The position numbers and the translations under genes are program-made. From Loxodes magnus (lineage: Eukaryota > Ciliophora > Karyorelictea > Loxodida > Loxodidae), in contig CAMPDV010000279.1 in the NCBI GenBank assembly GCA_946699065.1, positions 124,001-188,000 of the forward strand: a stretch of DNA of 64,000 nucleotides, given 5' to 3'. The notes under the pieces are model-generated. The model was not told where the DNA came from. It saw only the letters and a program-made list of their open reading frames with translations, and made no database searches. This document shows, one piece after another, positions 1-64,000 of the stretch (position 1 is the first letter of the stretch; the number at the start of each line of letters is the position of its first letter).

Positions 1-82
1 TTCTTGTTCTTTTTAAATAATTGCTTAATTTTCTAATCATAAATTTAAGTTTTATTATTTCTAATGCTTTTTTAAAATATAG

Positions 83-565
83 ATGCATTCAGATTTGCTA
101 ACATAGATCTTTAAGTGAGTTTATGAAAAAATCTTACTTGTTTCATTTATAAACTCCTATACCTACTTTGAAGATTTGGAAAGAAGAATCATATCATCTG
201 CTCATCCTCTAGAAGCGAAGCTAATACTCGTATCCTGGCGTTTGAATCTCAAATAGGTACTTTTACTTTCCAAATATCTAATTACTATGTCATAATACAG
301 CAATGCTAAAACTGATCCATATGAACTTCCTTATATAACTCCATTGTTGTATTATAATGTTCTGGTGTTCTTTCCATCTATGATAAATGAAGAATATAGA
401 TTTTTGTAAAACAATTCTAAGGCTATTATTATTGAATACTTACAAAAAACTGAATATATTTGTTTTGCTTTAGAAGATAAATTAATAGTATTTGTATGTA
501 GAAATAATGTAAAAAAATCAAAATTAAAATACTATTTTTTTAAGAATTTTCAATTTATAAATTAA
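83..565 (+). CDS. Hypothetical protein, possibly 5' partial
   Basis: I do not recognise the family. One frame from the ATG at 83 to a TAA at 563-565 gives about 160 residues with protein-like composition: mixed charged and hydrophobic stretches such as YFEDLERRIISSAHPLEAKL and FFPSMINEEYRF, unlike the I/N/K/F monotony of the AT-rich spacers. It uses TAA/TAG as Gln and one TGA at 116-118 as Trp. The start is the first in-frame Met, and the true gene may begin left of the window. No membrane segment or catalytic motif is evident. This stretch lies outside the tandem array, so there is no second copy for comparison. Confidence 0.5.
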
Positions 566-895
566 GTTTCTTAAAGTTCATAGTTAAGTAAATTAATGTA
601 ATTTCTTAACACTTAAAGCAACATTTATAAAATGACTAAATAGTCTGGTTTAATTAAACATTTATAGGAATCAAATAATAAAAAGATCTGTTAAACATAA
701 TTGAGACTAGAAAAGTATTTGCATAGTGTCAAAAGATACTTATAATGCTAATAAAAAGATTTCTATTAATTAATGCTTTGGAGTTCATTAATTTAATATT
801 TATCTTAATTAAATAAAAGAAACTTCCCTATTTCACTTACATTAAAGAAAAATAATAGAAAATAACTAAAACTACTTTAAAAATCTTCAATCAAG
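566..895. other. AT-rich spacer and left edge of the tandem array
   Basis: This stretch follows the hypothetical gene and has no recognisable gene. Its last bases are unlike the sequences preceding the equivalent points at 14399 and 38530, so the array's similarity starts near 896, at TTTATTTCCTTCTAC. Confidence 0.6.
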
Positions 896-943
896 TTTTA
901 TTTCCTTCTACACAAAATCAGAAACTATTTCATTAAGAACTAG

Positions 944-1855
944 ATGTTTAACATCAAAATTAAAGAGCAATTAGGATTTTTGCCAAAAACAGTCTAAGTT
1001 AAAATAAAGAGAAAGTTTCTAGATATACCAGAATTTAAAACTTTAACACTTAAACTATTTATTGAAGCTATTGAAAGTTCTGTTAACTTTTTTATCTATT
1101 AATTCATTTTAAGAAATGTCAATGGTATAAAATCTCAAACTATTAGAATCTTAAAAAAGGTAATTAAAAACTAATTTAGGTTAAAAATAATAAAATTAAT
1201 AAGCTTATTTAACTTACCTAAGGGTAAACCACTAATAATACATTTTAGTATTTAAATATAAACTAATAAGGAAATTAGGTAATATTTTCTTTAATTATTA
1301 TCAATAATATCTTTATTTACTGTTATTACATTATATACAATAAAGTGGATGTAGGAATAAAAGGTGAACTTCAATAATATGGAGGATGATATTTGCTAAC
1401 AATTCTTCACTCTTTTCTAAATAATATGTTAAGATTTGGAAGAATATTTTATAATTAAATACATAGGTGATAGTTTAATATTTAAAAAAGGAAATAAAGA
1501 TGATTGTAAAAACTGAAGATCTATTTCTCTTATTAATACTATTCTTAAACTAAATGATAAAGCTTTAACAAAAAGACTATAAAATCTGATTTATTAGAGA
1601 AACTTGATTCACCCTTCATAAATGGAATCTATGAAAAACAGATAAAAAACCTTATAGATTTGAATAATATAGCAAATAATTGATAATGATCGGAAACGTG
1701 ATAAAGGTAAGACTAAATTGAATAGCAACACTGATAGATGTTGAAAAAATGTTTGATTCAATAGAAAGAAGAATTTTGTTTGATTAACTTAAGAGAGTTA
1801 AACTACCACTTGGAATAGTTCTACCTAAGAATATTTATTAATAATATTAATATTT
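944..1855 (+). pseudogene. LINE-type reverse transcriptase remnant, copy 1
   Basis: This is a fragment of a non-LTR retrotransposon RT (RNA-templated DNA synthesis). Reading TAA/TAG as Gln and TGA as Trp, one frame from the ATG at 944 runs about 250 codons. It contains the finger-region signature IFKKGNKDDCKNWRSISLIN, whose Trp is TGA (canonical form NWRPISLLN), and then IHPSQ. Near 1690 the frame shifts by one base into IDVEKMFDSIERRILF, which matches RT motif A with its catalytic Asp. Nothing after about 1855 matches the YADD region, thumb or a nuclease, so the copy is truncated and dead. The left edge coincides with the array boundary; copies 2 and 3 continue further upstream. Confidence 0.75.
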
Positions 1856-1929
1856 AATATATTTCTAGCCATCATTTTTACTTTTATCCATATTTAGTTA
1901 TCTTTATTACCTACTAACTTAAAAGCTTT

Positions 1930-2195
1930 CAAAGGACTGGAAAGGAGTTTCCAGCTAAACGACCAAGATCATTCTCTTGATTTTCATAATGCGTGTATCC
2001 TTTTGCTTAATACAATAAGCTTTAGCCAGGGAGTTTCAAAGCAATATACGACAGGCTCAAGTCGCTAGCAAGAATGGATAACTAATTTTGTTTCCTTGCT
2101 GAAATTGACTCTAACCAGATATATTCTCAGCGACAGGATAGAAACTTGACCTTGACTATAAATCTAGAAGGTTTTATCAAACAATTAACCTCAAC
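1930..2195. repeat. GC-richer short interspersed repeat, copy 1
   Basis: This segment is clearly less AT-rich than its flanks and downstream of the RT remnant. It starts at a perfect hairpin, CTGGAAA-GGAG-TTTCCAG, and includes the block GGCTCAAGTCGCTAGCAAGA. Related copies are at 15433 and 39568 in the same context, and a diverged one is at 51555 in an unrelated context. Independent placement suggests a SINE-like element or the 3' region of the LINE. I could not find convincing Pol III A and B boxes. Confidence 0.5.
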
Positions 2196-2452
2196 TCCTG
2201 TCATATTTTTAATTATAATTTTTATGCTAAAAGATATTCTTTTGTAGATCTAATTTTTATATTAAAGATTAATTATTCGTAAATAAGCAGGGAATTAATA
2301 TATTTCTTTAATTTGCTTATTTTACAAAAATTATCATTTTTATCTTAATTTTCATAGATAAGCTAATTTTATAAAAACTAGTAAAAAGGAAATTTAACAA
2401 TTAAAAAGAATTAAAAATATTAGAATTTAGAAAATTATTTATATTATTATAA

Positions 2453-2707
2453 ATGAGGAAAGGAACTTGCGATACGCTCAGAAAAGACTAATAGATAGCT
2501 TAAATATCTAAAGATAAATGAAAGAGTTAGAAAAATAAAAGATAGAGAATAGAATCTACTGTTTAAAAAGACCTAATGAAGGAGATTAACTCTAATTATT
2601 CAGATCAGAATATAATGAATCTATTGGAAGAAGAATTAGAATAAATGGAAGAAAATGAGCAGATTCTGGTCAGATAAGATAATTTCCAAGAATACTCTTA
2701 TTTTTGA
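2453..2707 (+). CDS. Small coiled-coil ORF, intact only in this copy
   Basis: From ATG 2453 to TGA 2705-2707 the frame encodes 84 residues using TAA/TAG as Gln, ending with an acidic helix, NLLEEELEQMEENEQIL, that should form a coiled coil. The family is not recognised; the short helical acidic pattern is vaguely like RPA-interacting proteins, but that is only an impression. In the other two units single-base insertions near the middle break the frame, so it may itself be a relic. If TGA were read as Trp the frame would run on, so the end is uncertain. Confidence 0.4.
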
Positions 2708-3976
2708 TTTTCTCTTAATTTGTGGTCAACCTATTAATGGTGAAACCTCTTAAATTAATTAATTCATTCATGGCTAATTTTTTTAAATATAATAAACAAT
2801 TTTATTATTTTTATATGTTTATATAATAAATAAATTTTTTCAAAGTTATTCAGTTCTAAAAATCTTTGGTAGTATAAACTCTGAGCAAAAATAAAAATAA
2901 AATTTATCATTTTTATATGTTTCATTTCTATTCATAATTTAATATTTTTTCTTAATATTAACTCATTTACTTTTTATTTTATAAAGTCTCATGAACATTA
3001 CTCTTACAAAAAATCATAAAATTCTAATTTCAATTTTTTAAATAAAAATTTGTTCAAAATATTTTTTTCAATTTTTTCTTAACTAAAAAAAGATTAGAAT
3101 TAAAAAAATGTAATCTTTTTTTTAATTTCCTCTAATTTTTTAAAATTTCTATTTCTAAATGTTTCCTTTTTAAAATAATTTTTTTAATTTTTAATTTTTA
3201 ATTTTTTTTAATTTATTTAATTTCAATTTTTTTTATTCATTCGAAAACAAAATAATTTAATCAGTCCTCAAACTCTCCTCTAATCTAAAACACTAAGCAA
3301 AAATAAAATGCTTAAAATGTTTAAAGCTGTATTATGGATATATTAAACTTATTCTGTTTAATTAATTACTATTAATATAGTTATTATTTATTTAATATCT
3401 AAATATTTAACTAAAATTTATTAGTTATTATTTATTTAACTATTATTTATTTAGATTCTGAAAATATTATAACATTTTTAAACTAAAATAAAGAAAATCT
3501 ATAAATATTCACATATTATTTAAAATAATTTTATATTAGAAATTTGTTCCTTTATCTCTCTTTAAGTAAAATAGTAATTATGAATTAATATATTTCAAAT
3601 TTTCTCTTAAAGTTGAATAAATAATACTAAATTTTTTTTTGCAATATTTAATGTAAAAATTTTTAATTCAAACTAAAGAATCTCTACTTCTTTCCCAAAA
3701 ACTATTTTTGTTTAAATTTTTTAGAAAAAGACAAATTTTTTAAGATTTACAATTTTTAAAACTCTTAAAACTTTTTAAATTAAGTTCAGAATTACTATTC
3801 TTAAACCAAGCAAAGCTTTTATAAAATTAAATTTAATATTAATCCTTTTATAATTTTTAATATTTCTTTACTTTATAAAAATTTTAATTTATTTAATTAT
3901 ATAAAATTAAAAGCATTAATTTGTCATAAAATTTAATTAGATATTATTAAGACCCATAATTAGCTAATTTTTTTTA
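2708..3976. other. AT-rich spacer with poly-T and TTTTTAA runs
   Basis: Almost pure A/T with short runs of TTTTTAA-type repeats around 3180-3230. No gene, RNA or hairpin stands out. The equivalent spacer in unit 3 carries a large expansion of the same heptamer. Confidence 0.6.
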
Positions 3977-6135
3977 TTAATGAGTTTAATTGTTCTTCTT
4001 TCTTATACTCTCTCTCATCAGTTGCTTAAATACCTCTTCTTGTCCTCCACACTCATCCAAATATTATTTGTATCACAATTCTTAAACCTCAAACCATAAA
4101 TGAATATATTTAATTTCAATCTGCCTAGTTTATTATTTAGATATATTATTAATAATATTTACCCATTTTTATTACTAGTCATTTAAACGATAGTTTTGAC
4201 TTAATATTCTCTATATTTTCTATCTTGTTATAAAATATTAAATACTTGAAAATGTAAACCATAGATGATCATTAACTGATACTAACCATTTATTGCTCCT
4301 TGAAATATTCAAACTACCTACGCAATAAGTATAATTTATAAGAGTGCATACACATAATTAGTTGCAGTATTTCATATCTTAACGGTCTTGTCACTTGAAT
4401 CCGATATAATATGCTTATTATTTCATGTTATTTCGACTACTAATATAGCACCTGAATGGCCAGATAAAGTTTGAATAAATTGACTATTAGAGAAGTTCTA
4501 TATCTTAATGTTTTGTCATGACTTCCCTATACAATACATTTATGGTCACTCGATATCGCTACAGATCTTACATATCTTTTATGTCCATACAAAGTACTCT
4601 TAAACTAACCAGTTGTAAATCCCAAATCTTGTTTGTTTTATCATCATTTTCGTATACAATTCATTTCTAGCCACTTGAAATAGCTACAGATCATACATAA
4701 CTTGTATGTCCCTTCAAATTAGTCTTTAACTAAGTAATTGTAAAGTAACGTATCTTTATCGTATTATCAGGAGATGCAGAATCTGATATGATTCATTTCT
4801 GGTTATTTGATATCGCTACAGAGTTTACAGATGACGAGTGGCCTTGAAACAATATGGATGTTCAGTTATGACTGAGGTGGGGTTGGAATTATTAAAGTTT
4901 CAGTTTTGAACTTTGTGTTTCTTAAGTTACAAAATTGCAATTTATTGTTAGTAAAATTGATATTGGTGAAAATATTCTGTCGGATAATTCTGCACTAGTT
5001 AGATTTAAATTATTTAGATTAACTTAGTTGAATTTGAAGTTCTTGAAATTTAAGAGAGTAATTGCATAAGCTTAAGCTTACTATAAGTCTTAAGATTATC
5101 TTGATAATTCTATCATTTGTACTAAATTTTACTAGAGTACTTAGTTTTTATTTCATTCAACTACAACTACGACAAGATATCATTATTTGTTTTAAAACTG
5201 GACTTATTCAAAGAATTCTTAATCAAGATTTATAAGTTTATATTCTCTTACTTAAATTGATTCAAGAATTAACGGAACTGATCAAAATCATGCTATTAAA
5301 ATTTAATATTTTATAATTTGAGATATTTGTTTACTCTTATTTTATACTAATATTTTACTTATAGCTAAAATTAATAATATTTTATTAAGTCCCTTAAAAT
5401 TTAACTTTTTTGGCTCTTTTGCTTTATTATCATTCTGCTAATTTAAATTTTATTCGGCTGAAAATAATTATCAATTAACTAGTGAAAATATTACTCCGTT
5501 AATAATTAACTCTAAGGCTACTTCTTTAAGTATGTAAACAATTCAAGAATTAAATATTGCTTCAGTATCTTAAAACTATTCAGATCCTATAACTTAATTT
5601 ATTTTCCTATAGCTCTTGATTTTAGTATTAATGAAATAAATTTTATTATTCGTGTTAATTCTATGATCTTATCTACTATGAATATGAATTTTGTCAAAAT
5701 GCTAATTTTTATATCTTTTTCTTTATTTTATCTAGCTGGTTTATATAATTACCTTAATGATGAATATTACTTTTTAAATTTTCTTTAAAAATTCTAAAAT
5801 TGAAAGTAAACCAAATTTAATAGAGATCTAAAAAGCTTATGACTTTCATTTATTTCTTAAAATATTTTTATTTCAATCATCTTATTTTATTGTTTTATGA
5901 GTCATTATAATATTTTTGGTGCTTTCATGTTTTGATCTGATTATGCTGTATTTTATAATTCTTCAAGTCTTATATTAAATACTTCGATATGATTCGTACA
6001 ACCAATCTTTTTTGTAAGTTGATAAACTCTTTTAAGACATTATAAACAAGAAATTCATTCGCATAGAAGTTATTTTACTAGACACTTTTCTCAATCGAAA
6101 TATTTCGGAAAATTTGGATACTGATAAACATCCAT
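3977..6135 (-). pseudogene. WD40-repeat protein gene, complete arrangement, with frame breaks (unit 1)
   Basis: WD40 proteins fold as beta-propeller scaffolds. Reading starts at ATG 6135 with MDVYQYPNFPKYFDWEKC and a Cys-containing stretch, then a long Gln/Asn-rich helical region of about 400 codons. The WD40 part follows, with GH...SVAIS...QKWI and DKT.KIW repeats at about 4850-4190, and a C-terminal tail ends at TAATAA (3974-3979). Trp positions in KWI and KIW are often TGA. Four apparent one-base losses, all in the same direction, separate the frame segments, so this is probably a decaying gene; programmed slippage is a remote alternative. It is the only copy with both termini. Confidence 0.6.
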
Positions 6136-6411
6136 TTAAAAATAAAAAATGTTTAGTAAAAGAGATTAATTATTTTGGAAAAAAATAGAAAATTAAAATA
6201 TAAAAATAAAGAAAGAAAAAAATTAATTTTATTGTAATTAAGTTACAAAATTTAAATCTTTAGGAAATTAATTAATTTACTAATATAAACATTATTATGA
6301 TAAATCTAGTTTAAATAACGTGTATCATTCCTTCCAATGTGATTTAATTAAACTCTAATATTAAGAAGTACCTCACATAAGAAGAAACAAACAAAAATCA
6401 GAGCACAAACC

Positions 6412-6650
6412 ATGATGGACAAGATTGGAGAGGAATAAAATAGCATTAATGTTGAAAAATGTAGGATATTAGAGTTTCTTAGGATAGCCCTCTGATCTTG
6501 GCCTTGTATAAGAAGATATTTTCAAAGAAATAATATCACTAGATAGATTTTCAATGAAAAATTTATTAAAACTTTAAAAATTTGATTAAATGAAATGAGT
6601 GCTCAATAATCGAAGTTTTTTAATCAAAAATAAAAAAACTTATAAAAATA
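6412..6650 (+). CDS. Hypothetical protein fragment, copy 1
   Basis: ATG at 6412, divergent from the WD40 gene, opens a frame of about 75 credible codons including CRILEFLRIALWSWPCIRRY, with one Trp as TGA and Gln as TAA/TAG. After about 6640 the translation becomes AT-rich noise, so the 3' end is arbitrary. The family is unknown. The copy at 31602 is the same; the copy at 56553 has lost one A in an A-run and is frameshifted. Confidence 0.35.
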
Positions 6651-9468
6651 TAAATATTAAATAAATAATCAAAAATAATTAAAAGTTTAAATAAAAAATA
6701 AAATATTTATTTAAAAAATTATATTTTCCTGAGTAGCGAGCTGGTCAGATTCCCTAGTTTAAATTAGTTCATTTGTAGTTTTATATTCATTCTATATTGG
6801 GTTCCTTCTTTCATATTTTCCCATTTTAAATTGGATAAAAGATAATAATATATATTTAAATCTTCTTAAAGTTTGAAACATAAAAAATTAATACAAGTTA
6901 AATTTTATACGAAATTAAAGAATATTAAGATCAAATATTTCAAAAATAAACAAAAAAATTTTTTTCCAAACTTTTTCTCTTTTATCTTTTTTTTTAATAT
7001 ATTTATATTTTTATTGTGATTTTCTTTTTTAATTCACTTTCTTTTTACTAGATAAAATTTTTGACGTTAAATTTTTTTGTTTTAAAACCTTTTTTTCTTT
7101 TTTATATTTATTTTATTCATTGAAAAATATTATTTTAATTCTTTATCATTTTTTAAATATTTTTATTTTAAAATATTAAAAAATTTGCATGAATTAATAA
7201 TTGAATAATATCTTTTTTACTATAATTTATAGTGTTTTTTTATGAATTAAAGGAATTTTAAATTTTTTTAACAAATGTATTGTTTAATTTCAGATTATTT
7301 TCATTTGCTTTGCTTTATCAATTTAAACATTTTTTTTAATTTTAAGATCAAACATTGTGATTTTTTTCTTTCTCGTATTTCCTTTTAATATATTTTTTTA
7401 ATATTTTTATTTTTTAAAATCGTTCTAAATTAAAAACTTGATATATATATTTTTTTGTCGCTTATTTATATCTTTTTTTACTTGTTAAATTTTAATAATT
7501 TTTTGGTAAAATAATTTTTTGATATTCGAGCTTTTTCATAATAATCTTATTTTAATAATACTCTACTATTATTTGTTGTTAAATATTATTTTTTAAGTGA
7601 CTTAAGGTTAAGTAAATAATTGTTGTTTAGCTAGTCCTTTTATATGCTTTAAATTTACGAAAATGTTTATATATTTTTAATTCTAAATATGTTTTTAATG
7701 AAAATAATAACAAAAATTAATTATAGTTGCGCTACGCTTATTAGATTAATCATTTTAAATAAATTCGTATATGTTCTTATAAAATTTCTGCTGTTTCTTG
7801 CAAAATTGCTCATAGATTTTTACTCTTCTTTCTCTTCAATCAGTTTTCAAGATCAGTCCTTTTTTTTATCTTCCAGTTCTATTAATTTGAATAAAAGCTT
7901 AACTAGAACAGATTTATTACTTATTTATATTTGGTATTATTTTATCTTTTATATGATACTATATTATACTTTTAAAATCTTCTTATCATTTTCAAGTTTT
8001 CCTCATTAATTACTATAGTTGGCAACATTTATTAGTAACTGATTTTATTTTCTGTCTAAAGTACCTTAATTAAATTTTTCTTATATAATAAGGTAAAAAT
8101 AATTTTTCGTTGTACGTAAGATTTGAAATGCTAGGAGAAATAAATAACTCTGATTAAAATTATAATTAGTAATAAATCATATGCTAATTGGATACTTAAA
8201 GAGTGCATTTCATCTTAATAGTATATAACAAGAGAAATGTTACTAATAATATAATTAAATAAAATAGAATTTAGAGATAAGGATAGTAATAAAAAGGAAT
8301 TATAAAAAATAATAGTTGATGTATGAATTAGAATATAAAATAGGGTTATAAAGACTATATAGTGTGTTATAATATAGTAATGAAGATGAATAAGATTGAA
8401 ATAGTAGTTTATAATAAGAATAAGAATAATAATATTAAATAAGCTAAGATCTATTATCTGCTTTAATCAAATTATTACATTTATAGATTCTAAATTAAAT
8501 TAATTATCTATTAAAAACTAAAAGAATAAGAGCAACAATATCATACAACACTTTAACACTTTATTACATTTCCAAGCAAAACTAAATCAAACTAACTAAC
8601 TAAATGTTTACTTTACTATTATTTAAACTCACTATTTTATAATTCATTAAACACAAATTTTATACGGAGTAGATTAAATCATTACATATTATCTTTCTAC
8701 TCAAAAATTACTAAAGATATTAAAAAAAGATTAATAGAAAGGAATAAAATCGACAATATAAATATATTTTAAGAATCAAAGAACTAATATCAAGAAATCT
8801 AATACATCAGTTAAAAGACTCTAACTATTATCAAAATATTACATAAATTTTTAATTCAAACATCTCCTTAAAAGAATCATTTTTTCATAAATAAAGTGAA
8901 AAAGTAGAAAATTAACAAAGTTCTTAAAATATAACTCTAATATGCATAATAACTTTAAAATAAATGAAGCTGCTAAATCAAAAATTAATTAATAATCAAA
9001 CAATAATTTAAGATAAATATTTAAATTTGTTAAATGTTATTTTCATCTCCACTTATATCAAAAATTACACTCTATAATCAAAAGCTTACTTATTATTAAA
9101 ATGTTTACATCCTAAAATAGAAAAAACTACCTAATATAAATAATCTAATATTAATCCTTACTATAACATTCTTTAATAAATTATATTAGCATTACTTTCT
9201 TTTAAAATCAATTATTACCCCCTATAAATAATACTATTATTACATTCTATATCATAAAAATACTGACTAAACTTAAATATTACAAGCTCATATAAAAAAT
9301 CACAAGCTTAAATAAAATGTAAACCATCTTATAATTATCTCTTACAATCAAAAATTAAATAAATACCTGAAGTAGATTCTTACCGCCTGTGGTAATTTAA
9401 TACCCTCTAATAATAAAAAAAAGATACCAACTATAATAGTTTTTAAATACAAACTGTGAATAAAAACT
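6651..9468. other. Long AT-rich spacer
   Basis: Extremely AT-rich, with T-runs to about 7700, then A-rich sequence. From about 8500 onward it contains scattered degenerate TTAC...CTATAAAT motifs that resemble units of the neighbouring satellite. A hydrophobic reading frame at 7689-8009 was judged not to be a gene. No RNA gene recognised. Confidence 0.6.
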
Positions 9469-11072
9469 ATCTTACGTTCTATAAATACTTAAAATATCTT
9501 ACTCGCTATTATTATTTAAAATATCTTACATTCTATAAATATTAGAAATATCTTACTATCTATAAATGTTTAAAACATCTTACAATCTATAAATACTTAA
9601 AATATCTTACAATCTATAAATACTTAAAATATCTTGCAAACTATAAATATTAGAAATATCTTACTGCCTATAAATATTTAAAATATCTTACGTTCTATAA
9701 ATACTTAAAATATCTTACTCGCTATTATTATTTAAAATATCTTGCATTCTATAAATATTTTAAATATCTTACCATCTATAAATATTTAAAACATCTTACA
9801 TTCTATAAATACTTATAATATCTTACCATCTATAATTATTTAAAATATCTTGCTCCCTATAAATATAAGAATATCTTACAATCTATAAATATTTAAAGTA
9901 TCTTACATTCTATAAATATTTAAAGTATCTAACTCCCTATAAATTTTTAAAACATCTTACCATCTATAAATACTTAGAATATCTTACTCCCTATAAATAT
10001 TAGAAATATCTTACTCCCTATAAATATTAAAAATATCTTGCCATCTATAAATATTTAAAATATCTTACATTCTATAAACATTTAAACAATCTTACCATCT
10101 ATAAACATATGAAATATCTTACAATCTATAAATATTTAAAATATCTTACTATCTATAAATATTATAAATATCTTACATGCTATAAATACTTAAAATATCT
10201 AACGAACTATAAATATTTAAAACATCTTACTCCCTATAAATATTAGAAATATCTTACCATCTATAAATTTTTAAAACATCTTACTCTCTATAAATATTTA
10301 AAATATCTTGCTCGCTATAAATATTAGAAATATCTTACATTCTATAAATACTTAAAATATCTTACACCCTATAAAATTTTAAAATATCTTGCAATCTATA
10401 AATATTTAAAACATCTTACATTCTATAAATATTTATTATATCTTACCATCTATAGATATTTAAAATATCTTACTATCTATAAATATTTAAAATATCTTAC
10501 ATTCTATAAATACTTAAAATATCTTACTATCTATAGATATTTAAAAAATCTACTATCTATAAATATTTAAAATATTTTACATTCTATAAATATTTATTAT
10601 ATTTTACCATCTATAATTATTTAAAATATCTTACTCCCTATAAATATTTAAAGTATCTTACATTCTATAAATACTTAAAATATCTTACTATCTATAGATA
10701 TTTAAAATATCTTACTATCTATAATTATTTAAAATATCTTACAATCTATAAATATTTATTATATCTTACAATCTATAAATATTAGAAATATCTTATGAAC
10801 TATTAATATTTAAAGTATCTTACATTCTATACAAATTTAAAATATCTTACCATCTATAAATTTTTAAAACATCTTACTGCCTATAAATATTAGAAATATC
10901 TTACTAACTATAAATATTTTAAATATCTTACCATCTATAAATATTTAAAATATCTTGCCATCTAAAAATATTTTAAATATCTTACCATCTATAAAAATTA
11001 AAAATATCTAACATTCTATAAATATTTTAAATATCTTACCATCTATAAATATTTAAAATATCTTACATTCTA
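9469..11072. repeat. 27-bp satellite array, copy 1 (about 59 units)
   Basis: Head-to-tail units of 27 bp, framework ATCTTAC-NNN-CTATAAATATTTAAAAT. Units are almost all exactly 27 bp; two 26-bp units (near 9860 and 10545) are the visible exceptions. The three bases after TTAC vary widely (ATT, GTT, TCG, AAT, CAT, TCC, TGC, TAT, ACC, GAA and others) while the rest is well conserved. A second, milder variable zone lies in ATATTTAAA. It lies between the AT-rich spacer and the RING-UBL gene. Every frame is open because no codon is a dedicated stop here, so coding cannot be excluded, but a non-coding satellite is the simpler view. Confidence 0.9.
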
Positions 11073-11580
11073 ATTCAAATAGAAATACCATCTTATTTTA
11101 GTTTTTACCTCCTTTATTTGTTATTTTTACTTGCTATAATTAAATAAATAACTTTCTGGATTTGTTAAATTACCAACTTAATATTATTATTGTACAATCT
11201 TCTTTATTTAATACATTCTATATTTAATTTTTACCTCCTTTCTTAGTATTTTTACAGACTTATTTATCTTATTACATTCTTAAATTTAATTTTATTACTT
11301 TCTAGCTTTTAAAGTGTTACTCACTTTTGATAAATAAATTACACACTTTTTTAAAATTTACCTCCTGTACATTTATTTTTAACTTTTTTCGAAGTCATGT
11401 TAACCTTTTTTTATTTTTCTTACTTTCTCCTATTTTTGATTATTTATTACTTTCTAATTTTTATTTTTATTTTACATTCTATTATTATTTTATTTACCAT
11501 ATTATTCTCTCATTATTTCGAAAACTAATTTTTTATTAATTACTTTCTATTTTTAATATTTACCTCCTAATTTTGTATTA
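11073..11580. other. Degenerate satellite flank with TTACCTCC motifs
   Basis: Between the array and the RING-UBL gene the sequence keeps TTACATTCT and TTACTTTCT fragments and repeats TTACCTCC four times (near 11106, 11234, 11348, 11561), with CACCTCCTAAA at 11587. It looks like an older part of the satellite. The reading frame 11327-11539 is not supported as a gene. Confidence 0.4.
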
Positions 11581-12123
11581 TTATCTCACCTCCTAAAATT
11601 TATATTAATTACAATCCTTCAACTTTAGGTCTAACTAAAATTCATCTTTATTCCCCATTCTAACTATTTTACGTTAACTATCATATTTTTCTTATTGGCT
11701 ATAAAGTTCATAGAACTCAGTGTTAATTCCTTCTAATCTTTCTACTTTTTATTTCAGTTATTCAATTGTTTCTCCTTCCTCTACTGTTAAGTTTATTTCT
11801 TCTTTATTTAGAGTTAAAATCTTGATTTTTATTAGTTTCGGATTTCGTTATTAAAATAACTCATTTTTAGTTTCTTTAAGATGTAGTTATTTATATTCTT
11901 ATTTACTTTCACTTTATTAGCTATTTTAGCTTATTAAATTTGCTGGATTATCATAGGAAACTTTTTTGCACTCTCTTTTTGAGCACTGGTTAAAACCCTC
12001 TTTTTAGTATTCTTCAAGAATACAAATTTTACATACTTGATGTCCACAAGGAAGGTTTACGGGAATTCGTATTGATGAATCGAAATGAATTAAGCATGAG
12101 CTGCACCTATTAGATTCAGCCAT
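11581..12123 (-). CDS. RING finger plus ubiquitin-like domain protein, copy 1
   Basis: Probable ubiquitin-pathway protein of 180 residues, ATG at 12123, ending at tandem TAATAA. A RING-like zinc-binding set is seen at C7, C10, C26, H28, C31, C34, C47 and C52, with PCGHQVCKIC at its centre; the last pair is spaced C-x4-C rather than the usual C-x2-C. A Gln-rich linker follows. Residues about 98-170 match the ubiquitin fold: KIKILTLNKEEINLTVEEGE, then TIEQLKQKVERLEGI, closely paralleling ubiquitin's beta1-beta2 and helix. No C-terminal Gly-Gly is seen, so it is a domain, not a processed ubiquitin. TAA and TAG encode Gln throughout. RING proteins usually act as E3 ligases, which is inference here. 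Confidence 0.82.
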
Positions 12124-12514
12124 ATTTATTATAATTAAAGTGACTTAAAGTAAATAGTTTAAATCTATTTATTTTTAATATTCTAAGCAAAACCTTAAGA
12201 AAATAATAAGTTATTAATAATTAGATAGTATATCGTTTAAATCTATTATTCAGAAGCTTATCTAAATTAAGAATTTATGTATTACCTTAATCAAACATTT
12301 AGCTATTCTTTAATTTATTTGAATCCATATAGTATCAACTACTATCTATACTCATGCACTCTATCTTTTAGAACTTTAATGCAATCAAAATGCTACTATC
12401 ATAGCTTTTGTATACTAATAATAGTTATCTATTTATAAAGCTTTTACTTATAATAGGAAGGATATACTTTTAGTATAACTAGTAGCTTTTTAAAAGGATT
12501 TATTTGCTTCTTTA

Positions 12515-13380
12515 ATTATTTCTAAGGATAATAAAAAAATGGCAGAAGGTCTCAGGAAGGGTTTTTTTCCAGCTCCATAGAAAAAGGAAAAAAAACCAGA
12601 GACTTCTAATTCTTCTCCTACCACGTCTTCTTTAATAATATAATAATTTTCTTAGGCTCTTTAACCCCCAAATTTAGAAAAATAAAGATAATCTTAAATT
12701 GAATAAGAAATTAAATCAACAGAAACTGACTAAAGCAAGCGAGACTTTCTACTCCCATAGCCACGATCAAGCAACTACATGAAAAGTGGTAACTAAAAAA
12801 TAATGTAGAAATAGAAAAATGATGAATAGCTAATAATAGAATAACTTATGAAATCTATCCGTAACCTATAAGAAGAAGTTTAAATATTAAAGAAAGAAAA
12901 CCAAAAATTACTATAGAAAAGTTAAAACAATGAAGAAAGATTAATGAAACAGGAAATCGAAGTGAAACTTTTGGGAGAAAAAAGAATTTAACCTTAAACT
13001 TTAGCTGAAAATAAAATGGAACTAGAATACACAAAACCCTTAGAGATAACTCCTCCCAGAAGGATCGTCAAGCTGTGCTACCTGTGCAAATCAAAATTCC
13101 ACACATACAAGAGATGCAAGATATATTTGGATAAACAGAGAAGAAACAGTGAAGAGATTTGGAGAGAACTTTCAAGAATTTATGTAGACAAGGATGGAAG
13201 AATATTTAGAAGGAGGCTTTTTCAAGGGAGTGCCAGAACTCCAAAAAAACTGGGAGTCCCGAACTTTTATTTTAAACCTCAAGGAACGAACTCTGGAGGT
13301 ATGTATTGAAGGGGTTTAAAATCCCCGGAGATACGAACACTTTAATTTAGTATATTATTATTATTATTATTATTTCTAAG
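12515..13380 (+). mobile_element. Gag-only retroelement with target-site duplication (gag1 element, copy 1)
   Basis: The insert (about 12527-13368, 842 bp) lies between two copies of ATTATTTCTAAG, at 12515-12526 and ending at 13380. The same locus in unit 2 has a single copy with no insert (37733-37744). The element has a leader of about 12 bases, one ORF, a 3' part with a GGGG/CCCC stem and 8-base loop, then TATA followed by about six TTA repeats. This structure fits target-primed reverse transcription of a LINE- or SINE-like transcript, but the element carries no reverse transcriptase. Confidence 0.85.
12539..13309 (+). CDS. Gag/ORF1-like CCHC zinc-knuckle protein (gag1)
   Basis: A 256-residue protein from ATG 12539 to TGA 13307-13309, with many internal TAA/TAG as Gln. 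The N-terminus is Lys/Pro/Ser-rich; residues about 95-147 form a coiled coil. A CCHC zinc knuckle is at C180, C183, H188, C193 (CYLCKSKFHTYKRC), followed by a conserved basic module, IWRELSRIYVDKDGRIF. Such proteins bind the element RNA and form a ribonucleoprotein in LINE ORF1 and retroviral-type Gag families. It is the only gene of its element, and copy 3 (63055) appears the same. The in-frame Trp is TGG, so here TGA acts as stop. Confidence 0.82.
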
Positions 13381-13910
13381 CTTTTTCTACTAAGCTAGCT
13401 TTTTTAGTTTAGTCTTTTATTTAGAAGACTTATATATCATGTCGAAACTTATACCATATAAATGAATGAGAAAAGGAAAAGACAAGCCCATTTAAAGTTA
13501 ATAGATTTTAGAGAGAGGTTAGTTTATTTAGAAGACTGATATGTATGTTAGTTTAGTATTCTAACTAGAAGTAAAGGTTTTTAGGAATAACAAATGGCAA
13601 ATCTCATAATTTAAGATAAAATTATACTTGGAATGCTTGATGCTTATCTAATAATAACGATTGTATAAACTAGCATCCGACAGTAGCGTGTGATGTCTAA
13701 CTAGATAGTCATAGTAATAGAATAATTAATAAATAGAAGGTAATTTAGGTAGAAGTAAGCGTAGAATCTATTTTATTTATTTTTATTTCTTAAAAAATAA
13801 AAGGCACTATACAATCATTCTGAAAAGCAACTCTGCATAGTAATATCGAAACTTCGCATATTAGTTAGCTGCTCTTAGCATACCAAGCATCGTTCTACTT
13901 TTATTTTGTA
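13381..13910. other. Spacer, possible remnant coding sequence upstream of the LINE
   Basis: A + strand frame from an ATG at about 13466 yields protein-like runs (for example TDMYVSLVFQLEVKVF), possibly an upstream part of the LINE ORF, but no nuclease motif could be fixed. No RNA gene seen. Confidence 0.3.
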
Positions 13911-14200
13911 GCTTAGCGACTCTTTAGTTTGCCAATTCTTATTATCTAGAAAGAAATAGATCTTGCTTGCTTAGCGACTCTTTAGTTTGCCAATTCTTAT
14001 TATCTAGAAAGAAATAGATCTTGCTTGCTTAGCGACTCTTTAGTTTGCCAATTCTTATTATCTAGAAAGAAATAGATCTTGCTTGCTTAGCGACTCTTTA
14101 GTTTGCCAATTCTTATTATCTAGAAAGAAATAGATCTTGCTTGCTTAGCGACTCTTTAGTTTGCCAATTCTTATTATCTAGAAAGAAATAGATCTTCCTT
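13911..14200 (+). repeat. 58-bp minisatellite, five copies
   Basis: Five perfect or near-perfect tandem units beginning GCTTAGCGACTCTTTAG, at 13911, 13969, 14027, 14085 and 14143. The last unit ends TTCCTTGCTT instead of TTGCTTGCTT. The equivalent place in unit 2 (38275-38332) has a single unit. The length is not a multiple of three, so a coding repeat is unlikely. Confidence 0.95.
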
Positions 14201-14446
14201 GCTTCACTCTTGCTACCTCAGCGTTTATATTTTGCCTCATAGCCTTTATGTAAATTGAAGTATTTCTAATTAAGCATGAATCTTGCTGAAGGAAAGGGAG
14301 CTAAAAATTCGAATAATCTATTCTATCTGCCACTAATTTAGCTGAAGCTCCTGAAGGTAGGAATCTTTCTAAATATATTTTGGAAACGTTAGCTTCTTCT
14401 TTATTTCCTTCTACACAAAATCAGAAACTATTTCATTAAGAACTAG
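14201..14446 (+). other. Likely coding remnant just upstream of RT copy 2
   Basis: One + frame gives NLAEAPEGRNLSKYILETLA and continues to about 14440, then shifts by one base into the RT frame. It probably belongs to the same LINE ORF, and it is missing from unit 1, which starts inside it. Confidence 0.35.
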
Positions 14447-15358
14447 AGGTTTAACATCAAAATTAAAGAGCAATTAGGATTTTTGCCAAAAACAGTCTAA
14501 GTTAAAATAAAGAGAAAGTTTCTAGATATACCAGAATTTAAAACTTTAACACTTAAACTATTTATTGAAGCTATTGAAAGTTCTGTTAACTTTTTTATCT
14601 ATTAATTCATTTTAAGAAATGTCAATGGTATAAAAGCTCAAACTATTAGAATCTTAAAAAAGGTAATTAAAAACTAATTTAGGTTAAAAATAATAAAATT
14701 AATAAGCTTATTTAACTTAACTAAGGGTAAACCACTAATAATACATTTTAGTATTTAAATATAAACTAATAAGGAAATTAGGTAATATTTTCTTTAATTA
14801 TTATCAATAATATATTTATTTACTGTTATTACATTATATACAATAAAGTGGATGTAGGAATAAAAGGTGAACTTCAATAATATGGAGGATGATATTTGCT
14901 AACAATTCTTCACTCTTTTCTAAATAATATGTTAAGATTTGGAAGAATATTTTATAATTAAATACATAGGTGATAGTTTAATATTTAAAAAAGGAAATAA
15001 AGATGATTGTAAAAACTGAAGATCTATTTCTCTTATTAATACTATTCTTAAACTAAATGATAAAGCTTTAACAAAAAGACTATAAAATCTGATTTATTAG
15101 AGAAACTTGATTCACCCTTCATAAATGGAATCTATGAAAAACAGATAAAAAACCTTATAGATTTGAATAATATAGCAAATAATTGATAATGATCGGAAAC
15201 GTGATAAAGGTAAGACTAAATTGAATAGCAACACTGATAGATGTTGAAAAAATGTTTGATTCAATAGAAAGAAGAATTTTGTTTGATTAACTTAAGAGAG
15301 TTAAACTACCACTTGGAATAGTTCTACCTAAGAATATTTATTAATAATATTAATATTT
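14447..15358 (+). pseudogene. LINE-type reverse transcriptase remnant, copy 2
   Basis: Collinear with copy 1 (offset 13503) and nearly identical. The ATG of copy 1 is AGG here, consistent with the frame entering from upstream. It has the NWRSISL finger motif with Trp as TGA, the one-base frameshift near 15195, then motif A (IDVEKMFDSIE). It is truncated before the catalytic YxDD region and is non-functional. Confidence 0.75.
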
Positions 15359-15432
15359 AATATATTTCTAGCCATCATTTTTACTTTTATCCATATTTAG
15401 TTATCTTTATTACCTACTAACTTAAAAGCTTT

Positions 15433-15698
15433 CAAAGGACTGGAAACTCATTTCCAGCTAAACGACCAAGATCATTCTCTTGATTTTCATAATGCGTGTA
15501 TCCTTTTGCTTAATACAATAAGCTTTAGCCAGGGAGTTTCAAAGCAATATACGACAGGCTCAAGTCGCTAGCAAGAATGGATAACTAATTTTGTTTCCTT
15601 GCTGAAATTGACTCTAACCAGATATATTCTCAGCGACAGGATAGAAACTTGACCTTGACTATAAATCTAGAAGGTTTTATCAAACAATTAACCTCAAC
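15433..15698. repeat. GC-richer short interspersed repeat, copy 2
   Basis: Same element and position as in unit 1. The starting hairpin keeps its 7-bp stem, but the loop is CTCA instead of GGAG. Confidence 0.5.
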
Positions 15699-15955
15699 TC
15701 CTGTCATATTTTTAATTATAATTTTTATGCTAAAAGATATTCTTTTGTAGATCTAATTTTTATATTAAAGATTAATTATTCGTAAATAAGCAGGGAATTA
15801 ATATATTTCTTTAATTTGCTTATTTTACAAAAATTATCATTTTTATCTTAATTTTCATAGATAAGCTAATTTTATAAAAACTAGTAAAAAGGAAATTTAA
15901 CAATTAAAAAGAATTAAAAATATTAGAATTTAGAAAATTATTTATATTATTATAA

Positions 15956-16210
15956 ATGAGGAAAGGAACTTGCGATACGCTCAGAAAAGACTAATAGATA
16001 GCTTAACTATCTAAAGATAAATTAAAGAGTTAGAAAAGTAATAGATAGAGAATAGAATTCTACTGTTTTAAAAAGACCTAGAGAAGGAGATTAACTCTAA
16101 TTATTCAGATCAGGATATAATGAATCTATTGGAAGAAGAATTAGAATAAATGGAAGAAAATGAGCAGATTCTGGTCAGATAAGATAATTTCCAAGAATAC
16201 TCTTATTTTT
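15956..16210 (+). pseudogene. Small coiled-coil ORF, broken copy 2
   Basis: Starts like the ORF at 2453, but extra T residues in GAATTCTACTGTTTTAAA shift the frame before the acidic helix. It supports the idea that the ORF is under little constraint. Confidence 0.4.
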
Positions 16211-17456
16211 GATTTTCTCTTAATTTGTGGTCAACCTATTAATGGTGAAACCACTTAAATTAATTAATTCATTCATGGCTAATTTTTTAAAATATATATA
16301 AACAATTTTATTATTTTTATATGTTTATATAATAAATAAATTTTTTCAAAGTTATTCAGTTCTAAAAATCTTCGGTAGTATAAAACTCTGAGCAAAAATA
16401 AAAATAAAATTTATCATTTTATATGTTTCATTTCTATTCATAATTTAATATTTTTTCTTAATATTAACTCATTTACTTTTTATTTTATAAAGTCTCATGA
16501 ACATTACTCTCACAAAAAATCATAAAATTCTAATTTTTAATTTTTAAATAAAATTTTTTCAATTTTTTCTTAACTAAAGAAAGATTATAATTAAAAAAAT
16601 GTAATCTTTTTTTTAATTTCCTCTAATTTTTTAAAATTTCTATTTCTAAATGTTTCCTTTTTAAAATAATTTTTTTAATTTTTACTTTTTGACTTTTTTT
16701 AATTTATTTAATTTCAATCTTTTTTATTCATTCGGAAGCGAAATAATTTAATCAGTCCTCAAACTCCCCTCTAGTCTAAAACACTAAACAAAAAAAAATG
16801 CCTCAAAATTTTTTAACTGTATTATGGATATATTAAACTTATTCTGTTTAATTAATTACTATTAATATAATTATTATTTATTTAATATCTAAATATTTAA
16901 CTAAAATTTATTAGTTATTATTTATTTAACTATTATTTATTTAGATTCTGAAAATATTATAACATTTTTAAACTAAAATAAAGAAAATCTATAAATATTC
17001 ACATATTATTTAAAATAATTTTATATTAGAAATTTGTTCCTTTATCTCTCTTTAAGTAAAATAGTAATTATGAATTAATATATTTCAAATTTTCTCTTAA
17101 AGTTGAATAAATAATACTAAATTATTTTTGCAATATTTAATGTAAAAATTTTTAATTCAAACTAAAGAATCTCTCTTCTTTCCCAAAAACTATTTTTGTT
17201 TAAATTTTTTAGAAAAAGACAAATTTTTGTAGATTTACAATTTTTAAAACTCTTTAAAACTTTTTAAACTAAGTTCAATATTACTATTACTTAAACCAAG
17301 CAAAGCTTTTACAAAATTAAATTTAATATTAATCCTTTTATAATTTTTAATATTTCTTTACTTTATAAAAATTTTAATTTATTTAATTATATAAAATTAA
17401 AAGCATTAATTTGTCATAAAATTTAATTAGATATTATTAAGACTCATAATTAGCCT
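16211..17456. other. AT-rich spacer
   Basis: Equivalent to 2708-3976. It lacks about 140 bp at its right end, so the WD40 C-terminal tail seen in unit 1 is deleted here. No gene recognised. Confidence 0.6.
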
Positions 17457-18655
17457 ACTTTATTATTTAGATATATTATTAATAATATTTACCCATTTTT
17501 ATTACTAGTCATTTAAACGATAGTTTTAACTTAATATTCTCTATATTTTCTATCTTGTTATAAAATATTAAATACTTGAAAATGTAAACCATAGATGATC
17601 ATTAACTGATACTAGCCATTTATTGTTCCTTGAAATATTCAAACTACCTACGCAATAAGTATAATTTATAAGAGTACATACACATAATTAGTTGCAGTAT
17701 TTCATATCTTAACGGTCTTGTCACTTGAATCCGATATAATATGCTTATTATTTCATGTTATTTCGACTACTAATATAGCACCTGAATGGCCAGATAAAGT
17801 TTGAATAAATTGACTATTAGAGAAGTTCTATATCTTAATGTCTTGTCATGACTTCCCTATACAATACATTTATAATCACTCGATATCGCTACAGATCTTA
17901 CATATCTTTTATGTCCATACAAAGTACTCTTAAACTAACCAGTTGTAAATCCCAAATCTTATTTGCTTTATCATCATTTTCGTATACAATTCATTTCTAG
18001 CCACTTGAAATAGCTACAGATCATACATAACTTGTATGTCCCTACAAATTACTCTTTAACTAAGTAATTGTAAAGTAACGTATATTTATCGTATTATCAG
18101 GAGATGCAGAATCTGATATGATTCATTTCTGGTCACTTGATATCGCTACAAAGTTTACGGATGACGAGTGGCCTTGAAGCAATATGGATGTTCAGTTATG
18201 ATTGAGATGAGGTTGGAATTATTAAAGTTTCAGTTTTGAACTTTGTGTTTCTTAAGTTACAAAATTGCAATTTATTGTTAGTAAAATTGATATTGGTGAA
18301 AGTATTCTGTCGGATAATTCTGCATTAGTTAGATTTAAATTATTTAGATTAACTTAGTTGAATTTGAAGTTCTTGAAATTTAAGAGAGTAATTGCATTAG
18401 CTTAAGCTTACTATAAGTCTTAAGATTATCTTGATAATTCTATCATTTGTACTAAATTTTACTAGAGTACTTAGTTTTTATTTCATTCAACTACAACTAC
18501 GACAAAATATCATTATTTGCTTTAAAACTGGACTTATTCAAAGAATTCTTAATCAAGATTTATAGGTCTATATTCTCTTACTTAAATTGATTCAAGAATT
18601 AACGGAACTGATCAAAGTCATGCTATTAAAATTTAATATTTTATAATTTGAGATA
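17457..18655 (-). pseudogene. WD40 gene fragment, 5' part cut off by gag2 (unit 2)
   Basis: It carries the WD40 repeats and part of the helical region, and shares the frame breaks of the unit 1 gene. The similarity stops at GAGATA (about 18655), where the gag2 leader begins, so the N-terminal third is absent here; the C-terminal tail is also missing through the 140-bp deletion. About 867 bp of it (17789-18655) recurs directly at 29650, flanking the kinase block. Confidence 0.6.
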
Positions 18656-18664
18656 TAAAAAAAG

Positions 18665-19423
18665 ATGGAGAGTTAGAACAAAGGTTTTCTTATCGAAAAG
18701 ATTACTCGTAATACTACTGATCAATCTTTCTAAAATTAACAAACACCAACTAAGATTTAAAAGAAAAAATATTGCTAAATATCAGAAGAAAAATAACTAC
18801 CTGCAAAAATTCCTAAAAAGAGGCAACTAATGAATTTAGACAAGGAATAACTCGTGGAGATTATTTTCGACTACACTGATAAAGTCGAGAATCTCGAACA
18901 TTATGTTATCAGTTTATAACAAGATTTATAAGATAATGTGGACAATGAGAAGCCCCACACTGAATTTGTTACAAAATAGGATATTAATAACAGATATCAA
19001 GAAATAGAATGCGATATTGTTAGACTAGATGAATAAATGGGAATAGACTTTTAAAAATATGAAAATGCCTTTTAGCAAGCCAAAGAAATTAAGCAAAGGT
19101 TAGAGAAATTAGAGAGCTAATAGCCATAAAAAAATCAAGATTCAATGATAATAGAAGAACAACCCATGACTTAAGAAAAATACTTCAAAAAAAGTGCTAC
19201 ATATGTGGCAGTAAATCATCTTTGAAGAAGATACTCTCGAAATAAGGAAATTAGAAAAAAGATTTGAAATGAATTGACCATGTTTTATCCTTCCTCGGAT
19301 GGTTAATTATGACGTAAGAAGATAACTCCAAGACTGTTCGGAAAGCTCGAAAGTGAACTTGGGTGGAGACACCGGGGAGTCCGAGACCCTGTAAAAGGTA
19401 ATACAGGGGTTATGGATATTTAA
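18665..19423 (+). pseudogene. Gag-like protein with destroyed zinc knuckle (gag2, copy 1)
   Basis: One frame from ATG 18665 to TAA 19421-19423 gives 252 residues. It has a Lys/Gln-rich N-terminus, a central coiled coil, and a C-terminal module KKIWNELTMFYPSSDGQLW that aligns with the IWREL...DGRIF module of gag1. In the zinc-knuckle place the current frame reads ATYVAVNHLWRRYS, while the neighbouring frame reads CYICGSK: small compensating deletions removed the knuckle but restored the frame. Trp codons in the module are TGA. It joins directly onto the truncated WD40 gene. The tail is a run of ATTTA repeats. Confidence 0.6.
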
Positions 19424-20234
19424 GGGAACACTCCATTAACCTTAAAATTTGTAATTTAATTTAATTTAATTTAATTAATTCATTTAACTTTAGGTCTTTT
19501 TCTCAACTTAGACATCAAAGATTAAGTTCAATATTTATGTTTTAGGTCATAGATGTAAATTTATTTTCTATCATATGCATGTATCTTATCTTAACGTATA
19601 ATTGGATTCTAGTTAATAGCTTATCCTTGATAAATCTATGTATGATTTTATTCTTCTGAAAGAATTTAGAATTCTAGCTTATCTATTTTCCACTTCAGCT
19701 AGTAAACCCCATCTAGATATTCACCAAGCATAAATATTCTTTCGTCTCAAAGTCTTTTGCCAAACTTATCGAAGAGCAACTAGGTAGTTATTCAGATATT
19801 GTTAATCAGAAATTTTAATCTAAGTCATAAAACTGCCATGAAATAGAAGCATATTTGGTTTGCTTTTCCCCTAGTACTAAAATAAATAAAATAGTTTAAA
19901 TTTAATAAAGAAGTAGCTAATGATAAGTATATTGTAGAATATTGTATTATTTAGTCTTATTAATATAAAGCTAGTTTGATTGTAAATATCCTAATAAAGT
20001 ATTTATTAGTTCTACTAGTAAATTAACTATATTATTATATACCTTTAAATATATTAAACCTTACTATTGTTCTTTACTTTTTCTTATCTTTTGGACTATT
20101 AAAATTTAAATATTTATAACATTTAGCATATTATGTACTTTCATTCTATAAAAAGACATTTAGAGCAATCTTTTATATAATCATTAAACTAGAGAGTAAT
20201 ACTATTAGATAGTTCTGCTTATTTTTATTAAGAA
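19424..20234. other. Spacer after gag2
   Basis: Starts with the ATTTA repeats of gag2 (four in this copy, fewer in the other), then AT-rich sequence with no recognised gene. The minus strand continues from gag5 into unassignable sequence. Confidence 0.45.
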
Positions 20235-20331
20235 GACCGTTAAGTTGAAGAAGACGTGGTGAGAATATAGCTTCTGGTTTTCTTTCCTGTTCTGAGGAGG
20301 TGGTAAAAAAACTGCCCTTGAAGCCAGCCAT
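20235..20331 (-). pseudogene. Gag-like 5' fragment (gag5, copy 1)
   Basis: ATG at 20331 starts MAGFKGSFF...ERKPE...FSPRLL, matching the first 30 residues and the DNA of gag1 (ATGGCAGAAGG...AAACCAGAG...CCACGTCTTCTT). Similarity ends after about 95 bp. A 5' fragment is unusual for LINE-type insertion, which normally loses the 5' side, so recombination or decay is likely. Confidence 0.5.
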
Positions 20332-20336
20332 TTTAT

Positions 20337-20700
20337 ATTATTTCAATATTAATATTAAAATTATAAATTATTCTCTTATTTTTTGTTGTCATTATATTCA
20401 TCCAATGAGTAATGTTAGCTTCTCCAAATAGAGAATCTACTTATTAAAAATTATTCTCGAATCTTGAATCAAGTGTTCCAGTCTTCTTGAATAAGATTCA
20501 AATAATAATTTGCAGATAAGTAATTACCAAGCCTGTCAGTCAAACTTTCATACTTCTAGAACCCTCAGGCAAGTTAGGCTTGTCTCTTTCGAGCTTGTCC
20601 ACCCTTTCCTGTGGTTGCTTCTAGTGCGATATTACTGGAAGTGCAGTATACACTGCATTAGATAACCTACTAGTTCTCCTGATCTCAGACTACGTCATAT
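20337..20700 (-). repeat. About 360-bp GC-richer repeat, left member of inverted pair (copy 1)
   Basis: Its reverse complement matches 27000-27370 at roughly three quarters of positions by eye, including the near-palindrome TGCAGTGTATACTGCA and a CCACC...GGGTGG stem. It abuts the start of gag5. It could be a SINE, a solo terminal repeat, or a structured RNA gene; no known ncRNA was matched. Confidence 0.6.
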
Positions 20701-22447
20701 TTTTATGTTTATATATAATGAAAACTTGAACTTATAATTAGCTTCATTTATTTCTCTTCATCAATTACTAAGCTATGGAAATTCTTTATTCTCAAGTTTA
20801 ATTCTAAAATTAACTAGCATTTTGATATTATTTATATAATGAGAATATTATTCTATCCCTTTAAATAAGACTCTTTACTATCAACCCTTTAAGCTGCAAA
20901 TATCAATTTAATACCTAAATTTTAATAATTTCAGATATTAATTTAGTGGAAAAAACTGTATTAAGATAAAATATGATTGAAAAGCTAAAAATTTAAAATG
21001 TAGATCTATATCTTAAAAATTAAAAGCTTGCTTCTCAAAGCTAATGCTAGCACTGTTTTAGTAATGATTAATTTTCTTTAACTTTAAATTCTAACTTAAA
21101 TATTTCAGCATCTAAAAATATAGCTAAATAAACTATTTAGCTGAAATTAGATTTAGATTTGCTAGATAAGGCTAGATAAATTTAAATTTTTAGATATATT
21201 AATACACTATGAAAGAAATTCAAATGATGTAGCTATTTTAAGTTTATTTTATTTTAATTTAGCAATTAAAATTAATCTTAGGAACTATCCTGTTTTCTAA
21301 CTCATTCTGGCTCTTCTGATATTTTTAGTTAATAATAGCATTATTGACTTAGAGTTATTAGCGAAACAAATTTATTTGAAAGATTGTAGTGTAAATCACA
21401 TTCTAAAAATATAAGCATTTATAGCAAGTAGTTAAACTTTTCATAAAGCTATTCAACTATTCAGATATACAAATTAGATTATTTAGTACTGATTCTTTTC
21501 ATATTTTAAGCTTTACAATGAACTTAAGATCAAATATTTGCTATAAATATTTAGAATTTAGTAAAAAATAGTTTTAATGATATATCTAGCTTTACAGTGT
21601 TATCATTTATAATTATTCTTCTTCATATTTTAATTTTTATAAATAAGTTAAAGCTAAAAAGAGTTAATCATTTAGAAAATTGGCCTTTATGTCCAGTAAT
21701 CTTTAAAATTCTTCTCTTAAGTTAAAGGAAAGTTTAGGATAGAATAATCAGTTAGAATTTTTTATAATTTGGACTTTACAGCTAAGTCATTTTCTACTTA
21801 TAGTTATTTTTAAAATTGCTAAACTTACTTTTATTATATTTTTCTATCAATTAAACCAGTTTAAATAAACCATATTTAAGGCTTTTGATTATGTTTCTTT
21901 TTTATCTTTAAATATATTTTTTACTTCACCAACCTCTTTTATAATGATGTTTATTTTAGCATATATAGTAACATAATTTCCTTCTTATGCTTTACTATTA
22001 TTTATTTGTTTCTACATAATAGGTATACTTTCCTGTTATCCATTGATTCTTTAAACAATTTCTTGATACAGTATTATTTTTCTTTGAGTGCTTTTATTTT
22101 ATATGTAATTAAACAAACTAAAATATAAAAAATTTGAGGGAATTAATTAAATTATTTGTCAATCTACTCCAGTTTATATTCCATTTACAATTTTATCTAT
22201 TTGTTGCATCTTCTATAGATGGAATTAAAAGCTTAATTCTTTCTAGTATCTATTCTAATTTTTAATTTTAATCTTTGTTATTTTAATTGATATTGTATAT
22301 TTGATATCCTTTACTGAACTGGTTATGTAAAGGATTTCTGAGATTATTGTCCTTTATCTTATAAAGGTGATTATTCGATTAAATTATACTGCTATTATTA
22401 TTTTTTAGGTATTAAATAAGAGAGGTATATTATTTTTTAGGTGCCAT
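20701..22447 (-). pseudogene. Decayed gag-like reading frame (gag7, copy 1) and downstream unassigned sequence
   Basis: ATG 22447 starts MAPKKQYTSLIQYLKN, whose DNA matches the start of gag6 (MAPKKQQTSLTLPNN), and a coiled-coil-like LEQILERIKLLIPSIEDA follows. After that the frame must be changed. A minus frame from about 22212 downward contains credible pieces (FNLREEFQRLLDIKANFLND), but no domain was identified and no zinc knuckle found. With no dedicated stops, frame openness proves nothing here. Confidence 0.35.
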
Positions 22448-22512
22448 TTTTCTAAATTAATAATATTATAATTATAATAATTTATTAACGTGGCGTCATC
22501 TTATTTAGTTTA

Positions 22513-23387
22513 CCACGAATTAGAGTTTTAATAATAATAATAATAATATACTTAAAGTTAGTAGAGTTTTGCATTCTCTGGAATTGCAACCAGTTCCTGC
22601 GGACAGTTTTTTTAACGTGGGTGTGATCCACGACCTTTTTATTAAGTGGAAGGTTACCACTGTAACCGTTCAAGTGATCTTGCAAAAAGCTTTTATTTGT
22701 AGATCCCTGTTGGAGTTATTCATAGTTTATTGAGTTGTCTCCATGTTCTTTTCTGCTCTTATTCGTTTATTTTCTTTCATTATCAACAGTTTTTTAAAAT
22801 ATGTTGATTTGATTTGCAACATCAACAAAGTTTGTATTATTGTCTTTATTTCGTTCTTTTTTATGATAATTTATTTTCTATATTTTCTAATATTTTAATG
22901 AAACTTGTAGCAATCATTTCTTTTTCTGGATTCAATTCTGTTTTTAATTCTATTGGTATTTTTTCTATTTCCATTTTTGTGTCATATTTAAAGTTTTATT
23001 GTGACTAAGTTCAGAGTTGTTCTTCCGTTATCAAATTGCTTTGAATGAGCTGTCTTCTGAGTATTAATAATTCGTTGTTTTAATCCTCTATGCTATTCAT
23101 TAATTCCCTTATTTTTTCTCCTTAGTTATAAGCTATTTCTTCATACTTTGAAATTAATTTTTACATTTGATCTAGTTAAATTTAAAGTTTTTGATCAGAT
23201 TCGTTCTTAGGTTATCTTATCTCTATAGATCCTACCATCACTTTACCTTCTGATGACGAACTTGACTCCTCTCGTTGCTATTGTTTTTTCTAAATTTCTT
23301 TTGCCGCTTTTCTCTTTAGGTTTTTAAGTTAATTCTTTGAGAGTCGAAGAGATTAATCCATTTTTTTTATCCACGAATTAGAGTTTT
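22513..23387 (-). mobile_element. Gag-only retroelement with 17-bp target-site duplication (gag4 element)
   Basis: The insert 22530-23370 (841 bp) lies between two copies of CCACGAATTAGAGTTTT (22513-22529 and 23371-23387). Unit 3 has one copy and no insert (46820-46836). On the minus strand it has a short leader, ATAAAAAA before the ATG, one ORF, a 4-bp stem with 8-base loop (CTGG...CCAG), and TTTAAGTATA with six TTA repeats at the 3' end. It landed in the 3' part of gag6, in the same orientation. Confidence 0.85.
22558..23361 (-). CDS. Gag/ORF1-like CCHC zinc-knuckle protein (gag4)
   Basis: A 267-residue protein, ATG 23361, ending at TAA 22558-22560. It has a basic Lys/Gln N-terminus, a Ser/Glu-rich patch, and a coiled coil at about 50-125. 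The CCHC knuckle C179-x2-C182-x4-H187-x4-C192 reads CWCCKSNQHILKNC and is followed by TWRQLNKLWITPTGIYKQKL, homologous to the gag1 C-terminal module. TGA encodes Trp at about 117, 180, 193, 195 and 214, while TGG is used at 207 and 235. The role is presumed RNA binding and particle formation. It is intact and present only in this unit. Confidence 0.78.
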
Positions 23388-24064
23388 TAAAAGGTTTTTT
23401 ATCCTAAATAGGTTTTGTAGACAGATTTTTTCTGGTTTCTCTGGATCGTAAATTCTTATTACTTTCTTGTTTTCTCCTCTCGTTAATTATCGTAAGTCAG
23501 AACAGTACTATCATCTTTCGAATCGAATCAGTGCATCCATAATCTTTGAAGCTTCTAAGTATGGTTAAAATATTTTTTTTAATATAATCTTTCATTTGGC
23601 ATACAGTAAATCTTAAATAAGTTTTAAGTACCTTTTTCTATTGCTCAATCTAACTTTTATTAAAGTTTTTAACTATTTTTTTATTTTGTGACCATATTTT
23701 TTGCAGTATCAGCATTTATTTTTTCTCTTTTATATGAAGATCCAGGAAAACCTTTTTTATCTTGATTCTGTATTAATTAATTTGTTAATCTATATTTTTC
23801 CAATTGATTAAATCTCTGATGCAAATAGTGTCTTAGCTTCTTTCGATTGTATTGAATAAATTTCCATCTATTAGGAGAGAGGCTATTAATTAATTATTGT
23901 TTGAGATTCTATTAATTGATCAATTTTTTGATAGTTATCATAAGAGATTAAGTTATTTACTTTAGATCTTAAACTTCTTTTTTTATTTACTAATAGTCCA
24001 GTTGTAGCATGTCTGGTTAATTATTGGGTAGTGTTAAAGAAGTCTGTTATTTCTTAGGAGCCAT
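23388..24064 (-). pseudogene. Gag-like relic (gag6, copy 1), interrupted by gag4
   Basis: ATG 24064 begins MAPKKQQTSLTLPNNQPD, then a coiled coil. In another frame a zinc-knuckle-like CWYCKKYGHKIKK appears (Trp as TGA) without its last Cys, and a third frame carries KDYIKKNILTILRSFK. At least two frameshifts separate these parts. The gag4 element sits at its 3' side. Confidence 0.55.
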
Positions 24065-24212
24065 TTTATTTGATATATAATAAATAAATTATAGATGCTT
24101 ATAGAATGTTATTTATATAGCTTACTATATTTAATTAAACCTTTATTTTCTATTTAATACTTATTTAATAAAAATTATATTAGAAGAACTTATAAAAATA
24201 CTAACTCCTACA

Positions 24213-25036
24213 AATTAAAATAAAGCGGATCTCTTCCATTAAAAGACAAAAAAGAATTTAGATAAAAATTCAGAACAGAAAAGTTAACATAGCTCTCAAC
24301 ACTCCATTGAAAACGGAAATAAGAGACCACTCAACTGAATCGATAAAAATAATAACGAAGAAATAAAAAATAAACGAAGAAGGTAAAGTACGATAATTCA
24401 ATATAGATCCTATTACCTTTTATTTAGACAATACTGAAATAGAATAAATGGACTCTTAGTAGATGAAACAGCTGATTCATAAACTTATTAGAAACATAAA
24501 AAAACTCAAAGAGGAATAAAAATCCCAGAAAGAAGAGATGTTTGTATTAAGTCAGGATTTGATAAATCATGAAGATGATGATGAAGTCTATATGGTAGAC
24601 CGAAGAGCTAAAGTTGTAGTTTATGAGCAAATGGCAAGTTTAGAGAAAGATATTTGAACAATGCAAGAGCAGACTAGAAAAACTGAGTGAAATTAGATTC
24701 AAAACGCAAATTAATAGAAAAAAATCTGTAGAACTTTCATAAGGAACTCCAATGGAAATAGAGAAACAAGAAAAGACATTTCCTAGAGCAAGAAAAAGAT
24801 ATTATATTTGCATCAGCACTTGACATCTATGATGGAAATATCCCCAATAGAAATAAATGAGAATGAATATCTGAAGAAATGTTAGCTAATAGCAACTGAA
24901 GTACCGAGCAATCAACTCGGATTATTCAAAAGAGAGAAGTCAAGGAAAAAGAGCAATACAAGAAATGAACATGTAGGAACGGAGATATTATACATTTATA
25001 ACTTCAATTAAGCCGGAAGGTGAACAGTTATTTTAA
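24213..25036 (+). pseudogene. Gag-like relic (gag3, copy 1) with lost zinc ligands
   Basis: A frame with ITFYLDNTEIEQMDSQQMKQ and an acidic coiled coil runs to about 24650, shifts by one base, and continues EQCKSRLEKLSEIRFKTQI through the knuckle to TAATAA (25034-25039). In this copy the knuckle reads YYICISTWHLWWKY: both outer Cys are Tyr. The copy at 47663 keeps all four ligands. The C-terminal module has MNIWRNV with Trp as TGA here and TGG in the other copy. No in-frame start codon was found, so the left end is approximate. Confidence 0.55.
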
Positions 25037-25197
25037 TAATTAATAGCAATTTAAGAAATTTTAATAAGTTCTTTATACTTAAAAAAATAAAGAAATAATT
25101 AATTTTATTATGAATTTGTTATATAAATTCTCTATTAAAAATCAAAATTATAAAGTTGTTATATATATTAGTAAAATGAAATTAAAATATGAAGTTA

Positions 25198-26697
25198 TTA
25201 TATTTTTTTACCTTTATCCCAATTTTGCTCTTCTTTTCTTCCATCTGCATAATAATGAGTTCCTTTCCCATACTTAAGACCTTCTACAAAATGACCTTCA
25301 TAATGAGATCCATCATAATATTTTTCAACTCCATACCCATGACTCTTCCCTTTGAAGTACTCTCCCTCATATATTTCTCCATCTGCATAATAGTAAGTTC
25401 CCTTTCCTTACTTAAGATTTTCTACAAATTAACCTTCATATCAATCTCCAAAGTTATACTTATAAACTCCATATCCATGTCTCTTTTCTTTGAAAAACTC
25501 ACCATCATATATTGCTCCATCTGTATAATAGTAAGTTCCTTTTCCTTACTTAAGACCTTCTTCTCATTAACCTTCATATCGAGATCCATCCTTATACTTA
25601 TAAACTCCTTATCCATGCCTCTTGTCTTTGAACCATTCGCCCTCATATATTGCTCCACTTGCATAATAGTAAGTTCCCTTTCCTTACCTAAAATCTTCTA
25701 TATATTAACCTTCATATCGATCTCCATTGTTATACTTCTCAACTCCGTATCCATCTTTCTTTCCATTTCTCTTCTCTCCATCATATCCTATCTCATTTTC
25801 TTGTACTTTCTCTTCCTAATTTGTTCCTACTTCCTTTTACTCTTCTATTTCGATCTCCTTCACATTACTCTTTAATATCTCCTACATGCTCATCTCTTAC
25901 TTTATCTTCTCTAACTTCTACAATGACGTTTCTAAACTCATTCTTTGATCTGCTTCTTATTTTCAACTCTCCCTTATTATCTCCTCTATCACACAATTCT
26001 CAGGTATTTCCTCTCTTTCACCTCTCTTTATCCCTTCTCGTAACTCTCCTTCCTCTACTTCTTCGAAAGGTATTTTTCTTGTCACTATCTCCCATAAAAC
26101 AACTCCATAAGCATATATGTCAGAAAAGAAACTATACTTTGGTCTCATTCCAAATAACTCAGGAGCCATCCATCTTATTGTTCCAACCTTTTTATTTGTA
26201 CTCGAGGATTTAGAAGCTGATTTGACTTTAGATAATCCGAAATCACTTATTTTAACATTCTTACTTTGATTTAGGAGTATATTCTCGCTTTTTAAATCCC
26301 TATGAACTACGTTGTTAGAATGTAAGTAAAATATACCCGCTGCTATTTGCTGAGCTATTTCTAATTTCAGTACTAAACTTATATCTTATTTACTATGGAG
26401 AAATTACATAAGAGAACATTACATTAATTCCACTATAATTCTTGTTGGCTCTAGACTATATCCATAGAATTATATAATGTTAGGATGTTTTAAATTTTGC
26501 ATTATTTAAATCTCTTTGTTGAATTCTCATTCAGTATCTTCATTCAACTTCCTTTGAAAGAAATCTTTAATAGCTACATTTGTAAATTTATTTCATTTTC
26601 CTTAGTAGACTGTACCATAAGCTCCATGTCCAATTTCTTTTTCAATTTATAATGTCGATGATTCTATTTTAATATTAAAGCTTATACTACTTTCCAT
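25198..26697 (-). CDS. Protein kinase with C-terminal MORN repeats, copy 1
   Basis: A 499-residue kinase fused to MORN repeats; the stop is TAATAA (25195-25200). Kinase domain: glycine loop GHGAYGTVY (23-31), VAIK Lys44, HRDLKSEN (132-139), DFG (152-154), APE (178-180), [12 protein letters not shown], and IRESW...ADQRMS (subdomain XI, Trp245). All catalytic residues are present and the pattern is TKL/MAPKKK-like. Residues about 305-490 hold MORN units such as DGSRYEGQW and HGYGVYKY, which often bind phospholipids or target membranes. Trp 35, 57, 245, 378 and 419 are TGA; 176, 202, 355 and 493 are TGG; Gln is often TAA/TAG. Copy 2 is nearly identical. Signalling near membranes is inferred. Confidence 0.93.
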
Positions 26698-26999
26698 CCT
26701 TATTATAATTATAAAAATCTGTTAATCTTTATAAAAATAAATTATAGTATAAATTAAAATTGACTAATCAAAATTGATAAATCAAAAAGCTATAAAGCTA
26801 GTTTTCAATAATTAACGTATATTGAAAATTATCTTAAGGTATTCTTAAATATTTGTTTCAGATTTAATTTACTAAAATACATTTTAAAAATTGCTACTAT
26901 TTTTTGCTTTTTTAAATGTTCTTAATCTATCTTCAAATCTTAATAATTTCAAGATGTCTATATTATATGTTAAATTTAACAAAATTAAAAATATATAAA
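26698..26999. other. Upstream region of the kinase gene
   Basis: A spacer of about 300 bp between the kinase start and the right inverted-repeat member; it should contain the promoter, but no specific element is recognisable in the AT-rich sequence. The minus-strand frame across 26884-27087 is not supported as a gene. Confidence 0.4.
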
Positions 27000-27370
27000 A
27001 TGGATGTCGGCTGCATTCTGGAGAACTAGTAGTTATCTGGTGCAGTGTATACTGCATTGTGAGTAATCTCGCACTAGATGCCACCACGGGGAAGGGTGGA
27101 TAAGCTCCGTTGAGACATGCTTAACTTGCTCAGAGGGTTCTCGCTTGCAGTATGAAAGTTTTACTGGAGGGTCCTCTAGTTAATGACTTAATAACTAATT
27201 CTTATTTGTACTTTATTCAAGAAGAATGGAACATTTGATTCAAGACTTGTGAATGATGTTTAGTAAATAGATTCTCCATTAAGAGAAGCTGATGTGACTT
27301 ATTGGACTACAAGAATTTTAAGAAGAAACATGAGAACATTTTTCCTAATATTAAATATTAATATTGAAAG
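27000..27370 (+). repeat. About 360-bp GC-richer repeat, right member of inverted pair (copy 1)
   Basis: Inverted partner of 20337-20700. It contains GCAGTGTATACTGCA, a CCACC-ACGGGGAA-GGGTGG stem-loop and other short stems, suggesting a folded transcript. It is in the same place in unit 3 (50450). Confidence 0.6.
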
Positions 27371-29227
27371 AGCTCATGATCCAGAAATTATAAAAGATAT
27401 TTTGATGTATAATACCCTGTCGATTAGATATATATTTATATATATTTTTAAAATTGTAAAATAATTAATGTTTTTTTAAATATTTTATTTTGTTTGATTT
27501 TAAACTATTATTTGAATTTTCTAAAGTAAAAATAGTTATTAAATTAATATTTTATTTCTGTTTGAATTATTTAATTAGGTTTAATTTAGTTTATAAGAAC
27601 TAATGAAAAATTTTGGTTTAAACATATTATATTTTATATTTTATGACTTAATATTTTTATTTTCTTAGAAAAAAGTTCTTTATTTCTTTTAAATCATAAA
27701 ATTGTTTGCTCAGAGATTTATATTACTAAAGATTTATGGGATAATATAAATTAAAATTTTTTAATTAAATAAAAGATAAAAAGATTTAATTAAAAATCAA
27801 AAATATTGATATTTTCAAAAAAATTTAATAAAGAAAGAAATATTAAAACTTTATTAAGAAATCTTTTTGATTGAAAAAATAGAGAGTTATTTTAAAAAGA
27901 ATAGAAATAATTTATAAAAATTGTTATTAACAAAAGTTATAAATAAATATTTATAAAAAATTAAATATCCAAAATTATTATTTAAAAAACAAAAATTAAG
28001 ATCTTCAAAATTTTAACAGTAAAACATCATTTTCAAAACCAAATTTATTTAAAATAATTTTAAATAAAGAATATAAAATATTTAGATATTATCAAGGATG
28101 AGAGAATTCAAATGTTAAATCTAAGGATGATAAATAGTCTGCTTTAAAAAAAGAAGTCGTAATATATAACTTGGATTTAAAAAATAACTCATATAAAAAC
28201 AGCTTAAATGATTCAAGTAAAAAAAAGAAATAAATAAATAGTTTAAAAATGTTAAATCCTCCTTCTTTAAGATGTTTTAAAAAAAATTACAAAGAAATTC
28301 TAGAAAAAATAAATATTGTAGACTTTTAAAAATATTAAAAAAAATATTAAAAAGTAAAAGGACAAATTATCTCTTAAAAAATTAAAATCAATTAAAAAAT
28401 GAAAAAAGACTAAAAATTATTTCGATTAAAAGAATATATTTTTAAAAACGTTGCATGAAATTAATTTTAAAAAAGACGAAATTTAAAAAAGATTATTTTA
28501 AAATACAAACAATAAGCAAAAAAAACAAAAAAATGAAAAATGATAAGAAAAATAATATAAAAATTAAATGATTAAAAAAATTAAGAATAAAAAAATATTT
28601 TTAAGAGTAATTTAGCCAATTTAATATTTTTAACTTAAAGCATTAGTAATGAAAACGAACAAATTATTTTAAAGAAATTTAAAAGCCCTCTAAAAAATAA
28701 AGATATCATAAAGTTATTGCAAAAAAATTTAAAAAATTTAAATAAAAAAGAATATCAAAACAGTAAGGACGTAAAACAAAATTTTAAGTAAAATTACATC
28801 AAAATATAATGATCTGAAAGTTACAAAAAAAATTGTTTTAAAATTTAAAAATTATAAAAAACATAAAAAACGTAAATCCATATAAAAAAAGAGAAAAAAT
28901 TAAAACTTCAAGAAGATAAATATAGTAAAAAATACATTATAATTTTTTGAAAAAGTAAATGAAGAGTAAAAAATACAAAAAAACATTTAAACTAAGTTTT
29001 TAAGCCTTGAGTTATTAAATTTTTATAGTTTGAATAAGTAAGAAAGATAGCATTTCAATGAAAAGTAAAGAAGAAAGGTGAGGAAAATAATTTTAAAATC
29101 TGTTTTAAATAAGCCTTTAAAGCTTAGATTAACATTGATAAGAGATTATTGAAGATATATAGCAGAAGATATCTCAACATTATATTATAATATTTTTTAC
29201 TAGAATAAATAACATAAAAAAAAGAAA
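27371..29227. other. A-rich spacer
   Basis: Begins with T/A-rich sequence, then about 1.5 kb very rich in AAA and ATT on the + strand. It contains TATAAAA at 27389-27395, the site where unit 3 has a 1.47-kb extra segment. No gene recognised. Confidence 0.55.
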
Positions 29228-29649
29228 TTTGTGGATAAAAAAGAAATTTTAATTTATGAAATTTAGGTTGAATGGAGGCTCTTAATTAAATCAGAAAGAA
29301 AACAAATTTATTTAGCTCTGATAAATACTAAAATGAAATAGCTTTAATCAGAATAAGATTAAACATATCAATATAAATGGAATAGTAAATAAGCTATATG
29401 CAATAGAATAATTTATAAGAGGAAATAGTATTTACATTTTTTCAATTAACGAAACTTGATAAAAAAGATTTCCCTAAAATCTTAATTTAAGATTATAGGA
29501 TTTATTACAAAAATTCGAGTAAAGGAGGAGGTGCAGGCATGACCACGAAAGAAAAAATCAATAGTACTGAAGAAACTATATAATTGATGTATTCTAGAAT
29601 CGATTTATCACAGCCAAACTGGACAATATATTTATTACGTTCTGCTTCA
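29228..29649 (+). pseudogene. Gene fragment cut by the WD40 junction (copy 1)
   Basis: Protein-like + strand sequence: FVDKKEILIYEIQVEW, then TKLDKKDFPKILIQDYRIYY, a Gly-rich turn (SSKGGGAGMTTKEK), and SQPNWTIYLLRSA, where similarity to the reverse-oriented WD40 copy begins at 29650. One base is missing near 29317 compared with copy 2. The family is unrecognised; the strand pattern is faintly C2-like. It is truncated at the 3' side by the rearrangement. Confidence 0.45.
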
Positions 29650-31325
29650 TGCCAGATAAAGTTTGAATAAATTGACTATTAGAGAAGTTCTATATCTTAA
29701 TGTTTTGTCATGACTTCCCTATACAATACATTTATAGTCACTCGGTATCGCTACAGATCTTACATATCTTTTATGTTCATACAAAGTACTCTTAAATTAA
29801 CCAGTTGTAAATCCCAAATCTTGTTTGTTTTATCATCATTTTCGTATACAATTCCTTTCTAGCCACTTGAAATAGCTACAGATCATACATAACTTGTATG
29901 TCCCTACAAATTACTCTTTAACTAAGTAATTGTAAAGTAACGTATCTTTATCGTATTATCAGGAGATGCAGAATCTGATATGATTCATTTCTGGTCACTT
30001 GATATCGCTACAAAGTTTACGGATGACGAGTGGCCTTGAAGCAATATGGATGTTCAGTTATGACTGAGGTGAGGTTGGAATTATTAAAGTTTCAGTTTTG
30101 AACTTTGTATTTCTTAAGTTACAAAATTGCAATTTATTGTTAGTAAAATTGATATTGGTGAAAATATTCTGTCGAATAATTTTGCATTAGTTAGATTTAA
30201 ATTATTTAGATTAACTTAGTTGAATTTGAAGTTCTTGAAATTTAAGAGAGTAATTGCATTAACTTAAGCTTCAAGTCTTAAGGTTATCTTGATAATTCTA
30301 TCATTTGTACTAAATTTTACTAGAGTACTTAGTTTTTATTTCATTCAACTACAACTACGACAAGATATCATTATTTGTTTTAAAACTGGACTTATTCAAA
30401 GAATTCTTACTCAAGATTTATAAGTTTATATTCTCTTACTTAAATTGATTCAAGAATTAACGGAACTGATCAAAATCATGCTATTAAAATTTAATATTTT
30501 ATAATTTGAGATATTTGTTTACTCTTATTTTATACTAATATTTTACTTATAGCTAAAATTAATAATATTTTATTAAGTCCCTTAAAATTTAACTTCTTCT
30601 TGGCTCTTTTGCTTTATTATCATTCTGCTAATTTAAATTTTATTCTGCTGAAAATAATTATCAATTAACTAGTGAAAATATTACTCCGTTAGTAATTAAC
30701 TCTAAGGCTACTTCTTTAAGTATGTAAACAATTCAAGAATTAAATATTGCTTCAGTATCTTAAAACTATTCAGATCCTATAACTTAATTTATTTTCCTAT
30801 AGCTCTTGATTTTAGTATTAATGAAATAAATTTTATTATTCGTGTTAATTCTATGATCTTATCTACTATGAATATGAATTTTGTCAAAATGCTAATTTTT
30901 ATATCTTTTTCTTTATTTTATCTAGCTGGTTTATTTAATTACCTTAATGATGAATATTACTTTTTAAATTTTCTTTAAAAATTCTAAAATTGAAAGTAAA
31001 CCAAATTTAATAGAGATCTAAAAAGCTTATGACTTTCATTTATTTCTTAAAATATTTTTATTTCAATCATCTTATTTTATTGTTTTATGAGTCATTATAA
31101 TATTTTTAGTGCTTTCATGTTTTGATCTGATTATGCTGTATTTTATAATTCTTCAAGTCTTATATTAAATACTTCGATATGATTCATACAACCAATCTTT
31201 TTTGTAAGTTGATAAACTCTTTTAAGACATTATAAACAAGAAATTCATTCGCATAGAAGTTATTTTACTAGACACTTTTCTCAATCGAAATATTTCGGAA
31301 AATTTGGATACTGATAAACATCCAT
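29650..31325 (-). pseudogene. WD40 gene copy lacking its 3' part (unit 2)
   Basis: ATG at 31325 and the same N-terminal and helical regions as the unit 1 gene, with only the first WD40 repeats before the break at 29650 (GCCAGATAAAG). It shares the frame breaks in the part retained. Together with 17457-18655 it would make up the unit 1 gene, separated here by 11 kb. Confidence 0.6.
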
Positions 31326-31601
31326 TTAAAAATAAAAAATGCTTAGTAAAAGAGATTAATTATTTTGGAAAAAAATAGAAAATTAAAATATAAAAATAAA
31401 GAAAGAAAAAAATTAATTTTATTGTAATTAAGTTACAAAATTTAAATCTTTAGGAAATTAATTAATTTACTAATATAAACATTATTATGATAAATCTAGT
31501 TTAAATAACGTGTATCATTCCTTCCAATGTGATTTAATTAAACTCTAATATTAAGAAGTACCTCACATAAGAAGAAACAAACAAAAATCAGAGCACAAAC
31601 C

Positions 31602-31840
31602 ATGATGGACAAGATTGGAGAGGAATAAAATAGCATTAATGTTGAAAAATGTAGGATATTAGAGTTTCTTAGGATAGCCCTCTGATCTTGGCCTTGTATA
31701 AGAAGATATTTTCAAAGAAATAATATCACTAGATAGATTTTCAATGAAAAATTTATTAAAACTTTAAAAATTTGATTAAATGAAATGAGTGCTCAATAAT
31801 CGAAGTTTTTTAATCAAAAATAAAAAAACTTATAAAAATA
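31602..31840 (+). CDS. Hypothetical protein fragment, copy 2
   Basis: Same as the frame at 6412 with no frame change seen. It starts MMDKIGEEQ and is divergent from the WD40 copy. The 3' end is uncertain. Confidence 0.35.
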
Positions 31841-34668
31841 TAAATATTAAATAAATAATCAAAAATAATTAAAAGTTTAAATAAAAAATAAAATATTTAT
31901 TTAAAAAATTATATTTTCCTGAGTAGCGAGCTGGTCAGATTCCCTAGTTTAAATTAGTTCATTTGTAGTTTTATATTCATTCTATATTGGGTTCCTTCTT
32001 TCATATTTTCCCATTTTAAATTGGATAAAAGATAATAATATATATTTAAATCTTCTTAAAGTTTGAAACATAAAAAATTAATAAAAGTTAAATTTTATAC
32101 GAAATTAAAGAATATTAAGATCAAATATTTCAAAAATAAACAAAAAATGTTTTTTCCAAACTTTTTCTCTTTTATCTTTTTTTTTAATATATTTATATTT
32201 TTATTGTGATTTTCTTTTTTAATTCACTTTCTTTTTACTAGATAAAATTTTTGACGTTAAATTTTTTTGTTTTAAAACCTTTTTTTCTTTTTTATATTTA
32301 TTTTATTCATTGAAAAATATTATTTTAATTCTTTATCATTTTTTAAATATTTTTATTTTAAAATATTAAAAAATTTGCATGAATTAATAATTGAATAATA
32401 TCTTTTTTACTATAATTTATAGTGTTTTTTTATGAATTAAAGGAATTTTAAATTTTTTTAACAAATGTATTGTTTAATTTCAGATTATTTTCATTTGCTT
32501 TGCTTTATCAATTTAAACATTTTTTTTAATTTTAAGATCAAACATTGTGATTTTTTTCTTTCTCGTATTTCCTTTTAATATATTTTTTTAATATTTTTAT
32601 TTTTTAAAATCGTTCTAAATTAAAAACTTGATATATATATTTTTTTTGTCGCTTATTTATATCTTTTTTTACTTGTTAAATTTTAATAATTTTTTGGTAA
32701 AATAATTTTTTGATATTCGAGCTTTTTCATAATAATCTTATTTTAATAATACTCTACTATTATTTGTTGTTAAATATTATTTTTTAAATGACTTAAGGTT
32801 AAGTAAATAATTGTTGTTTAGCTAGTCCTTTTATATGCTTTAAATTTACGAAAATGTTTATATATTTTTAATTCTAAATATGTTTTTAATGAAAATAATA
32901 ACAAAAATTAATTATAGTTGCGCTACGCTTATTAGATTAATCATTTTAAATAAATTCGTATATGTTCTTATAAAATTTCTGCTGTTTCTTGCAAAATTGC
33001 TCATAGATTTTTACTCTTCTTTCTCTTCAATCAGTTTTCAAGATCAGTCCTTTTTTTTATCTTCCAGTTCTATTAATTTGAATAAAAGCTTAACTAGAAC
33101 AGATTTATTACTTATTTATATTTGGTATTATTTTATCTTTTATATGATACTATATTATACTTTTAAAATCTTCTTATCATTTTCAAGTTTTCCTCATTAA
33201 TTACTATAGTTGGCAACATTTATTAGTAACTGATTTTATTTTCTGTCTAAAGTACCTTAATTAAATTTTTCTTATATAATAAGGTAAAAATAATTTTTCG
33301 TTGTACGTAAGATTTGAAATGCTAGGAGAAATAAATAACTCTGATTAAAATTATAATTAGTAATAAATCATATGCTAATTGGATACTTAAAGAGTGCATT
33401 TCATCTTAATAGTATATAACAAGAGAAATGTTACTAATAATATAATTAAATAAAATAGAATTTAGAGATAAGGATAGTAATAAAAAGGAATTATAAAAAA
33501 TAATAGTTGATGTATGAATTAGAATATAAAATAGGGTTATAAAGACTATATAGTGTGTTATAATATAGTAATGAAGATGAATAAGATTGAAATAGTAGTT
33601 TATAATAAGAATAAGAATAATAATATTAAATAAGCTAAGATCTATTATCTGCTTTAATCAAATTATTACATTTATAGATTCTAAATTAAATTAATTATCT
33701 ATTAAAAACTAAAAGAATAAGAGCAACAATATCATACAACACTTTAACACTTTATTACATTTCCAAGCAAAACTAAATCAAACTAACTAACTAAATGTTT
33801 ACTTTACTATTATTTAAACTCACTATTTTATAATTCATTAAACACAAATTTTATACGGAGTAGATTAAATCATTACATATTATCTTTCTACTCAAAAATT
33901 ACTAAAGATATTAAAAAAAGATTAATAGAAAGGAATAAAATCGACAATATAAATATATTTTAAGAATCAAAGAACTAATATCAAGAAATCTAATACATCA
34001 GTTAAAAGACTCTAACTATTATCAAAATATTACATAAATTTTTAATTCAAACATCTCCTTAAAAGAATCATTTTTTCATAAATAAAGTGAAAAAGTAGAA
34101 AATTAACAAAGTTCTTAAAATATAACTCTAATATGCATAATAACTTTAAAATAAATGAAGCTGCTAAATCAAAAATTAATTAATAATCAAACAATAATTT
34201 AAGATAAATATTTAAATTTGTTAAATGTTATTTTCATCTCCACTTATATCAAAAATTACACTCTATAATCAAAAGCTTACTTATTATTAAAATGTTTACA
34301 TCCTAAAATAGAAAAAACTACCTAATATAAATAATCTAATATTAATCCTTACTATAACATTCTTTAATAAATTATATTAGCATTACTTTCTTTTAAAATC
34401 AATTATTACCCCCTATAAATAATACTATTATTACATTCTATATCATAAAAATACTGACTAAACTTAAATATTACAAGCTCATATAAAAAATCACAAGCTT
34501 AAATAAAATGTAAACCATCTTATAATTATCTCTTACAATCAAAAATTAAATAAATACCTGAAGTAGATTCTTACCGCCTGTGGTAATTTAATACCCTCTA
34601 ATAATAAAAAAAAGATACCAACTATAATAGTTTTTAAATACAAACTGTGAATAAAAACTATCTTACGT
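31841..34668. other. Long AT-rich spacer (unit 2)
   Basis: Equivalent of 6651-9468, nearly identical; no gene supported. Confidence 0.6.
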
Positions 34669-36290
34669 TCTATAAATACTTAAAATATCTTACTCGCTAT
34701 TATTATTTAAAATATCTTACATTCTATAAATATTAGAAATATCTTACTATCTATAAATGTTTAAAACATCTTACAATCTATAAATACTTAAAATATCTTA
34801 CAATCTATAAATACTTAAAATATCTTGCAAACTATAAATATTAGAAATATCTTACTGCCTATAAATATTTAAAATATCTTACGTTCTATAAATACTTAAA
34901 ATATCTTACTCGCTATTATTATTTAAAATATCTTGCATTCTATAAATATTTTAAATATCTTACCATCTATAAATATTTAAAACATCTTACATTCTATAAA
35001 TACTTATAATATCTTACCATCTATAATTATTTAAAATATCTTGCTCCCTATAAATATAAGAATATCTTACAATCTATAAATATTTAAAGTATCTTACATT
35101 CTATAAATATTTAAAGTATCTAACTCCCTATAAATTTTTAAAACATCTTACCATCTATAAATACTTAGAATATCTTACTCCCTATAAATATTAGAAATAT
35201 CTTACTCCCTATAAATATTAAAAATATCTTGCCATCTATAAATATTTAAAATATCTTACATTCTATAAACATTTAAACAATCTTACCATCTATAAACATA
35301 TGAAATATCTTACAATCTATAAATATTTAAAATATCTTACTATCTATAAATATTATAAATATCTTACATGCTATAAATACTTAAAATATCTAACGAACTA
35401 TAAATATTTAAAACATCTTACTCCCTATAAATATTAGAAATATCTTACCATCTATAAATTTTTAAAACATCTTACTCTCTATAAATATTTAAAATATCTT
35501 GCTCGCTATAAATATTAGAAATATCTTACATTCTATAAATACTTAAAATATCTTACACCCTATAAAATTTTAAAATATCTTGCAATCTATAAATATTTAA
35601 AACATCTTACATTCTATAAATATTTATTATATCTTACCATCTATAGATATTTAAAATATCTTACTATCTATAAATATTTAAAATATCTTACATTCTATAA
35701 ATACTTAAAATATCTTACTATCTATAGATATTTAAAAAATCTACTATCTATAAATATTTAAAATATTTTACATTCTATAAATATTTATTATATTTTACCA
35801 TCTATAATTATTTAAAATATCTTACTCCCTATAAATATTTAAAGTATCTTACATTCTATAAATACTTAAAATATCTTACTATCTATAGATATTTAAAATA
35901 TCTTACTATCTATAAATATTTATTATATCTTACAATCTATAAATATTAGAAATATCTTATGAACTATTAATATTTAAAGTATCTTACATTCTATAAATAC
36001 TTAAAATATCTTACTATCTATAGATATTTAAAATATCTTACTATCTATAATTATTTAAAATATCTTACAATCTATAAATATTTATTATATCTTACAATCT
36101 ATAAATATTAGAAATATCTTATGAACTATTAATATTTAAAGTATCTTACATTCTATACAAATTTAAAATATCTTACCATCTATAAATTTTTAAAACATCT
36201 TACTGCCTATAAATATTAGAAATATCTTACTAACTATAAATATTTTAAATATCTTACCATCTATAAATATTTAAAATATCTTACATTCTA
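34669..36290. repeat. 27-bp satellite array, copy 2 (about 60 units)
   Basis: Same 27-bp units and variable trinucleotide as the first array. Compared with copy 1, a block near 35840-36110 is duplicated (the series ending in TTATGAACTATTAATATT occurs twice) and several units near the right end are missing, so the array changed by whole-unit exchange. Confidence 0.9.
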
Positions 36291-36798
36291 ATTCAAATAG
36301 AAATACCATCTTATTTTAGTTTTTACCTCCTTTATTTGTTATTTTTACTTGCTATAATTAAATAAATAACTTTCTGGATTTGTTAAATTACCAACTTAAT
36401 ATTATTATTGTACAATCTTCTTTATTTAATACATTCTATATTTAATTTTTACCTCCTTTCTTAGTATTTTTACAGACTTATTTATCTTATTACATTCTTA
36501 AATTTAATTTTATTACTTTCTAGCTTTTAAAGTGTTACTCACTTTTGATAAATAAATTACACACTTTTTTAAAATTTACCTCCTGTACATTTATTTTTAA
36601 CTTTTTTCGAAGTCATGTTAACCTTTTTTTATTTTTCTTACTTTCTCCTATTTTTGATTATTTATTACTTTCTAATTTTTATTTTTATTTTACATTCTAT
36701 TATTATTTTATTTACCATATTATTCTCTCATTATTTCGAAAACTAATTTTTTATTAATTACTTTCTATTTTTAATATTTACCTCCTAATTTTGTATTA
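36291..36798. other. Degenerate satellite flank (unit 2)
   Basis: Equivalent of 11073-11580 with the same TTACCTCC motifs; no gene supported. Confidence 0.4.
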
Positions 36799-37341
36799 TT
36801 ATCTCACCTCCTAAAATTTATATTAATTACAATCCTTCAACTTTAGGTCTAACTAAAATTCATCTTTATTCCCCATTCTAACTGTTTTACGTTAACTATC
36901 ATATTTTTCTTATTGGCTATAAAGTTCATAGAACTCAGTGTTAATTCCTTCTAATCTTTTTACTTTTTATTTCAGTTATTCAATTGTTTCTCCTTCCTCT
37001 ACTGTTAAGTTTATTTCTTCTTTATTTAGAGTTAAAATCTTGATTTTTATTAGTTTCGGATTTCGTTATTAAAATAACTCATTTTTAGTTTCTTTAAGAT
37101 GTAGTTATTTATATTCTTATTTACTTTCACTTTATTAGCTATTTTAGCTTATTAAATTTGCTGGATTATCATAGGAAACTTTTTTGCACTCTCTTTTTGA
37201 GCACTGGTTAAAACCCTCTTTTTAGTATTCTTCAAGAATACAAATTTTACATACTTGATGTCCACAAGGAAGGTTTACGGGAATTCGTATTGATGAATCG
37301 AAATGAATTAAGCATGAGCTGCACCTATTAGATTCAGCCAT
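36799..37341 (-). CDS. RING finger plus ubiquitin-like domain protein, copy 2
   Basis: A 180-residue copy with all eight RING ligands kept. In the ubiquitin-like part two replacements are seen against copy 1: Glu128 to Lys and Ile153 to Thr. It ends at TAATAA. There is no gag1 insertion upstream in this unit. Confidence 0.82.
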
Positions 37342-37732
37342 ATTTATTATAATTAAAGTGACTTAAAGTAAATAGTTTAAATCTATTTATTTTTAATATT
37401 CTAAGCAAAACCTTAAGAAAATAATAAGTTATTAATAATTAGATAGTATATCGTTTAAATCTATTATTCAGAAGCTTATCTAAATTAAGAATTTATGTAT
37501 TACCTTAATCAAACATTTAGCTATTCTTTAATTTATTTGAATCCATATAGTATCAACTACTATCTATACTCATGCACTCTATCTTTTAGAACTTTAATGC
37601 AATCAAAATGCTACTATCATAGCTTTTGTATACTAATAATAGTTATCTATTTATAAAGCTTTTACTTATAATAGGAAGGATATACTTTTAGTATAACTAG
37701 TAGCTTTTTAAAAGGATTTATTTGCTTCTTTA

Positions 37733-37744
37733 ATTATTTCTAAG
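37733..37744 (+). other. Empty target site for the gag1 element
   Basis: A single ATTATTTCTAAG, where units 1 and 3 have two copies flanking the gag1 element. It shows the exact insertion point. Confidence 0.85.
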
Positions 37745-38578
37745 CTTTTTCTACTAAGCTAGCTTTTTTAGTTTAGTCTTTTATTTAGAAGACTTATATA
37801 TCATGTCGAAACTTATACCATATAAATGAATGAGAAAAGGAAAAGACAAGCCCATTTAAAGTTAATAGATTTTAGAGAGAGGTTAGTTTATTTAGAAGAC
37901 TGATATGTATGTTAGTTTAGTATTCTAACTAGAAGTAAAGGTTTTTAGGAATAACAAATGGCAAATCTCATAATTTAAGATAAAATTATACTTGGAATGC
38001 TTGATGCTTATCTAATAATAACGATTGTATAAACTAGCATCCGACAGTAGCGTGTGATGTCTAACTAGATAGTCATAGTAATAGAATAATTAATAAATAG
38101 AAGGTAATTTAGGTAGAAGTAAGCGTAGAATCTATTTTATTTATTTTTATTTCTTAAAAAATAAAAGGCACTATACAATCATTCTGAAAAGCAACTCTGC
38201 ATAGTAATATCGAAACTTCGCATATTAGTTAGCTGCTCTTAGCATACCAAGCATCGTTCTACTTTTATTTTGTAGCTTAGCGACTCTTTAGTTTGCCAAT
38301 TCTTATTATCTAGAAAGAAATAGATCTTCCTTGCTTCACTCTTGCTACCTCAGCGTTTATATTTTGCCTCATAGCCTTTATGTAAATTGAAGTATTTCTA
38401 ATTAAGCATGAATCTTGCTGAAGGAAAGGGAGCTAAAAATTCGAATAATCTATTCTATCTGCCACTAATTTAGCTGAAGCTCCTGAAGGTAGGAATCTTT
38501 CTAAATATATTTTGGAAACGTTAGCTTCTTCTTTATTTCCTTCTACACAAAATCAGAAACTATTTCATTAAGAACTAG
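37745..38578. other. Spacer and LINE upstream sequence (unit 2 to 3)
   Basis: Equivalent of 13381-14446 with only one 58-bp unit (38275-38332). It contains the same probable LINE coding remnant before the RT. Confidence 0.4.
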
Positions 38579-39490
38579 AGGTTTAACATCAAAATTAAAG
38601 AGCAATTAGGATTTTTGCCAAAAACAGTCTAAGTTAAAATAAAGAGAAAGTTTCTAGATATACCAGAATTTAAAACTTTAACACTTAAACTATTTATTGA
38701 AGCTATTGAAAGTTCTGTTAACTTTTTTATCTATTAATTCATTTTAAGAAATGTCAATGGTATAAAAGCTCAAACTATTAGAATCTTAAAAAAGGTAATT
38801 AAAAACTAATTTAGGTTAAAAATAATAAAATTAATAAGCTTATTTAACTTAACTAAGGGTAAACCACTAATAATACATTTTAGTATTTAAATATAAACTA
38901 ATAAGGAAATTAGGTAATATTTTCTTTAATTATTATCAATAATATCTTTATTTACTGTTATTACATTATATACAATAAAGTGGATGTAGGAATAAAAGGT
39001 GAACTTCTGAAATATGGTGGATAATATTTGTTAATAATTCTTCACTCTTTTCTAAATAATATGTTAAGATTTGGAAGAATATTTTATAATTAAATACATA
39101 GGGGATAGTTTAATATTTAAAAAAGGAAATAAAGATGATTGAAAAAACTGAAGACCTATTTCTCTTATTAATACTATTCTTAAACTAAATGATAAAGATT
39201 TAACAAAAAGACTATAAAATCTGATTTATTAGAGAAATTTGATTCACCCTTCATAAATGGAATTTATGAAAAACGGATAAAAAACATAATAGATTTGAAT
39301 AATATAGCAAATAATTGATAATTATCGGAAACGTGATAAAGGTAAGACTAAATTGAATAGCAACACTGATAGATGTTGAAAAAATGTTTGATTCAATAGA
39401 AAGAAGAATTTTGTTTGATTAACTTAAGAGAGTTAAACTACCACTTGGAATAGTTCTACCTAAGAATATTTATTAATAATATTAATATTT
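38579..39490 (+). pseudogene. LINE-type reverse transcriptase remnant, copy 3
   Basis: Collinear with copy 1. It keeps the canonical finger motif KNWRPISLIN (Pro where copies 1 and 2 have Ser), again with Trp as TGA, and reads DDW (TGA) where the others read DDC. The same frameshift precedes motif A (IDVEKMFDSIE). It has about a dozen more differences from copies 1 and 2 around 39005-39330 than those two have from each other. Confidence 0.75.
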
Positions 39491-39567
39491 AATATATTTC
39501 TAGCCATCATTTTTACTTTTATCCATATTTAGTTATCTTTATTACCTACTAACTTAAAAGCTTTCAA

Positions 39568-39833
39568 AGGACTGGAAAGGAGTTTCCAGCTAAACGACCA
39601 AGATCATTCTCTTGATTTTCATAATGCGTGTATCCTTTTGCTTAATACAATAAGCTTTAGCCAGGGAGTTTCAAAGCAATATACGACAGAGCTCAAGTCG
39701 CTAGCAAGAATGGATAATCAGTTTTGTTTCCTTGCTGAAATTGACTCTAACCAGATATATTCTCAGCGACAGGATAGAAACTTGACCTTGACTATAAATC
39801 TAGAAGGTTTTATCAAACAATTAACCTCAACTC
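39568..39833. repeat. GC-richer short interspersed repeat, copy 3
   Basis: Same element as at 1930, with the GGAG-loop hairpin. An extra base in ACGACAGAGCTC opens a longer frame (39638-39883), which is not considered a gene because the other copies do not have it. Confidence 0.5.
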
Positions 39834-40088
39834 CTGTCATATTTTTAATTATAATTTTTATGCTAAAAGATATTCTTTTGTAGATCTAATTTTTATATTA
39901 AAGATTAATTATTCGTAAATAAGCAGGGAATTAATATATTTCTTTAATTTGCTTATTTTACAAAAATTATCATTTTTATCTTAATTTTCACAGATAAGCT
40001 AATTCTATAAAAACTAGTAAAAAGGAAATTTAACAATTAAAAAGAATTAAAAATATTAGAATTTAGAAAATTATTTATATTATTATAA

Positions 40089-40345
40089 ATGAGGAAAGGA
40101 ACTTGCGATACGCTCAGAAAAGACTAATAGATAGCTTAACTATCTAAAGATAAATTAAAGAGTTAGAAAAGTAATAGATAGAGAATAGAATTCTACTGTT
40201 TAAAAAGACCTAGAGAAGGAGATTAACTCTAATTATTCAGATCAGAATATAATGAATCTATTGGAAGAAGAATTAGAATAAATGGAAGAAAATGAGCAGA
40301 TTCTGGTCAGATAAGATAATTTCCAAGAATACTCTTATTTTTGAT
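40089..40345 (+). pseudogene. Small coiled-coil ORF, broken copy 3
   Basis: As in unit 2, an insertion near GAATTCTACTG shifts the frame relative to the intact version at 2453. Confidence 0.4.
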
Positions 40346-40817
40346 TCTCTCTTAATTTATGGTCAACCTATTAATGGTGAAACCACTTAAATTAATTAAT
40401 TCATTCATGGCTAATTTTTTAAAATATATATAAACAATTTTATTATTTTTATATGTTTATATAATAAATAAATTTTTTCAAAGTTATTCAGTTCTAAAAA
40501 TCTTTGGTAGTATAAACTCTGAGCAAAAATAAAAATAAAATTTATCATTTTTATATGTTTCATTTCTATTCATAATTTAATATTTTTTCTTAATATTAAC
40601 TCATTTACTTTTTATTTTATAAAGTCTCATGAACATTACTCTTACAAAAAAAATAATAAAATTCTAATTTCATTTTTTAAATAAAAATTTGTTCAAAATA
40701 TTTTTTTTAATTTTTTCTTAACTAAAAAAAGATTAGAATTAAAAAAATGTAATCTTTTTTTTAATTTCCTCTAATTTTTTAAAATTTCTATTTCTAAATG
40801 TTTCCTTTTTAAAATAA
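40346..40817. other. AT-rich spacer before the heptamer array
   Basis: Same as the start of 2708-3976; nothing further seen. Confidence 0.5.
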
Positions 40818-41046
40818 TTTTTTTAATTTTTAATTTTTAATTTTTAATTTTTAATTTTTAATTTTTAATTTTTAATTTTTAATTTTTAATTTTTAATTTT
40901 TAATTTTTAATTTTTAATTTTTAATTTTTAATTTTTAATTTTTAATTTTTAATTTTTAATTTTTAATTTTTAATTTTTAATTTTTAATTTTTAATTTTTA
41001 ATTTTTAATTTTTAATTTTTAATTTTTAATTTTTAATTTTTAATTT
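40818..41046. repeat. TTTTTAA heptamer microsatellite, about 33 copies
   Basis: Uninterrupted TTTTTAA (written on the + strand) for roughly 230 bp. Units 1 and 2 have only two or three copies at this place, so it expanded in unit 3 only. Confidence 0.95.
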
Positions 41047-41778
41047 TTTTTATTCATTCGAAAACAAAATAATTTAATCAGTCCTCAAACTCTCCTCTAG
41101 TCTAAAACACTAAACAAAAATAAAATGCTTAAAAAGTTTAAAGCTGTATTATGGATATATTAAACTTATTCTGTTTAATTAATTACTATTAATATAGTTA
41201 TTATTTATTTAATATCTAAATATTTAACTAAAATTTATTAGTTATTATTTATTTAACTATTATTTATTTAGATTCTGAAAATATTATAACATTTTTAAAC
41301 TAAAATAAAGAAAATCTATAAATATTCACATATTATTTAAAATAATTTTATACTAGAAATTTGTTCCTTTATCTCTCTTTAAGTAAAATAGTAATTATGA
41401 ATTAATATATTTCAAATTTTCTCTTAAAGTTGAATAAATAATACTAAATTTTTTTTGCAATATTTTATGTAAAAATTTTTAATTCAAACTAAAGAATCTC
41501 TACTTCTTTCCCAAAAACTATTTTGTTTAAATTTTTTAGAAAAAGACAAATTTTTGTAGATTTACAATTTTTAAAACTCTTAAAACTTTTTAAACTAAGT
41601 TCAATATTACTATTACTTAAACCAAGCAAAGCTTTTACAAAATTAAATTTAATATTAATCCTTTTATAATTTTTAATATTTCTTTACTTTATAAAAATTT
41701 TAATTTATTTAATTATATAAAATTAAAAGCATTAATTTGTCATAAAATTTAATTAGATATTATTAAGACTCATAATTA
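41047..41778. other. AT-rich spacer after the heptamer array
   Basis: Equivalent of 3230-3960; no gene recognised. It has the same roughly 140-bp deletion as unit 2 at its right end. Confidence 0.5.
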
Positions 41779-42974
41779 GCCTACTTTATTATTTAGATAT
41801 ATTATTAATAATATTTACCCATTTTTATTACTAGTCATTTAAACGATAGTTTTGACTTAATATTCTCTATATTTTCTATCTTGTTATAAAATATTAAATA
41901 CTTGAAAATGTAAACCATAGATGATCATTAACTGATACTAACCATTTATTGCTCCTTGAAATATTCAAACTACCTACGCAATAAGTATAATTTATAAGAG
42001 TACATACACATAATTAGTTGCAGTATTTCATATCTTAACGGTCTTGTCACTTGAATCCGATATAATATGCTTATTATTTCATATTATCTCAACTACTAAT
42101 ATAGCACCTGAATGGCCAGATAAAGTTTGAATAAATTGACTATTAGAGAAGTTCTATATCTTAATGTTTTGTCATGACTTCCCTATACAATACATTTATG
42201 GTCACTCGATATCGCTACAGATCTTACATATCTTTTATGTCCATACAAAGTACTCTTAAACTAACCAGTTGTAAATCCCAAATCTTGTTTGTTTTATCAT
42301 CATTTTCGTATACGATTCATTTCTAGCCACTTGCTACAGATCATACATAACTTGTATGTCCCTACAAATTACTCTTTAACTAAGTAATTGTAAAGTAACG
42401 TATATTTATCGTATTATCAGGAGATGCAGAATCTGATATGATTCATTTCTGGTCACTTGATATCGCTACAGAGTTTACAGATGACGAGTGGCCTTGAAAA
42501 AATATGGATGTTCAGTTATGACTGAGGTGAGGTTGGAATTATTAAAGTTTCAGTTTTGAACTTTGTATTTCTTAAGTTACAAAATTGCAATTTATTGTTA
42601 GTAAAATTGATATTGGTGAAAATATTCTGTCGGATAATTCTGCATTAGTTAGATTTAAATTATTTAGATTAACTTAGTTGAATTTGAAGTTCTTGAAATT
42701 TAAGAGAGTAATTGCATTAGCTTAAGCTTACTATAAGTCTTAAGGTTATCTTGATAATTCTATCATTTGTACTAAATTTTACTAGAGTACTTAGTTTTTA
42801 TTTCATTCAACTACAACTACGACAAAATATCATTATTTGCTTTAAAACTGGATTTATTCAAAGAATTCTTAATCAAGATTATAGGTCTATATTCTCTTAC
42901 TTAAATTGATTCAAGAATTAACGGAACTGATCAAAGTCATGCTATTAAAATTTTATATTTTATAATTTGAGATA
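41779..42974 (-). pseudogene. WD40 gene fragment, 5' part cut off by gag2 (unit 3)
   Basis: Same extent and junction as 17457-18655. It has an additional deletion of six bases near 42330 (CTTGCTACAGATC, against CTTGAAATAGCTACAGATC), an in-frame loss of two codons. Confidence 0.6.
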
Positions 42975-42983
42975 TAAAAAAAT

Positions 42984-43740
42984 ATGGAGAGTTAGAACAA
43001 AGTTTTCTTATCGAAAAGCTTACTCGTAATACTACTGATCAATCTTTCTAAAATTAACAAACACCAACTAAGATTTAATAGAAAAAATATTGCTAAATAT
43101 CAGAAGAAAAATAACTACCTGCAAAAATTCCTAAAAAGAGGCAACTAATGAATTTAGACAAGGAATAACTCGTGGAGATTATTTTCGACTACACTGATAA
43201 AGTCGAGAATCTCGAACATTATGTTATCAGTTTATAACAAGATTTATAAGATAATGTGGACAATGAGAAGCCCCACACTGAATTTGTTACAAAATAGGAT
43301 ATTAATAACAGATATCAAGAAATAGAATGCGATATTGTTAGACTAGATGAATAAATGGGAATAGACTTTTAAAAATATGAAAACGTCTTTTAGCAAGTCA
43401 AAGAAATTAAGCAAAGGTTAGAGAAATTAGAGAGCTAATAGCCATAAAAAAATCAAGATTCAATGATAATAGAAGAACAACCCATGACTTAAGAAAAATA
43501 CTTCAAAAAAAGTGCTACATATGTGGCAGTAAATCATCTTTGAAGAAGATACTCTCGAAATAAGGAAATTAGAAAAAAGATTTGAAATGAATTGACCATG
43601 TTTTATCCTTCCTCGGATGGTTAATTATGACGTAAGAAGATAACTCCAAGACTGTTCGGAAAGCTCGAAAGTGAACTTGGGTGGAGACACCGGGGAGTCC
43701 GAGACCCTGTAAAAGGTAATACAGGGTTTATGGATCTTTT
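42984..43740 (+). pseudogene. Gag-like protein with destroyed zinc knuckle (gag2, copy 2)
   Basis: Same as 18665-19423, including the lost knuckle. It also lacks one G in the first ten codons (AACAAAGTTTTC), so the N-terminal frame is broken, and its end is altered so the copy 1 stop is lost. The ATTTA tail is shorter. Confidence 0.55.
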
Positions 43741-44541
43741 AAGGGAACACTCCATTAACCTTAAAATTTGTAATTTAATTTAATTAATTCATTTAACTTT
43801 AGGTCTTTTCTCAACTTAGACATCAAAGATTAAGTTCAATATTTATGTTTTAGGTCATAGATGTAAATTTATTTTCTATCATATGCATGTATCTTATCTT
43901 AACGTATAATTGGATTCTAGTTATAGCTTATCCTTGATAAATCTATGTATGATTTTATTCTTCTGAAAGAATTTAGAATTCTAGCTTATCTATTTTCCAC
44001 TTCAGCTAGTAAACCCCATCTAGATATTCACCAAGCATAAATATTCTTTCGTCTCAAAGTCTTTTGCCAAACTTATCGAAGAGCAACTAGGTAATTATTC
44101 AGATATTGTTAATCAGAAATTTTAATCTAAGTCATAAAACTGCCATGAAATAGAAACATATTTGGTTTGCTTTTCCCCTAGTACTAAAATAAATAAAATA
44201 GTTTAAATTTAATAAAGAAGTAGCTAATGATAAGTATATTGTAGAATATTGTATTATTTAGTCTTATTAATATAAAGCTAGTTTGATTGTAAATAGCCTA
44301 ATAAAGTATTTATTAGTTCTACTAGTAAATTAACTATATTATTATATACCTTTAAATATATTAAACCTTACTATTGTTCTTTACTTTTTCTTATCTTTTG
44401 GACTATTAAAATTTAAATATTTATAACATTTAGCATATTATGTACTTTCATTCTATAAAAAGACATTTAGAGCAATCTTTTATATAATCATTAAACTAGA
44501 GAGTAATACTATTAGATAGTTCTGCTTATTTTTATTAAGAA
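43741..44541. other. Spacer after gag2 (unit 3)
   Basis: Equivalent of 19424-20234; no gene recognised. Confidence 0.45.
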
Positions 44542-44638
44542 GACCGTTAAGTTGAAGAAGACGTGGTGAGAATATAGCTTCTGGTTTTCTTTCCTGTTCT
44601 GAGGAGGTGGTAAAAAAACTGCCCTTGAAGCCAGCCAT
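44542..44638 (-). pseudogene. Gag-like 5' fragment (gag5, copy 2)
   Basis: Same as 20235-20331; start MAGFKGSFF at 44638. Confidence 0.5.
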
Positions 44639-44643
44639 TTTAT

Positions 44644-45007
44644 ATTATTTCAATATTAATATTAAAATTATAAATTATTCTCTTATTTTTTGTTGTCATT
44701 ATATTCATCCAATGAGTAATGTTAGCTTCTCCAAATAGAGAATCTACTTATTAAAAATTATTCTCGAATCTTGAATCAAGTGTTCCAGTCTTCTTGAATA
44801 AGATTCAAATAATAATTTGCAGATAAGTAATTACCAAGCCTGTCAGTCAAACTTTCATACTTCTAGAACCCTCAGGCAAGTTAGGCTTGTCTCTTTCGAG
44901 CTTGTCCACCCTTTCCTGTGGTTGCTTCTAGTGCGATATTACTGGAAGTGCAGTATACACTGCATTAGATAACCTACTAGTTCTCCTGATCTCAGACTAC
45001 GTCATAT
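44644..45007 (-). repeat. About 360-bp repeat, left member of inverted pair (copy 2)
   Basis: Unit 3 equivalent of 20337-20700, inverted relative to 50450-50846. Confidence 0.6.
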
Positions 45008-46754
45008 TTTTATGTTTATATATAATGAAAACTTGAACTTATAATTAGCTTCATTTATTTCTCTTCATCAATTACTAAGCTATGGAAATTCTTTATTCTC
45101 AAGTTTAATTCTAAAATTAACTAGCATTTTGATATTATTTATATAATGAGAATATTATTCTATCCCTTTAAATAAGACTCTTTACTATCAACCCTTTAAG
45201 CTGCAAATATCAATTTAATACCTAAATTTTAATAATTTCAGATATTAATTTAGTGGAAAAAACTGTATTAAGATAAAATATGATTGAAAAGCTAAAAATT
45301 TAAAATGTAGATCTATATCTTAAAAATTAAAAGCTTGCTTCTCAAAGCTAATGCTAGCACTGTTTTAGTAATGATTAATTTTCTTTAACTTTAAATTCTA
45401 ACTTAAATATTTCAGCATCTAAAAATATAGCTAAATAAACTATTTAGCTGAAATTAGATTTAGATTTGCTAGATAAGGCTAGATAAATTTAAATTTTTAG
45501 ATATATTAATACACTATGAAAGAAATTCAAATGATGTAGCTATTTTAAGTTTATTTTATTTTAATTTAGCAATTAAAATTAATCTTAGGAACTATCCTGT
45601 TTTCTAACTCATTCTGGCTCTTCTGATATTTTTAGTTAATAATAGCATTATTGACTTAGAGTTATTAGCGAAACAAATTTATTTGAAAGATTGTAGTGTA
45701 AATCACATTCTAAAAATATAAGCATTTATAGCAAGTAGTTAAACTTTTCATAAAGCTATTCAACTATTCAGATATACAAATTAGATTATTTAGTACTGAT
45801 TCTTTTCATATTTTAAGCTTTACAATGAACTTAAGATCAAATATTTGCTATAAATATTTAGAATTTAGTAAAAAATAGTTTTAATGATATATCTAGCTTT
45901 ACAGTGTTATCATTTATAATTATTCTTCTTCATATTTTAATTTTTATAAATAAGTTAAAGCTAAAAAGAGTTAATCATTTAGAAAATTGGCCTTTATGTC
46001 CAGTAATCTTTAAAATTCTTCTCTTAAGTTAAAGGAAAGTTTAGGATAGAATAATCAGTTAGAATTTTTTATAATTTGGACTTTACAGCTAAGTCATTTT
46101 CTACTTATAGTTATTTTTAAAATTGCTAAACTTACTTTTATTATATTTTTCTATCAATTAAACCAGTTTAAATAAACCATATTTAAGGCTTTTGATTATG
46201 TTTCTTTTTTATCTTTAAATATATTTTTTACTTCACCAACCTCTTTTATAATGATGTTGATTTTAGCATATATAGTAACATAATTTCCTTCTTATGTTTT
46301 ACTATTATTTATTTGTTTCTACATAATAGGTATACTTTCCTGTTATCCATTGATTCTTTAAACAATTTCTTGATACAGTATTATTTTTCTTTGAGTGCTT
46401 TTATTTTATATGTAATTAAACAAACTAAAATATAAAAAATTTGAGGGAATTAATTAAATTATTTGTCAATCTACTCCAGTTTATATTCCATTTACAATTT
46501 TATCTATTTGTTGCATCTTCTATAGATGGAATTAAAAGCTTAATTCTTTCTAGTATCTATTCTAATTTTTAATTTTAATCTTTGTTATTTTAATTGATAT
46601 TGTATATTTGATATCCTTTACTGAACTGGTCATGTAAAGGATTTCTGAGATTATTGTCCTTTATCTTATAAAGGTGATTATTCGATTAAATTATATTGCT
46701 ATTATTATTTTTTAGGTATTAAATAAGAGAGGTATATTATTTTTTAGGTGCCAT
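45008..46754 (-). pseudogene. Decayed gag-like reading frame (gag7, copy 2) and unassigned sequence
   Basis: Equivalent of 20701-22447; ATG at 46754. Few substitutions separate the two copies, too few to test for coding constraint by eye. Confidence 0.35.
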
Positions 46755-46819
46755 TTTTCTAAATAAATAATATTATAATTATAATAATTTATTAACGTGG
46801 CGTCATCTTATTTGGTTTA

Positions 46820-46836
46820 CCACGAATTAGAGTTTT
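46820..46836 (+). other. Empty target site for the gag4 element
   Basis: A single CCACGAATTAGAGTTTT, where unit 2 has two copies flanking gag4. Confidence 0.85.
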
Positions 46837-47513
46837 TAAAAGGTTTTTTATCCTAAATAGGTTTTGTAGACAGATTTTTTCTGGTTTCTCTGGATCGTAA
46901 ATTCTTATTATTTTCTTGTTTTCTCCTCTCGTTAATTATCGTAAGTCAGAACAGTACTATCATCTTTCGAATCGACTCAGTGCATCCGTAATCTATGAAG
47001 CTTCTAAGTATGGTTAAAATCTTTTTTTTAATATAATCTTTCATTTGGCATACAGTAAATCTTAAATAAGTTTTAAGTACCTTTTTCTATTGCTCAATCT
47101 AACTTTTATTAAAGTTTTTAACTATTTTTTTATTTTGTGACCATATTTTTTGCAATATCAGCATTTATTTTTTCTCTTTTATATGAAGATCCAGGAAAAC
47201 CTTTTTTATCTTGATTCTGTATTAATTAATTTGTTAATCTATATTTTTCCAATTGATTAAATCTCTGATGCAAATAGTGTCTTAGCTTCTTTCGATTGTA
47301 TTGAATAAATTTCCATCTATTAGGAGAGAGGCTATTAATTAATTATTGTTTGAGATTCTATTAATTGATCAATTTTTTGATAGTTATCATAAGAGATTAA
47401 GTTATTTACTTTAGATCTTAAACTTCTTTTGTTATTTACTAATAGTCCAGTTGTAGCATGTCTGGTTAATTATTGGGTAGTGTTAAAGAAGTCTGTTATT
47501 TCTTAGGAGCCAT
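46837..47513 (-). pseudogene. Gag-like relic (gag6, copy 2), uninterrupted
   Basis: ATG at 47513; same frame breaks as copy 1, and its 3' end runs on through the empty gag4 site toward gag7. It shows the state before the gag4 insertion. Confidence 0.55.
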
Positions 47514-47662
47514 TTTATTTGATATATAATAAATAAATTATAGATGCTTATAGAATGTTATTTATATAGCTTACTATATTTAATTAAACCTTTATTTTCT
47601 ATTTAATACTTATTTAATAAAAATTATATTAGAAGAACTTATAAAAATACTAACTCCTACAA

Positions 47663-48486
47663 ATTAAAATAAAGCGGATCTCTTCCATTAAAAGACAAAA
47701 AAGAATTTAGATAAAAATTCAGAACAGAAAAGTTAACATAGCTCTCAACACTCCATTGAAAACGGAAATAAGAGACCACTCAACTGAATCGATAAAAATA
47801 ATAACGAAGAAATAAAAAATAAACGAAGAAGGTAAAGTACGATAATTCAATATAGATCCTATTACCTTTTATTTAGACAATACTGAAATAGAATAAATGG
47901 ACTCTTAGTAGATGAAACAGCTGATTCATAAACTTATTAGAAACATAAAAAAACTCAAAGAGGAATAAAAATCCCAGAAAGAAGAGATGTTTGTATTAAG
48001 TCAGGATTTGATAAATCATGAAGATGATGATGAAGTCTATATGGTAGACCGAAGAGCTAAAGTTGTAGTTTATGAGCAAATGACAAGTTTAGAGAAAGAT
48101 ATTTGAACAATGCAAGAGCAAACGAGAAAAACTGAGTGAAATTAGATTCAAAACTCAAATTAATAGAAGAAAATCTGTAGAAACTTTCATAAGGAACTCC
48201 AATGGAAATAGAGAAACAAGAAAAGACATTTCCTAGAGTAAGAAAAAGATGCTATATTTGCATCAGCACTTGACATTTATGACGGAAATGTCCCCAATAG
48301 AAATAAATAAGAATGAATATCTGGAGAAATGTTAGCTAATAGCAACTGAAGTAGCGAGCAATCAACTCGGATTATTCAAAAGAGAGAAGTCAAGGAAAAA
48401 GAGCAGTACAAGAAATGAACATGTAGGAACGGAGATATTATACATTTATAACTTCAATTAAGCCGGAAGGTGAACAGTTATTTTAA
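47663..48486 (+). pseudogene. Gag-like relic (gag3, copy 2) with all zinc ligands present
   Basis: Same layout as 24213-25036. The knuckle reads CYICISTWHLWRKC, a perfect C-x2-C-x4-H-x4-C in which both Trp codons are TGA, sitting where gag1 has Phe and Tyr. One extra A near 48180 and the older shift near 48103 break the frame. MNIWRNV uses TGG here. It ends TTATTTTAATGA. Confidence 0.55.
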
Positions 48487-48647
48487 TGATTAATAGCAAT
48501 TTAAGAAATTTTAATAAGTTCTTTATACTTAAACAAATAAAGAAATAATTAATTTTATTATGAATTTGTTATATAAATTCTCTATTAAAAATCAAAATTA
48601 TAAAGTTGTTATATATATTAGTAAAATGAAATTAAAATATGAAGTTA

Positions 48648-50147
48648 TTATATTTTTTTACCTTTATCCCAATTTTGCTCTTCTTTTCTTCCATCTGCAT
48701 AATAATGAGTTCCTTTCCCATACTTAAGACCTTCTACAAAATGACCTTCATAATGAGATCCATCATAATATTTTTCAACTCCATACCCATGACTCTTCCC
48801 TTTGAAGTACTCTCCCTCATATATTTCTCCATCTGCATAATAGTAAGTTCCCTTTCCTTACTTAAGATTTTCTACAAATTAACCTTCATATCAATCTCCA
48901 AAGTTATACTTATAAACTCCATATCCATGTCTCTTTTCTTTGAAAAACTCCCCATCATATATTGCTCCATCTGCATAATAGTAAGTTCCTTTTCCTTACT
49001 TAAGACCTTCTTCTCATTAACCTTCATATCGAGATCCATCCTTATACTTATAAACTCCTTATCCATGCCTCTTGTCTTTGAACCATTCGCCCTCATATAT
49101 TGCTCCACTTGCATAATAGTAAGTTCCCTTTCCTTACCTAAAATCTTCTATATATTAACCTTCATATCGATCTCCATTGTTATACTTCTCAACTCCGTAT
49201 CCATCTTTCTTTCCATTTCTCTTCTCTCCATCATATCCTATCTCATTTTCTTGTACTTTCTCTTCCTAATTTGTTCCTACTTCCTTTTACTCTTCTATTT
49301 CGATCTCCTTCACATTACTCTTTAATATCTCCTACATTCTTATCTCTTACTTTATCTTCTCTAACTTCTACAATGACGTTTCTAAACTCATTCTTTGATC
49401 TGCTTCTTATTTTCAACTCTCCCTTATTATCTCCTCTATCACACAATTCTCAGGTATTTCCTCTCTTTCACCTCTCTTTATCCCTTCTCGTAACTCTCCT
49501 TCCTCTACTTCTTCGAAAGGTATTTTTCTTGTCACTATCTCCCATAAAACAACTCCATAAGCATATATGTCAGAAAAGAAACTATACTTTGGTCTCATTC
49601 CAAATAACTCAGGAGCCATCCATCTTATTGTTCCAACCTTTTTATTTGTACTCGAGGATTTAGAAGCTGATTTGACTTTAGCTAATCCGAAATCACTTAT
49701 TTTAACATTCTTACTTTGATTTAGGAGTATATTCTCGCTTTTTAAATCCCTATGAACTACGTTGTTAGAATGTAAGTAAAATATACCCGCTGCTATTTGC
49801 TGAGCTATTTCTAATTTCAGTACTAAACTTATATCTTATTTACTATGGAGAAATTACATAAGAGAACATTACATTAATTCCACTATAATTCTTGTTGGCT
49901 CTAGACTATATCCATAGAATTATATAATGTTAGGATGTTTTAAATTTTGCATTATTTAAATCTCTTTGTTGAATTCTCATTCAGTATCTTCATTCAACTT
50001 CCTTTGAAAGAAATCTTTAATAGCTACATTTGTAAATTTATTTCATTTTCCTTAGTAGACTGTACCATAAGCTCCATGTCCAATTTCTTTTTCAATTTAT
50101 AATGTCGATGATTCTATTTTAATATTAAAGCTTATACTACTTTCCAT
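48648..50147 (-). CDS. Protein kinase with C-terminal MORN repeats, copy 2
   Basis: A 499-residue copy with every catalytic motif of copy 1 and the same five in-frame TGA at Trp positions. Differences seen: DFGLAK instead of DFGLSK after the DFG motif, Ala for Thr in one MORN unit (YYYADG), and MS to IR in the linker near residue 269. No frame break. Two intact copies argue that the gene is functional or only recently duplicated. Confidence 0.93.
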
Positions 50148-50449
50148 CCTTATTATAATTATAAAAATCTGTTAATCTTTATAAAAATAAATTATAGTAT
50201 AAATTAAAATTGACTAATCAAAATTGATAAATCAAAAAGCTATAAAGCTAGTTTTCAATAATTAACGTATATTGAAAATTATCTTAAGGTATTCTTAAAT
50301 ATTTGTTTCAGATTTAATTTACTAAAATACATTTTAAAAATTGCTACTATTTTTTGCTTTTTTAAATGTTCTTAATCTATCTTCAAATCTTAATAATTTC
50401 AAGATGTCTATATTATATGTTAAATTTAACAAAATTAAAAAATATATAA
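50148..50449. other. Upstream region of kinase copy 2
   Basis: Equivalent of 26698-26999; no element recognised. A chance + frame 50341-50634 crosses into the repeat and is not supported. Confidence 0.4.
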
Positions 50450-50846
50450 AATGGATGTCGGCTCCATTCTGGAGAACTAGTAGTTATCTGGTGCAGTGTA
50501 TACTGCATTGTGAGTTATCTCGCACTAGATGCCACCACGGGGAAGGGTGGATAAGCTCCGTTGAGACATGCTTAACTTGCCCCGAGGGTTCTCGATTGCA
50601 GTATGAAAGTTTTACTGACGGGTCTTCTAGTTAATGACTTAATAACTAATTCTTATTTGTACTTTATTCAAGAAGAATGGAACATTTGATTCAAGACTTG
50701 TGAATGATGTTTAGTAAATAGATTCTCCATTAAGAGAAGCTGATGTGACTTATTGGACTACTAGAATTTTAAGAAGAAACATGAGAACATTTTTCCTAAT
50801 ATTAAATATTAATATTGAAAGAGCTCATGATCCAGAAATTATAAAA
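50450..50846 (+). repeat. About 360-bp repeat, right member of inverted pair (copy 2)
   Basis: Equivalent of 27000-27370 and extending to the TATAAAA at 50840-50846, where the extra segment starts. A few substitutions against copy 1, mostly outside the stems. Confidence 0.6.
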
Positions 50847-50849
50847 CTT

Positions 50850-51422
50850 GAGTCATTACTAATTTAGACATTTGATACTGTTCCTGAACGGCCAGCGAGA
50901 GTTCGAATAAGCTGACCAGTTGGCAATTCCCATATCTTTATCATATTATCATAGCTTCCCGATACAATTCATTTCTGATCCCTTGAAATCGTTATAGAAA
51001 TTACATAATTCATATGTCCTAACAAAATACTCTTTAACTAACAACTCGTAAAATCTCATATTTTAATCTTCTTATTCCAACTTCCAGATACGATCCATTT
51101 CTGATCCCTTGATATCGCTACTGAGTTTACATAACTTGCATGTCCCTACAAAGTACACTTTAGCAACAACTTGTAAAATACCATATAATTATTGTCTTAT
51201 CATCACTTCCCATCATGATTCATTTCTGGTCACTTGATATCACTACAGATTTCACAGATTTCGTATACTTTTACAAAGTACTCTGTAACTAACAAGTTGT
51301 AAAGTCCCATATCTTTTTTGTACTATCATCACTTCCCGATGCGATAAAATCGTTTTCACTTGATATCACTATTGATAATGCATAATACATATTACCTTGC
51401 AACATTTAGTCTAAATATTAAG
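50850..51422 (-). pseudogene. Second WD40 gene fragment
   Basis: Four WD40 repeats diverged from the main family. One unit reads DQKWIVSGS with TGG; its neighbours have TGA at the same Trp, and one KIW Trp is TGA. One base is missing between the second and third repeats. Both ends are cut: the fragment runs into the TATAAAA junction at its 3' side. Not functional as it stands. Confidence 0.6.
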
Positions 51423-51554
51423 AATTACCTTGATTTTAATCGTAGTTAAATATTTTCACAAGTTTTTTTAAAAAACACAAATTGGCAAAGATTTCATCTT
51501 TAAAAGAAGAAGCGTAATTTTGCCAAAGGAATATTTTAATTAATTTCAACTATA

Positions 51555-51870
51555 AAAGTTTTTGTAACTGAAAATCCTTTCCGATTGCACGACCCGACGC
51601 TCTCTTTTTATGGAATAACGGGGATATCCTGTTGTGCTCCAGGCACAGCTTCTAGGGAGCTCCATCGCTATGAGCAGTCAGGCTTCAAGCCCCTACCAAG
51701 AGCGGATAATCTCAAAGACAGTGTTCCCTTCAGAAAATGACTCTGACCATGGACTTTCTCAGCAACAGGAAAGGAACTTGTTTCTAGCCATAAAATCAGA
51801 AAGTTTAGCCACGAAGGTCATTCTCAGGTTCCACCATCTTTTCAATTATCTAAAACTAATTAAATTTTAG
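51555..51870. repeat. GC-richer short interspersed repeat, diverged copy
   Basis: Aligns along its length with the element at 1930 (hairpin region, then TCAAG...CTA.CAAGA.CGGATAAT, then TCTCAGC.ACAGGA). It is the most GC-rich stretch of the window. A 78-codon + frame (51634-51870) exists, but the other copies do not conserve it. Its presence in a different context suggests mobility. Confidence 0.5.
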
Positions 51871-52311
51871 GATTTATTAAATTATTATTAAAAGTAGATA
51901 AATCTAAGTTAATATATTTTATATTATTAAAATATTTATAAAGTTTAAAAGTCTTTTAGTTTTTATTTTTAATTAAAGGTTTAAATATTTTATGCGTATG
52001 ATTATTATTAAAAGTCTTTCTACTGTTTAGTATTTTATATTTAAGGATATAAGCTATTTAGATTAATTTATTTAGATTATGTCTTTGATTTATATCAATT
52101 TAAAAAGCTGTTTTTTTTAATTATTTTTTTAATATTATTAAATAAAGATTAATATTTTAAATGCTATAGTTTTTTTTAATACAAGTATCAATATATTAAT
52201 TGATTTTTTTCAAAGCAAGTATTCAATATTTTTTTATTCAGATAACTTTTAATTAATATTATTAAAACTTTCTAAAGAGTTTGTAGACTTTTTTTGTTCA
52301 GTATTTTATAC
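51871..52311. other. AT-rich end of the unit 3-specific segment
   Basis: T- and A-rich sequence without a recognisable gene. Confidence 0.5.
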
Positions 52312-52318
52312 TATAAAA

Positions 52319-54180
52319 GATATTTTGATGTATAATACCCTGTCGATTAGATATATATTTATATATATTTTTAAAATTGTAAAATAATTAATGTTTTTTT
52401 AAATATTTTATTTTGTTTGATTTTAAACTATTATTTGAATTTTCTAAAGTAAAAATAGTTATTAAATTAATATTTTATTTCTGTTTGAATTATTTAATTA
52501 GGTTTAATTTAGTTTATAAGAACTAATGAAAAATTTTGGTTTAAACATATTATATTTTATATTTTATGACTTAATATTTTTATTTTCTTAGAAAAAAGTT
52601 CTTTATTTCTTTTAAATCATAAAATTGTTTGCTCAGAGATTTATATTACTAAAGATTTATGGGATAATATAAATTAAAATTTTTTAATTAAATAAAAGAT
52701 AAAAAGATTTAATTAAAAATCAAAAATATTGATATTTTCAAAAAAATTTAATAAAGAAAGAAATATTAAAACTTTATTAAGAAATCTTTTTGATTGAAAA
52801 AATAGAGAGTTATTTTAAAAAGAATAGAAATAATTTATAAAAATTGTTATTAACAAAAGTTATAAATAAATATTTATAAAAAATTAAATATCCAAAATTA
52901 TTATTTAAAAAACAAAAATTAAGATCTTCAAAATTTTAACAGTAAAACATCATTTTCAAAACCAAATTTATTTAAAATAATTTTAAATAAAGAATATCAA
53001 ATATTTAGACATTATCAAGGATGAGAGAATTCAAATCTTAAATCTAAGGATGATAAATAGTCTGCTTTAAAAAAAGATATCGTAATATATAACTTGGATT
53101 TAAAAATAACTCATATAAAAACAGCTTAAATGATTCAAGTAAAAAATGAAATAAATAAATAGTTTAAGAATGTTAAATCCTCCTTCTTTAAGATGTTTTA
53201 AAAAAATTACGAAGAAATTCTAGAAAAAATAAAAAAAATAAATATTGTAGACTTTTAAAAATATTTTTTAAAAAATTTAAAAAGTAAAAGGACAAATTAT
53301 CTCTTAAAAAATTAAAATCAATTAAAAAAATTAAAAAGACTAAAAATCATTTCGATTAAAAGAATATATTTTTAAAAATGTTGCATGAAATTAATTTTTA
53401 AAAAGACGAAATTTAAAAAAGATTATTTTAAAATACAAAACAATAAGCAAAAAAAATGAAAAAATGAAAAATGATAAGAAAAATAATATAAAAATTAAAT
53501 GATTAAAAAAATTAAGAATAAAAAAATATTTTTAAGAGTAACTTAGCCAATTTTATATTTTTAACTTAAAGCATTAGTAATGAAAACGAACAAATTATTT
53601 TAAAGAAATTTAAAAGCCCTCTAAAAAATAAAGATATCATAAAGTTATTGCAAAAAAATTTAAAAAATTTAAAAAATTTAAATAAAAAAGAATATCAAAA
53701 CAGTAAGGACGTAAAACAAAATTTTAAGTAAAATTACATCAAAATATAATGATCTGAAAGTTACAAAAAAAATTGTTTTAAAATTTAAAAATTATAAAGA
53801 ACATAAAAAACGTAAATCCATATAAAAAAAGAGAAAAAATTAAAACTTCAAAAAGATAAATATAGTAAAAAATACATTATAATTTTTTGAAAAAGTAAAT
53901 GAAGAGTAAAAAATAAAAAAAAAACATTTAAACTAAGTTTTTAAGCCTTGAGTTATTAAATTTTTATAGTTTGAATAAGTAAGAAAGATAGCATTTCAAT
54001 GAAAAGTAAAGAAGAAAGGTGAGGAAAATAATTTTAAAATCTGTTTTAAATAAACCTTTAAAGCTTAGATTAACATTGATAAGAGATTATTGAAGATATA
54101 TAGCAGAAGATATCTCTACATTATGTTATAATATTTTTTACTAGAATAAATAACATAAAAAAAAGACGTTCATCTTGAAA
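52319..54180. other. A-rich spacer (unit 3)
   Basis: Equivalent of 27396-29227, with small indels and a 13-bp insertion (GACGTTCATCTTG) at its right end. No gene recognised. Confidence 0.55.
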
Positions 54181-54602
54181 TTTGTGGATAAAAAAAGAAA
54201 TTTTAATTTATGAAATTTAGGTTGAATGGAGGCTCTTAATTAAATCAGAAAGAAAACAAATTTATTTAGCTCTAGATAAATACTAAAATGAAATAGGTTC
54301 AATCAGAATAAGATTAGACATATCAATATAAATGGAATAGCAAATAAGCTATATCCAATAGAATAATTTATAAGAGGAAATAGTATTTACATTTTTTCAA
54401 TTAACGAAACTTGATAAAAAAGATTTCCCTACAATCTTAATTTAAGATTATAGGATTTATTACAAAAATTCGAGTAAAGGAGGTTCAGGCATGGCCACGA
54501 AAGAAAAACTAAATAGTACTGAAGAAACTATATAATTGATGTATCCTAGAATCGATTTATCACAGCCAAACTGGACAATATATTTATTACGTTCTGCTTC
54601 AT
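54181..54602 (+). pseudogene. Gene fragment cut by the WD40 junction (copy 2)
   Basis: Same fragment as 29228-29649. It keeps KQIYLALDKYQNEIGSIRIR in frame where copy 1 lacks a base, but has one extra A upstream (GATAAAAAAAG). The Gly turn is SSKGGSGMATKEK, two codon-sized changes from copy 1. That each copy is broken at a different place implies an intact parent not long ago. Confidence 0.45.
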
Positions 54603-56276
54603 GCCAGATAAAGTTTGAATAAATTGACTATTAGAGAAGTTCTATATCTTAATGTTTTGTCATGACTTCCCTATACAATACATTTATAGTCACTCGGTAT
54701 CGCTACAGATCTTACATATCTTTTATGTCCATACAAAGTACTCTTAAACTAACCAGTTGTAAATCCCAAATCTTGTTTGTTTTATCATCATTTTCGTATA
54801 CAATTCATTTCTAGCCACTTGAAATAGCTACAGATCATGCATAACTTGTATGTCCCTACAAATTACTCTTTAACTAAGTAATTGTAAAGTAACGTATCTT
54901 TATCGTATTATCAGGAGATGCAGAATCTGATATGATTCATTTCTGGTCACTTGATATCGCTACAAAGTTTACGGATGACGAGTGGCCTTGAAGCAATATG
55001 GATGTTCAGTTATGACTGAGGTGAGGTTGGAATTATTAAAGTTTCCGTTTTGAACTTTGTATTTCTTAAGTTACAAAATTGCAATTTATTGTTAGTAAAA
55101 TTGATATTGGTGAAAATATTCTGTCGGATAATTCTGCATTAGTTAGATTTAAATTATTTAGATTAACTTAGTTGGATTTGAAGTTCTTGAAATTTAAGAG
55201 AGTAATTGCATTAACTTAAGCTTTAAGTCTTAAGGTTATCTTGATAATTCTATCATTTGTACTAACTTTTACTAGAGTACTTAGTTTTTATTTCATTCAA
55301 TTACAACTACGACAAAATATCATTATTTGCTTTAAAACTGGACTTATTCAAAGAATTCTTAATCAAGATTTATAGATCTATATTCTCTTACTTAAATTGA
55401 TTCAAGAATTAACGGAACTGATCAAAATCATGCTATTAAAATTTTATATTTTATAATTTGAGATATTTGTTTACTCTTATTTTATACTAATATTTTACTT
55501 ATAGCTAAAATTAATAATATTTTATTAAGTCCCTTAAAATTTGTCTTTTTTTGGCTCTTTTGCTTTATTATCATTCTGCTAATTTAAATTTTATTCTGCT
55601 GAAAATAATTATCAATTAACTAGTGAAAATATTACTCCGTTAATAATTAACTCTAAGGCTACTTCTTTAAGTATGTAAACAATTCAAGAATTAAATATTG
55701 CTTCAGTATCTTAAAACTATTCAGATCCTATAACTTAATTTATTTTCCTATAGCTCTTGATTTTAGTATTAATGAAATAAATTTTATTATTCGTGTTAAT
55801 TCTATGATCTTATCTACTATGAATATGAATTTTGTCAAAATGCTAATTTTTATATCTTTTTCTTTATTTTATCTAGCTGGTTTATATAATTACCTTAATG
55901 ATGAATATTACTTTTTAAATTTTCTTTAAAAATTCTAAAATTGAAAGTAAACCAAATTTAATAGAGATCTAAAAAGCTTATGACTTTCATTTATTTCTTA
56001 AAATATTTTTATTTCAATCATCTTATTTTATTGTTTTATGAGTCATTATAATATTTTTGGTGCTTTCATGTTTTGATCTGATTATGCTGTATTTTATAAT
56101 TCTTCAAGTCTTATATTAAATACTTCGATATGATTCGTACAATCAATCTTTTTTGTAAGTTGATAAACTCTTTTAAGACATTATAAACAAGAAATTCATT
56201 CGCATAGAAGTTATTTTACTAGACACTTTTCTCAATCGAAATATTTCGGAAAATTTAGATACTGATAAACATCCAT
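54603..56276 (-). pseudogene. WD40 gene copy lacking its 3' part (unit 3)
   Basis: Same as 29650-31325; ATG at 56276. Confidence 0.6.
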
Positions 56277-56552
56277 TTAAAAATAAAAAATGTTTAGTAA
56301 AAGAGATTAATTATTTTGGAAAAAAATAGAAAATTAAAATATAAAAATAAAGAAAGAAAAAAATTAATTTTATTGTAATTAAGTTACAAAATTTAAATCT
56401 TTAGGAAATTAATTAATTTACTAATATAAACATTATTATGATAAATCTAGTTTAAATAACGTGTATCATTCCTTCCAATGTGATTTAATTAAACTCTAAT
56501 ATTAAGAAGTACCTCACATAAGAAGAAACAAACAAAAATCAGAGCACAAACC

Positions 56553-56790
56553 ATGATGGACAAGATTGGAGAGGAATAAAATAGCATTAATGTTGAAAAA
56601 TGTAGGATATTAGAGTTTCTTAGGATAGCCCTCTGATCTTGGCCTTGTATAAGAAGATATTTTCAAAGAAATAATATCACTAGATAGATTTTCAATGAAA
56701 AATTTATTAAAACTTTAAAATTTGATTAAATGAAATGAGTGCTCAATAATCGAAGCTTTTTAATCAAAAATAAAAAAACTTATAAAAATA
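56553..56790 (+). pseudogene. Hypothetical protein fragment, frameshifted copy 3
   Basis: Starts at ATG 56553 like 6412 and 31602, but has one A fewer in the run before TTTGATTAAATG, shifting the frame after about 55 codons. Confidence 0.35.
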
Positions 56791-59607
56791 TAAATATTAA
56801 ATAAATAGTCAAAAATAATTAAAAGTTTAAATAAAAAATAAAATATTTATTTAAAAAATTATATTTTCCTGAGTAGCGAGCTGGTCAGATTCCCTAGTTT
56901 AAATTAGTTCATTTGTAGTTTTATATTCATTCTATATTGGGTTCCTTCTTTCATATTTTCCCATTTTAAATTGGATAAAAGATAATAATATATATTTAAA
57001 TCTTCTTAAAGTTTGAAACATAAAAAATTAATACAAGTTAAATTTTATACGAAATTAAAGAATATTAAGATCAAATATTTCAAAAATAAACAAAAAATTT
57101 TTTTTCCAAACTTTTTCTCTTTTATCTTTTTTTAAATATATTTATATTTTTATTGTGATTTTCTTTTTTAATTCACTTTCTTTTTACTAGATAAAATTTT
57201 TGACGTTAAATTTTTTTGTTTTAAAACCTTTTTTTCTTTTTTATATTTATTTTATTCATTGAAAAATATTATTTTAATTCTTTATCATTTTTTAAATATT
57301 TTTATTTTAAAATATTAAAAAATTTGCATGAATTAATAATTGAATAATATCTTTTTTACTATAATTTATAGTGTTTTTTTATGAATTAAAAGAATTTTAA
57401 ATTTTTTTAACAAATGTATTGTTTAATTTCAGATTATTTTCATTTGCTTTGCTTTATCAATTTAAACATTTTTTTTAATTTTAAGATCAAACATTGTGAT
57501 TTTTTTCTTTCTCGTATTTCCTTTTAATATATTTTTTTAATATTTTTATTTTTTAAAATCGTTCTAAATTAAAAACTTGATATATATATTTTTTTTGTCG
57601 CTTATTTATATCTTTTTTTACTTGTTAAATTTTAATAATTTTTTGGTAAAATAATTTTTTGATATTCGAGCTTTTTCATAATAATCTTATTTTAATAATA
57701 CTCTACTATTATTTGTTGTTAAATATTATTTTTTAAATGACTTAAGGTTAAGTAAATAATTGTTGTTTAGCTAGTCCTTTTATATGCTTTAAATTTACGA
57801 AAATGTTTATATATTTTTAATTCTAAATATGTTTTTAATGAAAATAATAACAAAAATTAATTATAGTTGCGCTACGCTTATTAGATTAATCATTTTAAAT
57901 AAATTCGTATATGTTCTTATAAAATTTCTGCTGTTTCTTGCAAAATTGCTCATAGATTTTTACTCTTCTTTCTCTTCAATCAGTTTTCAAGATCAGTCCT
58001 TTTTTTTATCTTCCAGTTCTATTAATTTGAATAAAGCTTAACTAGAACAGATTTATTACTTATTTATATTTGGTATTATTTTATCTTTTATATGATACTA
58101 TATTATACTTTTAAAATCTTCTTATCATTTTCAAGTTTTCCTCATTAATTACTATAGTTGGCAACATTTATTAGTAACTGATTTTATTTTCTGTCTAAAG
58201 TACCTTAATTAAATTTTTCTTATATAATAAGGTAAAAATAATTTTTCGTTGTACGTAAGATTTGAAATGCTAGGAGAAATAAATAACTCTGATTAAAATT
58301 ATAATTAGTAATAAATCATATGCTAATTGGATACTTAAAGAGTGCATTTCATCTTAATAGTATATAACAAGAGAAATGTTACTAATAATATAATTAAATA
58401 AAATAGAATTTAGAGATAAGGATAGTAATAAAAAGGAATTATAAAAAATAATAGTTGATGTATGAATTAGAATATAAAATAGGGTTATAAAGACTATATA
58501 GTGTGTTATAATATAGTAATGAAGATGAATAAGATTGAAATAGTAGTTTATAATAAGAATAAGAATAATAATATTAAATAAGCTAAGATCTATTATCTGC
58601 TTTAATCAAATTATTACATTTATAGATTCTAAATTAAATTAATTATCTATTAAAAACTAAAAGAATAAGAGCAACAATATCATACAACACTTTAACACTT
58701 TATTACATTTCCAAGCAAAACTAAATCAAACTAACTAACTAAATGTTTACTTTACTATTATTTAAACTCACTATTTTATAATTCATTAAACACAAATTTT
58801 ATACGGAGTAGATTAAATCATTACATATTATCTTTCTACTCAAAAATTACTAAAGATATTAAAAAAAGATTAATAGAAAGGAATAAAATCGACAATATAA
58901 ATATATTTTAAGAATCAAAGAACTAATATCAAGAAATCTAATACATCAGTTAAAAGACTCTAACTATTATCAAAATATTACATAAATTTTTAATTCAAAC
59001 ATCTCCTTAAAAGAATCATTTTTTCATAAATAAAGTGAAAAAGTAGAAAATTAACAAAGTTCTTAAAATATAACTCTAATATGCATAATAACTTTAAAAT
59101 AAATGAAGCTGCTAAATCAAAAATTAATTAATAATCAAACAATAATTTAAGATAAATATTTAAATTTGTTAAATGTTATTTTCATCTCCACTTATATCAA
59201 AAATTACACTCTATAATCAAAAGCTTACTTATTATTAAAATGTTTACATCCTAAAATAGAAAAAACTACCTAATATAAATAATCTAATATTAATCCTTAC
59301 TATAACATTCTTTAATAAATTATATTAGCATTACTTTCTTTTAAAATCAATTATTACCCCCTATAAATAATACTATTATTACATTCTATATCATAAAAAT
59401 ACTGACTAAACTTAAATATTACAAGCTCATATAAAAAATCACAAGCTTAAATAAAATGTAAACCATCTTATAATTATCTCTTACAATCAAAAATTAAATA
59501 AATACCTGAAGTAGATTCTTACCGCCTGTGGTAATTTAATACCCTCTAATAATAAAAAAAAGATACCAACTATAATAGTTTTTAAATACAAACTGTGAAT
59601 AAAAACT
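56791..59607. other. Long AT-rich spacer (unit 3)
   Basis: Equivalent of 6651-9468; no gene supported. The hydrophobic frame seen in units 1 and 2 is shortened here by a one-base deletion, which argues against it being a gene. Confidence 0.6.
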
Positions 59608-61588
59608 ATCTTACGTTCTATAAATACTTAAAATATCTTACTCGCTATTATTATTTAAAATATCTTACATTCTATAAATATTAGAAATATCTTACAATCT
59701 ATAAATACTTAAAATATCTTACAATCTATAAATACTTAAAATATCTTGCAAACTATAAATATTAGAAATATCTTACTGCCTATAAATATTTAAAATATCT
59801 TACGTTCTATAAATACTTAAAATATCTTACGTTCTATAAATACTTAAAATATCTTACTCGCTATTATTATTTAAAATATCTTGCATTCTATAAATATTTA
59901 AAATATCTTACGTTCTATAAATACTTAAAATATCTTACTCGCTATTATTATTTAAAATATCTTGCATTCTATAAATATTTTAAATATCTTACCATCTATA
60001 AATATTTAAAACATCTTACATTCTATAAATACTTATAATATCTTACCATCTATAATTATTTAAAATATCTTGCTCCCTATAAATATAAGAATATCTTACA
60101 ATCTATAAATATTTAAAGTATCTTACATTCTATAAATATTTAAAGTATCTAACTCCCTATAAATTTTTAAAACATCTTACCATCTATAAATACTTAGAAT
60201 ATCTTACTCCCTATAAATATTAGAAATATCTTACTCCCTATAAATATTAAAAATATCTTGCCATCTATAAATATTTAAAATATCTTACATTCTATAAACA
60301 TTTAAACAATCTTACCATCTATAAACATATGAAATATCTTACAATCTATAAATATTTAAAATATCTTACTATCTATAAATATTATAAATATCTTACATGC
60401 TATAAATACTTAAAATATCTAACGAACTATAAATATTTAAAACATCTTACTCCCTATAAATATTAGAAATATCTTACCATCTATAAATTTTTAAAACATC
60501 TTACTCTCTATAAATATTTAAAATATCTTGCTCGCTATAAATATTAGAAATATCTTACATTCTATAAATACTTAAAATATCTTACACCCTATAAAATTTT
60601 AAAATATCTTGCAATCTATAAATATTTAAAACATCTTACATTCTATAAATATTTATTATATCTTACCATCTATAGATATTTAAAATATCTTACTATCTAT
60701 AAATATTTAAAATATCTTACATTCTATAAATACTTAAAATATCTTACTATCTATAGATATTTAAAAAATCTACTATCTATAAATATTTAAAATATTTTAC
60801 ATTCTATAAATATTTATTATATTTTACCATCTATAATTATTTAAAATATCTTACTCCCTATAAATATTTAAAGTATCTTACATTCTATAAATACTTAAAA
60901 TATCTTACTATCTATAGATATTTAAAATATCTTACTATCTATAATTATTTAAAATATCTTACAATCTATAAATATTTATTATATCTTACAATCTATAAAT
61001 ATTAGAAATATCTTATGAACTATAAATATTTAAAGTATCTTACATTCTATACAAATTTAAAATATCTTACCATCTATAAATTTTTAAAACATCTTACTGC
61101 CTATAAATATTAGAAATATCTTACTAACTATAAATATTTTAAATATCTTACCATCTATAAATATTTAAAATATCTTGCCATCTAAAAATACTTAAAATAT
61201 CTTACCATCTATAAAAATTAAAAATATCTAACATTCTATAAATATTTTAAATATCTTACCATCTATAAATATTTAAAATATCTTACATTCTATAAATACT
61301 TAAAATATCTTACTATCTATAGATATTTAAAAAATCTACTATCTATAAATATTTAAAATATTTTACATTCTATAAATATTTATTATATTTTACCATCTAT
61401 AATTATTTAAAATATCTTACCATCTATAAATTTTTAAAACATCTTACTGCCTAAAAATATTAGAAATATCTTACTAACTATAAATATTTTAAATATCTTA
61501 CCATCTATAAAAATTAAAAATATCTAACATTCTATAAATATTTTAAATATCTTACCATCTATAAATATTTAAAATATCTTACATTCTA
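59608..61588. repeat. 27-bp satellite array, copy 3 (about 73 units)
   Basis: The longest of the three arrays. It has extra repeats of a GTTC/CGC multi-unit block near 59800-59960 and a second copy of a right-end block near 61290-61560, both explained by unequal exchange of several units at a time. Same variable trinucleotide. Confidence 0.9.
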
Positions 61589-62096
61589 ATTCAAATAGAA
61601 ATACCATCTTATTTTAGTTTTTACCTCCTTTATTTGTTATTTTTACTTGCTATAATTAAATAAATAACTTTCTGGATTTGTTAAATTACCAACTTAATAT
61701 TATTATTGTACAATCTTCTTTATTTAATACATTCTATATTTAATTTTTACCTCCTTTCTTAGTATTTTTACAGACTTATTTATCTTATTACATTCTTAAA
61801 TTTAATTTTATTACTTTCTAGCTTTTAAAGTGTTACTCACTTTTGATAAATAAATTACACACTTTTTTAAAATTTACCTCCTGTACATTTATTTTTAACT
61901 TTTTTCGAAGTCATGTTAACCTTTTTTTATTTTTCTTACTTTCTCCTATTTTTGATTATTTATTACTTTCTAATTTTTATTTTTATTTTACATTCTATTA
62001 TTATTTTATTTACCATATTATTCTCTCATTATTTCGAAAACTAATTTTTTATTAATTACTTTCTATTTTTAATATTTACCTCCTAATTTTGTATTA
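61589..62096. other. Degenerate satellite flank (unit 3)
   Basis: Equivalent of 11073-11580; no gene supported. Confidence 0.4.
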
Positions 62097-62639
62097 TTAT
62101 CTCACCTCCTAAAATTTATATTAATTACAATCCTTCAACTTTAGGTCTAACTAAAATTCATCTTTATTCCCCATTCTAACTATTTTACGTTAACTATCAT
62201 ATTTTTCTTATTGGCTATAAAGTTCATAGAACTCAGTGTTAATTCCTTCTAATCTTTCTACTTTTTATTTCAGTTATTCAATTGTTTCTCCTTCCTCTAC
62301 TGTTAAGTTTATTTCTTCTTTATTTAGAGTTAAAATCTTGATTTTTATTAGTTTCGGATTTCGTTATTAAAATAACTCATTTTTAGTTTCTTTAAGATGT
62401 AGTTATTTATATTCTTATTTACTTTCACTTTATTAGCTATTTTAGCTTATTAAATTTGCTGGATTATCATAGGAAACTTTTTTGCACTCTCTTTTTGAGC
62501 ACTGGTTAAAACCCTCTTTTTAGTATTCTTCAAGAATACAAATTTTACATACTTGATGTCCACAAGGAAGGTTTACGGGAATTCATATTGATGAATCGAA
62601 ATGAATTAAGCATGAGCTGCACCTATTAGATTCAGCCAT
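62097..62639 (-). CDS. RING finger plus ubiquitin-like domain protein, copy 3
   Basis: Same 180-residue gene as at 11581. One change stands out: codon 19, CGA (Arg) in copies 1 and 2, is TGA here. Under the inferred code this is Arg to Trp and the gene stays whole; under a TAA/TAG-only code it would be truncated at residue 18. RING ligands are unchanged. Confidence 0.8.
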
Positions 62640-63030
62640 ATTTATTATAATTAAAGTGACTTAAAGTAAATAGTTTAAATCTATTTATTTTTAATATTCT
62701 AAGCAAAACCTTAAGAAAATAATAAGTTATTAATAATTAGATAGTATATCGTTTAAATCTATTATTCAGAAGCTTATCTAAATTAAGAATTTATGTATTA
62801 CCTTAATCAAACATTTAGCTATTCTTTAATTTATTTGAATCCATATAGTATCAACTACTATCTATACTCATGCACTCTATCTTTTAGAACTTTAATGCAA
62901 TCAAAATGCTACTATCATAGCTTTTGTATACTAATAATAGTTATCTATTTATAAAGCTTTTACTTATAATAGGAAGGATATACTTTTAGTATAACTAGTA
63001 GCTTTTTAAAAGGATTTATTTGCTTCTTTA

Positions 63031-63896
63031 ATTATTTCTAAGGATAATAAAAAAATGGCAGAAGGTCTCAGGAAGGGTTTTTTTCCAGCTCCATAGAAAA
63101 AGGAAAAAAAACCAGAGACTTCTAATTCTTCTCCTACCACGTCTTCTTTAATAATATAATAATTTTCTTAGGCTCTTTAACCCCCAAATTTAGAAAAATA
63201 AAGATAATCTTAAATTGAATAAGAAATTAAATCAACAGAAACTGACTAAAGCAAGCGAGACTTTCTACTCCCATAGCCACGATCAAGCAACTACATGAAA
63301 AGTGGTAACTAAAAAATAATGTAGAAATAGAAAAATGATGAATAGCTAATAATAGAATAACTTATGAAATCTATCCGTAACCTATAAGAAGAAGTTTAAA
63401 TATTAAAGAAAGAAAACCAAAAATTACTATAGAAAAGTTAAAACAATGAAGAAAGATTAATGAAACAGGAAATCGAAGTGAAACTTTTGGGAGAAAAAAG
63501 AATTTAACCTTAAACTTTAGCTGAAAATAAAATGGAACTAGAATACACAAAACCCTTAGAGATAACTCCTCCCAGAAGGATCGTCAAGCTGTGCTACCTG
63601 TGCAAATCAAAATTCCACACATACAAGAGATGCAAGATATATTTGGATAAACAGAGAAGAAACAGTGAAGAGATTTGGAGAGAACTTTCAAGAATTTATG
63701 TAGACAAGGATGGAAGAATATTTAGAAGGAGGCTTTTTCAAGGGAGTGCCAGAACTCCAAAAAAACTGGGAGTCCCGAACTTTTATTTTAAACCTCAAGG
63801 AACGAACTCTGGAGGTATGTATTGAAGGGGTTTAAAATCCCCGGAGATACGAACACTTTAATTTAGTATATTATTATTATTATTATTATTTCTAAG
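63031..63896 (+). mobile_element. Gag-only retroelement with target-site duplication (gag1 element, copy 3)
   Basis: Same insertion, target-site duplication and tail as 12515-13380, at the same place in the unit. No difference in the ORF was noticed, so the two were duplicated together with the unit or homogenised recently. Confidence 0.85.
63055..63825 (+). CDS. Gag/ORF1-like CCHC zinc-knuckle protein (gag1, copy 3)
   Basis: A 256-residue protein as at 12539: coiled coil, CCHC knuckle at 180/183/188/193, IWREL module, TGA stop. Confidence 0.82.
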
Positions 63897-64000
63897 CTTT
63901 TTCTACTAAGCTAGCTTTTTTAGTTTAGTCTTTTATTTAGAAGACTTATATATCATGTCGAAACTTATACCATATAAATGAATGAGAAAAGGAAAAGACA
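63897..64000. other. Start of the spacer after gag1, cut by the window end
   Basis: Matches 13381-13484; too short to hold a gene. Confidence 0.6.

Follow-up and report, generated by a model that had tools for sequence, protein, structure and literature searches.

Sense TAA, TAG, and TGA codons and an unusual TAA TAA end in a kinase-MORN gene of the karyorelict ciliate Loxodes magnus

The window, i.e., the whole 64,000-nucleotide stretch of Loxodes magnus contig CAMPDV010000279.1 that was analyzed here, contains a gene whose product combines a protein kinase domain with MORN repeats. Read on the minus strand from position 26697 to position 25198 with translation table 28 (TAA and TAG as Gln, TGA as Trp), it yields 499 unbroken residues, followed by TAA; without a sense reading of TAA, TAG, and TGA alike, this frame would be broken. 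The initial annotation had reported an unbroken 499-residue kinase-MORN protein at 25198 to 26697, and these coordinates are correct, with the strand, which it did not give, being minus. In Pfam, the protein matches the PK_Tyr_Ser-Thr family (PF07714; 2.8e-63, 214.1 bits) and the MORN family (PF02493; 6.5e-40, 133.1 bits), both above the respective cutoffs. The kinase domain, which is also recognized through matches to PDB sequences, spans residues 16 to 261 (25915 to 26652, minus strand) and contains kinase sequence motifs, DFG among them. The MORN repeats, approximately eight when counted by eye, occupy positions 25240 to 25785 (minus strand) with a two-repeat period of 138 bp, and six stretches pass Pfam on their own. 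The kinases EGFR, B-Raf, and Raf-1 are among the best PDB matches, as is MORN repeat-containing protein 1. Judged by sequence similarity, the predicted product is a kinase closest to Raf and EGFR that is joined to MORN repeats, and it would be expected to have kinase activity. The coding region has a GC content of 32%, and the 300 bases upstream of it have 15.3%.

The frame includes 17 TAA, 3 TAG, 5 TGA, 4 TGG, 7 CAA, and 1 CAG codons, which bears out the earlier statements that Gln is encoded largely by TAA and TAG and that four other Trp residues are encoded by TGG. Three in-frame TGA codons had been correctly placed at codons 35, 245, and 378, and two more, at codons 57 and 419, had been missed. 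The TGA at codon 35 (26593 to 26595, minus strand, as are the other four) falls in VYQGKW, at a position where B-Raf and EGFR also have Trp. The TGA at codon 245 (25963 to 25965) corresponds to the Trp of kinase subdomain XI. This residue had been described as near-invariant, which is too strong, given that EGFR has Trp at this position but B-Raf has Leu. The TGA at codon 378 (25564 to 25566) is translated as the Trp of the MORN motif YEGQW. No conserved Trp is found at codon 57 (26527 to 26529), where the other 17 of the 18 paralogous sequences described below have Cys, Lys, Arg, Ser, Ala, or Gln, or at codon 419 (25441 to 25443; DWYEGQF), where the sister MORN repeats of the same protein have Arg or His.

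The window consists of tandem segments of approximately 25 kb, mostly 96 to 99% alike (4459 to 12526, 29651 to 37744, and 54603 to 61292, plus the intervening blocks). A second copy of the kinase-MORN gene lies at 48648 to 50147 on the minus strand; it differs at five bases, none of them at an in-frame stop codon, and has the same TAA TAA end. The contig carries at least five kinase-MORN genes, two of them within the window, and seven near-identical genomic copies, all with the identical 25 in-frame stop codons, are found among the matches listed. Elsewhere in the genome, full-length kinase-MORN genes are repeatedly paired with a copy on the opposite strand, mostly 6 to 8 kb away, that matches from residue 162 or 163 onward (contigs C288, C703, C668, C1056, C2136, C782, C1328, and C1414).

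Several other features were recorded in the window. Each segment carries one array of a 27-bp satellite with 60 to 74 copies and a strong strand skew (9464 to 11072, 34655 to 36290, and 59603 to 61588). A 58-bp tandem repeat (13911 to 14204, 5 copies at 99% identity) was listed by the repeat finder in one segment only. WD40 repeats with a period of 126 bp are encoded at 50928 to 51345 (minus strand), with a frame shift between their two parts at approximately 51.2 kb. Three WD40-related arrays at 4509 to 4744, 29701 to 29936, and 54653 to 54888 have a period of 125 bp, which shifts the frame at each repeat, so that they look like decayed copies. Three short stretches with a GC content of 43 to 53% (27000 to 27180, 50452 to 50631, and 51575 to 51784) stand out in a region of approximately 20% GC; they had no Rfam match at the gathering score and are perhaps relics of a mobile element or a structural RNA. 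At 24274 to 25026 on the plus strand, codon usage marks a coding-like stretch; it lies opposite the distal 3' flank of the kinase gene, which it overlaps, and had no match to any Pfam family above the cutoff. Six-frame Pfam searches of 12.5 to 22.5, 28.5 to 33.5, and 50.4 to 52.4 kb and of the plus strand of 22.5 to 25.2 kb returned no family above the cutoff except WD40, and scans of the window for tRNA genes and Rfam families gave 0 hits. A codon-usage gene finder applied to the window produced fragmentary calls that had not settled after 8 rounds.

The meaning of the three codons was evaluated from the kinase-MORN gene itself and from its paralogues. When each of the 20 residues was placed at the TGA codons of this gene alone, the summed PF07714 and MORN scores were mildly best for Trp (347.2 bits, followed by Met with 343.1 and Phe with 342.9). 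The MORN profile by itself scored Phe higher, and PF00069 by itself favored Lys, Arg, or Gln. At the TAA and TAG codons, where ten residues were tried, the top scores were 351.1 for His, 347.3 for Glu, and 347.2 for Gln, so that Gln is not singled out by Pfam scores of one gene. The codon evidence from the single gene is thus of moderate strength; as far as sequence comparison goes, the codon meaning is settled by the paralogues.

The paralogues were collected from 705,730,643 bases in 7,843 contigs, with 86 of the 7,794 candidates scored; at least 120 stretches matched the kinase-MORN protein, several of which are pieces of one gene. Codon columns were compared in the kinase segments of the 18 sequences (of 41) that were kept after removal of near duplicates. 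Ten of these columns contain TGA, and in four of them every sequence has Trp, apart from a single TAG in one column. In these four columns, TGA and TGG replace each other in ratios of 8 to 10 (codon 35), 11 to 7 (codon 176), 5 to 13 (codon 202), and 10 to 7 plus the one TAG (codon 245). The column of codon 108 combines Trp (3 TGA, 2 TGG) with Leu and Asp, whereas the TGA-containing columns 13, 57, 157, 161, and 191 have no TGG. Over all columns of the 18 paralogues, the log2 enrichment of Trp with TGA was 6.44. Gln was the residue most enriched in the TAA columns (2.89, with Glu next at 1.15) and in the TAG columns (2.83, followed by Tyr at 1.58 and Glu at 0.96). The originally proposed reading, an intact gene in which TAA and TAG encode Gln and internal TGA encodes Trp, is upheld by these columns. 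The WD40 repeats of the window contain the same alternation: the Trp of DQKW-I is encoded by TGG at 51095 and by TGA at 50969 and 51220, and the Trp of the WD dipeptide is encoded by TGA at 51056 and by TGG at 50930. In-frame TAA and TAG codons are also present in the listed full-length matches to dynein and actin, some of which contain TGA as well.

The dN/dS ratios between the kinase-MORN gene and seven members of the next (77%) subfamily were 0.13 to 0.17, indicating purifying selection on the frame over that span; eight other comparisons, not part of the window pair set, gave ratios of 0.11 to 0.64, the highest between loci L021 and L042. An unbroken domain protein with 25 in-frame stop codons, the same 25 in seven near-identical copies, is more than chance. 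The gene could conceivably be a pseudogene of a standard-code or TGA-stop gene that picked up nonsense mutations at random, given that TGG turns into TGA by a single G-to-A change, that the genome is AT rich, and that codons 57 and 419 do not correspond to conserved Trp residues. Such an origin is extremely improbable, as it would have to account for 25 in-frame stop codons without a frameshift, for the exchange of TGA and TGG at four conserved Trp positions in 18 paralogues, and for the in-frame stop codons of the listed dyneins and actins. The paralogue exchange and the conserved-gene data rule out both a chance open frame and a pseudogene.

The codons at which translation ends were examined in conserved genes of the same genome. 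Dynein heavy chains gave 46 matches, 20 of which were fetched; the twentieth, L088, is not a C terminus and was dropped. The remaining 19 reach profile position 308 or 309, and the stop, which lies 3 to 10 codons beyond that point, is TGA in every one of them. Similarly, all 20 actin and actin-related protein (ARP) sequences, out of 96 matches, end at TGA. This sample was hand-picked from matches reaching profile position 409 or 410 and includes 10 near-identical actins and 4 more that are mutually similar; in one of the 20, the contig end cuts the sequence 17 bases after the TGA. Neither TAA nor TAG was the end codon in any of the 39 dynein and actin/ARP ends examined. TGA is therefore a working stop codon in this genome, which does not have a code without a dedicated stop. 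The initial annotation had held that systematic TGA ends in other genes, combined with a lack of conserved Trp at internal TGA, would speak against its reading; the TGA ends are indeed seen in other genes, but conserved Trp positions carry TGA as well.

Seven of the 19 dyneins have a TAG exactly four codons before the terminal TGA, where it must be a sense codon because other dyneins have CAA or CAG at this position. In the 464 codons that precede the dynein stops, TAA was seen 0 times, whereas its frequency in the rest of the domain predicts 13.8 (Fisher P of 4e-6, an optimistic value because the dyneins are paralogues). TAG was not depleted in the same codons (10 seen versus 5.8 expected; P of 0.13), and for TGA (0 versus 1.8 expected) the numbers are too few to judge. 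This pattern agrees with the legend of Fig. 3C in PMC11441545, which describes UGA and UAA, but not UAG, as depleted upstream of the stop.

These data bear on the choice between the ciliate lineages named in the initial annotation, Condylostoma and some karyorelicts. In a Condylostoma-type code (table 28), each of the three codons would serve both as sense and as stop throughout the genome. Such a code would accommodate the three sense codons of the kinase-MORN gene, its TAA TAA end, and the TAA that 11 full-length copies carry at their homologous ends. It is nevertheless very unlikely, considering that 0 of 39 dynein and actin/ARP ends are TAA or TAG, that the TAG shortly before the dynein TGA is read as sense, and that the composition fits L. 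magnus. With TGA at all 39 conserved ends examined, a Condylostoma-type genome was rejected: the mention of karyorelicts fits L. magnus, and the genome is not generally Condylostoma-like.

The best explanation, to which we assign a probability of roughly 0.93, is that the kinase-MORN gene is a normal nuclear karyorelict gene that uses the code already published for these ciliates. Its basis was observed here: an open frame, the exchange of TGA with TGG and of TAR with CAR among the paralogues, and TGA as the stop codon of conserved genes. On the opposite side stand the six TGA-containing columns (108 and the five that lack TGG) in which Trp does not prevail in all sequences. In this code (table 27), UAA and UAG encode Gln, and UGA encodes Trp and is the only stop, as described for L. 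magnus itself (PMC11441545); UGA as a stop and UAR as Gln have also been reported for Loxodes species in PMC6935857. The macronuclear (MAC) assembly of L. magnus comprises 706 Mbp and is rich in tandem repeats, its coding sequences have a GC content of 33.5%, and its 3' untranslated regions (3'UTRs) have a GC content of 18.6% and a median length of 41 bp (PMC11441545). That all three stop codons are read as amino acids is striking, but it had already been published for karyorelict ciliates; the code is not new and is not the surprise that the initial annotation took it to be (PMC11441545). Its observation is confirmed, and its interpretation is supported in part.

In such a code, internal UAA and UAG would be read as Gln by suppressor-type tRNA-Gln, and internal UGA would be read by tRNA-Trp. 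A tRNA-Trp(CCA) with a 4-bp anticodon stem, a proposed UGA decoder, has been reported for Loxodes (PMC13092985 and PMC12005148, both citing Swart and colleagues). At the 3' end of the mRNA, where the poly(A) tail and the proteins bound to it are close, eRF1 would have the advantage, in line with the model of PMC4967479.

In the 39 conserved ends, no stop other than UGA is seen, but the kinase-MORN gene and some of its relatives carry TAA at the codon that corresponds to the stop of related genes, a feature that had been overlooked. The same end, with TAA TAA, is shared by the window gene and its six near-identical copies. In the window gene, this TAA TAA (25195 to 25200, minus strand) stands at the place, after GKKI, where related genes carry TGA. 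The first in-frame TGA downstream is at 24940 to 24942 (minus strand), 86 codons past the TAA. The same distance is found in the second window copy, and the other five copies have the next TGA 67 (four copies) or 92 (one copy) codons on. The GC content of the intervening sequence is 12.8% in the first 180 bases and 32.1% in the remaining 78, and among the near-identical copies this stretch differs in frame, sequence, and length. Given its AT-rich start and this variation in frame and length, it does not look translated. A short intron of the Loxodes type, beginning with the GT of the last GGT codon and restoring a TGA, was considered and rejected: the first AG gives 80 bases, which is too long for L. 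magnus, whose introns have a mean length of 19, with 93% at 25 or less (PMC11441545).

A survey of family ends covered 59 loci, some of them overlapping (L013 and L054 contain the same genes, as do L019 and L055). The end was readable in 34 loci, with 15 TGA and 19 TAA, and unreadable in 25; the TAA codons of L016 and L058 are included in these counts and are not at the homologous codon. Among the 17 full-length genes of the nearest (77%) subfamily, seven end in QNWNNGKKI-TGA-TAA (L009 to L012, L014, L017, and L050), four with intact frames end in GKKI-TAA-TAA (L018, L020, L049, and L053), three have altered tails (L015, L016, and L019/L055), and three have unreadable ends (L013, L051, and L052). 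TGA is found at the homologous end in eight loci of distant relatives, some nearly identical (L028, L029, L033, L036, and L038 to L041), preceded by GKKIS, GKKVL, KNVL, or GIRID. Another distant relative, L035, has no TGA at the homologous place, and the other distant members are unreadable there. The 13 partial copies, most of which match from residue 162 or 163, comprise seven with TAA, one with TGA, one with an altered tail, and four with unreadable ends. A family tree requires a minimum of 8 end-codon changes among its 34 labeled rows. This is a rough figure, as the relevant part of the tree has poor resolution: stars mark 12 of the 47 inner branches, and most of the 77% subfamily is drawn open.

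The TAA end can be read in two ways, which were rated about equal: UAA near the 3' end may terminate translation, or the gene may be a copy that is losing its stop. The former reading, for which the odds are somewhat short of even, is that UAA in Loxodes keeps some stop activity near transcript ends and would thus be a second, context-dependent stop that lies outside current gene models. Counted in its favor are the 11 full-length, frame-keeping copies with TAA, the alternation of TGA and TAA at the ends of the kinase family, and the avoidance of UAA. Residual activity of this kind would also explain why UAA, unlike UAG, is avoided in roughly the last 20 codons, a shortage that would be its footprint. 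In the literature passages covered by a search, which did not include the key karyorelict paper, Seah 2022, UAA is not described as a stop in Loxodes.

The latter reading, held with the same tentative confidence, is that of a decaying duplicate in which a mutation has turned the TGA into a TAA that encodes Gln, and ribosomes enter the 3'UTR or poly(A), with little protein made. It is consistent with the conserved genes examined, which stop only at TGA, with the altered tails of some full-length family members, and with the partial copies, which mostly lack TGA (7 TAA and 1 TGA among the readable homologous ends). Furthermore, the variable codons among the 7 near-identical copies comprise 7 nonsynonymous and 4 synonymous ones, without clear constraint. 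All 7 copies nonetheless have an intact frame of 499 codons and identical in-frame stops, the four TAA-ended full-length paralogues of the 77% subfamily keep their frames, and the dN/dS ratios against that neighboring subfamily are low, although these mostly reflect older history.

A third reading takes TAA as Gln and the protein as genuinely extended at its C terminus, up to a downstream TGA. All seven copies do have such a TGA in frame, as do three of the four TAA-ended cousins, 21 codons on, and the GC content rises before the downstream TGA of the window gene. The low GC content of the first 180 bases and the variation of the downstream frame among near-identical copies make an extension improbable, and the TGA lies far past the usual 3'UTR length (PMC11441545).

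A family within one genome that has TGA and TAA alternating at the same stop position could be a small and testable novelty. It could reveal whether the Loxodes eRF1 still terminates at UAA near the poly(A) tail, and the question bears on how stop codons shift from one meaning to another.

Compared with known systems, the kinase-MORN gene resembles Raf-type kinases and MORN repeat proteins in sequence and differs from each in having the kinase and the MORN repeats in one protein that belongs to a large paralogous family. In the Blastocrithidia nonstop code (PMC12153298), UGA likewise encodes Trp, UAR codons are sense, and UAA has a double meaning; however, UAR encodes Glu in that organism, a trypanosomatid and not a ciliate, whereas the paralogue columns favor Gln here. 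Condylostoma magnum (table 28; PMC4967479) similarly has the three codons as sense in one gene and TAA at an apparent end, and the difference lies in the conserved genes examined here, which end in TGA only. The closest likeness is to L. magnus as described under table 27: UAA and UAG as Gln, UGA as Trp internally and as the stop terminally, depletion of UAA but not UAG before stops, AT-rich 3' ends, and a repeat-rich genome (PMC11441545). The one point of difference, which counts against the best explanation, is that the kinase-MORN gene and its copies have TAA where the UGA stop is expected.
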